From: Oscillospiraceae bacterium
Lineage (GTDB): Bacteria > Bacillota > Clostridia > Saccharofermentanales > Saccharofermentanaceae
Length of the DNA stretch: 64,000 nt
NCBI GenBank assembly: GCA_902802325.1
Contig: CADCLV010000008.1
Location: 1-64,000, forward strand
Reading direction: 5' to 3'
The notes under the pieces are model-generated. The model had not been told where the DNA came from. It saw only the letters and a list, made by a program, of their open reading frames with translations, and did no database searches. Positions 1 to 64,000 of this stretch are shown here, piece after piece; the first letter of the stretch is position 1, and the number at the start of each line of letters is the position of its first letter. The translations under genes were made by a program, and so were the position numbers.

Positions 1-1037
1 GAAGAGCCGCAGACCACTTCCCCGCCGGGACACATGCAGAAAGAGTAGAGTTTTCTGCCGGTAGAGGTAGGCGTGACCACTTTATAATTGGCAGGACGGA
101 GGATCTCATTTTCGAATTCTTCTCCAAACTGGGCCTGATCGATCTCCCTTTGAAGATGCTCGATCCGAACGCCCACGGCAAAAGGCTTATTCTCCAGATG
201 GATCCCTCTTTGAGAAAGCATGGAAAAAGTATCCCTGGCACTATGACCGATAGCTAAGATCAGGCCCACGCAGGGAATCGTCTCCTTATCTTCCCCGCTT
301 ACTGCATCCACTGATGTAACGGAAGTGATTTTGCCGTCAGAAGAAGTGATATCGGAAAGGATCCTTTGGAACCGGACAATGGCTCCTTTTTTCACCAGAT
401 CCTGCCGCATCGTGCGGATCACATCCCGCAAAATGTCCGTGCCGATATGCGGATGGGCATCGTAAAGGATCGTTTTCGGGGCGCCGTAGCGGACAAAAGT
501 ACGAAGCACTCTTTCCCGCCTCGGATCAGACACGCCACTGAAAAGTTTTCCGTCGGAAAATGTACCTGCGCCTCCCTCACCGAACTGGATATTGGAATGG
601 ATATTCAGTTTTCCGGAAGAACGTAATTCTTCCACGTCAGAAGTACGGGTATCGATGTCCGCGCCCCGCTCTAAAAGAATCGTATGGATTCCCGCTTCCA
701 CTAAAGAAGCCGCGGCAAATAAACCGGCAGGGCCGCAACCGCAGACCACCACAGTGCCTTTGGAGGACGGCTTAACATGCATATCCGTAACAGAAGAAGA
801 TTCAATTTCATTTCTCTGATCCTGATCAGAAAACAGTGCATTGACAACAACACGGATATCCTTCTTATGTCTCGCATCGATGGACTTCTTCGTAAATACG
901 CAATGTTTCGGAAGCTTTTTTCTGGACTTCTTACAAAAGTAAGCATATACATCTTTCCCGTCCGTATAGGGGTCGGAAGAAGATGGAAGCGCAGCATATT
1001 CTTTTAGAGGAATCGACAAACGGATCTCAGTTTGCAT
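1..1037 (-). CDS. FAD-dependent dehydrogenase, C-terminus outside window
   Basis: The reading frame is open from the start to the left edge, so the gene is truncated by the window. The N-terminal 95 or so residues form a small alpha/beta segment. A dinucleotide-binding glycine motif (GCGPAG near residue 100) and an ERG acid at the end of the second strand follow, as in uncharacterised FAD dehydrogenases of the COG2509 type. Two ATG codons stand in tandem at 1040 and 1037. The ribosome binding site AGGAGG lies 6 bases before the second, which I take as the start. The start overlaps the end of the preceding flavoprotein gene by 11 bases, so translation is probably coupled. The substrate is unknown. 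Family assignment is by motif and general likeness only. Confidence 0.75.
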   Translation of the reverse strand, partial: MQTEIRLSIPLKEYAALPSSSDPYTDGKDVYAYFCKKSRKKLPKHCVFTKKSIDARHKKDIRVVVNALFSDQDQRNEIESSSVTDMHVKPSSKGTVVVCGCGPAGLFAAASLVEAGIHTILLERGADIDTRTSDVEELRSSGKLNIHSNIQFGEGGAGTFSDGKLFSGVSDPRRERVLRTFVRYGAPKTILYDAHPHIGTDILRDVIRTMRQDLVKKGAIVRFQRILSDITSSDGKITSVTSVDAVSGEDKETIPCVGLILAIGHSARDTFSMLSQRGIHLENKPFAVGVRIEHLQREIDQAQFGEEFENEILRPANYKVVTPTSTGRKLYSFCMCPGGEVVCGS

Positions 1038-2337
1038 CATTACCCTCCTGAAATTTCGAGGCGGCAGATCGTCCGGCCAGGATCCCGGAAGAAAATGCCC
1101 ACTGAAGATTATATCCGCCACAGTCGCCATCCACATCGAGAACTTCCCCGCAGGCATAAAGATCCGGCACCAGTTTGGATTCCATGGTTTCAGAAGAAAA
1201 CTCTTCGCAGGATGCCCCGCCGATAGTGGTCTGGGCATATTCCAGGGAACGGGTCCCGGTTACAGGGAAAACCCAATGGGTCATAGTGTAAAGGATCTGG
1301 TCGATATCTTTTTCAGACAAAGACGAGATTGGAAGCGAAAGCGGCCGGTTCAGGGCGGTCTTCAGGATCATGTTTCCGATCTTCACAGGAAGTATCGACA
1401 AAAGAAGCTGCTCCAAAGGCCTTTCGGAAAAAGTCTTTCTGCGCAAGAGCAGTTCTTCCTTTAATGTACAGCAGGTTTTCTCGTCGAAAAGGCACAGAGA
1501 AACCTGCATCGGAGCCGAAAGTTTCCCTTTTTTTATCCGGCGGGAAACTTCTCCCGACACCTGAAATACCGCAGGACCGGATAATCCGTAATCCGCGAAA
1601 AGCACTTCTCCGAACTGGCGTGCCACGACTTCTCCCGAGCAAAGAAGGGACAGATCGCAATCCAGTCTCATGCCGCTTAATGCACGAGGGACAGATGTAT
1701 CCGTTGTGATCTGTACGATCGAGGGTTTCGGTGCATAAACCTTATGGCCCAGTGACGACAGGATCTTATATCCGTCTCCGGTTGTTCCGAGAGATGGCGC
1801 ACAGGCTCCGCCGCAAGCCACGATCAGAGCATGGCTGAATATCTTTCTTCCATCCGAAAGCGTTATCGAGAAAATCTTTTTCTGCCCGACGGCTTCGACT
1901 CTACGCACTTCCTCTACGATAGCTGACGTTTCCACAGTGATTTGATTCATTTCCAGTGCAAAACGGAAAGCATCCACAACAGACGACGCATTTTTACTCA
2001 TAGGGAAAAGTTTATTTCCCTCATTTACAGTTAATATCCCCAGATCTCCGAGAAATGCCAGCGTTTCCTTTTGCGGGATCAAAGACAGGACTTTTACCGG
2101 AAATTCCTCCTGATGGCTATGGAAATGCGCCATCGCCATGTCCTGATTTGAAAGGTTACACCGACCGTTACCGGTTGCCAGGACCTTTTTCCCAACACGG
2201 TCATTTTTCTCCAGGATCAGTACGGAAGCATTCTTCACTTCTTTCCGGGAAAGGCACTTCTGAAAAAAGATCGCAGCGCTCATGCCGGAAGCGCCGCCTC
2301 CGATGACGGTAAGATCCCAGACCTTCTCATCTCTCAT
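1027..2337 (-). CDS. BaiN/HI0933-family NAD(P)/FAD-dependent flavoprotein
   Basis: A 436-residue flavoprotein. The N-terminus has the FAD-binding motif GGGASGMSAA (near residue 13), then the HI0933-family stretch EKNDRVGKKVLATGNGRCNLSN-like around residues 43-65, split here as EKNDRVGKKVLAT and GNGRCNLSN. The C-terminus holds YACGEVLDVDGDCGGYN, the second FAD-contacting segment typical of this family. Length matches the family. Known members are soluble cytoplasmic oxidoreductases of mostly unknown physiological role; BaiN of bile-acid-transforming clostridia is one, but nothing here points to bile acids. Its ATG overlaps the stop of the CYTH gene as ATGA, and GAGG stands 7 bases upstream. 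It is part of the operon that starts at 8954. Confidence 0.85.
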   Translation of the reverse strand: MRDEKVWDLTVIGGGASGMSAAIFFQKCLSRKEVKNASVLILEKNDRVGKKVLATGNGRCNLSNQDMAMAHFHSHQEEFPVKVLSLIPQKETLAFLGDLGILTVNEGNKLFPMSKNASSVVDAFRFALEMNQITVETSAIVEEVRRVEAVGQKKIFSITLSDGRKIFSHALIVACGGACAPSLGTTGDGYKILSSLGHKVYAPKPSIVQITTDTSVPRALSGMRLDCDLSLLCSGEVVARQFGEVLFADYGLSGPAVFQVSGEVSRRIKKGKLSAPMQVSLCLFDEKTCCTLKEELLLRRKTFSERPLEQLLLSILPVKIGNMILKTALNRPLSLPISSLSEKDIDQILYTMTHWVFPVTGTRSLEYAQTTIGGASCEEFSSETMESKLVPDLYACGEVLDVDGDCGGYNLQWAFSSGILAGRSAASKFQEGNDAN

Positions 2338-2987
2338 GATCGCACCTCGGGAAGGAGAGACAGGCAGCGGGCAAGTTTTGAAAGTTTGGAATATTCCACA
2401 GAAGTATGCATCCGGACAAGTTCTCCCAGCTTTTTTATATCCTCGACCTTACCCGAAGTCAGCTCGATCTCCATTTCACATATAGGAAGGTGCTTTCCGC
2501 CTCCCAGGCATTTCCCGCTATCCAGGCAGATCTCCATTTCACTGCTGTTAAACCGGACAAGATATGTTGTTCTGGTAAATTCAGTACGGCAGATCTCTAC
2601 GATTTCTTTATCCTTCAAAGGAATCAGGACAGAAGCCGCATATTCGACCGGATCTTCCTGATCTTTCACCGAAGAAAGAAAGGCATCGATATCGAAATCC
2701 CGTTCATCTGTCCTTCGGTTCCACTCATAATGGGAAGAAAGCCCGGTACGCATATCCAGTCCCCCTCGGGTCTTTACGGTCTGAATATAATTTGACCCCA
2801 CCACATGGCGGATCCGCATCGTGGAACGGGTGCCGGAAAGATAACGGGACGGGGTGTCCAGATAACGGTTCTCATATGTTTCGGTCTTTTTCTCCAATAC
2901 CGTAACACAAGACTTCAGCCATTCTTCTTCCATCACCGAAAAAAGAGCTTCATCAGAAGGGAACGTTAACTTGATCTCGTTTTCCAT
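2334..2987 (-). CDS. CYTH-domain protein (triphosphate tunnel enzyme type)
   Basis: About 217 residues. The protein opens with MENEIKL, which contains the ExExK signature of CYTH proteins. Alternating charged strands follow (TMRIRHV, IQTVKTRG, YEW, CEMEIELTSGK), as expected for the eight-stranded tunnel that binds triphosphates and divalent metal. Known relatives hydrolyse inorganic triphosphate or thiamine triphosphate, or act as adenylate cyclases. Which of these applies cannot be read from the sequence; triphosphatase is the most common activity in bacteria. The start is taken at the ATG at 2987 with GAGG 5 bases upstream, rather than the GTG two codons earlier. It sits between the DUF5711-like gene and the flavoprotein gene, overlapping the latter by four bases. 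Confidence 0.8.
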   Translation of the reverse strand: MENEIKLTFPSDEALFSVMEEEWLKSCVTVLEKKTETYENRYLDTPSRYLSGTRSTMRIRHVVGSNYIQTVKTRGGLDMRTGLSSHYEWNRRTDERDFDIDAFLSSVKDQEDPVEYAASVLIPLKDKEIVEICRTEFTRTTYLVRFNSSEMEICLDSGKCLGGGKHLPICEMEIELTSGKVEDIKKLGELVRMHTSVEYSKLSKLARCLSLLPEVRS

Positions 2988-3008
2988 GGGCACCTCCCCG
3001 AAAACAAA

Positions 3009-4214
3009 TTACAACGCGATCTCACGGACACCGGCAGAAGTCACCAGACAGATGTTTTTCGAACCGAAAAAGGCCACACGCAGGACCGGCTCATCTACAG
3101 GGATCGTGGATGAAATGTGTGCACGGGAAAGATCCACCAGAAGAATGGAATCATCCGCTGCAATCAGCGCCTGGTTTCCGGAAACATCATAATCCAGCAC
3201 TTCATTTCCGAGCTGGATGTCGCCGATCTTCCCGCCATTTCCATTGAATGTCGTCAGATGAAGCGGCTGGTCCACTCCTTCCGAGTAGATCACACCACAG
3301 CCGCCGGAATACGGGAAAATACTATATACGCATGGAAAAGGCGGATTCACGGGATCACATTTTCCATCACCGATCAGCACCACATCGCCAATACCGGCCA
3401 CAGCCAGACGGTTCGTGCTCATGTACGAAAGAAGCGGCATTACATCCGTGACCACAGGCGAATAAAAAGCATATTCTGTCGGTCGGGCGGTGGTTCTGTC
3501 GGATGGGATCGAAAAAATCTTCACGTGAGGGATCATCTGAGAACCGTCAGTATCCACAAGTGTCACACTTAAAGTGCTTTCATCCGGAGAAAAAGCCAGT
3601 GCCAGAGGATATCCCGACTCATAAGAAGACCATTTTGCCAGAAAGCTTCCGTCTTTTTCCATCATGTAAACACAGCCGAAGGATTCCCCTTCATCAATGA
3701 TGACTGCAGATAAACCTGAAGGCGCTAAAGCTATGCTTCCGATCTTTCCGGTCATATGAGACGTATAGATCAGTCCATCTTCAGAAAACAGCGCACATAG
3801 AAAACCTTCCGTATCCGCGATCATGGCGTACGGGCCGGAAAACACAACAGAAGGATTACTCATTTCCAGATCCACACTGAAGATCTCATTGCCGGATATC
3901 GAAAGATATGCCACACGCTTTGTGGACACCTTCAAAAGCCCGTTCTGAAAGGGATACAGCTGCTGGGCTTCGGTATATTCACAGTCAAAACCGGCAATGG
4001 CCGAAAGACGGAGCTGTTCTTTCGCTCCATTTTTCGCTGCGAAATGATTTCGGAGCATATATACCAGAATAATCGAGACGGCGGCAAGTATGATACAAAG
4101 AATGACCAGAAGCGGAGTCGCAAAACGATGACGCTTCTTCGTGGTCGTCTGAGTCTTTTCCGCAGCACGCCTCTCTTCCGGATTTCTATCTGATGGTCGG
4201 TTACGGTCTGTCAT
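3009..4214 (-). CDS. Membrane-anchored DUF5711-like probable beta-propeller protein
   Basis: About 401 residues. A polar, basic N-terminus (residues 1-35) is followed by one strong membrane span (FATPLLVILCIILAAVSIILVY) and a long extracytoplasmic part. That part is made of short repeated beta-strand segments (for example VAYLSISGNEIFSVDLE and QALIAADDSILLVDLS) that look like propeller blades. I recall such proteins as the DUF5711 family; that name is from memory. The ATG at 4214 has AAGGA five bases upstream; an ATG five codons earlier has no good site. The start overlaps the DUF4340 gene end by 14 bases. A role as an extracytoplasmic accessory to the Gld-type exporter is an inference from the operon. 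Confidence 0.65.
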   Translation of the reverse strand: MTDRNRPSDRNPEERRAAEKTQTTTKKRHRFATPLLVILCIILAAVSIILVYMLRNHFAAKNGAKEQLRLSAIAGFDCEYTEAQQLYPFQNGLLKVSTKRVAYLSISGNEIFSVDLEMSNPSVVFSGPYAMIADTEGFLCALFSEDGLIYTSHMTGKIGSIALAPSGLSAVIIDEGESFGCVYMMEKDGSFLAKWSSYESGYPLALAFSPDESTLSVTLVDTDGSQMIPHVKIFSIPSDRTTARPTEYAFYSPVVTDVMPLLSYMSTNRLAVAGIGDVVLIGDGKCDPVNPPFPCVYSIFPYSGGCGVIYSEGVDQPLHLTTFNGNGGKIGDIQLGNEVLDYDVSGNQALIAADDSILLVDLSRAHISSTIPVDEPVLRVAFFGSKNICLVTSAGVREIAL

Positions 4215-5682
4215 AGATTCCTTCTGCATTCTTATTATCGATGGCCTCGTTTGTCAGATTATAGGCATCCCAGATACCATAGCCCGACATCGTTTTGCCG
4301 TTATCTTTATATAATACGCTTCTCTCTACGATAAATCCACTGTAGCGGTCATTGAGGAAGCAGTAATACTCATTCTCGTTTTTCGGAACGAATTTGATCG
4401 TATAGTTTTCACTATCCACTCTTGTTACAGAGATCGTCGCTTCTACATTCGAAAGATCCGGATCTGCATCTTTCTCCATTTTATAAATCGGAATACGGCA
4501 AATGGACTGAAACAGTACAAGTCCGTAACAATCACCATTTGAATCGATCACCTTGGCATTTCGCTTATCCAGAGTAAAGCTCGTTCCTTCGCTTTCAAAT
4601 GTTCCGGTCGTATCGAACCAGCACTCCAAAGTAAAGGTAGTATCTTTCATCGTCACTGTGGCAGATCGGAATTCATCAAGATACTCTTTTTTTACATAAG
4701 CCTCGATCAGTTCAAAGGAGGGCTTATCCAGACCGGGAATAGAACCGGCAAGAACACGGAAAGTGTAGGGATTACTGGAACATTCCCCGTAATAGTAGCC
4801 GCCTAATTCCCTGGAAAGACTGATTTTTACGGTTTCACCGGTTTTCAGCGTAATATCAAACTGATACTCCGGAGCATCAAGTCCATAAGAGGCCCGGTTC
4901 TCTTCCGATATCGGCAAATACTGATTGGCCGGAAAATGAAGGATCGTATCGATCATTCTGATCATCTCATCCCGCGGATCACGTTCGATCGGCTCAAGCA
5001 CACGGTACTGGGATTCAAGGAACACACCATTATCCTTATCTTCCAGAACCTGTACCTTCCATTTATCTCCATCTGAAGTTCTGGAAAAAGAAATGGTATC
5101 CACACGGCTGCGCTCAATAGATGTAATGTACTGGCTAAGAAAGCTTTCAAACTTCGTAGACAGATTCAGATAAAACGAATTGTTCGCCACATACACTTTC
5201 GGATCCCCGTCGATCTGAAAATATATACCGCTACGGTCCGAAAGAAGTGATCCGATATGGACTGTTTTCGTTCTTCCGTCTCCTAAACTTAAAGTGAGGG
5301 TATACTGATCACGATCAAGTCCATAAACACTTAACGATTCTGTTGGCTCAAAAGATTTCCGAACAGAAATACCGATAATGCTCTGTACATATGAATTGAC
5401 CCGTTCACTGTTCAGTTTCTCCACATCAAATTCGGTCTGGCCGTATGTCACAGAACGGATACGTCCTTCATCTCCAAATTGAAAGAATGTCTCTATCCCC
5501 TCAGTATCAATAATCTTAAGCGAACGAAGCTCACGTAACTCACAAAGTTCCATGGACTGTCCGGAAATATCGTCATCCAGGTTCTTCTTCTGGACAGCCT
5601 GAAAGATCTTAAGACCGATAAACAATACAAGGAGCGCCGTAAAGATCACAGCCAGTCGTTGAAGTAAACGAATATCTTTCAT
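4201..5682 (-). CDS. DUF4340-domain protein of Gld-type exporter operon
   Basis: About 493 residues with one N-terminal membrane span (LAVIFTALLVLFIGLKIFQ). The extracytoplasmic part has two similar beta-rich halves with phrases such as YGLDRDQYTLTLSLGDGRTKTVHIGS and YGLDAPEYQFDITLKTGETVKISLS. The pattern YGLD...LtLGdG..KtI..G is the hallmark of DUF4340. Such proteins are usually encoded next to GldG-like proteins and ABC-2 transporters in many phyla; their function is not established. The start at 5682 is chosen because AAGGAG lies 6 bases upstream and the membrane segment follows directly. It begins 10 bases after the GldG-like gene ends. Confidence 0.8.
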   Translation of the reverse strand: MKDIRLLQRLAVIFTALLVLFIGLKIFQAVQKKNLDDDISGQSMELCELRELRSLKIIDTEGIETFFQFGDEGRIRSVTYGQTEFDVEKLNSERVNSYVQSIIGISVRKSFEPTESLSVYGLDRDQYTLTLSLGDGRTKTVHIGSLLSDRSGIYFQIDGDPKVYVANNSFYLNLSTKFESFLSQYITSIERSRVDTISFSRTSDGDKWKVQVLEDKDNGVFLESQYRVLEPIERDPRDEMIRMIDTILHFPANQYLPISEENRASYGLDAPEYQFDITLKTGETVKISLSRELGGYYYGECSSNPYTFRVLAGSIPGLDKPSFELIEAYVKKEYLDEFRSATVTMKDTTFTLECWFDTTGTFESEGTSFTLDKRNAKVIDSNGDCYGLVLFQSICRIPIYKMEKDADPDLSNVEATISVTRVDSENYTIKFVPKNENEYYCFLNDRYSGFIVERSVLYKDNGKTMSGYGIWDAYNLTNEAIDNKNAEGIYDRP

Positions 5683-5692
5683 AGCTATCTCC

Positions 5693-7207
5693 TTACAAAT
5701 GACGTCTCTTTCTGTAGATATAGACACCGCAGATCAAGCTTCCCAAAGGAATGATCGTCATAACACAGATCGACCAGGCTGTCGCTGCAGAAGACGAAAG
5801 CGGCTTGGAAAGCGAAAAACTCGGTACAGATTTGACCGGAGCCAGGACAGAGATCTGAATCTGACAGATATCACCCAGCATATTTCTCGTAAACACAGCG
5901 TTGTTATCATTCAGAGATTTTTCCGAATAATATTCATCCGATACAAAAGTGTTCGAGCCGATCACGATAAGGCAGGAATTGCGGTTATTCGTAGTATCAA
6001 CAGACTGAAGTGCCACTGCCTGCTGTCCGGAAGAAACCGAACTGTCGATCTGCGTGTTCGGGAAATCTACAGAGGCCGAAGATGAGGTAATGATAAGCGG
6101 AGAAACAAAAATATTCTCTCCCCGATCCGAATTCACTTTTAAATACCGGCAGTTCTCAACACTATACTTATCCGGAACTGAAAGATAATTAGCATAATCC
6201 GGATCTGCAAAAGCAATCGAAGAATACGGGTTATTCACATCCGGAAGTGCATCCGCGCTGTTTTCGTGGATGATCGCCGATTCCAGGGTAATTCCCATCT
6301 TCTTTGTGATTTCATTCAAATTCGGCATCTCCACCACTTTATCTGTATCAAAATCACTGACCAGAAGGACCTTTCCTCCATCATCGAGATAAGTCTTGAT
6401 CAGTTCCTTTTCCGTGATCGTAAGATCTGTATCCGGGTCAATGATCATCAGGATCTCACAATCCGAAGGAATCTGCACATTTTCCCCCTTCAAAGACAGT
6501 TCACTCGACACCATACCCAAAGGAGAAATGATCATATCCAATGCACCATGTCCCTTAAGTCCATGCCCGCCCAGATAATAAGCCTTCATGGTCCTTCCGG
6601 AAGCTACGTACAGAATAAGACCTGTCACCTTCTGTTCCACAAGGTTCTTCTCCGGAACATACAGGTTGTAGTTATAAGCCAGATTCGAATTCCAGACAAA
6701 ACAGTTGTACGGATCCAATGTAACCATCAGGTCGTCACTTTTGATAACATAAGTATATTTGCGTAAGCTGTATACATTGTTCGGATCCAGTTCAGTGAGA
6801 ATAAACGGATCCACATCCGGATCGACATATTTCAGTTCGATCTTTCCATTTGCCTTATTCTCATAGTCATCCATAATGGGAATAAAATACTCCCGGAGCG
6901 CAAAGTTCTTATCATCTTTGTCAAAAAGGCCATATATCTCCACTTTCTTGTCCAAAGAATCCAGATAGTTCTTTGTAAGAACACTTACCGAATTCGCCTT
7001 TACCGAGGTCGCATCAAAGGTAAGCGGCTTATCTAAAAGTGAATCCACGATCAGATTCAAAATAATGCAGATGCCAACGATCAGTGCCACAGAAAGCACA
7101 GATGCATATTTCAATACTTTAAAACGGCTGTCCGACTGAACATGTACTTTTGCCGAACGGCCCGGAGTCTCCCGGAGGATACTTTCACTTGCTGTTTTTC
7201 TAGCCAT
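5693..7207 (-). CDS. GldG-family ABC-associated extracytoplasmic protein
   Basis: A 504-residue protein with an N-terminal span near residues 33-53 (VLSVALIVGICIILNLIVDSL), a large outside domain and a C-terminal span near residues 475-495 followed by a short basic tail. The outside domain has the Rossmann-like features of GldG/IFT52-type proteins: KAYYLGGHG near residue 208, then ILMIIDPDTDLTITEKELIKTYLDDGGKVLLVSDF. In Bacteroidota GldG joins GldA and GldF in an ABC complex needed for gliding. In Clostridia the same cassette occurs without gliding and its cargo is unknown. GGGGG lies 8 bases before the ATG. It is followed by the DUF4340 gene, the usual neighbour. Confidence 0.8.
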   Translation of the reverse strand: MARKTASESILRETPGRSAKVHVQSDSRFKVLKYASVLSVALIVGICIILNLIVDSLLDKPLTFDATSVKANSVSVLTKNYLDSLDKKVEIYGLFDKDDKNFALREYFIPIMDDYENKANGKIELKYVDPDVDPFILTELDPNNVYSLRKYTYVIKSDDLMVTLDPYNCFVWNSNLAYNYNLYVPEKNLVEQKVTGLILYVASGRTMKAYYLGGHGLKGHGALDMIISPLGMVSSELSLKGENVQIPSDCEILMIIDPDTDLTITEKELIKTYLDDGGKVLLVSDFDTDKVVEMPNLNEITKKMGITLESAIIHENSADALPDVNNPYSSIAFADPDYANYLSVPDKYSVENCRYLKVNSDRGENIFVSPLIITSSSASVDFPNTQIDSSVSSGQQAVALQSVDTTNNRNSCLIVIGSNTFVSDEYYSEKSLNDNNAVFTRNMLGDICQIQISVLAPVKSVPSFSLSKPLSSSAATAWSICVMTIIPLGSLICGVYIYRKRRHL

Positions 7208-7225
7208 TTTCGCGTCCCCCTTCCC

Positions 7226-8008
7226 TTAATTCTGACTCCAGCGTTTCTTTTCCAGCACCCGATAAGTGATGAAAACAAACACGAAAGTAAAGCTCAGGCA
7301 GAAGAATATCGGGACGATCTTAAATACACCCGAAGTAAAGCCTTCTGTCTTGCTGTACGGGTCAAACCATGTAATCGCGTTACGGATCCAGTCGCCGATT
7401 GAATAGATCGCACTATCAGAAAGACCAAACAGATGCGTGATCTTCAAAAGTGATTTGACGACCTCAGAGATCGAATCTGCAATGTTGGAAAGCATACTCA
7501 TCACAAGAAGGATAACAAAGCAAACCACAGCCGACATGATCTGATTTTCAGTCATAGCTGAAGTCAGCATGCCGACAGAAATGAACAATGCGGCCAGAAC
7601 CAGATAGGCCAGTATCGCTCCCCATGTCGCGGGACTGATGTATCCGGAAAGAATGACCGTGACGATCATATGGCTAAACAGGCAGACAAGCATCAATACC
7701 TGTAAAGCCATAGCAGCCAAAAACTTTCCGATTACAGCGCTTTTCATGGAGTACGGCATGGTATAAAGAAGCACATCCGTACCGTTTTTCTTTTCTTCGG
7801 CAAACAGCCGCATGGTAATGATCGGGATCAGGATAATAAAGAAAGTGCGGAGATAATCGATCTCCATGTTAATATCCACATAAGCCAGGCTGGAATTCAG
7901 CATACCGGAAAAATAATAACCGCTGATGATGCCCAGAAGGCTGATCGCCACCCAGCCAACCGGGGTCCGGAAATAGGAAAGAAATTCTCTCTTAAATATC
8001 GCAAACAT
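7226..8008 (-). CDS. ABC-2 permease, GldF-like
   Basis: About 261 residues, with an N-terminal amphipathic start (MFAIFKREFLSYFRTPVGW) and six hydrophobic spans, the layout of ABC-2 membrane subunits. The phrase RLFAEEKKNGTDVLLYTMPYS, just after the second span, is the conserved cytosolic loop of the GldF/NosY group. The longer frame start at 8053 is rejected because GAGGAG stands 6 bases before the ATG at 8008, directly behind the stop of the ATPase gene. It forms the channel partner of the ATPase at 8019-8954. The transported substrate is unknown. Confidence 0.85.
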   Translation of the reverse strand: MFAIFKREFLSYFRTPVGWVAISLLGIISGYYFSGMLNSSLAYVDINMEIDYLRTFFIILIPIITMRLFAEEKKNGTDVLLYTMPYSMKSAVIGKFLAAMALQVLMLVCLFSHMIVTVILSGYISPATWGAILAYLVLAALFISVGMLTSAMTENQIMSAVVCFVILLVMSMLSNIADSISEVVKSLLKITHLFGLSDSAIYSIGDWIRNAITWFDPYSKTEGFTSGVFKIVPIFFCLSFTFVFVFITYRVLEKKRWSQN

Positions 8009-8018
8009 AGTGTTCTCC

Positions 8019-8954
8019 TCACTTCTTTGGTGAAGTAATGCTGGTAAAAACATCTTCCAGCGAAGGTTCCATAGAACGGAACTCTAATATAGGTGCATTT
8101 AGACGGGCGATGGCAAACGAAATGGACTTTCTTACTTCCATGCTTCCCTCACAAGCCAGGTCGATCTGACAAATTCCGTTCTTTTCCGCCAGAGATCTCA
8201 CCGAATTGACGCCGGGTACAGCCCGGAGCGGCATCTGCAGAGTGCTGAAAGGAGCTTCCACAACAAGCAGATAATGCACATTATCCTCTACTCTTGAAGA
8301 AAGTTCAAAAGTCGGAGCATCGGCCACGATCTTACCGTTATTGATAATAATGACGCGGTCACAGATCGCCTGTACCTCTGAAAGAATATGTGAACTGAAA
8401 ATAATCGTATGATTCTTGGAAAGTGAGGTGATCAGTTTTCTCACTTCTATGACCTGATTCGGGTCAAGACCGACCGTCGGCTCGTCGAGGATGATCACTT
8501 CCGGATTGCCGATCAGAGTCTGGGCAATGCCGACGCGCTGCTTATAACCCTTAGACAGGTTATGAATAAGACGGCCGGAAACATTGCCGATATGGACCAT
8601 TTTCATAACATCAATGATCTGTTTCTTTCGGATATCTTTCGGTACCTTTTTTAATTCCGCCACATACTCAAGATACTCACTGACGGTCATATCCATAAAA
8701 AGAGGCGGGATCTCCGGTAAATAGCCGATATTCTTCTTCGCCAGCTCCGGCTCTTCCAGAATATCGTAGCCATTGATCGTCACCTTACCGCTTGTCGCCG
8801 ACAAATAGCCGGTGATAATATTCATCGTTGTGCTCTTTCCGGCACCGTTGGGGCCGAGAAAACCCAGGATCTCACCTTGGTTTACGGTAAACGAGATGCC
8901 GTTGACAGCCCGTTTATCCCCATAAAACTTAACTAGATTAGAAATCTCGATCAT
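8019..8954 (-). CDS. ABC transporter ATPase, GldA-like
   Basis: A 311-residue ATP-binding subunit. Seen in order: Walker A GPNGAGKST (residues 34-42), the Q-loop region in YLPEIPPLF, an ABC signature variant LSKGYKQRVG, Walker B VIILDEPTVGLDP and the switch histidine in IIFSSHILSE. The C-terminal 90 residues form the accessory domain found in GldA/CcmA-type exporters. It is the first gene of the operon running down to the left window edge. GAGAGGG lies just before the ATG. The AT-rich 90 bases upstream contain no clear -35 box, though TAAAAT could serve as a -10 element. Confidence 0.9.
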   Translation of the reverse strand: MIEISNLVKFYGDKRAVNGISFTVNQGEILGFLGPNGAGKSTTMNIITGYLSATSGKVTINGYDILEEPELAKKNIGYLPEIPPLFMDMTVSEYLEYVAELKKVPKDIRKKQIIDVMKMVHIGNVSGRLIHNLSKGYKQRVGIAQTLIGNPEVIILDEPTVGLDPNQVIEVRKLITSLSKNHTIIFSSHILSEVQAICDRVIIINNGKIVADAPTFELSSRVEDNVHYLLVVEAPFSTLQMPLRAVPGVNSVRSLAEKNGICQIDLACEGSMEVRKSISFAIARLNAPILEFRSMEPSLEDVFTSITSPKK

Positions 8955-9045
8955 GTACCCTCTCCTACGTGTGCATGTAACTTTGCGGAACTATTTTACC
9001 CCAAAACCGAATATCTATAAAGTCTTTAAGAAAGGCCCTTCTCTT

Positions 9046-9796
9046 TTACGAAAACCTGGACGAAAAAACATGCCGGCCTGTCGCGACCTCAAATCCATCG
9101 ATCTGTACGCCATCCTCCGTATTGGAACGGTAGATCTTCACTTCTTCTCCCGGCTTAACTTCAGATGCATAGTTGATCGTCATGGAACGGATCTGAGTAC
9201 TTACATCCTTCTGAGAATAAAAACTATCCTCACTCCAGGCGCATATTCCGGTCGATATCGCTATAGTCGGCATATCGTGTCAAAGTATGGGCATCGCCCC
9301 GATTCTCTTCCGTAAGCGGAAAAAGTTTGTCGATCTTCTGTTCGGAAGGCTCCTTACTTGCATATACATCCATACCCGGTATCGTGGACGGACGGACCGG
9401 CCGGTGATCTCCCTGCTGGGCAATGATCCATACAGAAGTCGCTCTTCCGATCTCTTCTTTATTCTCATCCAGAATGGCAAATTCACGGTTAAAGAGAACT
9501 TTCTGATATCCGCTCGACCAGGTCCGGATGTAGATCACATCTTTCCACTTCGGGATCTTTACCATATCGACCCGCATCCTAAGAAGCAGCCAGCACGCAT
9601 GATAGGAATCCATCACATCCGCGCCGAATCCGTGGTGATCCACATCCAGGCAGGCTGCTTCCTGCAGCATGGCACACAATGCATGATAATGCAGACGATC
9701 GGCGATATCCGTTTCCGTACCAATGATAGTGAAACGAAACAGATCTTCTTGAGGTATATACTGCATGATTTTTAATTCTTGAGGTATATACTGCAT
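9046..9796 (-). pseudogene. Acyl-ACP thioesterase gene broken by deletion and frameshift
   Basis: Two reading frames together give an acyl-acyl-carrier-protein thioesterase of the fatty-acid releasing type with two hotdog domains. The first frame (9796 down to 9230) carries the N-terminal hotdog: a conserved DVMDSYHACWLLLRMRV segment and IYIRTWSSG. It ends soon after YADYSDIDRNM, where family members continue with an HVNN-type motif that carries catalytic residues. That motif is absent. The next frame resumes at WSEDSFYSQKDV and runs through IRSMTINYASEVKPGEEVKIY to the stop at 9046. A stretch of roughly 10 codons, not a multiple of three bases, seems lost near 9240-9250. Either the gene is dead or the assembly is wrong here. 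The start carries a tandem duplication (separate entry). Confidence 0.75.
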
Positions 9797-9810
9797 GATT
9801 TTTAATCCTT
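9751..9810. repeat. 30-bp tandem duplication across the thioesterase start
   Basis: Positions 9751-9780 and 9781-9810 are the same 30 bases with one difference (T versus C near the end). On the minus strand each copy contains the ATG and the first codons, so the protein begins MQYIPQELKI and then repeats MQYIPQE. Only the outer copy keeps the AAAGGA ribosome binding site; in the inner copy it has become AAGAATT. The 30-base length preserves the frame. Confidence 0.95.
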
Positions 9811-10368
9811 TCCTGAGATCTTCTGACCCGGACGATACATCGTATTTCTGGGATTAAAACGATAAAAGGCTTTCAGCATACGCTCATCCGGTTCGATTAC
9901 AAGAAGGACTTTGGACTCGCCCATCCGGGTGGCAATATACCACTCTTTTTCCGGAGCCGTACCGGAAACACAAATACCGTGTAACGCATCGCTCTTATCG
10001 AATTCCGAATACGGATGACGTGCATCATCTTTCTTCGCAACCATTTCAAATTCACGGACCGATCCGGAAAAGAGTTCCGAGCGGCGGCTGCTGTTACGGA
10101 TCACATCAATGGTAAAACTGTCATTGACAACGGAATACTCAAATTCTTTCTTTAATCCGGTCACAAACATATAACAGCCAAATCCGATTCCGAAGGAAAG
10201 CACACCGGTAAAAAGGAACAGATACCCGATACCGAAGAACAACGGAAACACATTAACGATCAGAATTGCAAGGATAGCCAGAAGCACGATCAGCACACGC
10301 ATGACCTTCTCTTTGGTCGTGAATGACTTTTTCACCATGATCTCGACCATTACATCATTATTTATCAT
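9802..10368 (-). CDS. Small membrane protein of unknown function
   Basis: A 188-residue protein that I do not recognise. Two adjacent hydrophobic spans near residues 23-70 (VLIVLLAILAILIVNVF and LFLFTGVLSFGIGFGCYMF) are followed by a soluble domain of about 115 residues rich in short strands (EFEYSVVNDSFTIDVI, WYIATRMGESKVLLVIEPD). The layout resembles two-span, PH-like-domain membrane proteins common in Clostridia, but this is an impression only. GGAG lies 10 bases before the ATG. The stop is only 5 bases before the thioesterase ATG, so the two genes were co-transcribed. Confidence 0.6.
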   Translation of the reverse strand: MINNDVMVEIMVKKSFTTKEKVMRVLIVLLAILAILIVNVFPLFFGIGYLFLFTGVLSFGIGFGCYMFVTGLKKEFEYSVVNDSFTIDVIRNSSRRSELFSGSVREFEMVAKKDDARHPYSEFDKSDALHGICVSGTAPEKEWYIATRMGESKVLLVIEPDERMLKAFYRFNPRNTMYRPGQKISGKD

Positions 10369-10393
10369 CTGTACAACGCTCCAAGAAAGAAAT

Positions 10394-10423
10394 AGGGGCT
10401 ATGATCTTTCGACCATAACCCCT
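10394..10423 (-). terminator. Hairpin downstream of groEL
   Basis: The arms AGGGG and CCCCT, extended by TATG and CATA, enclose a purine-rich loop 24 bases past the groEL stop. The minus strand continues with ATTTCTTTC, a modest U-rich tail, so this probably ends the groESL transcript. Confidence 0.6.
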
Positions 10424-10446
10424 ACATTTTACCATTTTTACGACGA

Positions 10447-12069
<1,623 letters not shown>

Positions 12070-12087
12070 TTACCTCCTAGCGGGAAC

Positions 12088-12378
<291 letters not shown>

Positions 12379-12397
12379 TCACCTCCAGTAATTTTAT

Positions 12398-12424
12398 TTA
12401 GCACTCAACATATGCGAGTGCTAA
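12398..12424 (-). promoter_or_regulatory. CIRCE operator for HrcA
   Basis: A perfect copy of the CIRCE inverted repeat: TTAGCACTC, a 9-base spacer, then GAGTGCTAA. It lies between the promoter and groES, the classical place where the repressor HrcA binds in Firmicutes. hrcA itself is not in the window. Confidence 0.97.
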
Positions 12425-12435
12425 ATTCATTTACT

Positions 12436-12463
12436 ACTATACCATTAAGTGATGAGATGTCAA
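12436..12463 (-). promoter_or_regulatory. Sigma-A promoter of groESL
   Basis: Read on the minus strand, a perfect -35 box TTGACA (12463-12458) and a -10 box TATAGT (12441-12436) are separated by 16 bases. Transcription would start just upstream of the CIRCE element, so HrcA bound there would block it. Confidence 0.85.
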
Positions 12464-12489
12464 TATCAAAGAAAGACAAAAACAAATTT

Positions 12490-13872
12490 TTAACTATCGG
12501 AATCAGACTTGGTCGGATTTGCCTTTTCGGCTTCATAATCCAGATTCTTACCCGTGGAGAAGTCCACTTCGTGCTGCGGAGCTCTCGGAATTTCCTCTAC
12601 CGGGTCAAAAGGATACGTCTCTCCGTAGAAGAATTCCTGAACGATCGGGATCATACCGTTCCAATCGCAACGGATACTCCAGTCACCTTCACGGACATCA
12701 TCCGAGAAGAAACCTTCAACCGAATATCCTTCGACAGGAATACCCATAGTAAGGAGTTTCAGGTCTCTTACCTTCGGCAGGAAATCAAATGCATAGTCCT
12801 CGATCTCATCCGGAGAAATATTCGTTGCGATCATGCTCAGAATATCGTCCAGCGCAGAAAGCTTAGAGGTGGTGCTAAGGTTAGCGAACTTCTCCAAAAG
12901 CGCATTTAATACCTTAACCTGTCTTTCCGAACGGCCGTAAATACCGTTTCCTACCTGACGGATACGGCTATAAGCCACAGCCTGTCTGCCGTTCAGGTGC
13001 TGAAGACCGGCTTCGGAAAGTGTATAGGCGGAATCAGAATCACCATGCAGACGGTTCTGGTCACGAAGGTTATCGTTTAATCCGCCAGGTGTGTGGAACA
13101 CTTCGCTCTTTGTCAGTTCAATATCCACACCGCCAACTGCATCGATAACCTGTTCCATATGATAGAAGTTAACGAAAGCATATCCGTCCAATGTCAGACG
13201 CAGATGACTTTCCACAACAGCAGACAAAAGCTCAGGTCCGCCGTATGTCATAGCAGCATTGATCTTCTGCAGTTTCTTATGTCCGGGAATACTTACATAG
13301 CAGTCACGCTGGATCGTGACAAGCTTGATAGTACCTGCCTTGTCGTCTACGCTCATGACCATGATGACATCGGCAAGGCTGCCGGAACCGTCATCAGAAT
13401 AATTGCGGTCACGGCTGTCAATACCGATAAGCAGGAAGTTATGGATATAATCCTCTTCTACCGGAGCTTCACTGGTTTCAGACGTATAGTGGACCAGTGA
13501 TACAACAGAGCCTTCTTCATCTACAAAGGTAGGATTTTCCTGCTTCGGAATGAATTCGATCTTACTAAAGAGATATTTCTTATACTGCTGATAGCCGATA
13601 TACGCACCGCCAACAAGGATCACCAGTACCAGAAGGATCGGTACGATGATACGAAGCATGACACGCTTAAATGTCCACGGTTTCTTCACTTTTCTTCTTC
13701 TCCCGGGCTGTCCGTTATGTGCCTGGCTGCTATGAGGCTGACCACGACGCGGTTGCGGTTCGGCATGCCGGTTTGCAGGACCTGTGTGCCGTCCCTTATC
13801 ATCAATATGTTCAATATGGTATCTCTCCGCCAAAGAAGGCGTACGATGTGGTGGTTGCTGTCTTCTTTCCAT
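12490..13872 (-). CDS. LytR-CpsA-Psr family wall polymer ligase
   Basis: A 460-residue membrane protein. Residues 1-65 form a basic, glutamine- and histidine-rich cytoplasmic tail. A single membrane span follows (IIVPILLVLVILVGGAYIGY) and then the extracellular LCP domain. Family motifs seen are LLIGIDSRD, ADVIMVMSVD, KLVTIQRDCYVSI and GYAFVNFYHMEQVIDAVGGVDIEL, which carry the conserved Asp and Arg residues that bind the polyprenyl pyrophosphate head group. LCP enzymes attach teichoic acids or other glycopolymers to peptidoglycan. The ribosome binding site is weak (AAGGA lies 18 bases upstream). It follows the envelope genes at 13995-19842, which fits a wall-polymer role. Confidence 0.9.
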   Translation of the reverse strand: MERRQQPPHRTPSLAERYHIEHIDDKGRHTGPANRHAEPQPRRGQPHSSQAHNGQPGRRRKVKKPWTFKRVMLRIIVPILLVLVILVGGAYIGYQQYKKYLFSKIEFIPKQENPTFVDEEGSVVSLVHYTSETSEAPVEEDYIHNFLLIGIDSRDRNYSDDGSGSLADVIMVMSVDDKAGTIKLVTIQRDCYVSIPGHKKLQKINAAMTYGGPELLSAVVESHLRLTLDGYAFVNFYHMEQVIDAVGGVDIELTKSEVFHTPGGLNDNLRDQNRLHGDSDSAYTLSEAGLQHLNGRQAVAYSRIRQVGNGIYGRSERQVKVLNALLEKFANLSTTSKLSALDDILSMIATNISPDEIEDYAFDFLPKVRDLKLLTMGIPVEGYSVEGFFSDDVREGDWSIRCDWNGMIPIVQEFFYGETYPFDPVEEIPRAPQHEVDFSTGKNLDYEAEKANPTKSDSDS

Positions 13873-13994
13873 ACTCAGTTTCAGATTTTTCCTTCAATCT
13901 TTTCCATGTCGATTAACTTAACTTGAATCAATCTACCACTCCAAAACCAAATTGTCTATGAATTTAAGTGACTCTTCATTCACATTACATATTT

Positions 13995-14726
13995 TTAACC
14001 TGGTGTTGCAGATGGCTCTGTTGTCGCTTCTGTGGTGGTTGTCTCCGTCACCTCATCTGTTCCCTCAACCGATTCAGAAACCTGCCCGGCCGATTCGGTA
14101 TGTACCTCTCCTTTACCGCTGATCGACACCGGCAGATAGTCCATCACACTGACGATATATTCATCAAGCTTGATGGTTCCTTTCTGAGTCCGGTTCTGAA
14201 TATAATCATCGGCATGGAAGAACGTGATTGCGCCAAAATAGGTAACCACAGCGATCACCAGAGCCAGGAAAGCCAGTTTTACCAGAAGCATGACGGTGAT
14301 GCCGGAATTCTGGAAAAACTCCACGATCGGGGTTCTTCTCCGGATCTTGGTATCCGGTGTCGAGGACATAAATTCAGCAATACGGAAACGTGGTGAATCG
14401 ATTCGTTCCAGGATCGTGTGCTTCATTGTTGAAGCCGTATACTCATCCAGATTTTTCTCCGGCGGAGCCGCATCGTTGATCACCGGATACTTGGCCATAA
14501 GCTCATTAATATGAAACTGCAGAGCATCGGAGAAATAATAAATCACCTTTTCTTCTGTAAGCTTGGCACGCTTATGGTAAGTATCGATGAACGAATCCAC
14601 TACGCACATTTCCGCGCGGGTGGTATCTCTCAGATTCTTATATGCACACTTGTAGGCAAAAGCGGCATACAGATCGTAAAACTCTTCAATATTTTCACGG
14701 GTCAGTTTGGCATTCCAGATTTCCAT
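13995..14726 (-). CDS. Single-span protein with sigma-region-2-like N-terminus
   Basis: A 243-residue protein that I do not recognise as a family. The N-terminal 80 residues read like region 2 of an ECF sigma factor: EEFYDLYAAFAYKCAYKNLRDT then EMCVVDSFIDTYH, matching the pattern of a helical core binding RNA polymerase. No region 4 helix-turn-helix follows. Instead there is one membrane span near residues 146-168 (VMLLVKLAFLALVIAVVTYFGAI) and an outside tail rich in Thr, Glu and Ala (TETTTTEATTEPSATPG). GAGGAG precedes the ATG. The gene starts 4 bases after the sensor-MFS gene ends. A role linking an envelope signal to transcription is speculation; the likeness to sigma factors is by eye. 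Confidence 0.55.
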   Translation of the reverse strand: MEIWNAKLTRENIEEFYDLYAAFAYKCAYKNLRDTTRAEMCVVDSFIDTYHKRAKLTEEKVIYYFSDALQFHINELMAKYPVINDAAPPEKNLDEYTASTMKHTILERIDSPRFRIAEFMSSTPDTKIRRRTPIVEFFQNSGITVMLLVKLAFLALVIAVVTYFGAITFFHADDYIQNRTQKGTIKLDEYIVSVMDYLPVSISGKGEVHTESAGQVSESVEGTDEVTETTTTEATTEPSATPG

Positions 14727-14730
14727 ATAC

Positions 14731-16656
14731 TCACTCCTCCCCGTTCTGTCTCGGTACGCGCAGCTGCTGGGACTTCTTCCCGTTAGGACGCTGAGCGGAA
14801 GAATTGTCCATCAGTGTCAGAAGCGGATACGAAGACGAAATTACGAATATGATCAGTGCGATCGCGAGCATCGGCACACGCACACTGGTAAAAGCATTTG
14901 CCATTCCGAAAACGACTGTACCGATCATGGTACCGCCGGTAAAAGCACGCATCAGGATCACCCTTGCAACCGGGTGCTTATCCTGGCGGATCAGAGATTT
15001 ATAGTAACTGAGGTACCCAAACTCATGGGTTCCCTGAGAAAGACCCAGGAAAGCAACACCGATGACCAGAAGTTTCGCCGACGGAGCCAGGGCAAAGACC
15101 AGATAACCGATGGAACTGAGCATGGCAGCAATCGTGATACGCATTTTGGCCGAGAAGAAATCCTCAAACCAAATGATCAGGATACGCATTACGACCTGTC
15201 CGCAGATAATAGCAAGGAGATAGTAGAACGATACGGTCGCCAGAGAGATCCTTACTTTTCCGAGGTAATCCGGAATAAATACCAGGAAGAAAGCGAACTG
15301 CAGGCCCAGTGGGAAGATCGTACTCCAGGCAAATGTGCCGGATTTCGAATTCTTTAAAGCATAGAAATAATTCGGCAGACGAACGATCGGTTCGTTGGAA
15401 GGCGGACAATGACGCACAAAATACAGAACCTGGATCGCATCCACAAACAGGAAGAAAGAGGCGATCATCAGTACGGCAAACAAACCGAAACGCTCATACA
15501 GGATACCGCAGATAACGGCACCGACTGCCGCGCCAAGAAGATATCCGCTGTACTGGCACTGATGGATCTTTCTGTCCGAAAACTCTTCCTGACCGGTTCT
15601 GTCTGCCTGAATACGGTATTCTCTCTGGAACTGGAACAGCATACCCAGGAAAAAGCCGATCGGCAGCTGCAGGAAGACGATCAGATAAGGCTGACCTATA
15701 AGGCCACAGATAAGGAGCATAACAAATGCACTGACTACAGAAACGATCACCGCAAGGCGGGCAGTCAGCTTCCGGATCATGAGATCGCGAATATGGATAA
15801 AGCGCCAGAATCCCAGTAAATACAGAAGGCATGCCAGAACGATCCACATATGGAGGACCACCTGATTATCGGAATATTCAGTCATGGAATCCTTCAGATA
15901 GGAAGAAAGCACGATCAAAGGCATCGTACAGCCGACACTGGAGAAAAAGGCAATCAGCCGGTAGGTTGCATTTCCATACATAACCGCTCTCGGAACACCG
16001 GTATTCGGCTTTCTGATCAATGTGTCCAGCAGACGGTACATTTCAGAATAAATGACCGCGATGGCAACAGAGATCGAAATGATGGTAAAGATCCAGGAAA
16101 GCGACATGCCGTTTTCCGTCTTTACAAATGCAGACTGCGGGATCATGATCTCCACGATACCGGACATGGTGCCGTCAGCGCCGATGATCGGAGCAACAGA
16201 TGTGACATACAGCACATTCTCATAACGGCGGTGGGTCACGATCAGCTGCTGCTGATCATATGCTTCCATATACTCTTCGCCGGCACCGGAAAGAACATAC
16301 TGTTTGCCATCCTCATGGGAGCGGTCGGAAGTATAAACGCGTACGAAGGAATTACCTGCTTTAACAAATACGTTGGCCGTGTAGTGTTTACCGGTATCAT
16401 ATTCAGGAAGATCCAGAGGGAAAGACATTCCTTCTACAAGATCACGGTTGGATAAAGCTACCGAAGATGCTGCCGTATACGACGACAGCGCACTCTTTCT
16501 CTGGGACTGGAGCGCAGAGCAGTACACATTCGTTACTAATGTGGACACGACAAAAAGAATAACCAGTGTCGTGATCAGACAGAAGCCGATCTGACTGGCT
16601 ACCGCCTTCTTCCCTTTCGGTGCTTTTGCAAAATTCTCATAAACAAAGTCGTTCAT
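14731..16656 (-). CDS. Sensor-MFS fusion: Cache-like domain plus MFS transporter
   Basis: A 641-residue membrane protein. A first span (about residues 23-45) is followed by some 140 extracytoplasmic residues with a Cache/PAS-like ending (VAPIIGADGTMSGIVEIMI), then a second span (about 186-206). From about residue 230 comes a transporter-like module with some 12 spans and major-facilitator features such as YSGYLLGAAVGAVICGILYERFGL and the late IGVAFLGLSQGTHEFGYLSYY. The N-terminal half resembles the sensor part of chemoreceptors or histidine kinases. The ATG overlaps the stop of the preceding sensor-like gene by four bases, and GGAGG lies 7 bases upstream. Ligand and substrate are unknown. Confidence 0.75.
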   Translation of the reverse strand: MNDFVYENFAKAPKGKKAVASQIGFCLITTLVILFVVSTLVTNVYCSALQSQRKSALSSYTAASSVALSNRDLVEGMSFPLDLPEYDTGKHYTANVFVKAGNSFVRVYTSDRSHEDGKQYVLSGAGEEYMEAYDQQQLIVTHRRYENVLYVTSVAPIIGADGTMSGIVEIMIPQSAFVKTENGMSLSWIFTIISISVAIAVIYSEMYRLLDTLIRKPNTGVPRAVMYGNATYRLIAFFSSVGCTMPLIVLSSYLKDSMTEYSDNQVVLHMWIVLACLLYLLGFWRFIHIRDLMIRKLTARLAVIVSVVSAFVMLLICGLIGQPYLIVFLQLPIGFFLGMLFQFQREYRIQADRTGQEEFSDRKIHQCQYSGYLLGAAVGAVICGILYERFGLFAVLMIASFFLFVDAIQVLYFVRHCPPSNEPIVRLPNYFYALKNSKSGTFAWSTIFPLGLQFAFFLVFIPDYLGKVRISLATVSFYYLLAIICGQVVMRILIIWFEDFFSAKMRITIAAMLSSIGYLVFALAPSAKLLVIGVAFLGLSQGTHEFGYLSYYKSLIRQDKHPVARVILMRAFTGGTMIGTVVFGMANAFTSVRVPMLAIALIIFVISSSYPLLTLMDNSSAQRPNGKKSQQLRVPRQNGEE

Positions 16657-17336
16657 AGCGTAGCCTCCGTATTCTTCTTCGAAGCCAGACGGAAGATCGG
16701 CGGAACGATATACTGCAGGGAGAACCCGGCCATTGCCACCAGTACAGATGCTGTAACAGTGGAAAGAAGCATGGACTCCAGTTTATCCCCCATTTCATTA
16801 ACAGGCGCGGTCTGGGCAGAAAGTTCCAAAAGTGCGGAGATCTTCCCTTCCTGATCCAGGATCGGTACCAGATAGTGATACACATCCTTTTCACGGATCT
16901 CATAAGGATTCTTCTCCGCAGTAAGCCACTCAGAGACCGGAATGGTCTTCGCAACAAGAAGATCCGAGTCGATACCGGTCAGCATAGTCAGTTCACCGTT
17001 GGAATAATCATAAAGGCCGAAGGCCTGTGTCGTATAGTCATCTTCATTCGTATCCATCAGCATATAAGGAAGGATCTTACTATATTTAATTGCGGCAGAT
17101 GCCGAATCGACCTTGATCTCTTCTCCGGAAACGGCTTTTGCGGCATTCGTCGCATCTGTACGGATACGGGACACCATCGCATTTTTAAATTCCTTTTCCG
17201 AACCGAGACGCATATGATGAACAGCAAAAGAAACTGCGGTTACCACCAATATCAGCGCAAACAGCGACAGAAACACGACCTTGGCAACTTTGCCGGCCGC
17301 ATTGGAAGCAGTATTTGAACTATCTGAAGTGGACAT
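16653..17336 (-). CDS. Two-span sensor-like membrane protein (Cache-type)
   Basis: A 227-residue protein with a span near residues 18-40, an extracytoplasmic domain of about 145 residues, and a second span near 190-210. The domain ends DVYHYLVPILDQEGKISALLELS, the same pattern as the Cache-like domain of the downstream sensor-MFS fusion, so the two are probably related and may pair. No kinase, methyl-accepting or other output domain follows; only about 15 cytoplasmic residues remain. GAGG lies 6 bases before the ATG, and the stop overlaps the start of the next gene. A sigma-A promoter stands upstream. Confidence 0.7.
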   Translation of the reverse strand: MSTSDSSNTASNAAGKVAKVVFLSLFALILVVTAVSFAVHHMRLGSEKEFKNAMVSRIRTDATNAAKAVSGEEIKVDSASAAIKYSKILPYMLMDTNEDDYTTQAFGLYDYSNGELTMLTGIDSDLLVAKTIPVSEWLTAEKNPYEIREKDVYHYLVPILDQEGKISALLELSAQTAPVNEMGDKLESMLLSTVTASVLVAMAGFSLQYIVPPIFRLASKKNTEATL

Positions 17337-17367
17337 ACTTACACCTCATGCATAAAGATACATGGTA

Positions 17368-17395
17368 ATTATATCGCAATGCTTCTTATTTGCAA
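17368..17395 (-). promoter_or_regulatory. Promoter of the sensor/MFS/sigma-like operon
   Basis: On the minus strand TTGCAA (17395-17390) and a perfect TATAAT (17373-17368) are 16 bases apart, 30 bases upstream of the first gene of the operon at 17336. Confidence 0.65.
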
Positions 17396-17405
17396 AATTT
17401 TTCTA

Positions 17406-19842
17406 TCATTCATCCTCTTCCTCATCCGATTGGAAGATCAGATCATATTGCAGGAAGTTATAGTCCTCGATCAATGTGCGGATGTCATCCGGCAACTGCT
17501 GTTCACCGACAACAGCATCACCAAAACGGTCATAGACCGCCAGAGCATTGATCGCTCCGATCCGCGAATCCAGGACGCGAAGACAGGCACGCGCATCAGG
17601 AGAAGGCAGTCCGCAAAGATCCAAAAGATTCTGTCCCAGGAAATTCGGGCTCTTCACCCCACCGTTACCACAGCGGATGTTATAATTTGCCCACACAAAA
17701 TACGGTACCTGATACAAAGGAAGTGACTCCTGGGCAGTAATGGTATTCAAATCCGTTCCCAATAATTCATCGTAGAACCCGTTATCCAATGTCGGGTAGT
17801 GATCACCGAAGAATACAATGATCGTCGGTTCATCCACATTTTCAAAATACTCGATCAGATACTTAAGCGCATCATCCGATTCGCGAAGAAGTGACAGATA
17901 CTGCTCCGTATACGGGTAGTCTTTTTCCATATTCTGAAGATGAATATCATAGGCCATATTGTCATATTCCTGGGAATAGTCCGCATGATTCTGCATCGAT
18001 CTTCGGGTCGGTAAAGTCCTCGTCGCTTAAGAACCGGTCAAAACCAAGAAGCGGATAGGCTTCGTCTCTATCCCACCATTCTCTGTCAAAAGGATGGATC
18101 GCAAGTGTCTGATAACCGTTCTGCCGGTAAATATACGGAAGCGCCGAGGGCATTTCGTCATTAACATAGAATGTGTATACAGACGATCCTGCAAGAAGTC
18201 CGGATACAGAACACCCGGTCAAAAATTCAAATTCCGTATTACAGGTGCCACCGGCAAAAATAGACACGCATAGCTTTCCATGGATCGTGGAACTAAGGAG
18301 AGAGTCGTAAAAAGGCATCACCGGTTCAGAAGTATCGATGTCACGGATATTTCTCAGATCTCCGTAAGATTCACTCATAATACAGATCACATTCGGTTTT
18401 TTCACCGGATTGACCCATCTTGTGTCCACAGGAAGATTCTCCGCCAAAGCCACATAACGGTTCTGCATATCCAGTGCCGCTTCCGGAGAATTGTCACTGC
18501 CGCCCTTGGCAGAAAGATTATTCAGATTGACAACAAATGCAGTCAACGTGCCGTTTACGTTATAAGATTCCAGCGGCGGATAAAGTGCATAGGACACATT
18601 CGCTTTTTTCAAAAACGGCTTATTAAAAAGCACTGTCGTGCTGAGAAGTAATCCCGCAAGAACAGCCGAACCGGCCATGGAAAAGCGCTGAAACTTCAGT
18701 TTTCGCGGCGGAGTGGCCGTGACACGGATCAGCATAAAAATGGAAAGAAGATACAAGATACCGACAATAAACTGCCATGTGATACGGAAATAATACTTTG
18801 ATCCGATCGAAGCAGCCATTCCTGCAGCATAGATATCCCAGGGAACAAATGCATCTCCGCGCATTACGATCTTCACGTGGCTGGTGATTCCAATGGCGCC
18901 AATAAGTACAGTTACGATCAGGATCGAGATCCAGCCTCTTCCCGTTAACCCATAGAAGAAAAGATACAGGATCTGCATGATCAGGATGCCACATACGAAT
19001 ACCAGGTAGTGTTTCCAGGTAAAAGGCAGCATAAACTGCATTCCATCCCATCGGGCCACATTTAGAAGCTCCATAAAAAGATACATAACAAGTGGAAGAT
19101 ACATGGCACGGAGAAGTTCTTTCACCCAGACTCTATCCATCCACTTTTTCCAAAACAGAAGGATGACACCGGAAAGCGCAATCAGGCAGTGAACAATAAT
19201 ACTTAAGTAGGAGATCTTCGCGTACTGATACGTAATGTTCGGAACATAAGACATCCCGACAGGAATATCCGCCTGTACATCCTCTTCCGTACCAAGCTGG
19301 TTGAAATTACTGACATTATGCATTTTCAGATATAGGACTGATTTACTGGAAAAATGGGTCAGTCTCAATTCTGCATAATACATATCTCCGGAATCCAGCG
19401 AAAGATTATCACAATAGACATCGATCGTCGAATGACTTGGACTGTATATATACGCACTTTTACTGAAAAGCGGCTCGTTAAGATTGTCCTTCTCATAGAT
19501 CGTCAGCGTTGCCTTGTCCGAAGAGGATAAACGGCTGGCTGCTTTATTCAGTTCGATGGAGATCTTCGAAAGATGATCGGATTTGGCTTCGAAAGTAAAC
19601 TGCAACGGCCGGGATTCCACTACCTGACGGGAAAAATAGTTCTCCTGAGAAGAATAATTCCGGATCTGTTTTCGGGTAAAAAAATGGGAATGCGAAAGAA
19701 CAAATGAAGAGAGGATCACCAGAACAATGAATACCAGATAGATCTTATATTTCATGCAGAAGGAATCAAAGGCACGTATCGATTTTACGACCTTGTTATC
19801 CTGAAACTTTCCCTGTTTCTTCTCTTCTCGAATCTTCTTCAT
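17406..19842 (-). pseudogene. LTA-synthase-type phosphoglycerol transferase, interrupted
   Basis: Two frames together encode an LtaS/alkaline-phosphatase-superfamily membrane sulfatase-like enzyme, which transfers phosphoglycerol to wall or lipid glycans. Frame one (19842 to 17962) has about six spans in residues 25-390, then the catalytic domain: VICIMSESYGDLRNI and the nucleophile region GGTCNTEFEFLTG. It fails after FTDPKID. Frame two (from 17990) resumes at MQNHADYS and carries IIVFFGDHYPTL, the metal-binding end of the domain. Family members have about 30 residues between these points, so a deletion of roughly 90-100 bases with frameshift is likely near 17992-18000. The gene is probably inactive unless this is an assembly error. 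No clear ribosome binding site precedes the ATG. Confidence 0.75.
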
Positions 19843-19944
19843 ATCTATTCGTTTCTATGACTTCACACTCTTCATTACGTGCATAGATTTTATCCCAAAT
19901 CGATGATTTCGGCAAATGCTTTCCGATGAATATAATAGCAGTAT

Positions 19945-19974
19945 AAAAAATCCCGGAACGATATGTTCCGGGAT
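19945..19974 (-). terminator. Terminator of the tRNA-Leu/tRNA-fMet operon
   Basis: A perfect 10-base-pair stem (ATCCCGGAAC paired with GTTCCGGGAT, 5-base loop) followed on the minus strand by six T residues, starting 6 bases past the tRNA-fMet 3' end. This is a classical Rho-independent terminator. Confidence 0.92.
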
Positions 19975-19979
19975 CCATG

Positions 19980-20056
19980 TGGTTGCGGAGGCGGGACTCG
20001 AACCTCGCGACCTTCGGGTTATGAGCCCGACAAGCTACCAACTGCTCCACTCCGCG
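19980..20056 (-). tRNA. Initiator tRNA-fMet (CAT)
   Basis: 77 bases with an encoded CCA end. The anticodon CAT sits in the stem TCGGG/CCCGA, which has the three G-C pairs typical of initiators, and the first base C is unpaired against A, also an initiator feature. The sequence from CGCGGAGTGGAGCAG onward closely follows bacterial initiator tRNAs. It lies 9 bases after tRNA-Leu and is transcribed with it. Confidence 0.97.
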
Positions 20057-20065
20057 ATGTATAAA

Positions 20066-20152
20066 TGGTGCTCGTGACCGGACTTGAACCGGTACGGGTT
20101 TTACCCCGACGGATTTTAAGTCCGTTGCGTCTGCCTATTCCGCCACACGAGC
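20066..20152 (-). tRNA. tRNA-Leu (TAA)
   Basis: 87 bases, a class II tRNA with a long variable arm and encoded CCA. The acceptor stem is GCTCGTG/CACGAGC. The anticodon loop CTTAAAA gives anticodon TAA for leucine. A strong promoter lies 24 bases upstream. Confidence 0.97.
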
Positions 20153-20175
20153 AAGTCACTCTCTAGTGCTAATAG

Positions 20176-20204
20176 AGAATACCATTGATCCCCCTATCTG
20201 TCAA
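20176..20204 (-). promoter_or_regulatory. Sigma-A promoter of the tRNA operon
   Basis: On the minus strand TTGACA (20204-20199) and TATTCT (20181-20176) are separated by 17 bases. The spacer contains GGGGG. The first base of tRNA-Leu is 24 bases downstream, a usual distance for a short 5' leader. Confidence 0.85.
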
Positions 20205-20220
20205 ACACTTTTTTTTGAGA

Positions 20221-20874
20221 TTATTCCACGCAGATCATATCCTTGATCCGGTTGAATTTGCTCTCTCCTATGCCCGGAACCTGCATAATCTGATCGATGG
20301 ATGAAAAAGGCCCGTTTTCTTCCCGAAATGCAACGATCTTTTCTGCTGTCTTCTCCCCGATTCCTGGAAGTGTACAGAGGATATCTTTCCCGGAAGTATT
20401 GATATTGATCTTTCCCTCTCCTTGCGGTATTGAACCTTCCGTCTCCTCCCATGGGGGGTCCGTACTAAGCCTGATTTTCGGATCATTATTCTTCTCCCCC
20501 TCTATTTTGGAAGGAATATAAATGCTCTGGGAATACTCCACTTTATATACCATGTCTATACTGGAAGCATCGGCATCAAAACCAAGTCCGCCCGCCATAT
20601 CGATCAACTCATATAGATATACCGGTCCAGCCAATTCATATATGCCGGGAGACACGACTTCTCCGCAGATATACACAGGAAAAACCTGAACTTTCTCTGT
20701 TGCATTTTCCGAAGACGAAAGATCCGGCACCAATTCCACACATTCACTGTCCCGGCTTTCCGAAACAATGCTGATATTTTTCTCTGAGGCATGGAGTGCT
20801 GTATAGATATAGGCACCAAATCCCAGAAGTATGCATATCGCCGTAATCCAGATCCTTCTTTTGTCATCCGCCAT
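20221..20874 (-). CDS. comEA: ComEA-type DNA-binding competence protein
   Basis: About 217 residues. A short cytoplasmic start (MADDKRR) and one membrane span (IWITAICILLGFGAYIYTAL) are followed by an SLBB-type domain (VYICGEVVSPGIYELAGPVYLYELIDMAGG). The protein ends with two helix-hairpin-helix motifs: INTSGKDILCTLPGIGEKTAEKIVAFREENG and IMQVPGIGESKFNRIKDMI. This is the standard ComEA layout: the protein binds incoming double-stranded DNA at the membrane for natural transformation. The start at 20874 is chosen over the longer frame because AGGAG lies 7 bases upstream and the usual short N-terminus results. comEC is not in the window. Confidence 0.9.
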   Translation of the reverse strand: MADDKRRIWITAICILLGFGAYIYTALHASEKNISIVSESRDSECVELVPDLSSSENATEKVQVFPVYICGEVVSPGIYELAGPVYLYELIDMAGGLGFDADASSIDMVYKVEYSQSIYIPSKIEGEKNNDPKIRLSTDPPWEETEGSIPQGEGKININTSGKDILCTLPGIGEKTAEKIVAFREENGPFSSIDQIMQVPGIGESKFNRIKDMICVE

Positions 20875-21004
20875 ATTCTGTCTCCTTATGGCTGATTTTA
20901 CTGCCGCAAATGCACCTGTGATCCGACAAAAGCCGACATTCCGAGAAGAATTGTCGTGTACTCTGACGAATTCATTTCTCTTATAGAAACTTACTCTCAA
21001 TCGG

Positions 21005-21033
21005 TTGCGATTTCTTATTATTTGAAATAAGAT
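21005..21033 (+). promoter_or_regulatory. Probable promoter of the threonine-repeat surface protein
   Basis: TTGCGA (21005-21010), a 17-base spacer and TAAGAT (21028-21033) stand 39 bases before the start codon. A 6-base inverted repeat (CTTATT, AATAAG) fills the spacer and touches the -10 box, so a regulator could bind here. Confidence 0.5.
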
Positions 21034-21071
21034 AATAAGGTATGAGTTTTCCAAAGTGTGGAGGGGTAACT

Positions 21072-23720
21072 ATGCTTCGTGATGATCATGAGAATGAAAA
21101 CAATGAATATGGGCGTTTGATCCACGCCCCGGAAGAGGAATTTGACGATTCCCGGGACCATTCTGTTTTCGGAACATTCTACCAGAACCAGCGGCATCCG
21201 CAGGCTTCTGAAGATAATGACAATTATATGATTTCCCATAATCAGGATGAACTTTCTGATCTGGACGATCTAAATAATGAAACCGTATATGGCCTTAACA
21301 ATCAGCAGCAGGATGCAGACGATGATTCTGTTAAGCGTCCTTTGTTCCTTTCTTTTAAGGCAAATGATTCTGCCGAAAGCGTCTCGGATGCACTTCGCGA
21401 ACAGAATAATGAAGATCCTTATTCTGCTGAAAAGACCGAACCGGAAGAGGAGCTTCCTCGTCCGTCTATGCTGGATACCATGTATGCCAGAGAAGATTAT
21501 TTAAGCAACCTTCCAAAGTATGAAGCCGATACATCATTGGAAGATGAAATCAACGCCAGTCTGGAAAGTGAAGATTTTTCAAACATCTCTCCTTTCTCCC
21601 CGTTTAAGCCGGCTGTTTCACAACCGGCAGCAGAAACTCCGGCTCCGGAAGTGAAACCGGAACCCGTAGTCGAGGAAGAACCCGCTCCGGCTGTTGAGCC
21701 TTCTCCTGTTTTTTCTGCACCTGTGGAGAATGCACCTGTTTCTCCGGCCGAGGAACCTGCTCCTGTCGTGGAAGAGACTGTATCTACGCAGGTTGAACCC
21801 CAGATTGCCGAGGAGCCCGCTGAAGAACCGGTTATCACCAGACACCGTTCTCCGTTTGCTCCGGTTTATGTCGAAACACCGACAGTGCAAGAGCCTCAAG
21901 TTCAGCAAGAGCCTCAAGTTCAGCAAGAGCCTATTTCAGAGCCCGAAATGCAGGAATCGCCTGCTGTACCTGAAGAGCCGGAAGTTCAGGATTCTAATAT
22001 TGCAGATATGGTTACTGAAGAGATTTCCGAAGAAGTTCCCGATGCATACATGAATAATGAGGAAGTCCGTCCTTCTGTAGAAGATGTCTCTTCTTCCCCT
22101 TCCGATGCCAATTCTCAGCTTCTTTCGGAAACAGTTCCTGATTTTTCCGATCTGGGTGCTTTTAATGCCGCATCCGAAAAGCAGGAAATCGATAATGTAA
22201 CCGGTACAGAGTATTTTGACAACAGCGAGGAGCAGATCCAGAATACCTCCTCTGTTGAAGAAGAGATTGTAGAAGAGTCTTCTGCCGCTCCTGACGCCGA
22301 ACCTGTTCAGGAGACAGCACCGGTTCTTTCCGTTACAACCGGAACACCGGCTGATAATACTGAAGATTACCAGTCCATTTACCGTGGCAGCAACGATGTA
22401 TCGGAAGATACTTCAAACTACGCAAGCCCTGAGGTCCATCCTCATGTTTCCATCGCTTCGACGAATCTGGAGCCGATCGATAACGTATATAACACCAACA
22501 GCCAGGATTCTTCCTCTATTGATGATGCCGATCAGCCAGTGATCCAGAATCATCTTCTGTTTGGCGACGAAGACGAGAATACATTCCACGAAAAAGCGAA
22601 ACGCGAAGCGGAAGAAAAGAAACTTCAGGAAGCTAAGGAACTGGAAGAAGCAGAACTGGCTAAGTCAAAAGCACCTCAGATGAGACCTGGTTCAAACTTC
22701 AGTCCGAAGGAAAGACCTGCTGCGAAAGAAGAAGCAGAGAAAAATGCACCTGTTCAAAGACCTGAACGTACTGCTTCTTCCCGTCCGGCGAATTCCCGTC
22801 CGGGATCTCCGGTAGCACGTCCGGGCGCCGCAAGCAACATCAGCACCAGCGCCCAGATCGTCAAAGCGGCTCAGCATCACCGCTATACCGCCGCTTCCCA
22901 GAGAGGTTCCACGATCTCCCCGGTCGAGCAGCAGACTTCTCCGGAGAAAAAGAAGAGTATCGTCAAGCCGATCATCTTCATTGCACTGGCTCTGTGCTGC
23001 TTAGGCGGTCTGTTCTTTGCCTGGAAGCATTTTGATCTTGGAAAGTCACTTTTCTCCAAGTCAACTACTACCACAGTTACCACTTACCAGACAAAGACTA
23101 CTTCGGTTATCACCGTAAGTTCTGATGAATCTACGGAAAATTCTACGGAAAAGCCTTCTGAAACGACAACCGAGTCCACTACAGAAGCCACAACTACAAC
23201 AGAAGCCACAACCACGACCGAAGCAACAACTACGACTGAAGCAACAACCACTACGGAGGCCACCACAACAACGGAAGCGACCACGACCACTGAGGCCACT
23301 ACCACTACGGAGGCAACCACCACAACAGCCGCTCCGACAGAGCCGACTTCGGCACCTTCTGCCAACGGAAATCTGCCTGTTACTTCCTTCAACTCGAAGA
23401 TCACGAACGCAAAGGCATCCGGCTCGAACTGTTCCTTCGATATAAAGTTCACGAACAATGGTTCCAAGACCTCTTCCCTGAACGCTTCTTTGGAATATGT
23501 CACGATCACCTTCTCGACAGATGCGACAATCACGGATATTACCTGCACCAACTTTACCGTTGTGGCAAAAGAGGGCAGCCGTAACACCTTCTATCTGTAT
23601 CCGAACAGCAATGAGGAGCTGGCAAAGGGAGATAGCATCAAGGCTGAAATTGCCGCAACCGGTGATGCTACGATCGGTTCTTTCAAGATCAAGAATTTCT
23701 ACGTCAAGTATAAAGAATGA
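21072..23720 (+). CDS. Large bitopic protein with TTTTEA repeats and outer beta domain
   Basis: About 882 residues, function unknown. Residues 1 to about 635 are cytoplasmic, very acidic and rich in Pro, Glu, Val and Ser, with short repeats (QEPQVQ) and a charged, probably helical part near 510-545 (REAEEKKLQEAKELEEAELAK). One membrane span lies near 640-660 (PIIFIALALCCLGGLFFAW). Outside it come a Thr/Glu linker with seven TTTTEA units and a C-terminal domain of about 115 residues. That domain has beta-strand character (NGNLPVTSFNSKITNAK, SFDIKFTNNGSKTSSLNASLEYV), like small carbohydrate- or protein-binding modules. GGAGG lies 7 bases before the ATG at 21072. The unusually large disordered inner part may recruit cytoplasmic partners, which is inference. 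Confidence 0.7.
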   Translation: MLRDDHENENNEYGRLIHAPEEEFDDSRDHSVFGTFYQNQRHPQASEDNDNYMISHNQDELSDLDDLNNETVYGLNNQQQDADDDSVKRPLFLSFKANDSAESVSDALREQNNEDPYSAEKTEPEEELPRPSMLDTMYAREDYLSNLPKYEADTSLEDEINASLESEDFSNISPFSPFKPAVSQPAAETPAPEVKPEPVVEEEPAPAVEPSPVFSAPVENAPVSPAEEPAPVVEETVSTQVEPQIAEEPAEEPVITRHRSPFAPVYVETPTVQEPQVQQEPQVQQEPISEPEMQESPAVPEEPEVQDSNIADMVTEEISEEVPDAYMNNEEVRPSVEDVSSSPSDANSQLLSETVPDFSDLGAFNAASEKQEIDNVTGTEYFDNSEEQIQNTSSVEEEIVEESSAAPDAEPVQETAPVLSVTTGTPADNTEDYQSIYRGSNDVSEDTSNYASPEVHPHVSIASTNLEPIDNVYNTNSQDSSSIDDADQPVIQNHLLFGDEDENTFHEKAKREAEEKKLQEAKELEEAELAKSKAPQMRPGSNFSPKERPAAKEEAEKNAPVQRPERTASSRPANSRPGSPVARPGAASNISTSAQIVKAAQHHRYTAASQRGSTISPVEQQTSPEKKKSIVKPIIFIALALCCLGGLFFAWKHFDLGKSLFSKSTTTTVTTYQTKTTSVITVSSDESTENSTEKPSETTTESTTEATTTTEATTTTEATTTTEATTTTEATTTTEATTTTEATTTTEATTTTAAPTEPTSAPSANGNLPVTSFNSKITNAKASGSNCSFDIKFTNNGSKTSSLNASLEYVTITFSTDATITDITCTNFTVVAKEGSRNTFYLYPNSNEELAKGDSIKAEIAATGDATIGSFKIKNFYVKYKE
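23190..23315 (+). repeat. Seven 18-bp units encoding TTTTEA
   Basis: Seven tandem 18-base units, each coding Thr-Thr-Thr-Thr-Glu-Ala, and a final TTTTAA. No two units are identical in DNA: all four Thr codons, both Glu codons and three Ala codons are mixed. Selection therefore appears to hold the amino-acid pattern while synonymous sites drift. Confidence 0.95.
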
Positions 23721-23746
23721 TCTATTGAGTTAGTCCGACACAAAAA

Positions 23747-23774
23747 GGGCCGGCGCCTTATATGGCACCGGTCC
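23747..23774. terminator. Bidirectional terminator between convergent genes
   Basis: GGGCCGGCGCC and GGCACCGGTCC pair with one mismatch around a 6-base loop. T-rich sequence follows on the plus strand (TTCTTCTTTTTC), and an A-run precedes it and gives T on the minus strand. It serves the surface-protein gene and the lrp-aminotransferase-prfB operon. Confidence 0.85.
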
Positions 23775-23835
23775 TTCTTCTTTTTCTGTTGTACTTTACG
23801 TAACGATCAGATGATACCCGACCGCCAATCGAATA

Positions 23836-24945
23836 TTATTTTTCGATGGTCATTCCAGACAGGAAAGCATTGATGAAGCCATCCAGATTACCGTTCATAA
23901 CCGCATCAACATTCACTTCCTCATATCCTGTACGATGATCTTTCACAAGCGTATACGGACAGAAAACATAAGAACGGATCTGGCTGCCCCATGCGATATC
24001 CATCTGTACGCCCTTTAAGTCTTCGATCTTTTCCATATGCGCTGCCATAGCCAGAGCATAGAGCTTGGCTTTCAGCATATTCATAGCAGTCTCACGGTTC
24101 TGGATCTGGGAACGCTCTGCCTGACAGGCAACTACACAGCCCGTCGGAATATGGGTCAAACGTACAGCCGAGTCGGTACGGTTAACGTGCTGACCTCCTT
24201 TACCTGTCGCACGGTAAGTATCTACACGGACATCTGCCATATCGATCTTAATATCAATGGTATCATCCAGTTCCGGCATAACTTCGCAGGAAGCAAAGGA
24301 TGTATGTCTTCTGGCCGAAGAGTCGAACGGAGAAATACGTACCAGTCTGTGAACACCGATTTCCGAACGGAGGAAACCATAGGCATTTTCACCTGAGATC
24401 ATCATGGAAACGCTCTTGATTCCAGCTTCATCACCATCCAGATATTCCAGTTCTTTGATCTCGAAGTCGTGATCCTGCGCCCAGTGAGTATACATACGAT
24501 AGAGCATGCTGACCCAGTCCTGCGCTTCCGTTCCACCTGCACCGGCGTGAAGTGTCAGAATGGCATTATTCTTATCATATTCACCGGTCAGGAGAGTCTC
24601 CAGGCGCATTTTCTCATAGGATGTGAAGAAATGCTTCGCACCTTCCTGGGCTTCAGCAAGCACATCCGTATCTTCTGCTTCATTTCCCAGTTCGCAGAGA
24701 ACAAGAAGATCTTCACGGGAAGAAGCCAGATCCTCGAAGTTCTTAATACGCTTCTGAAGTCTCTTCAGCTTCGTCTGCTCTGCCTGAGCTCTTTCAACAT
24801 CATTCCAATAATCCGGTTCCTGGGATCTTGCCTCTAACTCGGATACCTGATCGCTTACCTGCTTAATATGCAGTGCATCACGCAAAAGCTCGATCTTCTC
24901 CTTATAGCCTTCCAGTTCCAGGCGCAAATTATCAAACTCCAGCAT
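23836..24945 (-). CDS. prfB: Peptide chain release factor 2
   Basis: A 369-residue class I release factor. It has the N-terminal helical domain, the stop-codon-reading motif SPF (in RISPFDSSARRHTSFA, after residue 205) typical of RF2, and the catalytic GGQ in GKGGQHVN that triggers peptide release. RF2 acts at UGA and UAA. Many bacteria place an in-frame UGA near codon 25 that needs a programmed +1 frameshift; here the frame is open from the first ATG, so that autocontrol is absent. The ATG shares one base with the stop of the aminotransferase gene (TAATG), with AGGAG upstream, so the two are translationally coupled. Confidence 0.95.
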   Translation of the reverse strand: MLEFDNLRLELEGYKEKIELLRDALHIKQVSDQVSELEARSQEPDYWNDVERAQAEQTKLKRLQKRIKNFEDLASSREDLLVLCELGNEAEDTDVLAEAQEGAKHFFTSYEKMRLETLLTGEYDKNNAILTLHAGAGGTEAQDWVSMLYRMYTHWAQDHDFEIKELEYLDGDEAGIKSVSMMISGENAYGFLRSEIGVHRLVRISPFDSSARRHTSFASCEVMPELDDTIDIKIDMADVRVDTYRATGKGGQHVNRTDSAVRLTHIPTGCVVACQAERSQIQNRETAMNMLKAKLYALAMAAHMEKIEDLKGVQMDIAWGSQIRSYVFCPYTLVKDHRTGYEEVNVDAVMNGNLDGFINAFLSGMTIEK

Positions 24946-26138
24946 TACTTGTTCTCCTCTTTCAGATCACTGACAAATTCTTTCAATCTCTTCATCGCTT
25001 CCTGGATATTCTCCATCGAAGCGGCATAACTGATTCGTACATGGCCTTCTCCGCATTTACCAAATGCGTTGCCCGGAACGATCGCAACTTTCTTTTCCAT
25101 CAGGAAACGCTCACAGAATTTTTCCGAGGAAAGTCCCAGCCCTTCGATACTGGGGAAAGCATAGAAAGCACCAGTCGGCGCAAAGCACTTTAATCCGGCA
25201 TCGTTCAGGCCCTTGATAATGACTCTTCTTCTGCGGTTGTACTCTTCACGCATCTCATCAACTTCCTTATCCCCGTTCCGGCATGCTTCAATTACCGCAT
25301 ACTGGGCTGTAGTAGGAGAACACATGATGCAATACTGATGTACTTTATTCATAGCCGCAACAAGTGGAGCCGGACCGGCCATGTATCCAATACGCCAGCC
25401 GGTCATCGCAAAAGACTTGGAAAAGCCGTTGACCACGATCGTACGGTCATACAGCTCCGGGAAGCTGGCGATAGATACCGGTCGTTCTCCTGTATAACTG
25501 AGCTCGGAATAAAGTTCATCTGAAACGACAAATATATTCGGATGCCGGACAAGAACATCTTTGATGGCCGCAAGGTCATCTCTGGACATAGTGGCACCGG
25601 TCGGATTTCCCGGATACCCGAGAATGATATATTTTGTTTTATCGGTAATCGCGGCTTCCAGCGCTTCCGGCTTCAGACGGTATTCGTCCTCTTCCTTTGT
25701 CTCGATCACCACAGGTACGCCATGGGCAAGGGTGACGGTAGCTTTATAAGCAACAAAACAAGGTTCCAGAATAATGACCTCATCACCCGGATCGATCAGC
25801 GAACGTGCGATCAGATCCAGTGCTTCACTGCCGCCGACAGTCACCAGGATCTGGGACTTCGGATCATATTTCAGATCAAAACGTCTCTGAAGATATTCCG
25901 AGATCGCTTTTCGAACTTCAATATATCCCTGATTCGGGGAATAATGCGTGTTTCCGTCTTCCAGGGAAAAGATTCCGGCTTCACGGATGTTCCATGGTGT
26001 GACAAAATCCGGCTCACCAATGGAAAGAGAAATCACTTCTCCTTTCATCTCGTTAGCCAGATCAAAGAAACGGCGGATGGCCGAAGGCGCAATGCCATTG
26101 ACCACTTTTGATATTTTACTCTGATAATCGATATCCAT
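24945..26138 (-). CDS. PLP-dependent class I/II aminotransferase
   Basis: A 397-residue fold-type I aminotransferase. Seen in order: SLSIGEPDFVTPWNIR (substrate region), THYSPNQGYIEVRKA, the GYPGNPTGA loop with the cofactor-contacting Asn, SDELYSELSY (Asp binding the pyridine ring, Tyr), the Schiff-base lysine in NGFSKSFAMTGWRIGY and HVRISYAAS with the substrate-carboxylate Arg. This matches the aspartate/aromatic aminotransferase subgroup found in many Clostridia; the exact amino acid is not clear. The Lrp-type regulator gene lies 28 bases upstream and probably controls it. Confidence 0.9.
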   Translation of the reverse strand: MDIDYQSKISKVVNGIAPSAIRRFFDLANEMKGEVISLSIGEPDFVTPWNIREAGIFSLEDGNTHYSPNQGYIEVRKAISEYLQRRFDLKYDPKSQILVTVGGSEALDLIARSLIDPGDEVIILEPCFVAYKATVTLAHGVPVVIETKEEDEYRLKPEALEAAITDKTKYIILGYPGNPTGATMSRDDLAAIKDVLVRHPNIFVVSDELYSELSYTGERPVSIASFPELYDRTIVVNGFSKSFAMTGWRIGYMAGPAPLVAAMNKVHQYCIMCSPTTAQYAVIEACRNGDKEVDEMREEYNRRRRVIIKGLNDAGLKCFAPTGAFYAFPSIEGLGLSSEKFCERFLMEKKVAIVPGNAFGKCGEGHVRISYAASMENIQEAMKRLKEFVSDLKEENK

Positions 26139-26166
26139 TGTATTACTATCTCCTGCGCGCTACGTA

Positions 26167-26655
26167 TTACAGCACGATGGTCTCACGGTCATCTTTCGGC
26201 TTCTGGGTAAATAAAGTACCGTTACTCTTGTACTTCTTAAGGATAAAGTGGGTCGCGGTGGAAAGAACACCCTCAAGAGGTGCAATCTTCTCCGAAACAA
26301 AATTAGCCACTTCACGAAGTGTGGAATCTTCAATGATCAGCATCAGGTCAAAACCGCCGGACATCAGAAAACAGGAAGATACCTGCGGATAACGGTAGAA
26401 CTGGCTGGCGATCTTATCAAAGCCCTGGTTTCTCTGCGGAGTGATCCGGACTTCGATCAAGGCCGTTACGGTCTCTCTTTCCGTCTTCTCCCAGTTGATC
26501 ATCGTAGTATAGCCAAGGATAACATTATCCTTCTTGCAGGCTTCCAGTTCAGCTGCGATCTCTTCTTCCGATGCATTGAGCATCGTAGCCAGATCCGCGA
26601 TCTTTACTCTCGCATTATGTTCGACTAACTGCAGCAATTCAATTCGATTCAGCAT
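26167..26655 (-). CDS. Lrp/AsnC-family regulator
   Basis: About 162 residues. The N-terminus holds a winged helix-turn-helix (LLQLVEHNARVKIADLATMLNASEEEIAAELEACKKDNVILGYTTMIN). The C-terminus is the RAM/ACT-like effector domain (VTALIEVRITPQRNQGFDKIASQF... GGFDLMLIIEDSTLREVANFV). Such regulators sense amino acids and often control the adjacent transaminase. The start is the ATG at 26655, which has GGAGG 8 bases upstream; the TTG seven codons earlier is rejected. It leads the operon lrp-aminotransferase-prfB. Confidence 0.9.
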   Translation of the reverse strand: MLNRIELLQLVEHNARVKIADLATMLNASEEEIAAELEACKKDNVILGYTTMINWEKTERETVTALIEVRITPQRNQGFDKIASQFYRYPQVSSCFLMSGGFDLMLIIEDSTLREVANFVSEKIAPLEGVLSTATHFILKKYKSNGTLFTQKPKDDRETIVL

Positions 26656-26737
26656 AAATAACGCCTCCCGCTCCAATTTACCTCTGCTATTTTATCACAA
26701 CAAACTATATCTTATCAGATATTCAAAATATAAAGAA

Positions 26738-26767
26738 GATGGGTCACCTATAAATAGATGACCCATC
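26738..26767 (-). terminator. Terminator of the malic enzyme gene
   Basis: GATGGGTCA and TGACCCATC form a perfect 9-base-pair stem that extends inward with further pairs, followed on the minus strand by TTCTTTATATTT. It lies 22 bases past the malic enzyme stop. Confidence 0.88.
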
Positions 26768-26788
26768 CCATTTCAATCAGTTACGTAT

Positions 26789-27961
26789 TCAGATACGGGC
26801 AACGCCGCTCTTTCTAGCCGCATCAGCAACAGCTGCAGCAACAGCCTTACCAACACGCGGATCGAAAGCATCCGGGAGAATGTATTCCGGATTCAATTCA
26901 TCATCAGAAACAACACTTGCGATAGCGTTCGCAGCTGCGATCTTCATCTCATCGTTGATATCAGAAGCACGAACATCAAGAGCACCACGGAAGATACCCG
27001 GGAAAGCAAGAACGTTGTTTACCTGGTTCGGGAAGTCGGAACGGCCTGTAGCCATAACAGCAACGCCGGCCTTCTTTGCCTCGTCCGGCAGGATCTCCGG
27101 TACCGGGTTTGCACAAGCAAATACGATCGGATCCTTTGCCATGGTAGCAACCATCTCAGCTGTCAGTACGCCCGGAGCAGAAACACCGATGAATACGTCA
27201 GCGCCAACGATTACATCCTTGAGGGAACCCTTCTTCATCTTCTGGTTTGTGATAGCAGCGATCTCTTCCTTAGCAGAGTTCAGCTTCTCACGGCCCTGGT
27301 AGATCGCACCGGTTCTGTCGCAGAGAACAACATCCTTGAGACCACGGGAGATCAGAAGCTTGGTGATAGCGGTTGCAGCAGCACCGGCACCATTAACAAC
27401 AACAGAAATCTCTTCGATCTTCTTGCCAACGATCTTCAGAGCATTGGTAAGACCTGCCAGTGTGATAACAGCAGTACCATGCTGGTCATCGTGGAAGATC
27501 GGGATATCGCATCTTTCCTTCAGCTTCTTCTCGATCTCGAAGCATCTCGGAGCGGAGATATCCTCCAGGTTTACGCCGCCGAAAGAACCGGCCAGCAGAG
27601 CAACAGTGTTAACGATATCGTCAACTTCCTTGGAACGGATGCACAGCGGGAAAGCATCTACATCACCGAATGCCTTAAACAGTGCGCACTTACCTTCCAT
27701 AACCGGCATACCGGCTTCCGGTCCGATATCACCCAGACCAAGAACAGCTGTACCATCGGTAACAACAGCTACCAGGTTGTGACGACGGGTATATTTGTAG
27801 GAGAGATCGACATCCTTGGAGATCTCGAGACAAGGCTCAGCTACACCAGGAGTATAGGCTACAGACAGGTCGTGCTTCGATGCAACAGGGGCACGAGTGA
27901 TAACTTCGATCTTACCTTTCCATTCAGTATGCTTCTGGATGGCTTCTTGTTTAATATCCAT
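26789..27961 (-). CDS. NAD(P)-dependent malic enzyme
   Basis: A 390-residue short-form bacterial malic enzyme, which decarboxylates malate to pyruvate while reducing NAD or NADP. Seen: the catalytic Tyr in SVAYTPGVAEPC, the catalytic Lys region MEGKCALFKAFGDVDAFPLCI, the metal-binding FHDDQHGTAV, the cofactor motif VNGAGAAATAI and the late FACANPVPEI. Length is as expected for the form without the phosphotransacetylase-like extension. Cofactor preference cannot be read with confidence. GGAGG precedes the ATG. It is a single-gene transcript with its own probable promoter and terminator. Confidence 0.95.
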   Translation of the reverse strand: MDIKQEAIQKHTEWKGKIEVITRAPVASKHDLSVAYTPGVAEPCLEISKDVDLSYKYTRRHNLVAVVTDGTAVLGLGDIGPEAGMPVMEGKCALFKAFGDVDAFPLCIRSKEVDDIVNTVALLAGSFGGVNLEDISAPRCFEIEKKLKERCDIPIFHDDQHGTAVITLAGLTNALKIVGKKIEEISVVVNGAGAAATAITKLLISRGLKDVVLCDRTGAIYQGREKLNSAKEEIAAITNQKMKKGSLKDVIVGADVFIGVSAPGVLTAEMVATMAKDPIVFACANPVPEILPDEAKKAGVAVMATGRSDFPNQVNNVLAFPGIFRGALDVRASDINDEMKIAAANAIASVVSDDELNPEYILPDAFDPRVGKAVAAAVADAARKSGVARI

Positions 27962-28058
27962 AATTCAATCCTCCGCTAATTATATTTACAGGAACATTAC
28001 AATAATAGGGAAATCAATCGAAAAAAGCAATCCATGAAATCAACAAAGTTCGAAATGA

Positions 28059-28087
28059 ATTGCAAAAGATTCGGGACAGATTGTCAA
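28059..28087 (-). promoter_or_regulatory. Possible promoter of the malic enzyme gene
   Basis: On the minus strand a perfect TTGACA (28087-28082) is followed after 17 bases by TGCAAT (28064-28059), a weak -10 box. The 5' leader would be about 90 bases. The boxes alone make this tentative. Confidence 0.4.
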
Positions 28088-28107
28088 AGGAAAAATCTAA
28101 ATGAAAA

Positions 28108-28854
28108 TTATTCCCGTGACAGTAAAGTGATCATCTGATAGCGGATCCCCATATTTCTGGCTATGACCAGCGTGAAATAGGCTGTCAGAAACGAGTTTAC
28201 CAGAGCCATACCGGTAGATCCGGCATGAAGAAGGAGCCCGGAAAAGTTCATGCAGGCAAACAAAATGAAAAAGATCACACACAGGTCCAGGAAGATCGGC
28301 ATTTTATGGCCGAAAGTCTTTCTCATACTCTTCGGTATGGCAGAAAACGGATTGACCTTATCCATGAATACCAAACCGGAAACCGCATAAAGAGCCGGGA
28401 AATAAAAGAGCAAAACAACAGGCAGGACGCTTACCAGAAGAAAAAACGGAATCACTGCCGCCATGCAGAACAGCAGCATCCACCAGATACGGGTAAAAAA
28501 TATGCCGACTGCCTTGGATAAAGGGACTTTTCGTGCATCACAGCTATATAGGACAAAGTAAAACCAGATCACCAGCTGTAAAAAGAAAAGAAATAAAAGT
28601 GCGCAGCATGCATAAAGAACATTGCCCCACGTCACCACGGAATCAAGAGGGTGCTGGGAATATGCCTCATAGTAGTCATCTGCATCCATCATTTCCTCCG
28701 CCCAGTCAACATAAGCAGAAAAGTCCGGATCTCCGGGCGGAAATTTATAAAACCAAAAAGAAACTCCCCACAGAAGGATGAGTAGCAAAAAAGCTACCCA
28801 TCTCTTCGAAAGAGAGTCTACTTGAAACGATTTCAGTGGAGACGCAAATACCAT
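28108..28854 (-). CDS. Polytopic membrane protein at end of redox-sensing operon
   Basis: About 248 residues with roughly five to six hydrophobic spans. An outside acidic loop near residues 40-75 (FSAYVDWAEEMMDADDYYEAYSQHP) follows the first span. A cytosolic phrase VNPFSAIPKSMRKTFGHKM resembles the NPF-A-KRSW pattern of DUF975- and YesL-like membrane proteins, but I cannot assign a family. The start at 28854 is preferred over a TTG at 28911 because the ATG lies 20 bases after the ferredoxin gene stop, with AGAGAG upstream. In related operons this place is usually taken by NuoF-like and hydrogenase catalytic subunits, which are absent here. Confidence 0.6.
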   Translation of the reverse strand: MVFASPLKSFQVDSLSKRWVAFLLLILLWGVSFWFYKFPPGDPDFSAYVDWAEEMMDADDYYEAYSQHPLDSVVTWGNVLYACCALLFLFFLQLVIWFYFVLYSCDARKVPLSKAVGIFFTRIWWMLLFCMAAVIPFFLLVSVLPVVLLFYFPALYAVSGLVFMDKVNPFSAIPKSMRKTFGHKMPIFLDLCVIFFILFACMNFSGLLLHAGSTGMALVNSFLTAYFTLVIARNMGIRYQMITLLSRE

Positions 28855-28874
28855 CTTTGTCTCTCTGACGATCC

Positions 28875-29240
28875 TTAGAGCTGAGCTGTAGCAATGGTGA
28901 GATCTTCGCAAACCTGACCGTTTACGATGTGCTCGGCAACCATACGCTTTGCCTTGTTCGGATCCATCTTGATATAGGTAACCTTGGAACCATCGGCCTC
29001 AACTACTTCAACGATCGGCTCATACTTGCAAAGTCCGATGCAGCCTGTCATTGTAACGGCAACATCCTCGATGCCACGAGTCTTCAGTTCTTCAACGATA
29101 GCCGTCATAACCGGACGGGCACCGGCAGCAATACCACAGGTAGCCATACCGACAACGATGCGCTTGCCGGCTGCAGATCTGGCGGACATGTCGGCCTTAG
29201 CCTTGTTTTTGATTGCTTCGAGTTCTGCTAATGATTTCAT
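28875..29240 (-). CDS. Thioredoxin-like [2Fe-2S] ferredoxin-domain protein (NuoE/HydC type)
   Basis: A 121-residue protein matching the thioredoxin-like [2Fe-2S] domain of NuoE and of the small subunit of electron-bifurcating hydrogenases. Three cysteines are seen: C35 in MATCGIAAGA, and C67 and C71 in TGCIGLCKYEPIVEVV. The usual fourth ligand after C35 (CxxxxC) is replaced by glycine, so the cluster would need another ligand. No NuoF-like flavoprotein or hydrogenase gene follows within the operon. GGAGG precedes the ATG. It probably carries electrons or senses redox state within the regulatory operon; this is inference. Confidence 0.8.
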   Translation of the reverse strand: MKSLAELEAIKNKAKADMSARSAAGKRIVVGMATCGIAAGARPVMTAIVEELKTRGIEDVAVTMTGCIGLCKYEPIVEVVEADGSKVTYIKMDPNKAKRMVAEHIVNGQVCEDLTIATAQL

Positions 29241-29242
29241 AC

Positions 29243-29797
29243 TTATAAACCTCCAAGTATTAATTCTTGTTGTTCGCGATAATAATCACACAAAAACAGA
29301 TATATCTCCGGCTCCTGAAGAGACATGCCGTCGAGCTTTTCCTTGATCTCGCGGGTGTCGATCACAGACTTTCCATTGACATCATGTTCGAAGATCGTAA
29401 CGAAATCGCAGGTCTTCTCACAGGAACCGACCAAAGCTGCCAGAGACTCACCGACATCTCCCAACGGAAGACAGTCAATGGACGAGGGTACCAGTTCTGC
29501 TGTTACCTCTGTTCCCTCACCGACTCTACTCTGAATCTTCAGGCTTCCGCCGGTCAATTCGCAAAGTTCTTTCAGCAAAGGCAGTCCCAAGCCTACTTTT
29601 CTGGTGCTCCGTGTCGTAGCAAATGGATCTGTGACCTTTGCCACGAATTCTTCGCTCATGCCACAGCCGTTGTCGATAAAGGAAATCACCAGACGGTCTT
29701 CTTTGGAGATCATGTTGATCCGAAGGGTAACCAGTGTTGCACCGGCCCGCGTCGAATTCGTCAGGATATCCAGGATATGAAGCGATAATTCTCTCAA
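29243..29797 (-). CDS. Histidine-kinase-like ATPase domain protein
   Basis: A 184-residue protein with a GHKL ATPase domain: N-box HILDILTNSTRAGA, G1 box DNGCGM near residue 43, and G2 box GLGLPLLKEL near residue 80. There is no phospho-accepting histidine domain. The C-terminal 70 residues hold several acidic and hydrophobic segments. Stand-alone proteins of this kind accompany [FeFe]-hydrogenase subunits in many Clostridia and are thought to be regulatory. It starts with TTG; GGGAG lies 6 bases upstream. The downstream ferredoxin-domain gene starts 2 bases after its stop. Confidence 0.8.
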   Translation of the reverse strand: MRELSLHILDILTNSTRAGATLVTLRINMISKEDRLVISFIDNGCGMSEEFVAKVTDPFATTRSTRKVGLGLPLLKELCELTGGSLKIQSRVGEGTEVTAELVPSSIDCLPLGDVGESLAALVGSCEKTCDFVTIFEHDVNGKSVIDTREIKEKLDGMSLQEPEIYLFLCDYYREQQELILGGL

Positions 29798-29877
29798 GTC
29801 ACTCTCCCGTTTTTCCGGTGTACCTACCGGAAATGCACTCCAGATCTATATTTGTTATTGTCAACCCGTACATTATA

Positions 29878-30636
29878 TCACTTTCTCATCAAATCCCGCA
29901 ATGCATTTACAAAGGTACGGGCATCCATATCCGGATTTTTTTCCAGAGGAAGTTTCAATGAATAGCCAGGGTCGGCAATATCCGGCAATTGATGGGCATC
30001 GGAATCCTGAATATAGTGATATCCGGAAAGTTCAGGATGCGCATCCCAGAATTCAGGAAGGATGCATCTTCTCGACACTTCCAGAAGTCTTCCCTTCCAT
30101 TCAGGCGGGACGGTGCCGAGGGATGCCACCATACTGTAGGAATCTTTATCGATATGTGCCGGGATCGCCGCCGCTTCCATACCGTCCAGTTTCTCGAAAA
30201 GCTCGATCATTGAACAGTCCGAGCCGGTAGAAAGAAGATATTCCACTTCTTCCACGACCTCATCATCGTCGTTCATCACGTACTGGTTTCCGAAAATCTC
30301 CACACGATTCTTGATCTTCGGACGTCTGGACGTCCAAAAGTCATCAAACTCCAGTGCTTTTTCCAAAGTCGGAAACAGACATAAAACATGAAAACCTTCC
30401 GCCACTTCCACTTCCATACCGGGAATCACAAGAGGGGCTTTCCCATGTTCTTTTTTCAAAAACTCCGCACAAGCCATGGCGGCCCCGCAGTTTCTGGCCG
30501 AGCAGTGATCAGTGATGGCAATCACATCCAGCCCGTTGATCAGCGCCATAGAAACCATATTTCCGGGCGTCATATCATTCTCTGCGCAGGGAGATAAAGC
30601 GGAATGCATATGCAGATCACATACAAAAATTGCCAT
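29878..30636 (-). CDS. PHP-domain metal-dependent phosphoesterase
   Basis: About 253 residues. The protein starts MAIFVCDLHMHSALSPC, the first metal-binding HxH motif of PHP domains, followed by VIAITDHCSARNC, GMEVEV, an AAIPAHIDK segment near residue 170 and QDSDAHQL near 220, all typical PHP metal ligands. Family members hydrolyse nucleotides or phosphoesters. The ATG at 30636 gives the usual start; a GTG at 30651 that overlaps the stop of the preceding gene (GTGA) is possible and would add five residues. PHP proteins sit at this place in many clostridial hydrogenase-linked operons; their substrate there is unknown. Confidence 0.85.
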   Translation of the reverse strand: MAIFVCDLHMHSALSPCAENDMTPGNMVSMALINGLDVIAITDHCSARNCGAAMACAEFLKKEHGKAPLVIPGMEVEVAEGFHVLCLFPTLEKALEFDDFWTSRRPKIKNRVEIFGNQYVMNDDDEVVEEVEYLLSTGSDCSMIELFEKLDGMEAAAIPAHIDKDSYSMVASLGTVPPEWKGRLLEVSRRCILPEFWDAHPELSGYHYIQDSDAHQLPDIADPGYSLKLPLEKNPDMDARTFVNALRDLMRK

Positions 30637-30647
30637 AGGCGGAAAAC

Positions 30648-30995
30648 TCACACCTCCATGGTCTCTAAAATACCGGAAAGCACGCCACAGGCTGTGTAAG
30701 TATCCATTGAAGTCGTACAGACACAGATCTCTTCCGATTTTGCCTTCTCCAGAACCGCATCCTGAAGAACCACATCCTCCGTCAGGATCACAAGCGGGCA
30801 CTCGTTAAGAGAAGCCACGGCGATCACATTCATACTGTTCAGGATCGTAAACCAGCATTCATCGCTCTGAAGATGAGCCATAACATGGCTTAACATATCA
30901 CCGGCATACCCCTTTTTGATCGGCATATCCGGATGATACACTTCTGTCAGAACCTTAAGTTCCATGGCTTCTATGATCTCAGATACGGTTTTCAT
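30648..30995 (-). CDS. DRTGG-domain regulatory protein, second copy
   Basis: About 115 residues. The fold-defining phrases are LTEVYHPDMPIKKGYAGDMLSHVMAH, MNVIAVASLNECPLVILTEDVVLQDAVLEKAKSEEICVCTTSMDTYTACGVL. This is the compact DRTGG-type domain that also occurs attached to CBS or HPr-kinase-like proteins. It binds small ligands in known relatives, but the ligand here is unknown. AGGAG lies 8 bases before the ATG at 30995. It resembles the product of 32835-33191 (shared GSDLMSDVMA/GDMLSHVMA patterns), so the two are likely paralogues acting in the same sensing system. Confidence 0.75.
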   Translation of the reverse strand: MKTVSEIIEAMELKVLTEVYHPDMPIKKGYAGDMLSHVMAHLQSDECWFTILNSMNVIAVASLNECPLVILTEDVVLQDAVLEKAKSEEICVCTTSMDTYTACGVLSGILETMEV

Positions 30996-31014
30996 CGTTG
31001 TCACTCCTGTAATT

Positions 31015-32340
31015 CTATTCTTTGTTCATCCGTTTCTGACGGATAATGCAGTTATTGATGCTGGCTCTTCCCTGCACGATATCTTCTGCCATTGCGGCAC
31101 AGGAAGGCGCACCGCAGGCGCCACAGTCCAGCTGTGGAAGGGTAGCCAGTATCTCATCGATCTGCTCATATTTCGTCATTGCTTCACCGATATTCTCAGA
31201 AAGACGCATAGCGTGGTTTTCCGGAAGCGGATGCTCCCATACCTGCGGAATAATATCTTCTTCCGAGACGATCAGCTGCGGGAAAAGCTCTTTTTCCATA
31301 AAGAATTCATGGACCTGTTCACGAAGCTTGGCATGTGCGGCAAAACGGTTCATGACCGTCAGCGGACCGCCGATACAGCCTCCAAAACAGCAAGTCGCTT
31401 CAACATAAGCGATCTTCTTGATATTATCCCGATCGATTTCCTCCAAAATGTCGATGACATTTTCGATTCCGTCTACACCAAGGAAGTTTTCAATCAGCAT
31501 AGCGGTCGTCTCACCGCCGATCGCCGCACATCGCAGTCCATCCGGATCAGAGATACGGATCGCCCGCTCTTCTTCATGAGTCAGGGAATCATGTTCTTTG
31601 ATCTTATCCACGATCTTTCGAAGCTGCGGATACACATCATGTGTACCCACGCATGTGGATATCAGAGACTTCTTTTTCCATAGAGGATTCACCACTGCCG
31701 TAACCTTCGCAGGGCAGGGAGAAATATAACAGATATAGATCAGCGAACGCTGGATCTGCAGTTTCTGGCAAAGATAATCGATAGCATACTGGGCCGTAAG
31801 CTCTGTTGGTGAATCTAAAGTCACCAGATGGGAGATCAATGCGCGATACTTCATCTGAATCAGACGCACTACCACCGGACAGGTGGTGGAGATCATGGGA
31901 AAGATCTCATTTCTCTCATCTTCCGACATATCAGAAGCCATCTCCTGCTTCTCCCGGAGCATCTGCCTTGCCGCAGACACATATCCGGAATAACCGATGG
32001 ATTCATCAAATACATAGTCAAAGCCAAGCTGCCGGACAGCTTTCAGCACATCGATCCTTGTAGCCTGACTTTCAAACTGAGGATAAAGCGCCGGACTTAC
32101 GATGGCAACCTTTACCTTGCCGCTGGCAGCAGAAAGCCTCTCCTCCAATGTATCTGTTACCGCGATCTTCGCGTGATACGGACAGATACGGATACACTGG
32201 GCACAGTCGATGCAGCGGATATCGTAGATCGTCGCCTTACCGCCTCTTACGCGGATAGCCTGCGTCGGACACCCTTTACTGCAGGTAGTGCAGCCGACGC
32301 AAAGATCCCCTATTAAAGACACGCTGTGTAGCTTCTTCAC
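31015..32340 (-). CDS. [FeFe]-hydrogenase-like iron-sulfur sensor protein
   Basis: A 441-residue iron-sulfur protein. Two [4Fe-4S] motifs open it: CVGCTTCSKGCP (from residue 14) and CIDCAQCIRICP. A domain related to the H-cluster domain of [FeFe] hydrogenase follows, with cysteines in STTCPVVVRLI, ISPCPAK and ATCCFGGCIGGP, corresponding to the L1, L2 and L3 motifs. The residues around them differ from catalytic hydrogenases: the L1 TSCCPxW and L2 PCxxKKxE patterns are not kept. The C-terminus has a further Fe-S motif CGACGAPSCAAMAEDI. It is therefore probably a redox or H2 sensor rather than a main hydrogenase. It starts with GTG, with GAGG 6 bases upstream. Confidence 0.8.
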   Translation of the reverse strand: MKKLHSVSLIGDLCVGCTTCSKGCPTQAIRVRGGKATIYDIRCIDCAQCIRICPYHAKIAVTDTLEERLSAASGKVKVAIVSPALYPQFESQATRIDVLKAVRQLGFDYVFDESIGYSGYVSAARQMLREKQEMASDMSEDERNEIFPMISTTCPVVVRLIQMKYRALISHLVTLDSPTELTAQYAIDYLCQKLQIQRSLIYICYISPCPAKVTAVVNPLWKKKSLISTCVGTHDVYPQLRKIVDKIKEHDSLTHEEERAIRISDPDGLRCAAIGGETTAMLIENFLGVDGIENVIDILEEIDRDNIKKIAYVEATCCFGGCIGGPLTVMNRFAAHAKLREQVHEFFMEKELFPQLIVSEEDIIPQVWEHPLPENHAMRLSENIGEAMTKYEQIDEILATLPQLDCGACGAPSCAAMAEDIVQGRASINNCIIRQKRMNKE

Positions 32341-32415
32341 GTTGTTCCTCTCACATTTCCGAAGGGGACATGCCCCTCTTCCACACGATACTTCCTGTAA
32401 ATCAATGGAAGGATA

Positions 32416-32838
32416 TCAGGTAAACTTCACGATCATCGTGACGCAAGTTCCTTCTCCCACCTTCGTATCGATCTTTAATTCATCGCAATTCTTCTTAATA
32501 TTAGGAAGACCCATACCGGCACCAAAGCCCATTTCACGGGCAAGATCCGGCGCTGTGGACCATCCGGCAACCATGGCCTGATCCAGATCCGGAATGCCCG
32601 GGCCATGGTCCTCGATCACGATCTTGACCTGATCCGGAAACACAGTTACTTCAGCCATCCCGCCATGACCATGGATCACGGCATTGATCTCAGCTTCATA
32701 CATTGCGATAGAGGCACGCTTCACATCTTCAGCCTTTACGCCCAGACGTGAAAGGGATTTCTTCATGGAGCTGCTGGCCTCTCCGGCATGGGTAAAATCG
32801 TTATCTCTTATCTCATATTGACGGACTAACGGTTCTAT
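32416..32838 (-). CDS. RsbW-like ATPase with apparent ATA start codon
   Basis: A serine-kinase/anti-sigma type GHKL ATPase: AMYEAEINAVIHGHGG (N-box), EDHGPGI (G1) and GFGAGMGLPNIK (G2). The first ATG in frame (32766) would cut off the conserved N-terminal strand. Upstream of it the frame is open and reads EPLVRQYEIRDNDFTHAGEASSS, which matches the way such proteins begin, but it holds no ATG, GTG or TTG. An ATA codon at 32838 lies exactly 7 bases after a perfect AGGAGG and overlaps the stop of the preceding gene (ATAG). I therefore take ATA as the start, giving about 140 residues. A G-to-A sequencing change would explain it equally well. Confidence 0.65.
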   Translation of the reverse strand: MEPLVRQYEIRDNDFTHAGEASSSMKKSLSRLGVKAEDVKRASIAMYEAEINAVIHGHGGMAEVTVFPDQVKIVIEDHGPGIPDLDQAMVAGWSTAPDLAREMGFGAGMGLPNIKKNCDELKIDTKVGEGTCVTMIVKFT

Positions 32839-33191
32839 ACGGCAGCCTCCTTCCCGCGCAGACCGGCTTCATAAAGCAATCCGCAGCATGTAAACATGGA
32901 AAGTGGCGATGTCATAAGTCCGATACCTTTTTCTCTTGCAAGTTCCTGCATCGTCTCATCCGGAACCTTGCCACGGACAAAGATGATCACCTTCACATCC
33001 AGCATTTCCGCTGTACGGATCGTCTGGGGATTGACCAGACCGGTGATCATGATCTGACTGTCATCACTGCTAAATGCCATGACATCACTCATCAGGTCAG
33101 AACCGCATGCAATCTTCAGATCTTCGTCAAAACTCTCTGAAGGCACCAGTATGTTGGCATTTAAAAGATCGGCGCAATCACTAACTCTCAT
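32835..33191 (-). CDS. DRTGG-domain regulatory protein, first gene of the operon
   Basis: A 118-residue DRTGG-type protein: LLNANILVPSESFDEDLKIACGSDLMSDVMAF, MITGLVNPQTIRTAEMLDVKVIIFVRGKVPDETM and LMTSPLSMFTCCGLLYEAGL. It is a paralogue of 30648-30995. Known members are ligand-binding modules. GGGAGG lies before the ATG. It heads an eight-gene transcript (33191 down to 28108) that also encodes two GHKL ATPases, the hydrogenase-like Fe-S protein, a PHP protein, a [2Fe-2S] protein and a membrane protein. The 184 bases upstream, shared with the divergent glutamine synthetase gene, hold an inverted repeat and AT-rich promoter-like sequence. Confidence 0.78.
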   Translation of the reverse strand: MRVSDCADLLNANILVPSESFDEDLKIACGSDLMSDVMAFSSDDSQIMITGLVNPQTIRTAEMLDVKVIIFVRGKVPDETMQELAREKGIGLMTSPLSMFTCCGLLYEAGLRGKEAAV

Positions 33192-33207
33192 AAAGACCTC
33201 CCCTCAG

Positions 33208-33230
33208 ATACAGAACTCCCCACTGTATCC
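33208..33230. promoter_or_regulatory. Inverted repeat upstream of redox-sensing operon
   Basis: GATACAG, a 9-base spacer and CTGTATC form a perfect 7-base inverted repeat 17 bases before the first start codon of the operon at 33191. It could be an operator or a leader hairpin. TATAAT-like sequence lies about 25 bases further upstream. It does not match the Rex, Fur or CIRCE consensus that I know. Confidence 0.45.
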
Positions 33231-33331
33231 CAAAAGAACTATTATGTTAATTATATTATTAATAAGGTAAATGTGCTACAGAATTTCGTGTAATTTCTAT
33301 AAAGCTGCATAGTAATCATGAGAAAGAATAA

Positions 33332-33340
33332 TGGTATAAT
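33332..33340 (+). promoter_or_regulatory. Extended -10 promoter of glutamine synthetase gene
   Basis: TGGTATAAT is an extended -10 element with a perfect TATAAT. No good -35 box is seen 17 bases upstream. The start codon is 36 bases downstream. Confidence 0.6.
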
Positions 33341-33375
33341 GTCACTGAATTTTTTTACGAAAGGTGCCAAATCCT

Positions 33376-35286
33376 ATGATGAACTTTCGAATTTATCCGA
33401 ACCTTCTGTACCTGCTTCCCCCGAAGACACATAACATTCAGGACTTAGAGCAGGCATTGAATGCCCACCCCGAGATCAAGTTCGTTTCCTTCGTCGGCAT
33501 TGACCTGGCCGGAAACGACACCGACGAAAAGATTCCGATCAGCAACTTCATCGATAATCTCCAGGGTTACTTAAGCGGCTGTGTCGTTCAGACCGATGGT
33601 TCTTCCGTAGAACTTCCCGGCATCGCTACATTAAATGACGGACGGGTCGACTTTGAGCCGGACCTGAACGTAATGTGGTTTATTGACTATAACTACGAGC
33701 ATCTGGATCCGGATACCAATCTTCCGATCGGTACTCTCCGAATCCCCTCTTTCCTGATCCATAACGGAGACAAGGTCTGCTCCCGTTCCATACTGAAGCG
33801 CTGCGCCGACCGTTTTGCCGCTGAACTGGAACGCTACATCCGTGAGAATCCTTCCATTCCGGAAGAACTGGGATTCTCCGTAGACGAACTGGACCGCATT
33901 GAACTTACCACTGCCACGGAGCTGGAATTCTGGGTAAGCTCTCCGGAAGAAAAGATCAACACCCGTGTTCTTTCCACTTCCCAGAGCCTGAAAGAACAGT
34001 ACTGGAAACGTACAAAAGGTGTGGTACGTACCGCATTGGAACAGTCGGTCATGCTTTTGGAACTCTACGGTTTCGAACCGGAGATGGGACATAAAGAAGT
34101 GGGCGGTGTAAAAGCGCACTTATCTGACGCCGGTGACTTCCATAACATCATGGAACAGCTGGAGATCGACTGGCATTACTCCAATGCTCTACAGGCAGCC
34201 GACTATGAGCTTCTTGCCCGTATCTTCATCAAAGAGATCTTCCGTATGCACGGTCTTGAGGTCAGCTTCTGTGCAAAGCCTTTGCCGGGTGTTGCCGGTT
34301 CCGGTGAGCACACTCACGTAAATGCGGTCGCTTACCTCAAAGACGGCCACAAGGTAAACCTCTTCAGCCCGAAAGATATGACAAAGGATTTCCTTGGTGT
34401 CATCGGCTGGGGTGCCCTGATGGGATTCATGAAGCACTATTCGCTCATCAACCCCTTCATCTCTGTTACCACAGATGCATTCCTTCGTCTGCAGCCCGGT
34501 TTCGAAGCACCGACACACGCCGTTGCTTCCATCGGTAAGGACATTCACACGCCGTCCCGTAACCGTTCTGTCCTTCTCGGCCTGATCCGTAATTCCGAAA
34601 GCGCAGTACAGACACGTTTCGAGATCCGCTCCCCTAACCCGCATACAAACACATATCTTTGCCTTTCCGCTGCTTACCAGTGCATGCTGGATGGTATTGA
34701 TTATGCTGTTAAATCCGGACATACAGCTTCCGAGCTGGAAAAGGAATTCTGCAAAGATTACGGCGAAGAATCCGAATATCTGGAGAAGGACCGTGTATAT
34801 CGTTGCGAAGAGGATATCTTTACTCAGTATTCTTCCGAAGAAAGAGACCGTCTCTTTGGCACACCGCCGGCAACTGTATATGATTCCCTGCGCTGCCTGC
34901 TGCACGCTGATGATCTGATCCCGATCCTTTGTGCCGGTGACGTATTCAGCGACAAACTGATTTCGTCTTATGCACACGCTATGCTGGACCGCTGGCAGAT
35001 GGAACTGTCGGAGCGTATCATCCCGACCAACCTGTCCCAGATCCGGAATGTGGTTCCCTTCCACGATCCAACAAGCAGCTATGATGTGGCTCTCTGGAAA
35101 GAGATCGATACGATCCGCAATCACCTTGCCAAGGATACCGCTGAACATGTATCCATCTTCAAAGAGATCCGTCTTGCCATTGATGCCAAGAATCTCCGCG
35201 AGCTCAGTAAGCTCCAGCAGCAGATGAATTCGCTGATGAATAAGATGACCACGCTCTACGCGGATTATGGCGCGAATCAGCTCTGA
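33376..35286 (+). CDS. Glutamine synthetase, long form
   Basis: About 636 residues. It has the N-terminal beta-grasp domain (VQTDGSSVELPGIATLNDGRVDFEPD) and the catalytic barrel: TATELEFWV with metal-binding Glu, GHKEVGGVKAHL, the GSGEHTHVNAVAYL segment with the HxH metal and ammonia site, the GFEAPTHAVASIGK loop and RFEIRSPNPHTNTYL. The enzyme condenses glutamate and ammonia using ATP. It is much longer than GSI (about 450) and has a helical C-terminal extension of about 170 residues, so it belongs to a diverged long group related to GSI. The start ATG at 33376 lies 11 bases after AAGG. It is monocistronic and ends in a strong terminator. Confidence 0.85.
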   Translation: MMNFRIYPNLLYLLPPKTHNIQDLEQALNAHPEIKFVSFVGIDLAGNDTDEKIPISNFIDNLQGYLSGCVVQTDGSSVELPGIATLNDGRVDFEPDLNVMWFIDYNYEHLDPDTNLPIGTLRIPSFLIHNGDKVCSRSILKRCADRFAAELERYIRENPSIPEELGFSVDELDRIELTTATELEFWVSSPEEKINTRVLSTSQSLKEQYWKRTKGVVRTALEQSVMLLELYGFEPEMGHKEVGGVKAHLSDAGDFHNIMEQLEIDWHYSNALQAADYELLARIFIKEIFRMHGLEVSFCAKPLPGVAGSGEHTHVNAVAYLKDGHKVNLFSPKDMTKDFLGVIGWGALMGFMKHYSLINPFISVTTDAFLRLQPGFEAPTHAVASIGKDIHTPSRNRSVLLGLIRNSESAVQTRFEIRSPNPHTNTYLCLSAAYQCMLDGIDYAVKSGHTASELEKEFCKDYGEESEYLEKDRVYRCEEDIFTQYSSEERDRLFGTPPATVYDSLRCLLHADDLIPILCAGDVFSDKLISSYAHAMLDRWQMELSERIIPTNLSQIRNVVPFHDPTSSYDVALWKEIDTIRNHLAKDTAEHVSIFKEIRLAIDAKNLRELSKLQQQMNSLMNKMTTLYADYGANQL

Positions 35287-35310
35287 TCGATTCAATCTGA
35301 ATACTCAAAA

Positions 35311-35343
35311 AACACCTCCGTCGGAAAATCCGGCGGAGGTGTT
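35311..35343. terminator. Bidirectional terminator after glutamine synthetase
   Basis: A 14-base-pair hairpin with arms around CACCTCCGTCGG and CCGGCGGAGGTG and the loop AAAAT. It is flanked by A-runs on one side and T-runs on the other, so it serves the glutamine synthetase gene (plus) and the convergent gene at 35392 (minus). Confidence 0.95.
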
Positions 35344-35391
35344 TTTCATTACGTTATTCTATTTATCAGAATTAGGTAATCCGTTTCCGTT

Positions 35392-35940
35392 TTAGGAATT
35401 CTCATCTACACGGGTGCAGGCAGCTGCAAGATTTCCGACGCAGAAAGCCTCGATTTCCTTGGAATATCCGTAGATGATACCCGGACGTACAGTATCCAGA
35501 ATGGCCTTCATCTGACCTACCGCATCTGTTGCCGGTGTCTTCTTGGTAAACGGACCGGTCTGCTGTACACATACGATGTGATGCTCACCGCTTCTTTCCA
35601 TCAGGCGGACCTGGTGGATCTTACCTGTAGGAATAAAATTCATGCTTTCCTTAATGACGGACGAATATACCCAGATGATATCCCGTACCGGAATGCACTG
35701 AAAGCAGCCTTCGCTTAAATAGCAGACAGCAGTCGGTGTAAAAACCGCTTTCTTCATGACGATCTCGGCACTTCCGATCTCCTCATTGAGTTTTGCCAGC
35801 TCTTCCGGGAAAAAGCTGTTCCATCTTTCAAGAGACTTCGCATAACTCTTCTTGTTAAACGGGCTCTGCTTGATCTTTCCTAATTGAGCAGCCTTCTGTG
35901 CAATCGCCGGATACTGGGCGAGCAATTCATTCATATCCAT
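35392..35940 (-). CDS. Conserved-type small protein of unknown function
   Basis: A 182-residue soluble protein that I do not recognise with certainty. It has a helical N-terminal 50 residues (ELLAQYPAIAQKAAQLGKIK, SYAKSLERWNSFFPEELAKLNEEIGS) and a beta-rich part with PVRDIIWVYSSVIKESMNFIPTGKIHQVRLMERSGEHHIVCVQQ, similar in outline to PH-like regulators of the DUF6709 kind (name from memory). No signal peptide or membrane span. GGAG stands upstream of the ATG. It is transcribed alone between two terminators. Confidence 0.6.
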   Translation of the reverse strand: MDMNELLAQYPAIAQKAAQLGKIKQSPFNKKSYAKSLERWNSFFPEELAKLNEEIGSAEIVMKKAVFTPTAVCYLSEGCFQCIPVRDIIWVYSSVIKESMNFIPTGKIHQVRLMERSGEHHIVCVQQTGPFTKKTPATDAVGQMKAILDTVRPGIIYGYSKEIEAFCVGNLAAACTRVDENS

Positions 35941-36003
35941 GTTTCCTTCTCCTTTATACGACTAAATGTCTTTTTTCTCCGTGAAGTATTATATCACCAA
36001 AGA

Positions 36004-36036
36004 AAAATGGCGAATCTGAAAGATTCGTCATTTTTA
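36004..36036 (-). terminator. Terminator of the ACT-hom operon
   Basis: A 15-base-pair stem (AAAAATGGCGAATCT with AGATTCGTCATTTTT, one G-T pair) and a 3-base loop, with T-rich sequence after it on the minus strand. It lies 35 bases past the hom stop. The symmetrical A/T flanks could also act on the plus strand, where no gene needs it. Confidence 0.92.
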
Positions 36037-36070
36037 CTCAGAATACTTGAAATGATTCTCCGGGCAGTGA

Positions 36071-37300
36071 TTAGAAAATACGGATGACGCTGAGGATCTC
36101 ATCAAAGCTTTCCAGACCAATGGCCAGTTTCGCTTCATTCAGATCGCCGTTCTTACCAAGGATCACTGCCTTCTCTCCCTCCGCCTCATACACACAAGGC
36201 TGGCAGGAGATCTCCGGGAAGGCCTCTGAGATCGCATCATCGGAAACCGATGACGGCAGACGAAGGAGTACAGAAACCACGTGCTCTTCGATCGGCGAGA
36301 GAACCGGGCTTTCAGACTCATACCATTCGGCCACATGGGCATTACGGCTCTGGTGTTCCACCGCATCCATCACATCACCGACGACCGCAGAAGCGGTTGC
36401 CAGTTTTCCGGCGCCCTGACCATAGAACATAACATCGCCAACCGCATTACCGGTTACCATGATGGCATTAAATACATCGTTGGCACAAGCAAGAGGATGA
36501 TCCTTCGATACAAGATGCGGTGCCACATAAGCAAATGCACCTTCTTCTTTATTCTCAAATACAGCCAGAAGTTTGATCACCGCATTCATCTCCTTGGCAT
36601 ATTCCATATCTTTCGTGGTAATGGAAGTAATGCCGACAGTAAACAGTTTGGTCGGATCCACATATGCACCATCCAGCGCAATGGTACTCAGGATCGAGAT
36701 CTTTCTCTGGGCATCAATACCATCAATATCAGCAGAAGGATTCGCCTCGGCATATCCTTTACTCTGCGCCTCTTTCAGAGCTGTATCAAAGTCTGCGCCG
36801 CTTTCCGCCATCTGAGTCAGAATATAGTTAGTGGTACCATTTACGATACCGGCGATCCGCTCGATCTTATTTCCGGCCAGGCAACGGTGCATCGGACGGA
36901 TGATCGGAATACCACCGCCGACAGCAGCTTCGAAAATATAGTTGCAGTGATTGTCATGGGCGATCTTCATTAATTCCACACCATGAGTGGATACCAGCTC
37001 TTTATTGGAAGTAACAACAGTTTTACCGGCGGAAAGAGCCATCTTAGTGTACTCATAAGCAATACGGGCACCACCAATGGTCTCTACAACGATGCTGATA
37101 TCCGGATCTTCAAAAACTTCTTCTTTCTTATTGGTGACCAGTGCGGCAAAAGGACTTTCGGGGAATTCACGGATGTCCAGGATCTTCTTAACGGCAAGCT
37201 TTTCGCCCAGGCGCTTTTCGATCCGCTCTTTATTCATCTCGATGACTTCAGCCACACCACAGCCGACTACACCAAATCCCAATATTGCGATATTCTTCAT
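36071..37300 (-). CDS. hom: Homoserine dehydrogenase
   Basis: About 409 residues. It has an N-terminal Rossmann motif GFGVVGCGV, VVTSNKELVS, the family stretch GIVNGTTNYILTQM and the catalytic region GYAEANPSADIDGIDAQRKISIL with the proton-relay Lys and Asp. The C-terminal 75 residues form an ACT regulatory domain, where threonine feedback usually acts. The enzyme reduces aspartate semialdehyde to homoserine in threonine and methionine synthesis. The ATG at 37300 has GGGAG 8 bases upstream; a GTG three codons earlier is less likely. It follows an ACT-domain protein gene by five bases, a pairing common in Clostridia. Confidence 0.95.
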   Translation of the reverse strand: MKNIAILGFGVVGCGVAEVIEMNKERIEKRLGEKLAVKKILDIREFPESPFAALVTNKKEEVFEDPDISIVVETIGGARIAYEYTKMALSAGKTVVTSNKELVSTHGVELMKIAHDNHCNYIFEAAVGGGIPIIRPMHRCLAGNKIERIAGIVNGTTNYILTQMAESGADFDTALKEAQSKGYAEANPSADIDGIDAQRKISILSTIALDGAYVDPTKLFTVGITSITTKDMEYAKEMNAVIKLLAVFENKEEGAFAYVAPHLVSKDHPLACANDVFNAIMVTGNAVGDVMFYGQGAGKLATASAVVGDVMDAVEHQSRNAHVAEWYESESPVLSPIEEHVVSVLLRLPSSVSDDAISEAFPEISCQPCVYEAEGEKAVILGKNGDLNEAKLAIGLESFDEILSVIRIF

Positions 37301-37305
37301 AACAT

Positions 37306-37749
37306 TCACTCCCTAGCCATGATTCTGCAAGATCTTACTCCCGGGATCTTTTCCACTTCCCGGATCAACGTATCAATGGATTCCGTCATGCGGTCAGTCT
37401 CCATAGAAACCGTCACATCCGCCAGACCATTGATCGGTATATTCTGATTGATCGTCAGGATATTCCCTTTGACGAAAGCAATGCACTGGATAATGCCTGC
37501 TAAGATACCGGGAAAGTTCTCCACCGCCACGATCAGCGTGACGATTTTTCCCTGAGATGTCTCATAAAAAGGCATCACGGCTTCTTTATACTTATAGTAT
37601 GCACTTCGGGAAAGACCGACCTTCTTCACGGCCTCATTGACAGATATCGCCTTACCGGAATTCAAAAGCCGCTTGGCCTCCATGACCTTCACGAACACTT
37701 CCGGCAGAACATCTGCTTTTACCAATAAATAATCGTTACTTTCCGACAT
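37306..37749 (-). CDS. ACT-domain protein, UPF0735/PheB type
   Basis: A 147-residue protein. The N-terminal 60 residues contain a helix-turn-helix-like segment (ISVNEAVKKVGLSRSAYYKYKEAVMPFYE) and the rest is an ACT domain (IVTLIVAVENFPGILAGIIQCIAFVKGNILTINQNIPINGLADVTVSMET). This matches the UPF0735 family, annotated as PheB-like. It presumably binds an amino acid and regulates the downstream homoserine dehydrogenase at gene or protein level. It heads the two-gene operon; an inverted repeat lies 32 bases upstream of its start. Confidence 0.88.
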   Translation of the reverse strand: MSESNDYLLVKADVLPEVFVKVMEAKRLLNSGKAISVNEAVKKVGLSRSAYYKYKEAVMPFYETSQGKIVTLIVAVENFPGILAGIIQCIAFVKGNILTINQNIPINGLADVTVSMETDRMTESIDTLIREVEKIPGVRSCRIMARE

Positions 37750-37781
37750 TTCCGTTCCCAGTATTTCGTCTAGATTCCGCT

Positions 37782-37810
37782 ACAAGTGTCCACGGTGCGC
37801 GAACACTTGT
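37782..37810. promoter_or_regulatory. Inverted repeat upstream of the ACT-hom operon
   Basis: ACAAGTGT, a 13-base GC-rich spacer and ACACTTGT form a perfect 8-base inverted repeat in the 78-base gap between rdgB and the ACT-domain gene. No T-run follows on the minus strand, so an operator is more likely than a terminator. Confidence 0.45.
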
Positions 37811-37827
37811 GCACGCAGGAAAGTATA

Positions 37828-38418
37828 TCACGATTGCTTTAAAATGGCAAGCATAGAGCGCAAAGCCTTACCACGATGGCTGATTGCATTCTTTTCTTCA
37901 TCCGATATCTCTGCCGTTGTCTTTCCGATCTCCGGTACAAAAAAGATCGGATCGTAGCCGAACCCGTTTTCTCCACGGGGCTCTGAAAGAAGAACGCCGT
38001 CGCACTGTTCCTTCACAACGAAATGGGAGCCGTCCGGACGGACTACGGCAATCGCGCAGACAAAGTGAGCCGTCCACTTGTCCTTCGGGACATCCTTCAG
38101 CATTTCCCAGATCTTTTCAAACTTCTCCGGATACGTGGAATCCACACCGCAGAAACGGGAGGAATAAATGCCCGGCGCGCCGTCCAGTGCATCGATGCAA
38201 AGGCCGGAATCATCGGCCATAACATATCCGCCGACTTCCTTATGAATGGTACTGGCCTTGATCAGTGCATTTCCCTCAAAAGAATCTGCATCTTCTACGA
38301 TATCCGTGTGAATCCCGATACTCTCCATGCCTACGATCTCAAACGGGAAACCGGAAAGGATCTCCCGGATCTCATGGATCTTATCCTGGTTTTTACTGGC
38401 AACTAAAAATCTTTCCAT
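37828..38418 (-). CDS. rdgB: XTP/dITP diphosphatase (RdgB/HAM1)
   Basis: About 196 residues. Motifs are SKNQDKIHEIREIL at the start, VMADDSGLCIDALDGAPGIYSSRF, the GFGYDPIFFVPE loop and ISHRGKALRSM at the end, all of the HAM1 family. The enzyme removes deaminated purine nucleotides such as dITP and XTP from the nucleotide pool. The start at 38418 is chosen because GAGG lies 8 bases upstream and the family normally begins here; the longer frame start at 38463 lies within the upstream methyltransferase gene. It belongs to the argS-pepF-rsmF-rdgB gene run. Confidence 0.95.
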   Translation of the reverse strand: MERFLVASKNQDKIHEIREILSGFPFEIVGMESIGIHTDIVEDADSFEGNALIKASTIHKEVGGYVMADDSGLCIDALDGAPGIYSSRFCGVDSTYPEKFEKIWEMLKDVPKDKWTAHFVCAIAVVRPDGSHFVVKEQCDGVLLSEPRGENGFGYDPIFFVPEIGKTTAEISDEEKNAISHRGKALRSMLAILKQS

Positions 38419-38444
38419 TTTCTTTTCCTCTCTTTTTCCGGTGA

Positions 38445-39878
38445 TCAGCCCATCAGGCGCCATGCCTTCGGGTAAGCATTCTTTAAAGTACTTCCGGTAA
38501 CTTTGGCAAATCCCAGCGGGAAATCTTCACAGCCCACAATAATGGATTCTCCTTCATCCAGATATCCGCACTCCTCTTCTGTCAGCATCAAAGTCTCACA
38601 GCGGAGATATCGGACGAGCCTCGGGTCGTCCCGATCAAGCGACAGGAAACGCGACGGCCGGATGGATCTAGGTGAAAGCTCCAGTGCCAGCGCCTGAGAT
38701 GGCATAAACACTCTTCCCTTCGCCGTTTCTTTTATCTCGCCGGGGAAATCGCCCATTTTCACCACACGAAGCTTGGTAAACAATGACTCGGAAACCCGCA
38801 TCAGATGGATCTTGTCCTTGTGAAGAACAAACTCCGAACGGATCTTTTCGATATATTCCTTCCCGGCTTCCTCGGTAAGAAGGCCCTTCATGAACTCTTC
38901 AAAACATTCTCTGGCTTTCACGAATGTAAAATTGCCGGACTTGTCAGGTTTGGTTTCTTTTCTTGGATCTTCGGTAAATGCACCTTTCTTATGAAGGTGC
39001 ACGCAGAAATGTCCTTCTCCGTCTGTTTTGTGGGGCCAGATACGCATCATGCCCGATTCTTCATGCGTCACCTCCGGGATCTCCGGATGGGCAACGATCT
39101 CATAGTCCGGGTGCTTTGAAAGAAAATCCAGGATCCTCTCCTCATTTTCGGCTTCGCCGAAAGTACATGTCGAATAGACGATCGTACCTCCGGGCATAAG
39201 CATCTCATCCGCGTATCCAAGGATCGCCGTCTGGATCGGCACGCAGCTTTGAGGGCCGAATTTCTCCCAGCTTTTCGGCGCATACGGGTCTCTTCGGAAC
39301 ATGCCTTCTCCGGAACAGGGCGCATCGATGATGATCCGATGGAAAAAAGAACGGAAGTTCTTTACCATATTTTTTGGATCTTCATTTACGATCACGACAT
39401 TTCCGGCGCCTGCCCGTTCCAGATTACGAAGAAGCGCACGGGATCTGTCCGCGTTGATCTCATTGGCAACAAGCAGACCTTTCCCTTGAAGATCTTCCGC
39501 GATCCGGGTGGCTTTTCCGCCCGGAGCCGCACACATATCCAATACAAATTCACCCGGGACCACACCCAGTACAGACGCAGGCAGCATCGCCGACGGCTCC
39601 TGGATATAGTACGCTCCGGCGTGATAATAAGGATCATTTCCAAGAGAGATATCCGGAGTATAAAAACCTCCGTCACACCATGGCACCTTCTTCCCGTCGA
39701 TGCCCATCTTCTCCATACAGGCAGAATATTCAGACGGGGAAACCTTTAAACGGTTCCAGCGTATTCCGTGCATTGCCTCTTTTGAGTAGGACGAAAGGAA
39801 CGATTCTTCCTCGGAAGGATCGCCTTTTTCCTCAAAGTACTGATGCATTCTGTCCAGAAAAGCTTGCGGTAATTTCAT
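38445..39878 (-). CDS. 16S rRNA m5C methyltransferase, RsmF/NOL1 type
   Basis: A 477-residue SAM-dependent rRNA methyltransferase. The SAM-binding motif VLDMCAAPGGKATRIAE (near residue 110) is followed by DAPCSGEGMFRRDP with one catalytic Cys and VYSTCTFGEAENE with the second. The C-terminal 140 residues form an RsmF-type RNA-binding and PUA-like extension. RsmF methylates one cytidine in 16S rRNA; the exact site for this clostridial form is not known from sequence. The ATG overlaps the stop of the M3 peptidase gene by four bases. Confidence 0.9.
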   Translation of the reverse strand: MKLPQAFLDRMHQYFEEKGDPSEEESFLSSYSKEAMHGIRWNRLKVSPSEYSACMEKMGIDGKKVPWCDGGFYTPDISLGNDPYYHAGAYYIQEPSAMLPASVLGVVPGEFVLDMCAAPGGKATRIAEDLQGKGLLVANEINADRSRALLRNLERAGAGNVVIVNEDPKNMVKNFRSFFHRIIIDAPCSGEGMFRRDPYAPKSWEKFGPQSCVPIQTAILGYADEMLMPGGTIVYSTCTFGEAENEERILDFLSKHPDYEIVAHPEIPEVTHEESGMMRIWPHKTDGEGHFCVHLHKKGAFTEDPRKETKPDKSGNFTFVKARECFEEFMKGLLTEEAGKEYIEKIRSEFVLHKDKIHLMRVSESLFTKLRVVKMGDFPGEIKETAKGRVFMPSQALALELSPRSIRPSRFLSLDRDDPRLVRYLRCETLMLTEEECGYLDEGESIIVGCEDFPLGFAKVTGSTLKNAYPKAWRLMG

Positions 39879-41578
39879 AGATTCAGATAATCACACACCT
39901 GGTAGGCTAATTTCTTCATAACATCCACAGAGAACGGAGATTCCAGACCTGCGGATTCCACAAGATCGATAAGGGTCTTCGTTCCGCCGGCGGCACAAAG
40001 ATGCTCGTAGATCGTCATGGCTTTCTTTCTGTTCTTTCTGGAAATATCCCAGATCTGAAGAGCACAGACCTGAGCCAGACAATAATCGATATAGTAGAAC
40101 GGAGACGTAAAGATATGTTCTTTCTTCATCCAGGCTCCGCCCGGCTCATAGAAAGGATCTCCATCATAATCGATATCCGGCTGATATTTCTTTTCCAGTT
40201 CTCTCCATGCCGCATGACGTTCCTCAGGCGTCATCTCCGGATGACTGTAGACCACATGCTGATACTCGTCCACCAGACAGCCATAAGGCAGGAATAACAG
40301 AGCCAGCGTCATATGCTGCTCACGGTATGCATCTGCATGATTTCCAAAGAACATCTCCATATAAGGATAGGTAAGATATTCCATAGCCGTGGAATGGATC
40401 TCGCAGGCCTCCAGTGTCGGCGACAGACACTCGATAAACTGGGAGGAGTCGATACTTCTCAAAGCCGCATAGGCATGACCGGATTCATGTACCATCGTAG
40501 CCACATCATCTGCGGTGGAGTTGGCATTCATGAGGATATACGGAATACCATAATCCAGAAGTGATGCGCAGTATCCGCCGGTCGCCTTGTTCTGACGGGA
40601 GAAAAGATCCATAAAGTCATGCTCTCCCAGTACCTGGAAGAAACTCGGATCTTTCGAAAACATCTTCCCGAACATCTGGCATCCCGTGGAAAAATAATCA
40701 CTCTGGGGAATGTTCGGAACCGGGTTTCCATGAAGGAAAAGGCACGGCAGGTCATAATAGAAAAGCTTGTCCACTCCGAGACGGTTCTTCTGAAGACGGC
40801 GGATCTCAGATGTGATCGGCACGATATACTTCACTACGTTATCCCGGAACACGGAAACCTTCTCCGGATCATAGTCATACCGTTCCATACGCTTATAACC
40901 GAGTTCAACAAAATCCTTATACCCCAGTTTCTTTGAAATGGTGGTACGGATCTTGACCATCTTATCGTAGATCTCATCAAACTTCGGCTTATTGGAAAGA
41001 TAATAGTCGGATACTGCCTTATGGGCTTTCTTTCTCGTCTCCCGGTCGGTAGACTCCAAAAAAGGTGTCATGGTCGAAAGAGTCTGATGCTTTCCTTTAA
41101 AAAGAATATCCGCTTCGGAAAGGATCTGACTGTACTCGGTCTCCAGTGAACTTTCTTCAGAAAGTTCATCCAGCACCTCAGAACTGACGATATCCCGCTG
41201 ATTCTGTGTCTTTTTAAAAATCATGGTACCGAAGCGTTCTTCCAGCTGCGGACGGATCTCGGAATGAAGAAGCGCCGCATATACACCGGCAGAAAGCTCT
41301 GAAACGACCGGATAATGTTCATCAAAGAAATCCATCTCATCGTTCCAGAAGGAATCGGAGGTATCTAAGTCATGACGGATCATGCAAAGAGTAAAAGCCG
41401 TATCAAATGCACTCATTTCCCGTTGAAAGGTCATAATCGCATTTTCAGCCACATCCGGGTCACGGGCGGCCATAAGCTTCAATCGGGTACTCATGGCGCA
41501 TTCGCGGAAAGCTTCCACGGAAGGCCGGGTATACTGGATATCCGAAAACTTCGGCATCTTCATCTTATCGTCAGACAT
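39875..41578 (-). CDS. M3-family oligoendopeptidase
   Basis: A 567-residue cytoplasmic metallopeptidase of the M3 (PepF/thimet) type. The zinc site is HESGH in DVATMVHESGHAYAAL (near residue 355), with the third ligand Glu downstream in SPTLEACEIHSTAMEYLTYP. No signal peptide is present. Members cleave short peptides in the cytoplasm. GAGG lies just before the ATG, 17 bases after argS ends, and the stop overlaps the rsmF-type gene. Confidence 0.92.
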   Translation of the reverse strand: MSDDKMKMPKFSDIQYTRPSVEAFRECAMSTRLKLMAARDPDVAENAIMTFQREMSAFDTAFTLCMIRHDLDTSDSFWNDEMDFFDEHYPVVSELSAGVYAALLHSEIRPQLEERFGTMIFKKTQNQRDIVSSEVLDELSEESSLETEYSQILSEADILFKGKHQTLSTMTPFLESTDRETRKKAHKAVSDYYLSNKPKFDEIYDKMVKIRTTISKKLGYKDFVELGYKRMERYDYDPEKVSVFRDNVVKYIVPITSEIRRLQKNRLGVDKLFYYDLPCLFLHGNPVPNIPQSDYFSTGCQMFGKMFSKDPSFFQVLGEHDFMDLFSRQNKATGGYCASLLDYGIPYILMNANSTADDVATMVHESGHAYAALRSIDSSQFIECLSPTLEACEIHSTAMEYLTYPYMEMFFGNHADAYREQHMTLALLFLPYGCLVDEYQHVVYSHPEMTPEERHAAWRELEKKYQPDIDYDGDPFYEPGGAWMKKEHIFTSPFYYIDYCLAQVCALQIWDISRKNRKKAMTIYEHLCAAGGTKTLIDLVESAGLESPFSVDVMKKLAYQVCDYLNL

Positions 41579-41595
41579 AGTTCACCTCAAAAAGA

Positions 41596-43329
41596 TCACA
41601 TCTGCTCCACAACAGAAATGCCCAGAAGATAGGTGCCGGCTTCGATCGCGTCGCAGACACACCGGCAAAGGGAGAGCCGGGCACGCTTAAGTTCCAGATC
41701 ATCTCCGCCCAGGATCGAGCAGTTGTTATAGAAACGGTTAAATGCACGGGCAATGTTACTTACCGAACGGGAAACCATGAACGGTTCGTTACTTCCGGCT
41801 GCTTTCTTAATCGCATCCGGCAGATCCGCAATCATTTTGGCGCAGGAGAATTCCTCATCGCCGGTAAGCTTGGAAAGAAGCTCACTTCCCTCTTCCGCCG
41901 GAAATACACCCTGCTCGGCGGCTTTTCTCAGGATCGAGCGGGTACGTGCATATGTATAGATCAGATATGGCGCGGTATCGCCTTCGAAATCCAGCATCTG
42001 ATCCCAGGAGAAAACGATATCTCTTTCTCTTCCTGCTTTTACATATGTATAGATAACAGCGCCAAGTCCCACCTTCTCGGCGATCTCCCGAAGCTGCTCA
42101 TCGCTCATATCGGACTTTCTGGTCTCGGCATTTGCCTTGATCAGTTCATATGTCTTGGCAACGCTTTCATCCAGAAGCTCTTCCAGAAGGACAATATTAC
42201 CGTCACGGGTACTGAACTTCATGTTCTGGAACTTCACAAGGCCGAAACCGACGTGCTCGCACTTATCGGCACACTCGTATCCGGCTTTCTTTAATACAGA
42301 GAAAACCTGCTTGAAATGCAGCGCCTGCGGAATACCTACAACGTAGATATTCTTATCGAAGTGATAATGCTCGTCACGGTAAAGGATCGCGGCAATATCA
42401 CGTGTACCGTAGATCGTGGTTCCGTCGCTCTTCAGAATAATGCACGGCGGTACACCGAACTCTTCCAGATCTACGACCTGCGCGCCTTCACTCTCCACGA
42501 GAAGATTCTTTTCCTTAAGCATCGACACAACTTCGTCCGCCATCTTGGCATAATAGGACTCACCGTTATAGTTATCGAACTTCACACCCAATCTGTCATA
42601 AAGCTTATTGAAAACGACCAGTGACATGTCACGGAACTTTTTCCAAAGTTCCACTTCTTCCTCGCAGCCTTCTTCCAGCTTCTTGAAATTCTCTCTGGCG
42701 CTGGTGGTCAGGGAAGGATCATTCTTCTCTTCCTCGTGGAACTTCACATAGATGCGCAAAAGCTCGGTGATCGGGTCAGCATTCAGTGCCGACTCATCGC
42801 CCCAGAGACGATAAGCGGTAATAAGCTTACCAAACTGGGTACCATAGTCGCCCAAATGGTTCATGCGGACGACCGAATAACCAAGCTTTTCATAGATACG
42901 GGCAAGAGAATGGCCCAGGATCGTTGTAAATGCATGACCTACGTGGAAAGGCTTAGCAATATTCGGAGAAGAATACTCCACAATCACGGTCTTACCGGTG
43001 CCTTCTTCCGAAGAGCCGTAATCCGTACCGGCTTTCATGACTTCAGACAGAACTGCACGAGCATATTCGCCACGATCCACAAAGAAATTCAGATACGGGC
43101 CTTTCGCCTCCACACGGGAAAAGCAGGGATCAGAAACACGGTCATCAGAGGAAAGCTCGGAAGCGATCATATTCGGGGCTTTATGCATTGTCTTGGCAAG
43201 CGTAAAGCACGGGAAAGCAAAATCACCCATATCCTCCTGCGGCGGGATCTCGATCAGCCGGTTTACCGTTTCAAAATCCAATCCTGTTGCCTCGGAAACC
43301 TTTGTAGCCACGGTTTTTCTGAAGTCCAT
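41596..43329 (-). CDS. argS: Arginine-tRNA ligase
   Basis: A 577-residue class I aminoacyl-tRNA synthetase. The HIGH motif is PFHVGHAFTTILGHSLARIYEKLG near residue 120; the KMSKS counterpart is MKFSTRDGNIVLLEELLDES, as in many ArgS proteins. The N-terminal Add-1 domain (residues 1-100) and the C-terminal anticodon-binding DALR domain with YTYARTRSILRKA are present. It charges tRNA-Arg; a tRNA-Arg gene lies at 61045 in this window. It is the first gene of the run argS-pepF-rsmF-rdgB. No T-box leader is seen in the 130 bases to the divergent MraY-type gene. Confidence 0.97.
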   Translation of the reverse strand: MDFRKTVATKVSEATGLDFETVNRLIEIPPQEDMGDFAFPCFTLAKTMHKAPNMIASELSSDDRVSDPCFSRVEAKGPYLNFFVDRGEYARAVLSEVMKAGTDYGSSEEGTGKTVIVEYSSPNIAKPFHVGHAFTTILGHSLARIYEKLGYSVVRMNHLGDYGTQFGKLITAYRLWGDESALNADPITELLRIYVKFHEEEKNDPSLTTSARENFKKLEEGCEEEVELWKKFRDMSLVVFNKLYDRLGVKFDNYNGESYYAKMADEVVSMLKEKNLLVESEGAQVVDLEEFGVPPCIILKSDGTTIYGTRDIAAILYRDEHYHFDKNIYVVGIPQALHFKQVFSVLKKAGYECADKCEHVGFGLVKFQNMKFSTRDGNIVLLEELLDESVAKTYELIKANAETRKSDMSDEQLREIAEKVGLGAVIYTYVKAGRERDIVFSWDQMLDFEGDTAPYLIYTYARTRSILRKAAEQGVFPAEEGSELLSKLTGDEEFSCAKMIADLPDAIKKAAGSNEPFMVSRSVSNIARAFNRFYNNCSILGGDDLELKRARLSLCRCVCDAIEAGTYLLGISVVEQM

Positions 43330-43459
43330 TTCTATCTTCTCCTATCTCACTCTTTTTCTTTTCAATAACATTCGTCCGTATATTATACTATATAATTGCG
43401 TTTTATGTTATGATTGGTTCTGGTTTGAACGTAAATTCACATTTAAGGGGGATCTTGTC

Positions 43460-44410
43460 GTGCTCGACATTCTTTTTCCATCAAAATACTGGCTTGTCAT
43501 CGGTGCCGTGGTAACAGTACTTATCAGTGCTCTCGCGCTTCATAAACTGAAAGGGCATCTTCCCACAGACGGCGGCAGAGCATTTGCCGTAGACGGAAAA
43601 AGCGCAAAAGGCAAGCCCACCTCAGCCGGCATCATCTTCATTCCGGTGATGGTCGTCTGCGTTCTTTTATTCACCCGCGTAACCTGGAAATTCGCTTTGA
43701 TCTTCCCATGGGTGCTTCTTGCCGCACTTTTCGGCTTCCTCGATGACAGAAAGCCATGGGGCGCCATGACCAAAGCCATGACCGATATCGTTATCTCACT
43801 TGGTTCCGCCGTACTGGCCGCCATGCTTTTCCCGCGTGATATCGTTGTTCTGGCGCTGGATCTGGAATTTACCATTCCGCTTCCGGTCTATATTATTCTT
43901 GCTGCCTGCCTGGTGTGGGGTTCCATTAATTTTGCCAATGCATCTGACGGCGTAGACGGCCTTTGCGGAAGTATGTCCATGATCTCGATCACCGCCTTTT
44001 TCGTCATGTCGGTATATCTTAAGGCCACTTCCATGAATGCCACTATGGTCTATACTTTCCTGGTCATCGGCGTATATATGTGGTTTAACTGTAACCCCAG
44101 TGAACTTCTCATGGGTGATTCCGGCTCCCAGGCCATCGGCGTGCTTCTTGCCTTCTTTGCCATGGCTTCCGGAAATCCGTTTTCCTATATCATTATCTGT
44201 CTGCCTCTGATCCTGGACGGCGGCTCTTCTCTTTTCAAACTGGCAGTCTGCCGCGTAACGAAAAAGCACTTTATGCAGTCCATCCGCACGCCTCTTCATG
44301 ATCACTGTAGAAAGAACTGGGGATGGGAAAACCAGAAAGTAACAGAGAGATATACACTCCTTCACATTCTGGTCATCGGCATTTATATCGGTATTTTGTT
44401 GATCCGCTGA
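43460..44410 (+). CDS. MraY/WecA-family phospho-sugar transferase
   Basis: About 316 residues with about ten membrane spans. Superfamily motifs in order are GKPTSAGIIFIPV, LDDRKPWGAMTKAM (paired Asp binding magnesium and lipid phosphate), NFANASDGVDGLCG, GDSGSQAIGVLLAFF with a catalytic Asp, and RTPLHDHCRKNWGWENQKVTERY with the final His motif. MraY transfers phospho-MurNAc-pentapeptide to undecaprenyl phosphate; the diverged ends (SAGI in place of MGG, HDH in place of HHH) leave open whether this is the main MraY or a paralogue. It starts with GTG at 43460, with AAGGGGG 8 bases upstream. The long open frame before it is a shadow of argS. Confidence 0.85.
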   Translation: MLDILFPSKYWLVIGAVVTVLISALALHKLKGHLPTDGGRAFAVDGKSAKGKPTSAGIIFIPVMVVCVLLFTRVTWKFALIFPWVLLAALFGFLDDRKPWGAMTKAMTDIVISLGSAVLAAMLFPRDIVVLALDLEFTIPLPVYIILAACLVWGSINFANASDGVDGLCGSMSMISITAFFVMSVYLKATSMNATMVYTFLVIGVYMWFNCNPSELLMGDSGSQAIGVLLAFFAMASGNPFSYIIICLPLILDGGSSLFKLAVCRVTKKHFMQSIRTPLHDHCRKNWGWENQKVTERYTLLHILVIGIYIGILLIR

Positions 44411-44429
44411 TACGGAAAAAGCACTGTAA

Positions 44430-45173
44430 TCAGAAATCCCAGTAATCGGAATCCACTTCTTCGGAAGAATCCTCCTTGAATTCCTGTGTCTCCTGGTAGT
44501 CGTCCTCGAGTACGGTCTCTTTGAACTCTTCCTTTTCCTTGATCTGTTTTTCGCCCTGTTTTTTCGGCTCGAAAGGATTCTCGGCAATATCGGAAATATC
44601 AGAAGAGGCTTCAGAAACTTCGGATTTCACTTCCTCAGCAGATTCGGCATAATCATACGGCATCTCCGTAAAGCTCGGGTCGGAGATCCGATCCAGATAG
44701 CTGTTCAGGTCATCAAGATCATGCTCCAATTCGGCCTTGGCCTTCTCTTCAGCAGCAACTCTTTCTGCTTCTTTTCTGGCAAATGCTTTTTCTTTTGCCT
44801 CCTGGATCGCCTTTCGCTTTTCTTCGAAAGCCTTGTCGTCTTCTTCCTTCTGCTTTTTCATTGCCTGCTCTTCACGTTCCTGGCGCAGACGACGAAGCTC
44901 GGCAGCACGTGCCTCGACTTTTTCTTTTTCACGGCGACGCTGCTCATCGATAACTTCCAGCCCCAGTTTCTGAAGCTCGATCTGTTCTTTACTGAGTTTC
45001 GTAGTCTCGGCCATCTTCATGATGTCCTGAGCCTGCGTCTTCGGAGTTCCAAGCGTTAACTTATTCTCCGCAGGAGCAGAAAAGTCCGATGCGGCCTCAA
45101 TTATTTCGCTCATATCCGGAAGCCGGATATTCGATACGAAAGGATATTTCTTTTTCTTCTCACCCTCGCTCAT
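44430..45173 (-). CDS. Charged coiled-coil protein of the kinase/phosphatase operon
   Basis: A 247-residue protein of unknown function. Residues 1-60 are mixed. A very charged helix, probably a coiled coil, covers about residues 60-150 (EQRRREKEKVEARAAELRRLRQEREEQ and similar), and the C-terminal 90 residues are acidic and Ser-rich (EVSEASSDISDIAENPF, EDSSEEVDSDYWDF). No span or signal. GGGGGG stands shortly before the ATG, 12 bases after the phosphatase gene. Being the last gene of an operon with a kinase and a PP2C phosphatase, and full of Ser and Thr in an acidic context, it may be their substrate or scaffold; that is inference. Confidence 0.6.
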   Translation of the reverse strand: MSEGEKKKKYPFVSNIRLPDMSEIIEAASDFSAPAENKLTLGTPKTQAQDIMKMAETTKLSKEQIELQKLGLEVIDEQRRREKEKVEARAAELRRLRQEREEQAMKKQKEEDDKAFEEKRKAIQEAKEKAFARKEAERVAAEEKAKAELEHDLDDLNSYLDRISDPSFTEMPYDYAESAEEVKSEVSEASSDISDIAENPFEPKKQGEKQIKEKEEFKETVLEDDYQETQEFKEDSSEEVDSDYWDF

Positions 45174-45185
45174 TGTGACCCCCCA

Positions 45186-46340
45186 TCACATAAGTGTAAG
45201 TATTAATGCAACCAAAGAAGCTGCGAACCCCAAAAGCACCAGAAGGAAAGCCCACAGCGGCACCACTTTCCGCTCTTTCGGAGAAACAGTTTCGGCCTTT
45301 TTCTCATCAGTTTCCGGAAGAGTTTCTTTTTCCGGAGAGGCTTTCTTTTCCGGCTTCGTTTCCTCTGCCGGTTTCTTTACTTCATGCTCATCAACATCAC
45401 TTTCGCATGCTTCTTTCTCTACTGTATCACTCTTTTCACCATTCTGGCAACGGATTTTCGTCAATATCTCCTGGGCCTTTTTGACCTGTGGGATCAATTC
45501 CATCTGTACTGCCTTCATGGTATCGTTATAATCGCGTTCCACTTTGGCTTTGCTGTCACAAAGCGCGCCAAAGTCCGGAGTCGCGGTATCGGAAAAATAG
45601 ACGATACCCACAGAAGCATCATCTGTATTCTGACCGGCACCGACTACAAATTCCTGGATCGTATTTCTTAATTCTTCTTCCGCTTCCACTTTTCCCTTTG
45701 CGGCAAGCTCGGCAAGTCTCGCCACCACCGGACGGATCAGCTGAGAGGAAGAATCGTAAACCATCTCTTCCACACCATCCGTCATAAGAACGAAAGCATG
45801 GGTATCATCTGTCGTTGTGCGGATAAAGCGCAGATATTCCTGGGCATTCGGGAAAGTAATAAAATAGGTGGAGGAAGCATTCTCTCCATTCGCCGGAAGC
45901 GTGACCGGCGAGATCCCCTGCGAAGAAACCCGGCAGATCATACCATCACCGATATGTCCAGCTAAAACCAGATCTCCTTTGACCGCAACAAAAAGAAGCG
46001 TACAGGAAAGGCGCTCCAGGCCGTCCAGTTCATGTTCCTGAAGAAGCGGAGCCATCGCCGAATGGATCGCCGTAACCAGGATCGTTCTCGAGATGCTTTC
46101 TCTGTTTTCAAAATAAAAGGCGTCAAAATGCCGGCAAAGAAGATCAGCTACTGTCTCACAGGCGCATTTCGAGCCGAATCGGGCATGGGTATATTTGGCG
46201 CCGCCGGCGCCGTCCGACACACACATGACGGAAACCCCGTTGGAAGTCTTTGAAAAAGAAGAATCCTCACATGGAGTACCGCGGTTAATATGTTTGTTTC
46301 CGATCAGAGAAACATTAACAAGTGTCGGAAGAGCTCGCAT
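45186..46340 (-). CDS. PP2C-family serine/threonine phosphatase with C-terminal anchor
   Basis: A 384-residue protein. Residues 1-250 are a PP2C phosphatase: TPCEDSSFSK, MCVSDGAGGAKYTHARFGS, LAGHIGDGMICRVS, FVLMTDGVEEMVYD and NTDDASVGIVYF carry the Asp metal ligands. A charged helical linker of about 100 residues rich in Lys and Glu follows, and the protein ends in one membrane span (VVPLWAFLLVLLGFAASLVALILTLM), a tail anchor. The enzyme would remove phosphate from Ser or Thr at the membrane. It lies between the VWA gene and the coiled-coil gene. The pairing of VWA, PP2C and kinase matches the TerY-P triad described for tellurite-type stress systems. Confidence 0.88.
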   Translation of the reverse strand: MRALPTLVNVSLIGNKHINRGTPCEDSSFSKTSNGVSVMCVSDGAGGAKYTHARFGSKCACETVADLLCRHFDAFYFENRESISRTILVTAIHSAMAPLLQEHELDGLERLSCTLLFVAVKGDLVLAGHIGDGMICRVSSQGISPVTLPANGENASSTYFITFPNAQEYLRFIRTTTDDTHAFVLMTDGVEEMVYDSSSQLIRPVVARLAELAAKGKVEAEEELRNTIQEFVVGAGQNTDDASVGIVYFSDTATPDFGALCDSKAKVERDYNDTMKAVQMELIPQVKKAQEILTKIRCQNGEKSDTVEKEACESDVDEHEVKKPAEETKPEKKASPEKETLPETDEKKAETVSPKERKVVPLWAFLLVLLGFAASLVALILTLM

Positions 46341-46343
46341 TTC

Positions 46344-47093
46344 TTATTTACTCTCCTCAATGGCCTTGAAGAAATCATCCATGGCCAGAGCATTTCCTTC
46401 CGGCTCCGTATTGAGATTATAGAGTGCATCATTATTCATGCTGTTCGATACAACAGACGAACTACTGGAACCCAGGAAAGCAAAAAGCTTACCGAACTGG
46501 GCGGTGCTGATCGAGATCGGCTTTTCACGCTTTCCGGAAAGACGCTGAAGCATCGGGAAGTCGGCACTGTTACCGACACCGATATTAAATACCACCAGTT
46601 TATCGTTATCTTCCAGCTCACGGACGGCTTCGATAGCCTTCTCCATGTTCTCGACAGCATTGTCACCCTGAGGCGCGCCGTCAGTGATTACCACAAGCCA
46701 CGGCTGATAGTACTTGATACCCATCTGCTTATAGCCTTCCTTACGGGCATTGAGAAGCTCGAGGGCCGTAAGGATACCTTCACCGATCGGAGTAAGGCTT
46801 GTCGTCGCCTGAAGTTTCGGAATCACCTGTTCTTTACTGGTCTTACCAAACGGCAGGAAAATATCGACCGATCCGCCGAAAGTAATGATCGCAATATCTG
46901 CGGAAGAACGGGTCTCATCATTATCACGGATCGAAGAAAAAAAGCTCTGTAATCCGTTATTCAGCTGCTCGATCGGATAACCGGCCATAGAACCACTGAT
47001 ATCCAGACAGAAACAGATCGGAAGACGTCTTCTTGTGCTGCTGCCAAAATCAGATTTTGAAAAACCACTCGCTCCGGTTGTCTCGTTGCTCAT
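46344..47093 (-). CDS. TerY-type VWA domain protein
   Basis: A 249-residue cytoplasmic von Willebrand A domain. The MIDAS metal site is visible: FCLDISGSMAG (DxSxS), the Thr in TTSLTPIGEGILTALELL and the Asp in VVITDGAPQGDN. ALELLNARK and the TPIGEG turn are shared with TerY-like proteins of stress-response clusters. The C-terminal tail holds a run of serines (LGSSSSSVVSNS). VWA domains bind partner proteins through the metal. GGAGG lies before the ATG. It sits between kinase and phosphatase genes, so it probably assembles or tunes these two. Confidence 0.88.
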   Translation of the reverse strand: MSNETTGASGFSKSDFGSSTRRRLPICFCLDISGSMAGYPIEQLNNGLQSFFSSIRDNDETRSSADIAIITFGGSVDIFLPFGKTSKEQVIPKLQATTSLTPIGEGILTALELLNARKEGYKQMGIKYYQPWLVVITDGAPQGDNAVENMEKAIEAVRELEDNDKLVVFNIGVGNSADFPMLQRLSGKREKPISISTAQFGKLFAFLGSSSSSVVSNSMNNDALYNLNTEPEGNALAMDDFFKAIEESK

Positions 47094-47123
47094 AGTATTC
47101 CCCTCCTGTAACTTCGAATAGAT

Positions 47124-49010
47124 CTATTTAAAATACCGAAGAAGTTCGATGCCAAAGGCTAAAGAAAGATATAACGCCAGGTTCCATCTCTTCTTTTTAA
47201 AGAATGCCGCAAGGCCCTTCTTCTGTTCAGGCTTTGCCTGTTCTGCTGCTTTTTCTCCGTTTTGTTCCGGAGCCGGTGCCGATGAAGTATGCTGGGCGGC
47301 CATTCTGTTCGCCAGCGCGCTGGAAGTGGCCGGTTTTCCGGATTGACCGGAAGAAGTCCGGATCTGTGTCTGCTGAGGCGGATTCGAACTGCCCTTAAAG
47401 CTTAAGTGCGCCTGCTCCGGCTTCGGCTTCGGTTTCTCTTCCTGATGCAGCGGTACCTGACGGGCATAAGAATTCGCCGCTTCCGGAGTATTCATGGAAG
47501 AACTCATGACGGCTTCCCTGATTCCCATCTTCCCGCCTTTTTTCTTCACCTGCGGATCCGGTTCTTCCACATAATACGGGAAAACACGGTATACCTCAGG
47601 ATCATCATATTCATGGGCATTCAGCTTGTCGCGATACTCCTCCAAAGCAACTGTCCACTCTACGCAGTCAAACAGTTCGCCCTCAGCAAACGCTCTTACG
47701 AACATATCCTTAAGAGTCGGAGTCAGCGCATCCCAGATCTTATCATAACCGCCAAGCGGAATACGGTCGTTCTGAGAATCATCCGTAGTATACGGGAAAG
47801 AACGCGCTTCCATCTCATCGCGCAATGTCTCCAGACCATTTCTCTGTGCATACGGATGCTGGCCGCAGAAAAGCATGGAGAATACCAGGATCGCAACAGA
47901 ATAATCCTCATCCTGCGGACGGCGCAGGAAAGAAACGAAGGACTTATCCCACAGCTCCGGACGGGTAAACTCTTCCGTACCTACCGGACACGGCAGATCC
48001 TGATACTGCACACTGTCAATATCGATGAGATAAACATGACTATCATCATCGATCATAGCATTTTTCAACTGAATATCACCGGCAAGAACGCCATGCAGAT
48101 GCATGTAGTCCATGATCCGAAGGAAAGAAATTGCGGATTCCACCACATTTACACGTTCCCAGCACGGGAAATTCTCTTCCATGGCATCCGGTCCGTCAAA
48201 AGCACGGCTGATGGTACTTCCGGACGCTTTCTTCATAAGATATCCGACAGGCATCTTCTCATTCGAATATAAAAGCTTATAGGGCCAGCAGATATTGACA
48301 GCATTCAGTCCCAGCTGACGCATCTTCATAAGCTTATACCAGCGCAGCGGTGTAATTCCGCCCTTGTGATATATCTTCGCCACATACTGCTCGTCTTCGG
48401 TGCAGAAAACAAGTCCCTCGGCGCCGGTACTGATCAGCGAAGTTAATGTCAGTCTCTGATCATCATCGGTATACACATAATCGCCTACGCTGAAATAGTG
48501 AGACGAGGCAATGAAATCGCTGTTACCGGAAATGGGATTCACACTATAGCCCGGCTCTTCCTCCATACATTCGTCAATGGTAGGATAAAACCGGATCCGG
48601 CCCTGATCGATCACAAAGATCGCGCTCTTTCTCTGAGCATTGATATTGCGAAGACGGGTAAAGCTGCTGCTGTTCCTTCCGATAAAGAAACACTCGTTTT
48701 CATTTCCCAGATGCTCAAGGAAAAAATCAACTGTCGATGCGCTCTTGCTGACACGCATAAGCTTGGCATCAGCCATGCACTTCAAAGATTGCCGGGTCTG
48801 GTACACGATTGCTTTTTCATTGGGGTTATTGGCTTTTATAACACATTCGTGGAAGGCTTTAAAACCGCCGCTGACAAATACGGTCTTCTGTTGCGCAACA
48901 ATAGAGCCGACCAATGCTTCCTGCATTGCCGGATCTCGGAATTCCAGAAAAGCAGAATAATCTACTACAATTGAAGTGTAGTCTTGCAGCAGTTCAGCAA
49001 AATCAGCCAT
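47124..49010 (-). CDS. Protein kinase with PIN-like N-terminus and tail anchor
   Basis: About 628 residues. Residues 1 to about 150 look PIN-like: strand IVVDYSAFLEF with an Asp, VFVSGGFKAFHE, then CFFIGRNSSSFTRLR. The kinase domain follows: glycine loop STGAEGLVF, Lys in YVAKIYHKG, catalytic loop HGVLAGDIQLKNAMI and a DID in place of DFG, then RPELWDKSF in place of APE. The C-terminus has a Pro, Gln and Ser rich linker and ends with a basic stretch and one membrane span (WNLALYLSLAFGIELLRYF). It is first in the operon. The ATG at 49010 has GGGGG 5 bases upstream; an ATG at 49022 four codons earlier is also possible. Kinase identity is solid, PIN identity is tentative. Confidence 0.82.
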   Translation of the reverse strand: MADFAELLQDYTSIVVDYSAFLEFRDPAMQEALVGSIVAQQKTVFVSGGFKAFHECVIKANNPNEKAIVYQTRQSLKCMADAKLMRVSKSASTVDFFLEHLGNENECFFIGRNSSSFTRLRNINAQRKSAIFVIDQGRIRFYPTIDECMEEEPGYSVNPISGNSDFIASSHYFSVGDYVYTDDDQRLTLTSLISTGAEGLVFCTEDEQYVAKIYHKGGITPLRWYKLMKMRQLGLNAVNICWPYKLLYSNEKMPVGYLMKKASGSTISRAFDGPDAMEENFPCWERVNVVESAISFLRIMDYMHLHGVLAGDIQLKNAMIDDDSHVYLIDIDSVQYQDLPCPVGTEEFTRPELWDKSFVSFLRRPQDEDYSVAILVFSMLFCGQHPYAQRNGLETLRDEMEARSFPYTTDDSQNDRIPLGGYDKIWDALTPTLKDMFVRAFAEGELFDCVEWTVALEEYRDKLNAHEYDDPEVYRVFPYYVEEPDPQVKKKGGKMGIREAVMSSSMNTPEAANSYARQVPLHQEEKPKPKPEQAHLSFKGSSNPPQQTQIRTSSGQSGKPATSSALANRMAAQHTSSAPAPEQNGEKAAEQAKPEQKKGLAAFFKKKRWNLALYLSLAFGIELLRYFK

Positions 49011-49027
49011 ACGCACCCCCATCTTTT

Positions 49028-49068
49028 TTGCCTTATATCATTATAAGGCAACAAAACGTTCCGCTCAA
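49028..49068 (-). promoter_or_regulatory. Promoter and palindromic operator of the kinase operon
   Basis: On the minus strand TTGAGC (49068-49063), a 17-base spacer and a perfect TATAAT (49045-49040) form a sigma-A promoter. The -10 box lies inside a perfect palindrome with 10-base arms (TTGCCTTATA and TATAAGGCAA, 49028-49051) and a 4-base centre. A dimeric repressor bound there would cover the -10 box and the start site. As an RNA hairpin it lacks the T-run of a terminator. Confidence 0.75.
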
Positions 49069-49106
49069 TAGCGAATCCGGGGATTTCTTAAAATTTGTTG
49101 TGACTG

Positions 49107-50354
49107 TTAGACGTCAAAATTCCGCATTAAATCTTCGAATGTATCTCTTCTTCTGATAAGACGGTCATTTCCGTCATGATCGATCAGAACTTCTGCCGGA
49201 CGTAACCGGTTGTTGTAATTGGAACTCATGGAAAAACCATAGGCACCGGCATCGAGAACAACGGCCACATCATTTTCTTTCACAATGGGAAGCTCACGGT
49301 CCTTTGCAACGATATCGCCGCTTTCACAGATATTTCCGACTACAGAATACACTTCTTTTTCAGAGGAAATAAGCGGCTTTCCATCCCGGTAGATCTCCAC
49401 ATCATGCCAGGAATCATAAAGCTCCGGACGGATCAGTACATTCATACCGATGTCCGTTCCCACATATCTATGTCCGAAATTCTCCTTCACGGCATACACA
49501 CGGCCAAGAAGGACACCGCCTTCAGCCACGATATAGCGGCCGGGTTCCATCTTAAAGAGCACATCTCTGCCGGTCTTATTCTTCCATTCTGTCAGAAGAT
49601 GATCGAAAGCCACCTTAAACGACTCCATGTCGAACTCGGCTTCGCCTTCCAGCTTGTGATAAGGTGTACCGAATCCACCACCGAAGTCCACAAACTCCAG
49701 TTCCGGGAAATCTTCAGCATAATGAAGGAAATTCGATACCGCATCCAGATACGGCTGGAAATCCATGAACAAGGACCCGATATGCTGATTCAGACCCACA
49801 ATATGCAGATCATATTTCTTGGCAAGTTCCAAAACCTTCGGGATATCCTGGGCTGCCACACCGAACTTCGTCTTCTTACCTGCAGTTACGACCTTCTCGT
49901 GATGACCCGCGCCAACACCGGGGTTCAAGCGTACAGAAAGACGTCCGCCGGGGCAAAGGCGTCCGAACATCTCCAGCTGGGAAAGACTGTCCACACTGAG
50001 GATCACACCTTCATCAATAGCATACTGCATCTCCTCTTCCGATACGTTGTTCGGAACAAAGAAGATCCGTTCACTCGGGAATCCTGCCTTCTTTAAGGCA
50101 AAGATCTCTCCCGGGCTCATGGCATCGGCATTCAATCCTTCTTCCAAAGCCATGCGAAGGATCGTCAGATTGGAATTCGTCTTAATCGAAAAATTCGAGG
50201 TAAAACGGTGACTGGTAAGGATGCCTGCCACACGCTTCATCTGTCTTCTAAGGATATCCTCGTTATACACATAAAGCGGCGAACCATACTTCTTCAGAAG
50301 TTCGTCAGGATTTGTATTACCAAAGAAATTCATCTGCTGGGTATAAGATTCCAT
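49107..50354 (-). CDS. lysA: Diaminopimelate decarboxylase
   Basis: A 415-residue fold-type III PLP enzyme. Seen are the Schiff-base Lys in FSIKTNSNLTILR (near residue 59), VGLNQHIGSLF, the FGGGFGTPY phosphate site, FKMEPGRYIVAEGGVLLGRV, and ICESGDIVAKD with the catalytic Cys. It makes lysine from meso-diaminopimelate, the last step of the pathway. GAGG lies 7 bases before the ATG. It is transcribed alone from a promoter at 50384-50411; no lysine riboswitch is seen in the short leader. Confidence 0.95.
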   Translation of the reverse strand: MESYTQQMNFFGNTNPDELLKKYGSPLYVYNEDILRRQMKRVAGILTSHRFTSNFSIKTNSNLTILRMALEEGLNADAMSPGEIFALKKAGFPSERIFFVPNNVSEEEMQYAIDEGVILSVDSLSQLEMFGRLCPGGRLSVRLNPGVGAGHHEKVVTAGKKTKFGVAAQDIPKVLELAKKYDLHIVGLNQHIGSLFMDFQPYLDAVSNFLHYAEDFPELEFVDFGGGFGTPYHKLEGEAEFDMESFKVAFDHLLTEWKNKTGRDVLFKMEPGRYIVAEGGVLLGRVYAVKENFGHRYVGTDIGMNVLIRPELYDSWHDVEIYRDGKPLISSEKEVYSVVGNICESGDIVAKDRELPIVKENDVAVVLDAGAYGFSMSSNYNNRLRPAEVLIDHDGNDRLIRRRDTFEDLMRNFDV

Positions 50355-50383
50355 AAAGACACCTCGTCAAACATTTTGCAATT

Positions 50384-50411
50384 ATTGTAACATGCCCTTG
50401 CATTTTTGCAA
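50384..50411 (-). promoter_or_regulatory. Promoter of lysA
   Basis: On the minus strand TTGCAA (50411-50406), a 16-base spacer and TACAAT (50389-50384) with an extended TG two bases before it. A small hairpin (CTTGCA, TGCAAG) overlaps the -35 box. Confidence 0.6.
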
Positions 50412-50429
50412 GTAAACGAATGATATAAA

Positions 50430-52265
50430 TTATTCTTCAATTCCGACCAGTTTCATTAGATACTTCGCATTTGTCTCCGAAGACATACCCGCTTTTAATT
50501 TGTAGTCAAAATGCAGGCCATCATCATCAAAATATTCAGAAAAGTGATAAAACACCAGATCTACTTCTCCGTTAGTATCCATTTTACAAAGCTCATAATC
50601 GTGGGTCGACATCATACCGATGATCTTCGGACTATGAAGTTTTTTCAAAACGATCCATGCGCCATCAGTTCTGTCTTTCGAATTCGTGCCACGGAAAATC
50701 TCATCGATCAGGAACAAAAGAGGGGTTCCGCTTTCAGAAGCACGAACGATCCGCTCGATCTTAACAAGCTCCGCATAGAATGTGGAAACGCCTTCACCCA
50801 GATTATCTTCTATACGCATGGAAGCGGCCACCCGCATAATTGACAGCGAAAGTGCTTTTGCCGGGCACACCGCGCCGGTATAGGCCAGGATCGTATTGAT
50901 GCCGACAGTTCGAAGAAGTGTCGTCTTACCCGACATATTCGATCCTGTGATCATGGCACAGCCCCGGTCAAGCTTAAAATTATTCCGTACGACACGCTTT
51001 TCTTCAATAAGCGGATGGCCCATCTCCTCCGCTTCAAAGAAAGGCAGATCTTTTTCAAGTATCTCCGGCATGCAGCCATCCGGGAAGATCATTCCCATCA
51101 AAGAAAGACTCATCAAGGCTTCCCACTCGCCTATCGCCTGAAGTTTCTCCGGAATCTCCTTACCGGATTCTTTTCTCCACTTCTCCAGAAGATGCAGACA
51201 GATCTCATCAAACGGCATCGCCACATTCAAGACGAAATATAAAAGAGGCTGCATACGCGCCTGAATCAGAAGACAGATCATATAAAGCGATGAGAGCTGA
51301 TTTGAGGCAGACCGGTTCGTGCAGTTTTCTTCGCTTTTCCCATAAAGCTGATCTCTCAATCCCTGAAGATACGAAGCCTTTACTTCAACATTTTCAAGTC
51401 CGGTAAATATATTCGAATAAGCACGAAGCTCCGGATAGAATTTTTCCACCAGATCAAACGTGACCGCATGGGTCTTATAGCAAAGTGCCATCATCCCCAT
51501 CTGAAAGATCAAAATCGCAGACGGGAATATCAGATAGTATCCGCCCATGACCATGCCGGCAATAAGACTGAGATAAAACAATACAGCCAGGCTGATGCGG
51601 AGAACGAGAAATCCTTTTTTCATCCCTGTGACCGGAGCCGCAATAAAGGCCAGAAGTGCCTGTGGCGAGCCCTTCTTCTTTACATTCATCCGCGTGGAAG
51701 CTTCCAGTTCTTCAACCAGTGAAAGCCGGGAAGAAAGTTCTTTTACCGCTTCCTGCCTCGAAAGAATATCTTCACGGGAAATGCTCTGTGAATCCGCCAG
51801 CAGAAGCCATTTTTGAAGCTGTCTGCGGCCGTATGCGGTATGTGCAATATTGATCAGATGAAAAAGTGACTTCGGTCCGAAAATATCAAGGTCTCCGGAA
51901 AAAGCATGCTTCTTGATCTGAAGGTCAGATCCGTCATCCGGAAGTTTTGAAAAATCATGGAGTGTCCTTGCCATATTCGCTTCGTGGATCTCCTTTAACA
52001 CGGCGATCCGCTGTGCTTTGGCTTTGATCCTTCCATGAATAGCCACAAGAATTATAAACCCCAGAAAGACCACGCAGGCCGGAATCAGAAAAACAAACTG
52101 TTTTTTCACAAAAAACAGCACAAAAAGAACCAGCGCCCCCACAAAACAGATACCTCTGTAATTCGCCAGGCCGCCGGCTTTCTCTTCTATACGTTTCCAT
52201 TCTTCTTCTAACGCGATCCGTCTTTCTTCTAATACCTGATCTCGTTTTTCTTTTTTCTCACTCAT
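50430..52265 (-). CDS. Membrane-bound MutS-like ATPase
   Basis: A 611-residue protein. Two membrane spans near residues 40-80 (GICFVGALVLFVLFFV and FVFLIPACVVFLGFIILVAI) and two more near 225-270 surround a MutS core-like helical part. The C-terminal third is a MutS ATPase: Walker A GSNMSGKTTLLRT, the family phrase ASMRIEDNLGEGVSTFYAEL, Walker B LLFLIDEIFRGTNSKDR and MMSTHDYELCK. It lacks the mismatch-recognition domain I. The function of such membrane MutS-like proteins is unknown. It begins 5 bases after the sirtuin stop, with only a weak ribosome binding site. Confidence 0.85.
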   Translation of the reverse strand: MSEKKEKRDQVLEERRIALEEEWKRIEEKAGGLANYRGICFVGALVLFVLFFVKKQFVFLIPACVVFLGFIILVAIHGRIKAKAQRIAVLKEIHEANMARTLHDFSKLPDDGSDLQIKKHAFSGDLDIFGPKSLFHLINIAHTAYGRRQLQKWLLLADSQSISREDILSRQEAVKELSSRLSLVEELEASTRMNVKKKGSPQALLAFIAAPVTGMKKGFLVLRISLAVLFYLSLIAGMVMGGYYLIFPSAILIFQMGMMALCYKTHAVTFDLVEKFYPELRAYSNIFTGLENVEVKASYLQGLRDQLYGKSEENCTNRSASNQLSSLYMICLLIQARMQPLLYFVLNVAMPFDEICLHLLEKWRKESGKEIPEKLQAIGEWEALMSLSLMGMIFPDGCMPEILEKDLPFFEAEEMGHPLIEEKRVVRNNFKLDRGCAMITGSNMSGKTTLLRTVGINTILAYTGAVCPAKALSLSIMRVAASMRIEDNLGEGVSTFYAELVKIERIVRASESGTPLLFLIDEIFRGTNSKDRTDGAWIVLKKLHSPKIIGMMSTHDYELCKMDTNGEVDLVFYHFSEYFDDDGLHFDYKLKAGMSSETNAKYLMKLVGIEE

Positions 52266-52270
52266 GAATA

Positions 52271-53266
52271 TTATGTTTCTTTCTTTTTCCCTTTTGCCGT
52301 ACTCTTCGACGCACTCTTTGATGTACTCTTCGACACATTCTTCGAAGCGCTCGTCTTGGCTGCCGTTTTTTTCGCAGTAGAGGACTTATTCGCAGAAGAA
52401 GCTTTCTTTTCAGTAGTCTTTTTCGAAGCAGTTTTCTTCGCTACTGTCTTTTTGGAAGAAGCTTTCTTTACCGATGTTTCCGGTTTCTTTTTCGGAATAT
52501 ACTTAGAAATGGCCTCATCCAGTACAGCACCAATACTGTCATGGATCGTAAGCATTGCCTGAAGATCCAGATAAGTAGAACTCTTATTGACGATGACCAC
52601 ACGGTCGCTCTTTAAGAACTGGGCAAAGGTCGCAGCAGGATACACTGTCAGTGAAGTACCGCCGATTATCAGAAGATCCGCCTTTTTAATTGCTTTTACG
52701 GCATTATCGATATTCTCATGCTCCAAATGCTCCTCGTAAAGCACCACATCCGGACGGACGATCCCGCCGCACTTGGTGCAATGCGGAACACCTTTGCTCT
52801 TCAATACGAAATTCAGATCATACTTTTCGCCGCACTCGAGACAATAGTTACGGAATACAGAACCATGAAGTTCAATTGTAGTCGTACTTCCTGCCATTTG
52901 ATGCAGATTATCGATATTCTGGGTGATCGTTGCCTTCAGTTTTCCCTGCTTTTCCAGACGCACCAAAGCACGATGAGCCTTATTCGGACGAGCCTTCGGA
53001 TAACAGAGCTTTCTCTTATAAAAGTCGAAGAATTCTTCCGGGTGAGCTTCAAAGAAGGAGTGACTGATAATATCTACCGGACGATACGAAAGACCGCTTT
53101 CCTGATTGAAGATACCTTCGCCGCTTCGGAAATCGGGAATGCCGCTTTCCGTCGAGACGCCGGCGCCTCCTAAGAAAACAATGTACTTCGATTCTTTGAT
53201 CAATTGTTTAAGCTGAGCGATTTTTTTCTCGCGTGCACCTTCATATCGATCCAGTCTGGTTTCCAC
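52271..53266 (-). CDS. Sirtuin deacylase with histone-H1-like basic tail
   Basis: A 331-residue protein. Residues 1-260 form a sirtuin: GGAGVSTESGIPDFRS, TQNIDNLHQMAGS, the catalytic His in IELHGSVFRNYC, zinc cysteines in CLECGEKYD and HCTKCGGIVRPD, and GGTSLTVYPAA. These remove acyl groups from lysine with NAD. The last 65 or so residues are a tail of Lys, Ala, Ser and Thr in KKTA/KKAS-like repeats, like histone H1 or bacterial AlgP/HC1 proteins, which bind DNA. The start is GTG at 53266 with GGGGAG 5 bases upstream. It is followed closely by the MutS-like gene. Confidence 0.92.
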   Translation of the reverse strand: METRLDRYEGAREKKIAQLKQLIKESKYIVFLGGAGVSTESGIPDFRSGEGIFNQESGLSYRPVDIISHSFFEAHPEEFFDFYKRKLCYPKARPNKAHRALVRLEKQGKLKATITQNIDNLHQMAGSTTTIELHGSVFRNYCLECGEKYDLNFVLKSKGVPHCTKCGGIVRPDVVLYEEHLEHENIDNAVKAIKKADLLIIGGTSLTVYPAATFAQFLKSDRVVIVNKSSTYLDLQAMLTIHDSIGAVLDEAISKYIPKKKPETSVKKASSKKTVAKKTASKKTTEKKASSANKSSTAKKTAAKTSASKNVSKSTSKSASKSTAKGKKKET

Positions 53267-53334
53267 TACTTCTCCCCTTTATTTCATGTCAGACCATAAA
53301 TGTCCTGATAAATAGTTATTTCAAGTAAGAATGA

Positions 53335-53757
53335 TCAGTCGATAAAGCTGTCATGAGCAATGGCACCATCATTGGCTGTACCAAACATTTCCTTACCAAG
53401 AACGCGCTTCTCATCACGTTCCTTCTCGGCAATAGCACTGAGTGCATCACGAGTACGGTCCGGATTCTTGATATTTTCCAGAAGAATGATCGGTGTCGAT
53501 TTATCGGCAGTAGAAAGCTCGATGGTGCCAACGCGGAAAAGGCGCTGCCAGAAAGTCTTCTTCAGACGAACATCAAGCACACGGTACATCAGGAGTTCAT
53601 CTTTCAAAGACTTAATGAAACCTCTCTCAACGAAAAGACGGTTCTCACTGAATGAATACTTCGTGAATGAAATAGGCAGACCCAAGTATCTTTTCTTATC
53701 CTGCCAAATGATCTTTTCCTCAACGATATAATCGTTCAACTTATCAATCTTTGCCAT
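53335..53757 (-). CDS. PH-domain-like small protein
   Basis: About 140 residues, no span. The core follows bacterial PH domains: YSFSENRLFVERGFIKSLKDELLMYRVLDVRLKKTFWQRLFRVGTIELSTADKSTPIILLENIKNPDRTRDAL. The phrase RVLDVRLKKTFWQRLFRVGTIEL is typical of YdbS/bPH2 proteins. Those usually carry membrane spans; this one has only the PH part and a charged C-terminus. The start is the ATG at 53757, which has GGGAGG 6 bases upstream. It has its own promoter. Confidence 0.85.
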   Translation of the reverse strand: MAKIDKLNDYIVEEKIIWQDKKRYLGLPISFTKYSFSENRLFVERGFIKSLKDELLMYRVLDVRLKKTFWQRLFRVGTIELSTADKSTPIILLENIKNPDRTRDALSAIAEKERDEKRVLGKEMFGTANDGAIAHDSFID

Positions 53758-53785
53758 TTTGTACCTCCCAAGATGACCTATTTTC

Positions 53786-53814
53786 ATTATATGTATAATG
53801 TTTTTTTTCGTCTA
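53786..53814 (-). promoter_or_regulatory. Promoter of the PH-domain gene
   Basis: On the minus strand TAGACG (53814-53809), a 17-base A-rich spacer and a perfect TATAAT (53791-53786). The leader before the start codon is about 25 bases. Confidence 0.55.
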
Positions 53815-53859
53815 GCGAAATTCATAAAAATCACAAATTCGTAATACAATATTCAAAGA

Positions 53860-54741
53860 TCATGAAACATAGTCCATGATGCATTCCTTAAAATACGGAC
53901 ACCAGCTATGTGTATACTGCATGGTAAGATCCCCTTTAAGATAGAAATCATAACGGATCAGGCCGGGCTCGTCCGGGATCGGATCATCCCATGTTACGTC
54001 CAGATGATACCAGATCGAATTGACCTTCACCTGGCACCAGGCGTGGGCGCCTTCCCCATAACCGAATGTGGAGTTTCCGGAGATGGCACGGCATTCTACA
54101 CCGGCCAGAAGACAAAGGGCGGTGCAGGCTTCCGCATATCCCTGACACTGAGCCATTCCCTCTTCCATCAGGATCTGCGCGGTCGAATATGTCGCAGTAT
54201 CTTTATCCAGCGCATACTGGCAGCGGGTGATCAGATAATCGTGGATCGCATGCACTTTTTCTTCATCCGACATACCATCATGGGTAATCGTATTGACGAT
54301 ATCCAGAAGCTTATTCCCAACCTCTTCTGCTTCAGGTGACGGGTAAGACTTGACATTCTTTGCATACAGATACTGCATAGCCTGTCCGCAGGCGTTAAAC
54401 GTCATTTTCAGTTCAGTATTGCAGACACCGTTTTTCTCCTTGTAAAGCACCTGCACATCTCTTCCGCGGAATACAGAATGTAATGCAAAAGCTGAATCCA
54501 ATTCTTTCCAGTACGAAAGAAATGTATCATACGTATCCGTCTGCACATACACATTCGGTTCAAATGCATAAAGACTGTTGTAGATCTGATCGAATAACTC
54601 CTGTGCGCTGTTGACAGGAATATATGTATGGTTATCACGCCCGAAAACAAGATCGCTCAGACAGCCACAGGAAGATATAAGCAATGCCAGGATGATCGAC
54701 ATTGCAAGCCATTTTTTACAAGCTCTTTTTACGGTTTGCAT
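53860..54741 (-). CDS. Transglutaminase-like lipoprotein
   Basis: A 293-residue secreted lipoprotein. The signal peptide ends in LLISSC (lipobox ISSC at about residue 25), so the protein is lipid-anchored outside. A transglutaminase/cysteine-peptidase core follows with the triad Cys in EEGMAQCQGYAEACTALC, His in GEGAHAWCQVKVNSIWYHLDVTWDD and the Asp in the same segment. Such domains act as peptidases or cross-linkers on the wall. GAGG lies 6 bases before the ATG. The start overlaps the end of the polysaccharide-deacetylase-like gene by 26 bases. Confidence 0.88.
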   Translation of the reverse strand: MQTVKRACKKWLAMSIILALLISSCGCLSDLVFGRDNHTYIPVNSAQELFDQIYNSLYAFEPNVYVQTDTYDTFLSYWKELDSAFALHSVFRGRDVQVLYKEKNGVCNTELKMTFNACGQAMQYLYAKNVKSYPSPEAEEVGNKLLDIVNTITHDGMSDEEKVHAIHDYLITRCQYALDKDTATYSTAQILMEEGMAQCQGYAEACTALCLLAGVECRAISGNSTFGYGEGAHAWCQVKVNSIWYHLDVTWDDPIPDEPGLIRYDFYLKGDLTMQYTHSWCPYFKECIMDYVS

Positions 54742-56587
54742 CGTACACCTCTTTTACATCAAACAGTCTGGAAAAATCCACATTACGTAGTGTATCACCA
54801 TTCAACATACAACGGTCAAAATACAGGTAATTATCTCCGTAAGTATTATATGCACTGGGTCCCACACCAAAGAAGATACGGAATCCCTGTTCTTTCAGAT
54901 ATACACACCGCGGGTCTGATCCCCGGATAAAATCTCCGTTCGGATAGACGAGCATATTCACCGGACCGGTCAGAGATCCGACCTGGGAAAGCCACTTTTC
55001 CGTGTCACTTTGAATAGTGTCAAGTTCACAATGGTTGGCATTAATAAATCCATATGTGGAGGAAGCCAGGATCCATCCGGATTCCTTCAGCTTGTCCATG
55101 ATAGAAATAACAGTAGCTTTATTCGCTTCAATATCCGAATCAGAGGGAGAGATCTCCGGAAGTCCGGCAGCCACCAGCGCCGCATTACGGTCATCCACCT
55201 GGTCACGGTCCGTAATATAACCGAAGACCGACTGATATCCGGTCAGGGAGATGACCCCCTTTACACCGTTATAGGAAAAATCAGGATGTTCTTCAATAAA
55301 GGCATCCAGAATACCGATCGCTTCGCTCGGACGGCTTACGACTACCTGTCCCGAAGCGCTGACATATTCACCGCAGACCTGACCCAGATCATTCAACACC
55401 AGACGCTGGCAAACTCCGAGAGAGCTCAGATTCGCGGTATAGCTCAAGTCCTCAAGAACGATGACAAGCGGCTTCTTTCCTTCCGGGATCACAACATCAC
55501 GGATATTCAGGAATGTCGGATTCTCAAGGTCAGCCATGGATGACGGATCGATCAGGCAGTAATTCTTCTCATAAAGGCTCTCCAGGATCGCCCGGAATTC
55601 AGAAGTGGTCAGATAATAAGAATCCGTTGAAGCAACATAATTCGTCTCGAAAGCCACTTTGGTATCGACGATCAGCGGTTTTACACATACGACTTCGACA
55701 ACTCCCTGATAGTTTGTGACCGGGGACGTATTGGATGTGGCTACATAAAGATTGGACTGGATGATCTGGTCTTCCGGGAAAATACGCGCCAGATCGGAAA
55801 GAAGTTCTTCAGCCGAGTAGAACTGGAAATTCGCCAGCATATGCTCCGCCTTTTCCATCATGGGGCGGTACATCTCCTGTTTACAGTTCTCCAGCCTTCC
55901 TTTAACGAAATCCTGAACGAATCCGGTCGAATGCTCCTGTACATATTCGTAGTATTCTACGGCTTCAATATATTCCTGGTTCGCGAATAAAGTCTCGGCG
56001 CTCTGGACATCACCACGGGAAAGCTCGATCTCATCGATCTCCGTGCGAAGCGGTCTGGTCGCAGCCTGAAGGTTCGTAAGATTCTCCAGCTGTTCGAAAA
56101 TAAAGATCAGCGTCGGTTTTTCGATCGTTCCCAGAAGAAATTCCTTACATAGATCCGTCAGCCACACTGTCATACGGGCACCCGTCAGCTCACTCAAACC
56201 TTCCAAAAAAGCGATGTCGTCTGTCGTCGGGATATACCGTTCATTCCGGATCTTCTCTTCTATCCGGGTTACACGTTCATTCACCCGTGCTTCCATCTGT
56301 GTCAGGATCTCGTATTCTCCGGTAAAGTCACTGTCGTCTCCGGGATCTCTGTTGATGATGATGTCATTCATCTTCCGGTACATGGAAAGAGCCTTGGCAT
56401 AGTCTTTCTTCTCCAGTGCCTCTTCAAATTCCGGCATCACGCCGGCCAGTCTTCTGCTGTCTTTTCCGACATAAATAATGAGCGAGAGCATGACGATCAG
56501 ACTTAAGATGGAAAGCCCGATCAGGACCCACATTCCTAAAGAACGGGGCTTATCGACCGAGACTTTATTTCCGCCAAACTCCATCAT
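54716..56587 (-). CDS. Polysaccharide-deacetylase-like membrane protein
   Basis: A 623-residue protein. One span near residues 20-42 (VLIGLSILSLIVMLSLIIYV) is followed by about 250 residues of helical, TPR-like character (EFEEALEKKDYAKALSMYRKM, AETLFANQEYIEAVEYYEYVQ). The C-terminal 300 residues resemble a NodB-type barrel: FRAILESLYEKNYCLIDPSSM, KKPLVIVLEDLSYTANL, KGVISLTGYQSVFGY and MLVYPNGDFIRGSD. The usual TFDD and HxxxH metal motifs are not seen, so catalysis is doubtful. It starts just after parC and overlaps the lipoprotein gene, so it may work with it at the envelope. Confidence 0.65.
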   Translation of the reverse strand: MMEFGGNKVSVDKPRSLGMWVLIGLSILSLIVMLSLIIYVGKDSRRLAGVMPEFEEALEKKDYAKALSMYRKMNDIIINRDPGDDSDFTGEYEILTQMEARVNERVTRIEEKIRNERYIPTTDDIAFLEGLSELTGARMTVWLTDLCKEFLLGTIEKPTLIFIFEQLENLTNLQAATRPLRTEIDEIELSRGDVQSAETLFANQEYIEAVEYYEYVQEHSTGFVQDFVKGRLENCKQEMYRPMMEKAEHMLANFQFYSAEELLSDLARIFPEDQIIQSNLYVATSNTSPVTNYQGVVEVVCVKPLIVDTKVAFETNYVASTDSYYLTTSEFRAILESLYEKNYCLIDPSSMADLENPTFLNIRDVVIPEGKKPLVIVLEDLSYTANLSSLGVCQRLVLNDLGQVCGEYVSASGQVVVSRPSEAIGILDAFIEEHPDFSYNGVKGVISLTGYQSVFGYITDRDQVDDRNAALVAAGLPEISPSDSDIEANKATVISIMDKLKESGWILASSTYGFINANHCELDTIQSDTEKWLSQVGSLTGPVNMLVYPNGDFIRGSDPRCVYLKEQGFRIFFGVGPSAYNTYGDNYLYFDRCMLNGDTLRNVDFSRLFDVKEVYDANRKKSL

Positions 56588-56590
56588 TTT

Positions 56591-58852
56591 TTACAGATCT
56601 CCCAGAGTCAACTGTCTGCTTTCTATGGTCTCTTCCTTCAGATAATAGCCGATCGCCGGAAGTCTTCTGACACGGTAATATTCCGGATCCGTAAAACCGG
56701 TCTGATCCAGTGGCTTCACCTCAGTCATGACGCTTCCCCGCTTACTGGTCAGAACCTGCACGCCCTGAGAAGAACGGGTGGTCTTTAACGGGATCAGCGA
56801 AGTATCAAAGACGATCGCCTTGCGAAGGTTCGAGAAAGCCGCCATCGTCACATCTTCCGTCAGATAGTGGATCGACACGATCGGAGACAGATCACTATAT
56901 GCCTTGATAAGCTTCTTACGGTTCTGCTTGGTTTCGTAGGCCGACATCGGGATCTTCGAGATCTTGCCGTTCGCAAAGGAGAACAGTGCATTTCCCTTAA
57001 AATCATCGGCGATATGCATGAAAATGATCCGCTCACCTTCTTCCATAGAAAGAAGGTTCGGAAGATATCCGCCATACTCGGAAGGCTTGGTATCCGGAAG
57101 CTCAAATCCCTTGACCTTATAGCAGTTGCATTTATCGGAGAAGAAAAGGATCTCGGACTTATTCGTGCCTTCCAGTTCCATCATGATCTCATCGTCTTCC
57201 TTGATCTTCAGGTCACCGGCATTACGAAGAGACGTCAGCGCGATCTTCTTGATATAGCCGTGATTGGATAAGAACAGCTTCAGCCGGTAATCCTCAATCA
57301 TGTTCGAATCATTGAATGTTGCCGCTTCTTCCGCCTTCAAAAGCTCTGAACGGCGCTCCTGTCCGTATTTCTTGGCCGCATTTTCCAGTGCCTTGATGAT
57401 CAGCGCGTCAAGACGTTCCGGCTTTTTCAGGATATCCTCCAGATCCTTGATCTCTTTACTGAGGTTTTCCCTGTCCGCCGTACGGTTCAGGATATACTGA
57501 CGGTTGATATTGCGGAGTTTGATCTCTGCCACATATTCAGCCTGCAGACTGTCAATATCGAATCCTTTCATGAGGTTCGGAATAACATCTGCTTCCAGTT
57601 CAGTGTTACGGATAATAGAAATCGCCTTATCAATATCCAGAAGGATCTTGGCCAAACCATCGAGGAGATGGAGCTTATCCTTCTTCTTATCCATTTCATA
57701 AACCACTTCCCGCTTCTGGCAAGTCCGTCTCCAGACGACCCATTCGGCCAAAAGCGCGCCCACTCCGAGCACACGCGGTGTACCGTTGATCAGTACATTA
57801 AAGTTACAGGAGAAAACATCTTCCAGCTTCGTGAAACGGAAAAGTTTCGTCATCAGCGCATCCATATCTGTACCGCGCTTACACTCAATACAGATCTTCA
57901 ATCCATCCAGGTCCGTCTCGTCACGGATATCGTTGATCTCCTTGACCTTGCCGCTCTTGACCAGCTCGGTGATCTCGTCAATGATCGCTTCCGCGGTCGT
58001 AGTATACGGGATCTCCGTTACCTCAATGAGGTTATGGGCCTTATCGGCAAAATACTTCGAGCGGATACGAACCGGTCCACGTCCGGTATCGTAGATAGTC
58101 CGCATCGCATTTTCATCATAAAGGATCAGTCCTCCACCCGGAAAATCCGGTGCCGGCATAATAGACAGCAGGTCAGTTGCCGGATCCTTCATATAAGCGA
58201 TGGTGGCTTCACAGACTTCACGGATGTTAAACGAACAGATATTGGAGGCCATACCGGCAGCAATACCCTGATTGGCATTGACAAGGATCGACGGGAAAGT
58301 CGCCGGCAGAAGCACCGGCTCTTTCATTGTGCCATCGTAGTTATCGGTAAAATCAACGGCATTCTTATCCAGACCCCGGAACAGTTCCTCACAGATCTTC
58401 TCCAGACGGACTTCCGTATATCTCGGCGCCGCGTACTGCATATCGCGGGAATACTGCTTACCGAAGTTACCCTTGGAATCCACATAAGGATGCAGAAGCG
58501 AACCGTTACCACGGGCAAGACGGACCATGGTCTCGTAAATAGCCATATCGCCATGCGGATTCAGTTTCATGGTCTGTCCGACGACGTTACTGGACTTTGT
58601 ACGGTTGCCGGTCAGAAGTCCCATCTTATACATCGTATAAAGAAGTTTTCTGTGAGACGGTTTAAATCCGTCGATCTCCGGGATCGCACGGGAAACGATA
58701 ATGCTCATGGCATAGGGCATGAAGTTCGTCTCCAATGTATCGTTAATGTCCTGAAGTGTCGGCGGAGACGGCGGTAATCCCTGAGACTTGGTCTTCAGGG
58801 AATTCTTCTCCGGGGATTCCGATTCTGCATTCTTTTGACTCTTTCTTGCCAT
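56591..58852 (-). CDS. parC: DNA topoisomerase IV subunit A
   Basis: A 753-residue type II topoisomerase A subunit. The N-terminal segment reads MPYAMSIIVSRAIPEIDGFKPSHRKLLYTM, with the catalytic Tyr in QYAAPRYTEVRLEKI. VNANQGIAAGMASNI and the GRGPVRIRSKYF stretch follow. The C-terminal part has the remains of a beta-pinwheel. A Ser- and Lys-rich extension of about 30 residues precedes the core. It cuts and re-joins DNA together with the B subunit encoded upstream. Assignment to ParC over GyrA is by pairing and likeness; it is probably a clostridial topoisomerase IV. Confidence 0.85.
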   Translation of the reverse strand: MARKSQKNAESESPEKNSLKTKSQGLPPSPPTLQDINDTLETNFMPYAMSIIVSRAIPEIDGFKPSHRKLLYTMYKMGLLTGNRTKSSNVVGQTMKLNPHGDMAIYETMVRLARGNGSLLHPYVDSKGNFGKQYSRDMQYAAPRYTEVRLEKICEELFRGLDKNAVDFTDNYDGTMKEPVLLPATFPSILVNANQGIAAGMASNICSFNIREVCEATIAYMKDPATDLLSIMPAPDFPGGGLILYDENAMRTIYDTGRGPVRIRSKYFADKAHNLIEVTEIPYTTTAEAIIDEITELVKSGKVKEINDIRDETDLDGLKICIECKRGTDMDALMTKLFRFTKLEDVFSCNFNVLINGTPRVLGVGALLAEWVVWRRTCQKREVVYEMDKKKDKLHLLDGLAKILLDIDKAISIIRNTELEADVIPNLMKGFDIDSLQAEYVAEIKLRNINRQYILNRTADRENLSKEIKDLEDILKKPERLDALIIKALENAAKKYGQERRSELLKAEEAATFNDSNMIEDYRLKLFLSNHGYIKKIALTSLRNAGDLKIKEDDEIMMELEGTNKSEILFFSDKCNCYKVKGFELPDTKPSEYGGYLPNLLSMEEGERIIFMHIADDFKGNALFSFANGKISKIPMSAYETKQNRKKLIKAYSDLSPIVSIHYLTEDVTMAAFSNLRKAIVFDTSLIPLKTTRSSQGVQVLTSKRGSVMTEVKPLDQTGFTDPEYYRVRRLPAIGYYLKEETIESRQLTLGDL

Positions 58853-58896
58853 GGTTTCTTCCTTTAATTTCTATTTACTTTCCAAATTCACTTATA

Positions 58897-60882
58897 TCAG
58901 TCTACATCCAGCATTTCCAGATACAGATGTCCATCACGCTCGATATGTTCTTTTCTTCCTGCCAGATTATCGCCCAGAAGAAGTTCAAAAGTCTCCATCG
59001 TTGCCTTCTCATCACCCGGCACCACCTTTATAAGGCGGCGGGTAACCGGATTCATGGTGGTCTCCCACATCATCTCCGGCTCATTCTCACCAAGACCCTT
59101 AGAACGCTGAAGAGTGCATTTCTCCGGCGGATATTTCTGCAGTATCTCCGTCTTTTCTTTTTCGTTATAGGCGAACATCGTCTTTTCTTCGCCCTTGTTT
59201 CTGTAGGTGATCTCAAAAAGCGGCGATTCCGCGATAAAAACTTTACCTTCCTGGATCAAAGTCGGCATAAGCCGGAAGATCATGGCCAGGATCAGGGTAC
59301 GGATATGGAAACCGTCGACATCGGCATCGGTACAGATGATGATCTTATTCCAGCGAAGAAGGGAAAGATCAAATGACGACAGGTCCTTATTATGCTTCGT
59401 CTGGATCTCGACGCCGCATCCAAGCACCTTCACAAGATCCGTAATGATCTCGCTTTTAAAGATCGTGGAATAATCCGCCTTTAAGCAGTTTAAGATCTTA
59501 CCTCTTACCGGCATGATCGCCTGGAACTCGGCATCACGGCCCATCTTACAGGATCCTAAAGCGGAGTCACCCTCTACGATATAAAGCTCACGCTGTTCCA
59601 CATCCTTGGTTCGGCAATCGACGAATTTCTTTACGCGGTTATTGATATCGATGCTGCCCATGAGTTTCTTTTTCACGTTCAGACGAGTCTTCTCCGCATT
59701 CTCACGGGACCGCTTATTGATAAGGATCTGCTCGACGACCCGGTCTCCCTCAGGCTTATTCTCGATGAACCAGATCTCCAGCTTCTGTCTGATCAGATCC
59801 GCCATAAAGTCCTGAATGAACTTGTTGGTGATCGCCTTCTTGGTCTGGTTCTCGTAGCTGGTCTGCGTCGAGAATGAACTGGTCACCAGGATCAGGCTGT
59901 CGGCAATATCCTGGAATACGATCTTGCTTTCATTCGCCTTATACTTATCACGAGCGCGGATCTGTTTGTCGATTTCTGCGGTAAATGCACTTCTCACCGC
60001 CTTATCCGGTGCACCGCCATGCTCAAGAAAACTGGAGTTATGGTAATACTCCAGAACATTGACCTCGTTATTAAAGCAGAAAGCCACCTGGCACTTTACC
60101 TTGTATTCCGGCTTATCGGCACGGTCTTTACCTCTGCCCATGCCTTCAAATGAAGCCGGCATGGAAATGCCTTTTTCACCGCTGAACTCGGCAACATAAC
60201 CTTCAATACCGGAAGGATAGCAGAACGTGTACTCCTGCCCGCTCTCCTCATCCTTTAAGACAAAGGTCACGCCGCTGTTCACTACAGCCTGACGCTTCAA
60301 GATCTGAAGAAAAGACTCCAGCGGAATGGCAATATCCGTAAACACTTCCCGGTCCGGCTTCCATTTCTGGATCGTGCCGGTACGCTTAAAGCGGGTCGGC
60401 TCTTTAAAAAGACCGCCGATATTCTCACCCTTTTCAAAATGCAGGTTATACTTGAATCCGTCACGGAATACCGTAACATCAAAATACTCGGAAGAGTACT
60501 GTGTCGCGCAGGCACCAAGACCGTTCAGGCCCAGGCTGAATTCATAGCTCTCACCGGTATCGTTGTTATATTTACCGCCGGCATAAAGCTCACAATAAAC
60601 CAGTTCCCAGTTAAAGCGCTGCTCTTTGGTGTTATAGTCCAGCGGGATGCCACGGCCGAAGTCCTCAACAGAAATGGAACCATCCTTATAACGGACCACC
60701 TCGATTTTATCACCATATCCTTCTCTGGCCTCATCGATAGAGTTACTGAGGATCTCGAAGAAAGAATGCTCACATCCTTCCAGACCATCAGAACCAAAGA
60801 TGACGCCCGGACGTTTACGGACACGGTCCGCACCCTTAAGGGAAGTAATGGTATCATTACCGTAATTTGACTTGCCTGGCAT
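58897..60882 (-). CDS. parE: DNA topoisomerase IV subunit B
   Basis: About 661 residues. The GHKL ATPase domain has ILSNSIDEAREGYGD and VEDFGRGIPLDYN, then SLGLNGLGACATQY. The TOPRIM domain has YIVEGDSALGSCKMGRDAEFQAIMPVRGKILN and CTDADVDGFHIRTL, and the end reads RSKGLGENEPEMMWETTMNP. It supplies ATP hydrolysis for strand passage. The ATG at 60882 has GAGGAG 6 bases upstream and is preferred to the frame start at 60915. It precedes parC by 44 bases. Confidence 0.9.
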   Translation of the reverse strand: MPGKSNYGNDTITSLKGADRVRKRPGVIFGSDGLEGCEHSFFEILSNSIDEAREGYGDKIEVVRYKDGSISVEDFGRGIPLDYNTKEQRFNWELVYCELYAGGKYNNDTGESYEFSLGLNGLGACATQYSSEYFDVTVFRDGFKYNLHFEKGENIGGLFKEPTRFKRTGTIQKWKPDREVFTDIAIPLESFLQILKRQAVVNSGVTFVLKDEESGQEYTFCYPSGIEGYVAEFSGEKGISMPASFEGMGRGKDRADKPEYKVKCQVAFCFNNEVNVLEYYHNSSFLEHGGAPDKAVRSAFTAEIDKQIRARDKYKANESKIVFQDIADSLILVTSSFSTQTSYENQTKKAITNKFIQDFMADLIRQKLEIWFIENKPEGDRVVEQILINKRSRENAEKTRLNVKKKLMGSIDINNRVKKFVDCRTKDVEQRELYIVEGDSALGSCKMGRDAEFQAIMPVRGKILNCLKADYSTIFKSEIITDLVKVLGCGVEIQTKHNKDLSSFDLSLLRWNKIIICTDADVDGFHIRTLILAMIFRLMPTLIQEGKVFIAESPLFEITYRNKGEEKTMFAYNEKEKTEILQKYPPEKCTLQRSKGLGENEPEMMWETTMNPVTRRLIKVVPGDEKATMETFELLLGDNLAGRKEHIERDGHLYLEMLDVD

Positions 60883-61007
60883 AGTTGTCTCCTCATAAAC
60901 GTATAATTCAATCAATTATACCACAACATAATGTGGTGACGCGTTCTAATTTCCACTAAATTTGCCGAATTTGTCGATTTTTCCGGCCTTTTTCTTTCCA
61001 CAAAAAA

Positions 61008-61036
61008 ACCATCTTTCCGTTTTTCGGGAAGATGGT
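61008..61036 (-). terminator. Terminator of the tRNA-Gly/tRNA-Arg operon
   Basis: A 12-base-pair stem (ACCATCTTTCCG with CGGGAAGATGGT, one G-T pair) around a T5 loop. On the minus strand TTTTTTT follows. It starts 8 bases past the tRNA-Arg end. Confidence 0.92.
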
Positions 61037-61044
61037 CATTTTGT

Positions 61045-61121
61045 TGGTGAGCCCAGGGGGATTCGAACCTCCGGCCCACAGCTTAGAAGGCTGTTGCTCT
61101 ATCCAGCTGAGCTATGGACCC
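61045..61121 (-). tRNA. tRNA-Arg (TCT)
   Basis: 77 bases with encoded CCA. The acceptor stem is GGGTCCA paired with TGGGCTC, and the T-arm carries GTTCGAATC. The anticodon loop CTTCTAA gives TCT for arginine. It lies 37 bases downstream of tRNA-Gly. Confidence 0.96.
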
Positions 61122-61158
61122 ACGTTGTAAGAATGACGACCATAAAGGCCGTCATTCA

Positions 61159-61232
61159 TGGAGCGGGTGATGGGAATCGAACCCACGTGGTCAGCTTGGA
61201 AGGCTGAAGTTCTACCATTGAACTACACCCGC
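61159..61232 (-). tRNA. tRNA-Gly (TCC)
   Basis: 74 bases with encoded CCA. The acceptor stem is GCGGGTG/CACCCGC; the anticodon loop CTTCCAA gives TCC for glycine; the T-arm is GTTCGATTC. It is the first gene of the two-tRNA transcript. Confidence 0.97.
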
Positions 61233-61273
61233 GTATTGCAATCGCGAATACCATTTGCAAAACTTGCCTAGAT

Positions 61274-61302
61274 ATAGTACTACACGAAAGCAGGATTGTC
61301 TA
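61274..61302 (-). promoter_or_regulatory. Promoter of the tRNA-Gly/tRNA-Arg operon
   Basis: On the minus strand TAGACA (61302-61297), a 17-base spacer and TACTAT (61279-61274). It lies 42 bases before the tRNA. A 7-base inverted repeat (TACCAAA, TTTGGTA) sits just upstream. Confidence 0.65.
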
Positions 61303-61356
61303 GTACCAAAATCAACTTTGGTAAAAAGAGTTGAAACAAAGGGATATCGGAGCCGG

Positions 61357-61797
61357 TCAGCCGCCCTGTGTCAGAGACAGATAATCACCGGATACATAAA
61401 AACCATCCTGAGTCTTATACCAGTTTGTATCCGTCTTGGCAACAACGATGACCTGCATATTGGCAGTCAGGCTTCCCACCTGCTCATAATCCGTACCCGG
61501 ACCTTTTCTGACTTTCAGATAACCCGAAGTAATGTTGACATACATGACCTTCGGATCCATAGACTCTTCCGTCCAGGAAACGCTCTGATCATTCGGAGCA
61601 AGTGTCGAACCATATTCCATCAAAGTAGTGGTTGCCTCAGTAGTAGGAACCGTTACCATCGGAGTGGTCTCCGTTGTGGTCTCCTCCGACGTGGTCGTTT
61701 CTTCTTCCTTCTTCTTGCCACAAGCAGAGGCGGAAAGAATCATACCCATGGCCAGCGCCACGGCAATTGTCTTTATCTTTAAAGAAGATCGTTTCAT
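61357..61797 (-). CDS. SH3-domain lipoprotein
   Basis: A 146-residue secreted lipoprotein. A signal peptide (IKTIAVALAMGMILSASAC) with the lipid-modified Cys at residue 26 is followed by a Thr/Glu-rich linker (EETTTSEETTTETTPMVTVPTTEATTT). The C-terminal 70 residues form a bacterial SH3 domain: VNITSGYLKVRKGPGTDYEQVGSLTANMQVIVVAKTDTNWYKT. Such domains bind wall peptides or glycans. AGGAG lies before the ATG. No clear partner; its linker resembles the TTTTEA linker of the large surface protein at 21072. Confidence 0.9.
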   Translation of the reverse strand: MKRSSLKIKTIAVALAMGMILSASACGKKKEEETTTSEETTTETTPMVTVPTTEATTTLMEYGSTLAPNDQSVSWTEESMDPKVMYVNITSGYLKVRKGPGTDYEQVGSLTANMQVIVVAKTDTNWYKTQDGFYVSGDYLSLTQGG

Positions 61798-61888
61798 ACT
61801 ACACGCTCCTTCACCATACTATTCAAAACACCTAATTTAATAGTACACCATTCTTTGTAAATTATTGCAAATGATTTTTACAAACAGA

Positions 61889-62482
61889 TTACGTTTCGAC
61901 TTCAGAATTGAGTTTGACGAACATAACGTGATCTTTATAGCTGCCGTCAATGGCCATATATTTCAGGTTATATCCCATCTTCGTAAAACCGCACCGCTCG
62001 ACACAATGCAACGATCGTTCATTTGTCGGCATCACATCTGCCTGGATACGGTGAAGACGATAATACTTGAACATAAAGTCACATCCGGCCAGAAGAGCTT
62101 CGCTCATATATCCGTTTCCCACTTCTTTTTCATCCAGATGATAACCTACGAAAGTGGAATTCATACAGCCGCCCATCATTCCGTAAAAGGAAAGTCTTCC
62201 GATGATGCGATAAGGTTCTTCCAGTTTACTGATCCAGAATCCTACTTGTGTGTTGTTCTGATACTGCCGAAGATCCGACCGGAGATAGTCTCTTTGTTCA
62301 CTTACCGTAAAATAGCGGTTGCTGTGCACCTGCTGAAACGGCTTATGGTAAGCACGGTTCCGGCAAAGATAATCTGTCACCTCTTTTGCCGCGCCTGGCT
62401 TAAAGACGGAAAGGAGCAGCCTTTTCGTCTGAACCGTAAGTACTGCCCCTTTAAGAGGGGTGACGATCTCAAATCTCGCCAT
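61889..62482 (-). CDS. GNAT-family N-acetyltransferase (RimJ/RimL type)
   Basis: About 197 residues. The fold runs VQTKRLLLSVFKPGAAKEVTDYL, VGFWISKLEEPYRIIGRLSFYGM, then the acetyl-CoA-binding VGYHLDEKEVGNGYMSEALLAGCDFMFKYYRLHRIQADVMPTNERSLHCVERCGF, characteristic of RimJ/RimL-like acetyltransferases that act on protein N-termini or small amines. The ATG at 62482 has GGAG 6 bases upstream. It overlaps the end of the cadherin-like gene by 14 bases. The longer frame start is a shadow of that gene. Confidence 0.9.
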   Translation of the reverse strand: MARFEIVTPLKGAVLTVQTKRLLLSVFKPGAAKEVTDYLCRNRAYHKPFQQVHSNRYFTVSEQRDYLRSDLRQYQNNTQVGFWISKLEEPYRIIGRLSFYGMMGGCMNSTFVGYHLDEKEVGNGYMSEALLAGCDFMFKYYRLHRIQADVMPTNERSLHCVERCGFTKMGYNLKYMAIDGSYKDHVMFVKLNSEVET

Positions 62483-64000
62483 CCTCGTCTCCATTTTCAT
62501 CTTTGTCAGAATCCGGATCTGATTCTTCGCCGGAAGAATCATCCGACTCGGACTCATCCTTATCTTCAGTATTTTCTTCGTTCGAAGCATCATCTGAAGA
62601 CTCCTCATCCGAACCTTCCAGTTTCGGATAATCTTCCCCTTCGATCCGATCCATATCATCGGAAGTCTTCTCGATCTTTCCGATCTCTTCTTCAATATCG
62701 GAAGCATCTTCTTTTTCTGCCTCATTATCCACTACGTTAATGAGCGGGGCCAGAATGGTTTCCGGTTTCGGATCTGCCGCTTCTTTCTTTTCCGGGAATT
62801 CCGGGAAATCCGGAACCGCTTCTTCATTCAGATCTTCACCGGCACGCTTTGCACCCGGACGATGCGGCGCTTCTTCATCACCAAACTGATAGTAATGATC
62901 CGAATTATTCTCTTCATCAGTATCTTCCGGTTCTTTGTCGTTCTCGGAAACATTCTCATCCGGTTCAGTTTCGTACTGCGCATCGGTCATGTCCGCATTT
63001 TCTTTCTGACGACGGACCAGAAGAACCGCAAGGGCTGCAAGAAGACCTACAGAAAGGACACCAAGTGCAATTGTGGAAATCATAAATCCGTTCATGGAAC
63101 TGCTGCTTTCCGGGACCGGTGTGGCTGTCGGAGACATCGTAATGACCGGAGTCGGAGACGGCGTCGGAGATGGTGTCGGCGTCGGAGATGGTGTCGGGGT
63201 AGCAATCAATTCAGAAAGATCTCCGCGGAACGGGATGATCATTCCTGTCTGCTCATCCAGATAATACACACCTTCGTGTCCTTCCCCATCCAGCATATAT
63301 ACCAGTACAGGCTGGCCTTCCGCACTCGGATTTCTATATGCCTGTACTTCGTGCTCATTATACGTGATAGTAGAAAGCTCAAATCCATTCGGGGCAGAAA
63401 AGTCCGCCGGGAACGGAAGGAAGATCATTGTTCTGGCATCTTCCGAAAAATCATAACAGGGGCTGACAGTCTGTGTTGTCAGATCATAGCGGTAAAGTCC
63501 ATTTCCGGAATCGGAAAGAAGCCACATTAAAAGAGTTCCGTCAGGACCGACAAGGCAAGGTACTGTCTTTCCATTATATGTGGTCTCCGACCAGGAAAAG
63601 CCTGCCGGAACATTTTCCAGAGAACCCTTTTCCAGGATCGTATAACTGATTCCGTCAGTTACAACAAGCGGATACGGTTCCGGAGTCGGAGTCGGGGTAC
63701 CACGGGTAACTACGATCTTATATGTTCGTGTATCGCCATTTTCTGCAGTGACAGTAACTTTGACCGTATTGTCGCCCTTCTGCAGATCTTTCTGCACGCC
63801 ATTTAAGGAAACCTTGGCAGAACCATGTTCCGGGCTTGCGGAAACTGCGATCGAAGTAGTGTCCTCACTGACTTTCACACGGTAACTTTGCGTATCTTTC
63901 GAAAAAGACGGAGAAAGAGAACCCGGTGCAACAGACAGGCTGCTCAGGTAATTGTTACCGGAAAGAACCACCGGAGCCGAGATCGAAATATCGGCGGATG
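62469..64000 (-). CDS. Cadherin-like surface protein with acidic inner tail, N-terminus outside window
   Basis: At least 510 residues; the frame is open past the right edge (reading ADISISAPVVLSGNNYLSSL), so the signal peptide and further domains lie outside the window. The first visible domain is a cadherin-like beta-sandwich (NNYLSSLSVAPGSLSPSFSKDTQSYRVKVSEDTTSIAVSASP, split here across the loop). Then comes a domain of about 170 residues, a TPSP-repeat linker (near residue 265), one membrane span (FMISTIALGVLSVGLLAALAVLLV) and a cytoplasmic tail of 170 residues dense in Glu, Asp and Ser. Cadherin-like domains mediate surface adhesion or binding. The C-terminal acidic tail is unusual for a wall protein. 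Confidence 0.85.
   Translation of the reverse strand, partial: SADISISAPVVLSGNNYLSSLSVAPGSLSPSFSKDTQSYRVKVSEDTTSIAVSASPEHGSAKVSLNGVQKDLQKGDNTVKVTVTAENGDTRTYKIVVTRGTPTPTPEPYPLVVTDGISYTILEKGSLENVPAGFSWSETTYNGKTVPCLVGPDGTLLMWLLSDSGNGLYRYDLTTQTVSPCYDFSEDARTMIFLPFPADFSAPNGFELSTITYNEHEVQAYRNPSAEGQPVLVYMLDGEGHEGVYYLDEQTGMIIPFRGDLSELIATPTPSPTPTPSPTPSPTPVITMSPTATPVPESSSSMNGFMISTIALGVLSVGLLAALAVLLVRRQKENADMTDAQYETEPDENVSENDKEPEDTDEENNSDHYYQFGDEEAPHRPGAKRAGEDLNEEAVPDFPEFPEKKEAADPKPETILAPLINVVDNEAEKEDASDIEEEIGKIEKTSDDMDRIEGEDYPKLEGSDEESSDDASNEENTEDKDESESDDSSGEESDPDSDKDENGDEDGEI

Follow-up and report, generated by a model that had tools for sequence, protein, structure and literature searches.

The window analysed here is a 64-kb stretch of DNA. 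Its ORF listing contains four consecutive open reading frames on the minus strand, encoding a protein kinase, a VWA protein, a PP2C phosphatase and a charged coiled-coil protein. The intergenic gaps are 30 bases between the kinase and VWA genes, 3 bases between the VWA and PP2C genes and 12 bases between the PP2C and fourth genes. An operon with these spacings, proposed in a first-pass annotation, is borne out by the minus-strand frames. According to Pfam, its neighbours are lysA, a MutS-like gene and Sir2. The features are as follows.

49040..49068, minus strand: promoter-like site TTGAGC-17-TATAAT ahead of the operon (10 of 12 matches)
47124..49010, minus strand: kinase gene, 628 aa (ATG 49010 preferred over 49022)
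48558..49010, minus strand: degenerate PIN-like domain at the kinase N-terminus, residues 1-151 (AlphaFold2 pLDDT 85.9)
47616..48485, minus strand: protein kinase domain, residues 176-465 (kinase fold in Foldseek)
47127..47189, minus strand: hydrophobic stretch at the kinase C-terminus, weak (hydropathy 1.07 for the best 19-mer)
46344..47093, minus strand: TerY/YegL-type VWA protein, 249 aa (PF00092, 1.5e-16)
46347..46388, minus strand: C-terminal DDFFK tail of the VWA protein (motif in 77/80; 3.7 expected from shuffled tails)
45186..46340, minus strand: PP2C phosphatase, 384 aa (PF13672, PP2C_2, 8.5e-39)
45189..45254, minus strand: predicted C-terminal membrane span (tail anchor) of the PP2C (hydropathy 2.76; 77/80 relatives)
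44430..45173, minus strand: fourth gene, charged helical/coiled-coil protein, 247 aa, net charge -24 (fourth gene in 76/80 loci)
45078..45149, minus strand: N-terminal motif KYxF...LPDMxEIxxAASDF of the fourth protein (in all five genera; dN/dS 0.12 in the genus)
44433..44531, minus strand: acidic Ser/Thr-rich C-terminal tail of the fourth protein (conserved; dN/dS 0.087 in the genus)

At its longest, the kinase frame spans 47124-49022 (minus strand). Translation probably starts at ATG 49010, because GGGGGTG, an RBS-like stretch conserved across the genus, lies just 5' of this codon. All 21 members of the genus have a TATAAT box with a 17-base spacer 28-31 bases 5' of the start codon, and in most of them the -35 element is TTGTTA(C). 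At the other end of the operon, greedy ORF calling passes over the fourth gene of the window owing to a longer, spurious frame that overlaps it on the same strand.

The kinase, VWA protein and PP2C are homologues of E. coli YegI, YegL and PphC (profile E 3e-32, 1e-38 and 1e-15, respectively). Together with the conserved gene order, these matches uphold the first-pass reading of the trio as TerY-P-like. The MIDAS of the VWA protein is complete, and its residues D31, S33, S35, T101 and D138 are invariant in 80/80 sequences. The metal ligands of the PP2C are invariant in 79-80 of 80 sequences. From its hydropathy, the PP2C is predicted to be tail-anchored in the membrane; no tail span is present in outside PP2Cs. 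The DDF tail is likewise missing from YegL and from most outside VWA proteins.

The Pfam Pkinase match (2.3e-06) is under the family cut-off, which indicates a divergent kinase. The catalytic residues are nevertheless retained: in alignments, K212, D312, N317 and D330 are invariant in 81/81 sequences. The YegI profile match stops at the end of the kinase domain. Pfam gives no match for a helix-hairpin-helix region or for a zinc ribbon, and the translation has no Cys beyond residue 480. A search for an OB-fold with PADLOC returned matches to the kinase domain only (STK_OB, E 0.03, residues 281-338). Assignment of the window to a named defence system was discarded, as PADLOC gives generic kinase matches only, and so was an NCBIfam identity for the kinase, all scores being far under cut-off (for example 33 bits against 650 for LanL kinase). 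A PDB sequence search with the kinase retrieved only weak generic kinases. A single C-terminal membrane span had been attributed to both enzymes in the first-pass annotation. The attribution stands for the PP2C but not for the kinase, whose segment is weak in the window. A strong kinase span is seen in 10 of the 21 genus members, in 6/6 sequences from three other genera and in 0/54 of a sister genus. After these counts across genera, the span was dropped as a defining feature.

The best structural matches of the N-terminal domain are the PIN domains of Utp24, AF0591 and SMG6, with Z 8.2-9.0 over 113-120 residues; for the PIN fold, Z values of 8-9 lie near those at which chance arrangements arise. 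The top Foldseek match is also a PIN protein (E 2e-3). The predicted model therefore indicates that the kinase N-terminus adopts a PIN fold. This domain had been overlooked in the first-pass annotation.

The kinase is present in 108 of the 115 genomes of the family formed by Saccharofermentans and its relatives, including all those of good quality; every genome without a match is less than 90% complete. In sister families, it was found in none of 73 genomes. Homologues scattered and never adjacent in other genomes, the outcome that the first-pass annotation had held against a common unit, were looked for; instead, all four genes occur in the same order in 76 of the 80 named loci. Two of the four exceptions run out of sequence directly after the last identified gene, with 70 and 0 bases remaining. 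In another (L175), the sequence ends 2 bases past a misplaced PP2C match, and in the closest relative (L106), 761 bases past a shortened PP2C frame. The four-gene arrangement is beyond chance. The operon is single-copy and has one chromosomal location, where it follows the MutS-like gene and, in most cases, lysA. Values of dN/dS of 0.04-0.07 for the VWA protein, PP2C and kinase indicate purifying selection, with 0.25-0.41 in the linkers. The operon is a core locus of one family, not a mobile stress cassette.

The fourth protein would be a substrate or adaptor, acting via its N-terminal and acidic Ser/Thr-rich C-terminal motifs. Alternatively, its role could be structural, that of a scaffold or spacer which is simply carried along in the operon and is not a kinase substrate. 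Its helix is highly charged with frequent i/i+4 opposite charges, its length ranges from 123 to 448 aa among relatives and its middle evolves fast (dN/dS 0.22-0.25), all of which fits a scaffold. We nevertheless regard this alternative as somewhat unlikely, given the short conserved motifs at both ends of the protein and the purifying selection on the acidic tail in the genus. The C-terminal tail differs in three genera. A DDFxxF-like tail is found in 47 of 77 fourth proteins, against 5.7 expected from shuffled tails.

Outside the family, sporadic PIN-kinase/VWA/PP2C sets were found in Bacillota (L099, L225, L226, L227 and L229). They share with the family operon the N-terminal PIN domain, a related kinase domain, the VWA protein, the PP2C and the gene order. 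Unlike the family operon, they have all four PIN acids, mostly C-terminal zinc ribbons and often two VWA genes or a preceding HTH gene; they have neither a tail-anchored PP2C nor a DDF tail, and their distribution is patchy. The kinase-domain tree separates PIN kinases from the rest (support 98/98) and recovers the family as a clade (98/98), with the sporadic sets on the same side as its sister (78/48 for the sporadic clade). The family part of the tree follows genera. The VWA and PP2C trees are consistent with one family clade; with their long branches, they settle nothing further.

Some of these sets bring to mind stand-alone anti-phage defence. L099, the closest outside set, has a type III restriction subunit on one side and type I restriction-modification genes on the other, and the L100 set is located behind a TIR protein. 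The VWA proteins of L099 and L225 are 87-91% identical in distant families, and such near-identical sets suggest transfer. A passage of PMC11090510, citing Gao et al. 2020, states that TerY-P-like sets were shown to defend against phage. For the family operon, such a role is nonetheless improbable. It is single-copy, in one place, in every good-quality family genome and with a tree that follows genera, whereas defence modules are usually patchy. It also has no adjoining effector gene, its PIN acids are decayed and no specific PADLOC match is obtained. On the outside sets, PADLOC likewise gives generic kinase matches only.

The PIN active site is where the family and the outside sets part. Outside PIN kinases have four invariant acids (D19, E55, D100 and D122 in A6). 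The set is incomplete in family kinases: the first Asp (D17) is present in 79/81 sequences, the Glu in 24/81, where it is kept by the window's own genus, and the fourth Asp in 0/81, its position being occupied by Asn, Lys or Arg. The window's domain retains D17, E55 and perhaps D95. Judged from these residues, the loss of nuclease acids makes it most likely that the domain binds RNA or protein without cutting. An active ribonuclease, with the kinase/phosphatase pair controlling RNA cleavage, would agree with the PIN fold, with D17, with the Glu kept in the window's genus and with the four acids of PIN kinases elsewhere. We consider it quite improbable, however, in view of the replaced fourth acid, the mostly lost Glu and a dN/dS of 0.13, about twice the rate of the kinase domain. 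Comparison of the family PIN-like domain with outside PIN domains using hhalign gives a weak match (probability 7.6%, E 0.0046), so the case for a shared ancestry depends on the fold, the position of the domain and the kinase tree. Searching PDB sequences with a profile of the outside PIN domains gave nothing useful.

The TerY-P triad is composed of a TerY-like VWA protein, a PP2C and a Ser/Thr kinase with a C-terminal zinc ribbon (PMC11090510). The family operon shares with it the three protein families in one operon, the VWA metal site and the catalytic residues. In contrast, it has no zinc ribbon and no ter genes, it adds the PIN-like domain, the tail anchor of the PP2C and the fourth gene, and it is fixed where the triad is patchy. 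Because the kinase lacks the zinc ribbon, we class the operon as TerY-P-like rather than TerY-P proper. TerY-P triads were first described in a tellurite/metal stress setting (PMC11090510) and the VWA protein is TerY-type, but a part in a Ter response is most improbable for a kinase without zinc ribbon at a locus with no ter or restriction association, TerC and TerD being absent from the genome as well as from the vicinity, as the first-pass annotation had already noted, and TerD occurring in 1 of 58 family genomes.

The E. coli yegI-pphC-yegL locus has three homologous proteins, is chromosomal and has a kinase reported to be membrane-linked. A passage of PMC13232886, citing Rajagopalan, states that PphC dephosphorylates the membrane kinase YegI. 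YegI differs from the family kinase in lacking a PIN domain and in having an internal span and a helix-hairpin-helix region. The tail anchor is missing from PphC and the DDF tail from YegL; there is no coiled-coil gene and the gene order is different. In actinobacteria, genes for a kinase (with zinc ribbon or TM), a PP2C and a vWA protein occur near GAP1-N2 GTPases (PMC7159879). This trio also includes a membrane-linked kinase, but its GTPase system is absent from the family locus and no PIN domain is described for it. The first-pass annotation saw an undescribed signalling unit here. The triad itself is of a described kind (PMC11090510, PMC7159879); what survives of the claim concerns its version with a PIN kinase, along with the fourth gene. 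We found no description of either in the open papers searched, a set that does not include Gao 2020 or the first publication on TerY-P, where they may be mentioned, and together they make a fair candidate for an undescribed unit.

Most TerY-P-like triads on record come from stress and defence loci of patchy occurrence; for the E. coli trio, to our knowledge, the trigger is not known. We favour, with some reserve, the view that the operon is a PIN-kinase TerY-P-like module made into a fixed, membrane-associated housekeeping switch in one Clostridia family (Saccharofermentans and relatives). The kinase would phosphorylate itself and an operon partner, and the PP2C would reverse this phosphorylation at the membrane. 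The VWA protein could hold the parts together via its metal site, and the pseudo-PIN domain may sense or dock. With the module in every good family genome, in one place and with a constant fourth gene, its native job should be findable in cultured strains.

A more speculative extension, which we hold to be rather unlikely, is that a mobile kinase/VWA/PP2C conflict module bearing a PIN nuclease was captured once by the family ancestor. The nuclease would have been turned off, the phosphatase would have gained its membrane tether and a new partner would have joined, its DDFxxF-like tail mimicking that of the VWA protein. The two tails would then compete for one docking site, and a defence module would have become a universal, possibly essential, membrane switch. 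The intact PIN domain of the sporadic sets, set against the decayed one of the fixed set, offers a testable case of passage from defence-type to housekeeping function. The family includes the isolates KHP2, AB4001, YRB3002 and YAD3003.

Our ORF reading of the window places all four genes on the minus strand, separated by 30, 3 and 12 bases, which bears out the arrangement described in the first-pass annotation.

47124-49010, minus strand: protein kinase with an N-terminal PIN-like domain
46344-47093, minus strand: VWA protein
45186-46340, minus strand: PP2C phosphatase
44430-45173, minus strand: fourth gene, charged coiled-coil protein
49040-49068: promoter-like TTGAGC-17-TATAAT before the operon

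Pfam recognizes VWA, PP2C_2 and, below threshold, Pkinase; the fourth protein matches no Pfam family. All 21 genus members carry TATAAT 28-31 bases ahead of the start with an identical 17-base spacer, and a downstream GGGGGTG is also conserved in the genus. These features place the kinase start at 49010 and argue for a promoter belonging to the operon itself.

With family-derived profiles, the trio matches E. coli YegI (3e-32), YegL (1e-38) and PphC (1e-15). YegI is reported in PMC13232886 as a self-phosphorylating membrane Ser/Thr kinase, and PphC as a phosphatase that dephosphorylates it. PMC11090510 presents the TerY-P triad as VWA, PP2C and kinase with a C-terminal zinc ribbon, and describes an OB-fold replacing this ribbon on the kinase in stand-alone phage defence. 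Actinobacteria, too, have known triads in which the kinase is transmembrane (PMC7159879). Because of this homology and these published triads, the core trio is of a described kind. The earlier TerY-P-like reading was therefore right in kind, and the proposal of an undescribed signalling unit is too strong for the core but fair for the variant with its PIN-kinase and fourth gene, of which the open papers searched gave no description. New here is a PIN-kinase TerY-P-like module that is fixed in a single family, its PIN domain decayed and its phosphatase tail-anchored, with a fourth gene as a constant member.

Among named records, the nearest are rumen Clostridia MAGs, 'Saccharofermentans sp.' and isolates KHP2, AB4001, YRB3002 and YAD3003; Saccharofermentans belongs to Oscillospiraceae in NCBI taxonomy. 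Within the order, the PIN-kinase was found in 108 genomes, all from the window's family (115 sampled), and in 0 of 73 genomes of three sister families. The seven family genomes without a match are 64-88% complete. All four genes are present at 76 of 80 named loci, in the gene order suggested earlier as a check. Kinase, VWA, PP2C and coiled coil also keep this order in nearly all of 38 neighbourhoods read, with a MutS-like gene ahead of them and mostly lysA as well. The kinase tree follows the genera. In a phylum sample, strong matches occur in 8 of 398 genomes, the window's own included. The operon is a vertically inherited core locus in the family, whereas its occurrence elsewhere is sporadic.

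In nearly every family locus read, the MutS-like ATPase (50430-52265), which has N-terminal membrane spans, lies upstream of lysA and the operon; part of the sister genus lacks lysA at this position. The Sir2 deacetylase at 52271-53266 has a C-terminal tail that is rich in Lys, Ser and Ala and resembles histone H1 (HC2 match, E 8e-4). This tail occurs throughout the genus of the window and in part of the sister genus, and is absent from the other genera.

The first-pass annotation recognized the kinase but overlooked its N-terminal domain. Residues 1-150 are confidently predicted (pLDDT 85.9; whole model 90.6), with the PIN domains of Utp24, AF0591 and SMG6 as structural neighbours (Z 8-9, rmsd 3.5-4), at modest Foldseek E-values. 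Kinases from wider searches likewise start with a PIN domain (PIN_4, E 2e-4 to 7e-5). The four PIN acids are invariant in six of these outside kinases, whereas of the 81 family members 79 retain the first Asp, 24 the Glu (it is kept in the window's genus) and none the fourth Asp. We read the family domain as a degenerate, probably non-cutting PIN-like domain. Its dN/dS is 0.13 against 0.07 for the kinase domain in the genus, and 0.24 against 0.10 in the sister genus, rough values with synonymous sites near saturation; these point to continuing purifying selection. Because direct profile-to-profile comparison with outside PIN domains gives a weak match, the case for common descent is built on the fold, the position of the domain and the kinase tree. 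This tree, made without the PIN domain, separates all PIN-bearing kinases from the rest (98/98) and joins the family into one clade (98/98).

The kinase Lys, Asp, Asn and both DxD aspartates, the VWA MIDAS and the PP2C metal ligands are invariant (79-81 sequences). A C-terminal span had been proposed for both enzymes. It stands for the PP2C, at 77 of 80 family loci, and was seen in none of the outside PP2Cs examined. Among kinases it is patchy: 10/21 in the genus (the window's own is weak, hydropathy 1.07), 6/6 in three other genera and 0/54 in the sister genus, where a basic aromatic tail ends the protein. The constant membrane anchor is thus the phosphatase, not the kinase. In L031, the closest relative (kinase 97% identical to the window's), the PP2C frame (762-1451) stops after 229 aa near the contig end, which is a frameshift or assembly error.

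The fourth protein ranges from 123 to 448 aa, with net charge -2 to -54 and a charged, helical, fast-evolving middle. Its N-terminal motif KYxF/I...P-D/N...AASDF is conserved across all genera; in the two large genera its C-terminus is acidic and Ser/Thr-rich, DDFxxF-like at the end. A similar DDFFK tail ends the VWA in 77 of 80 cases (3.7 expected from shuffled tails), and we hypothesize that both tails bind one common partner. The analysis shows the parts, their conservation and their intact catalytic residues; they likely form a reversible phosphorylation switch, whose reactions and contacts we infer. The PP2C would define a patch of membrane and the VWA would hold the switch there; the pseudo-PIN domain would dock or sense, and the fourth protein would act as substrate or adaptor.

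Most outside PIN-kinases carry zinc ribbons or treble clefs at the C-terminal end, and some start with an IF2_N-like segment.

L226, 7786-10296: PIN-kinase, IF2_N-like helical domain preceding the PIN domain
L227, 1282-3816: PIN-kinase, IF2_N-like helical domain preceding the PIN domain
L099 (G282), 2-15000: PIN-kinase carrying zinc ribbons, plus two VWAs and PP2C, within a restriction-modification cluster
L225 (G759), 8800-15935: two tandem PIN-kinase genes, two VWAs, one PP2C
L100 (G410), 6105-10017: TIR-TPR protein immediately before PIN-kinase and VWA gene

The L099 set, which an HTH gene precedes, is flanked by genes for type III restriction and for a type I methylase and specificity subunit. 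Its near relative L225 comes from a different family; their VWAs are 87-91% identical, which points to transfer. At L100 no PP2C was seen, and the kinase, with GCPDPAS in place of GDIxxxN and the usual motifs lost, may be a pseudokinase. From their gene neighbourhoods these three sets look like defence-type cassettes, that of L099 an unnamed one. A second kinase/VWA/PP2C triad type, without the PIN domain, occurs in genomes elsewhere in the order and the phylum (L104, L105, L231, L232), often with an additional small gene of about 250-400 aa.
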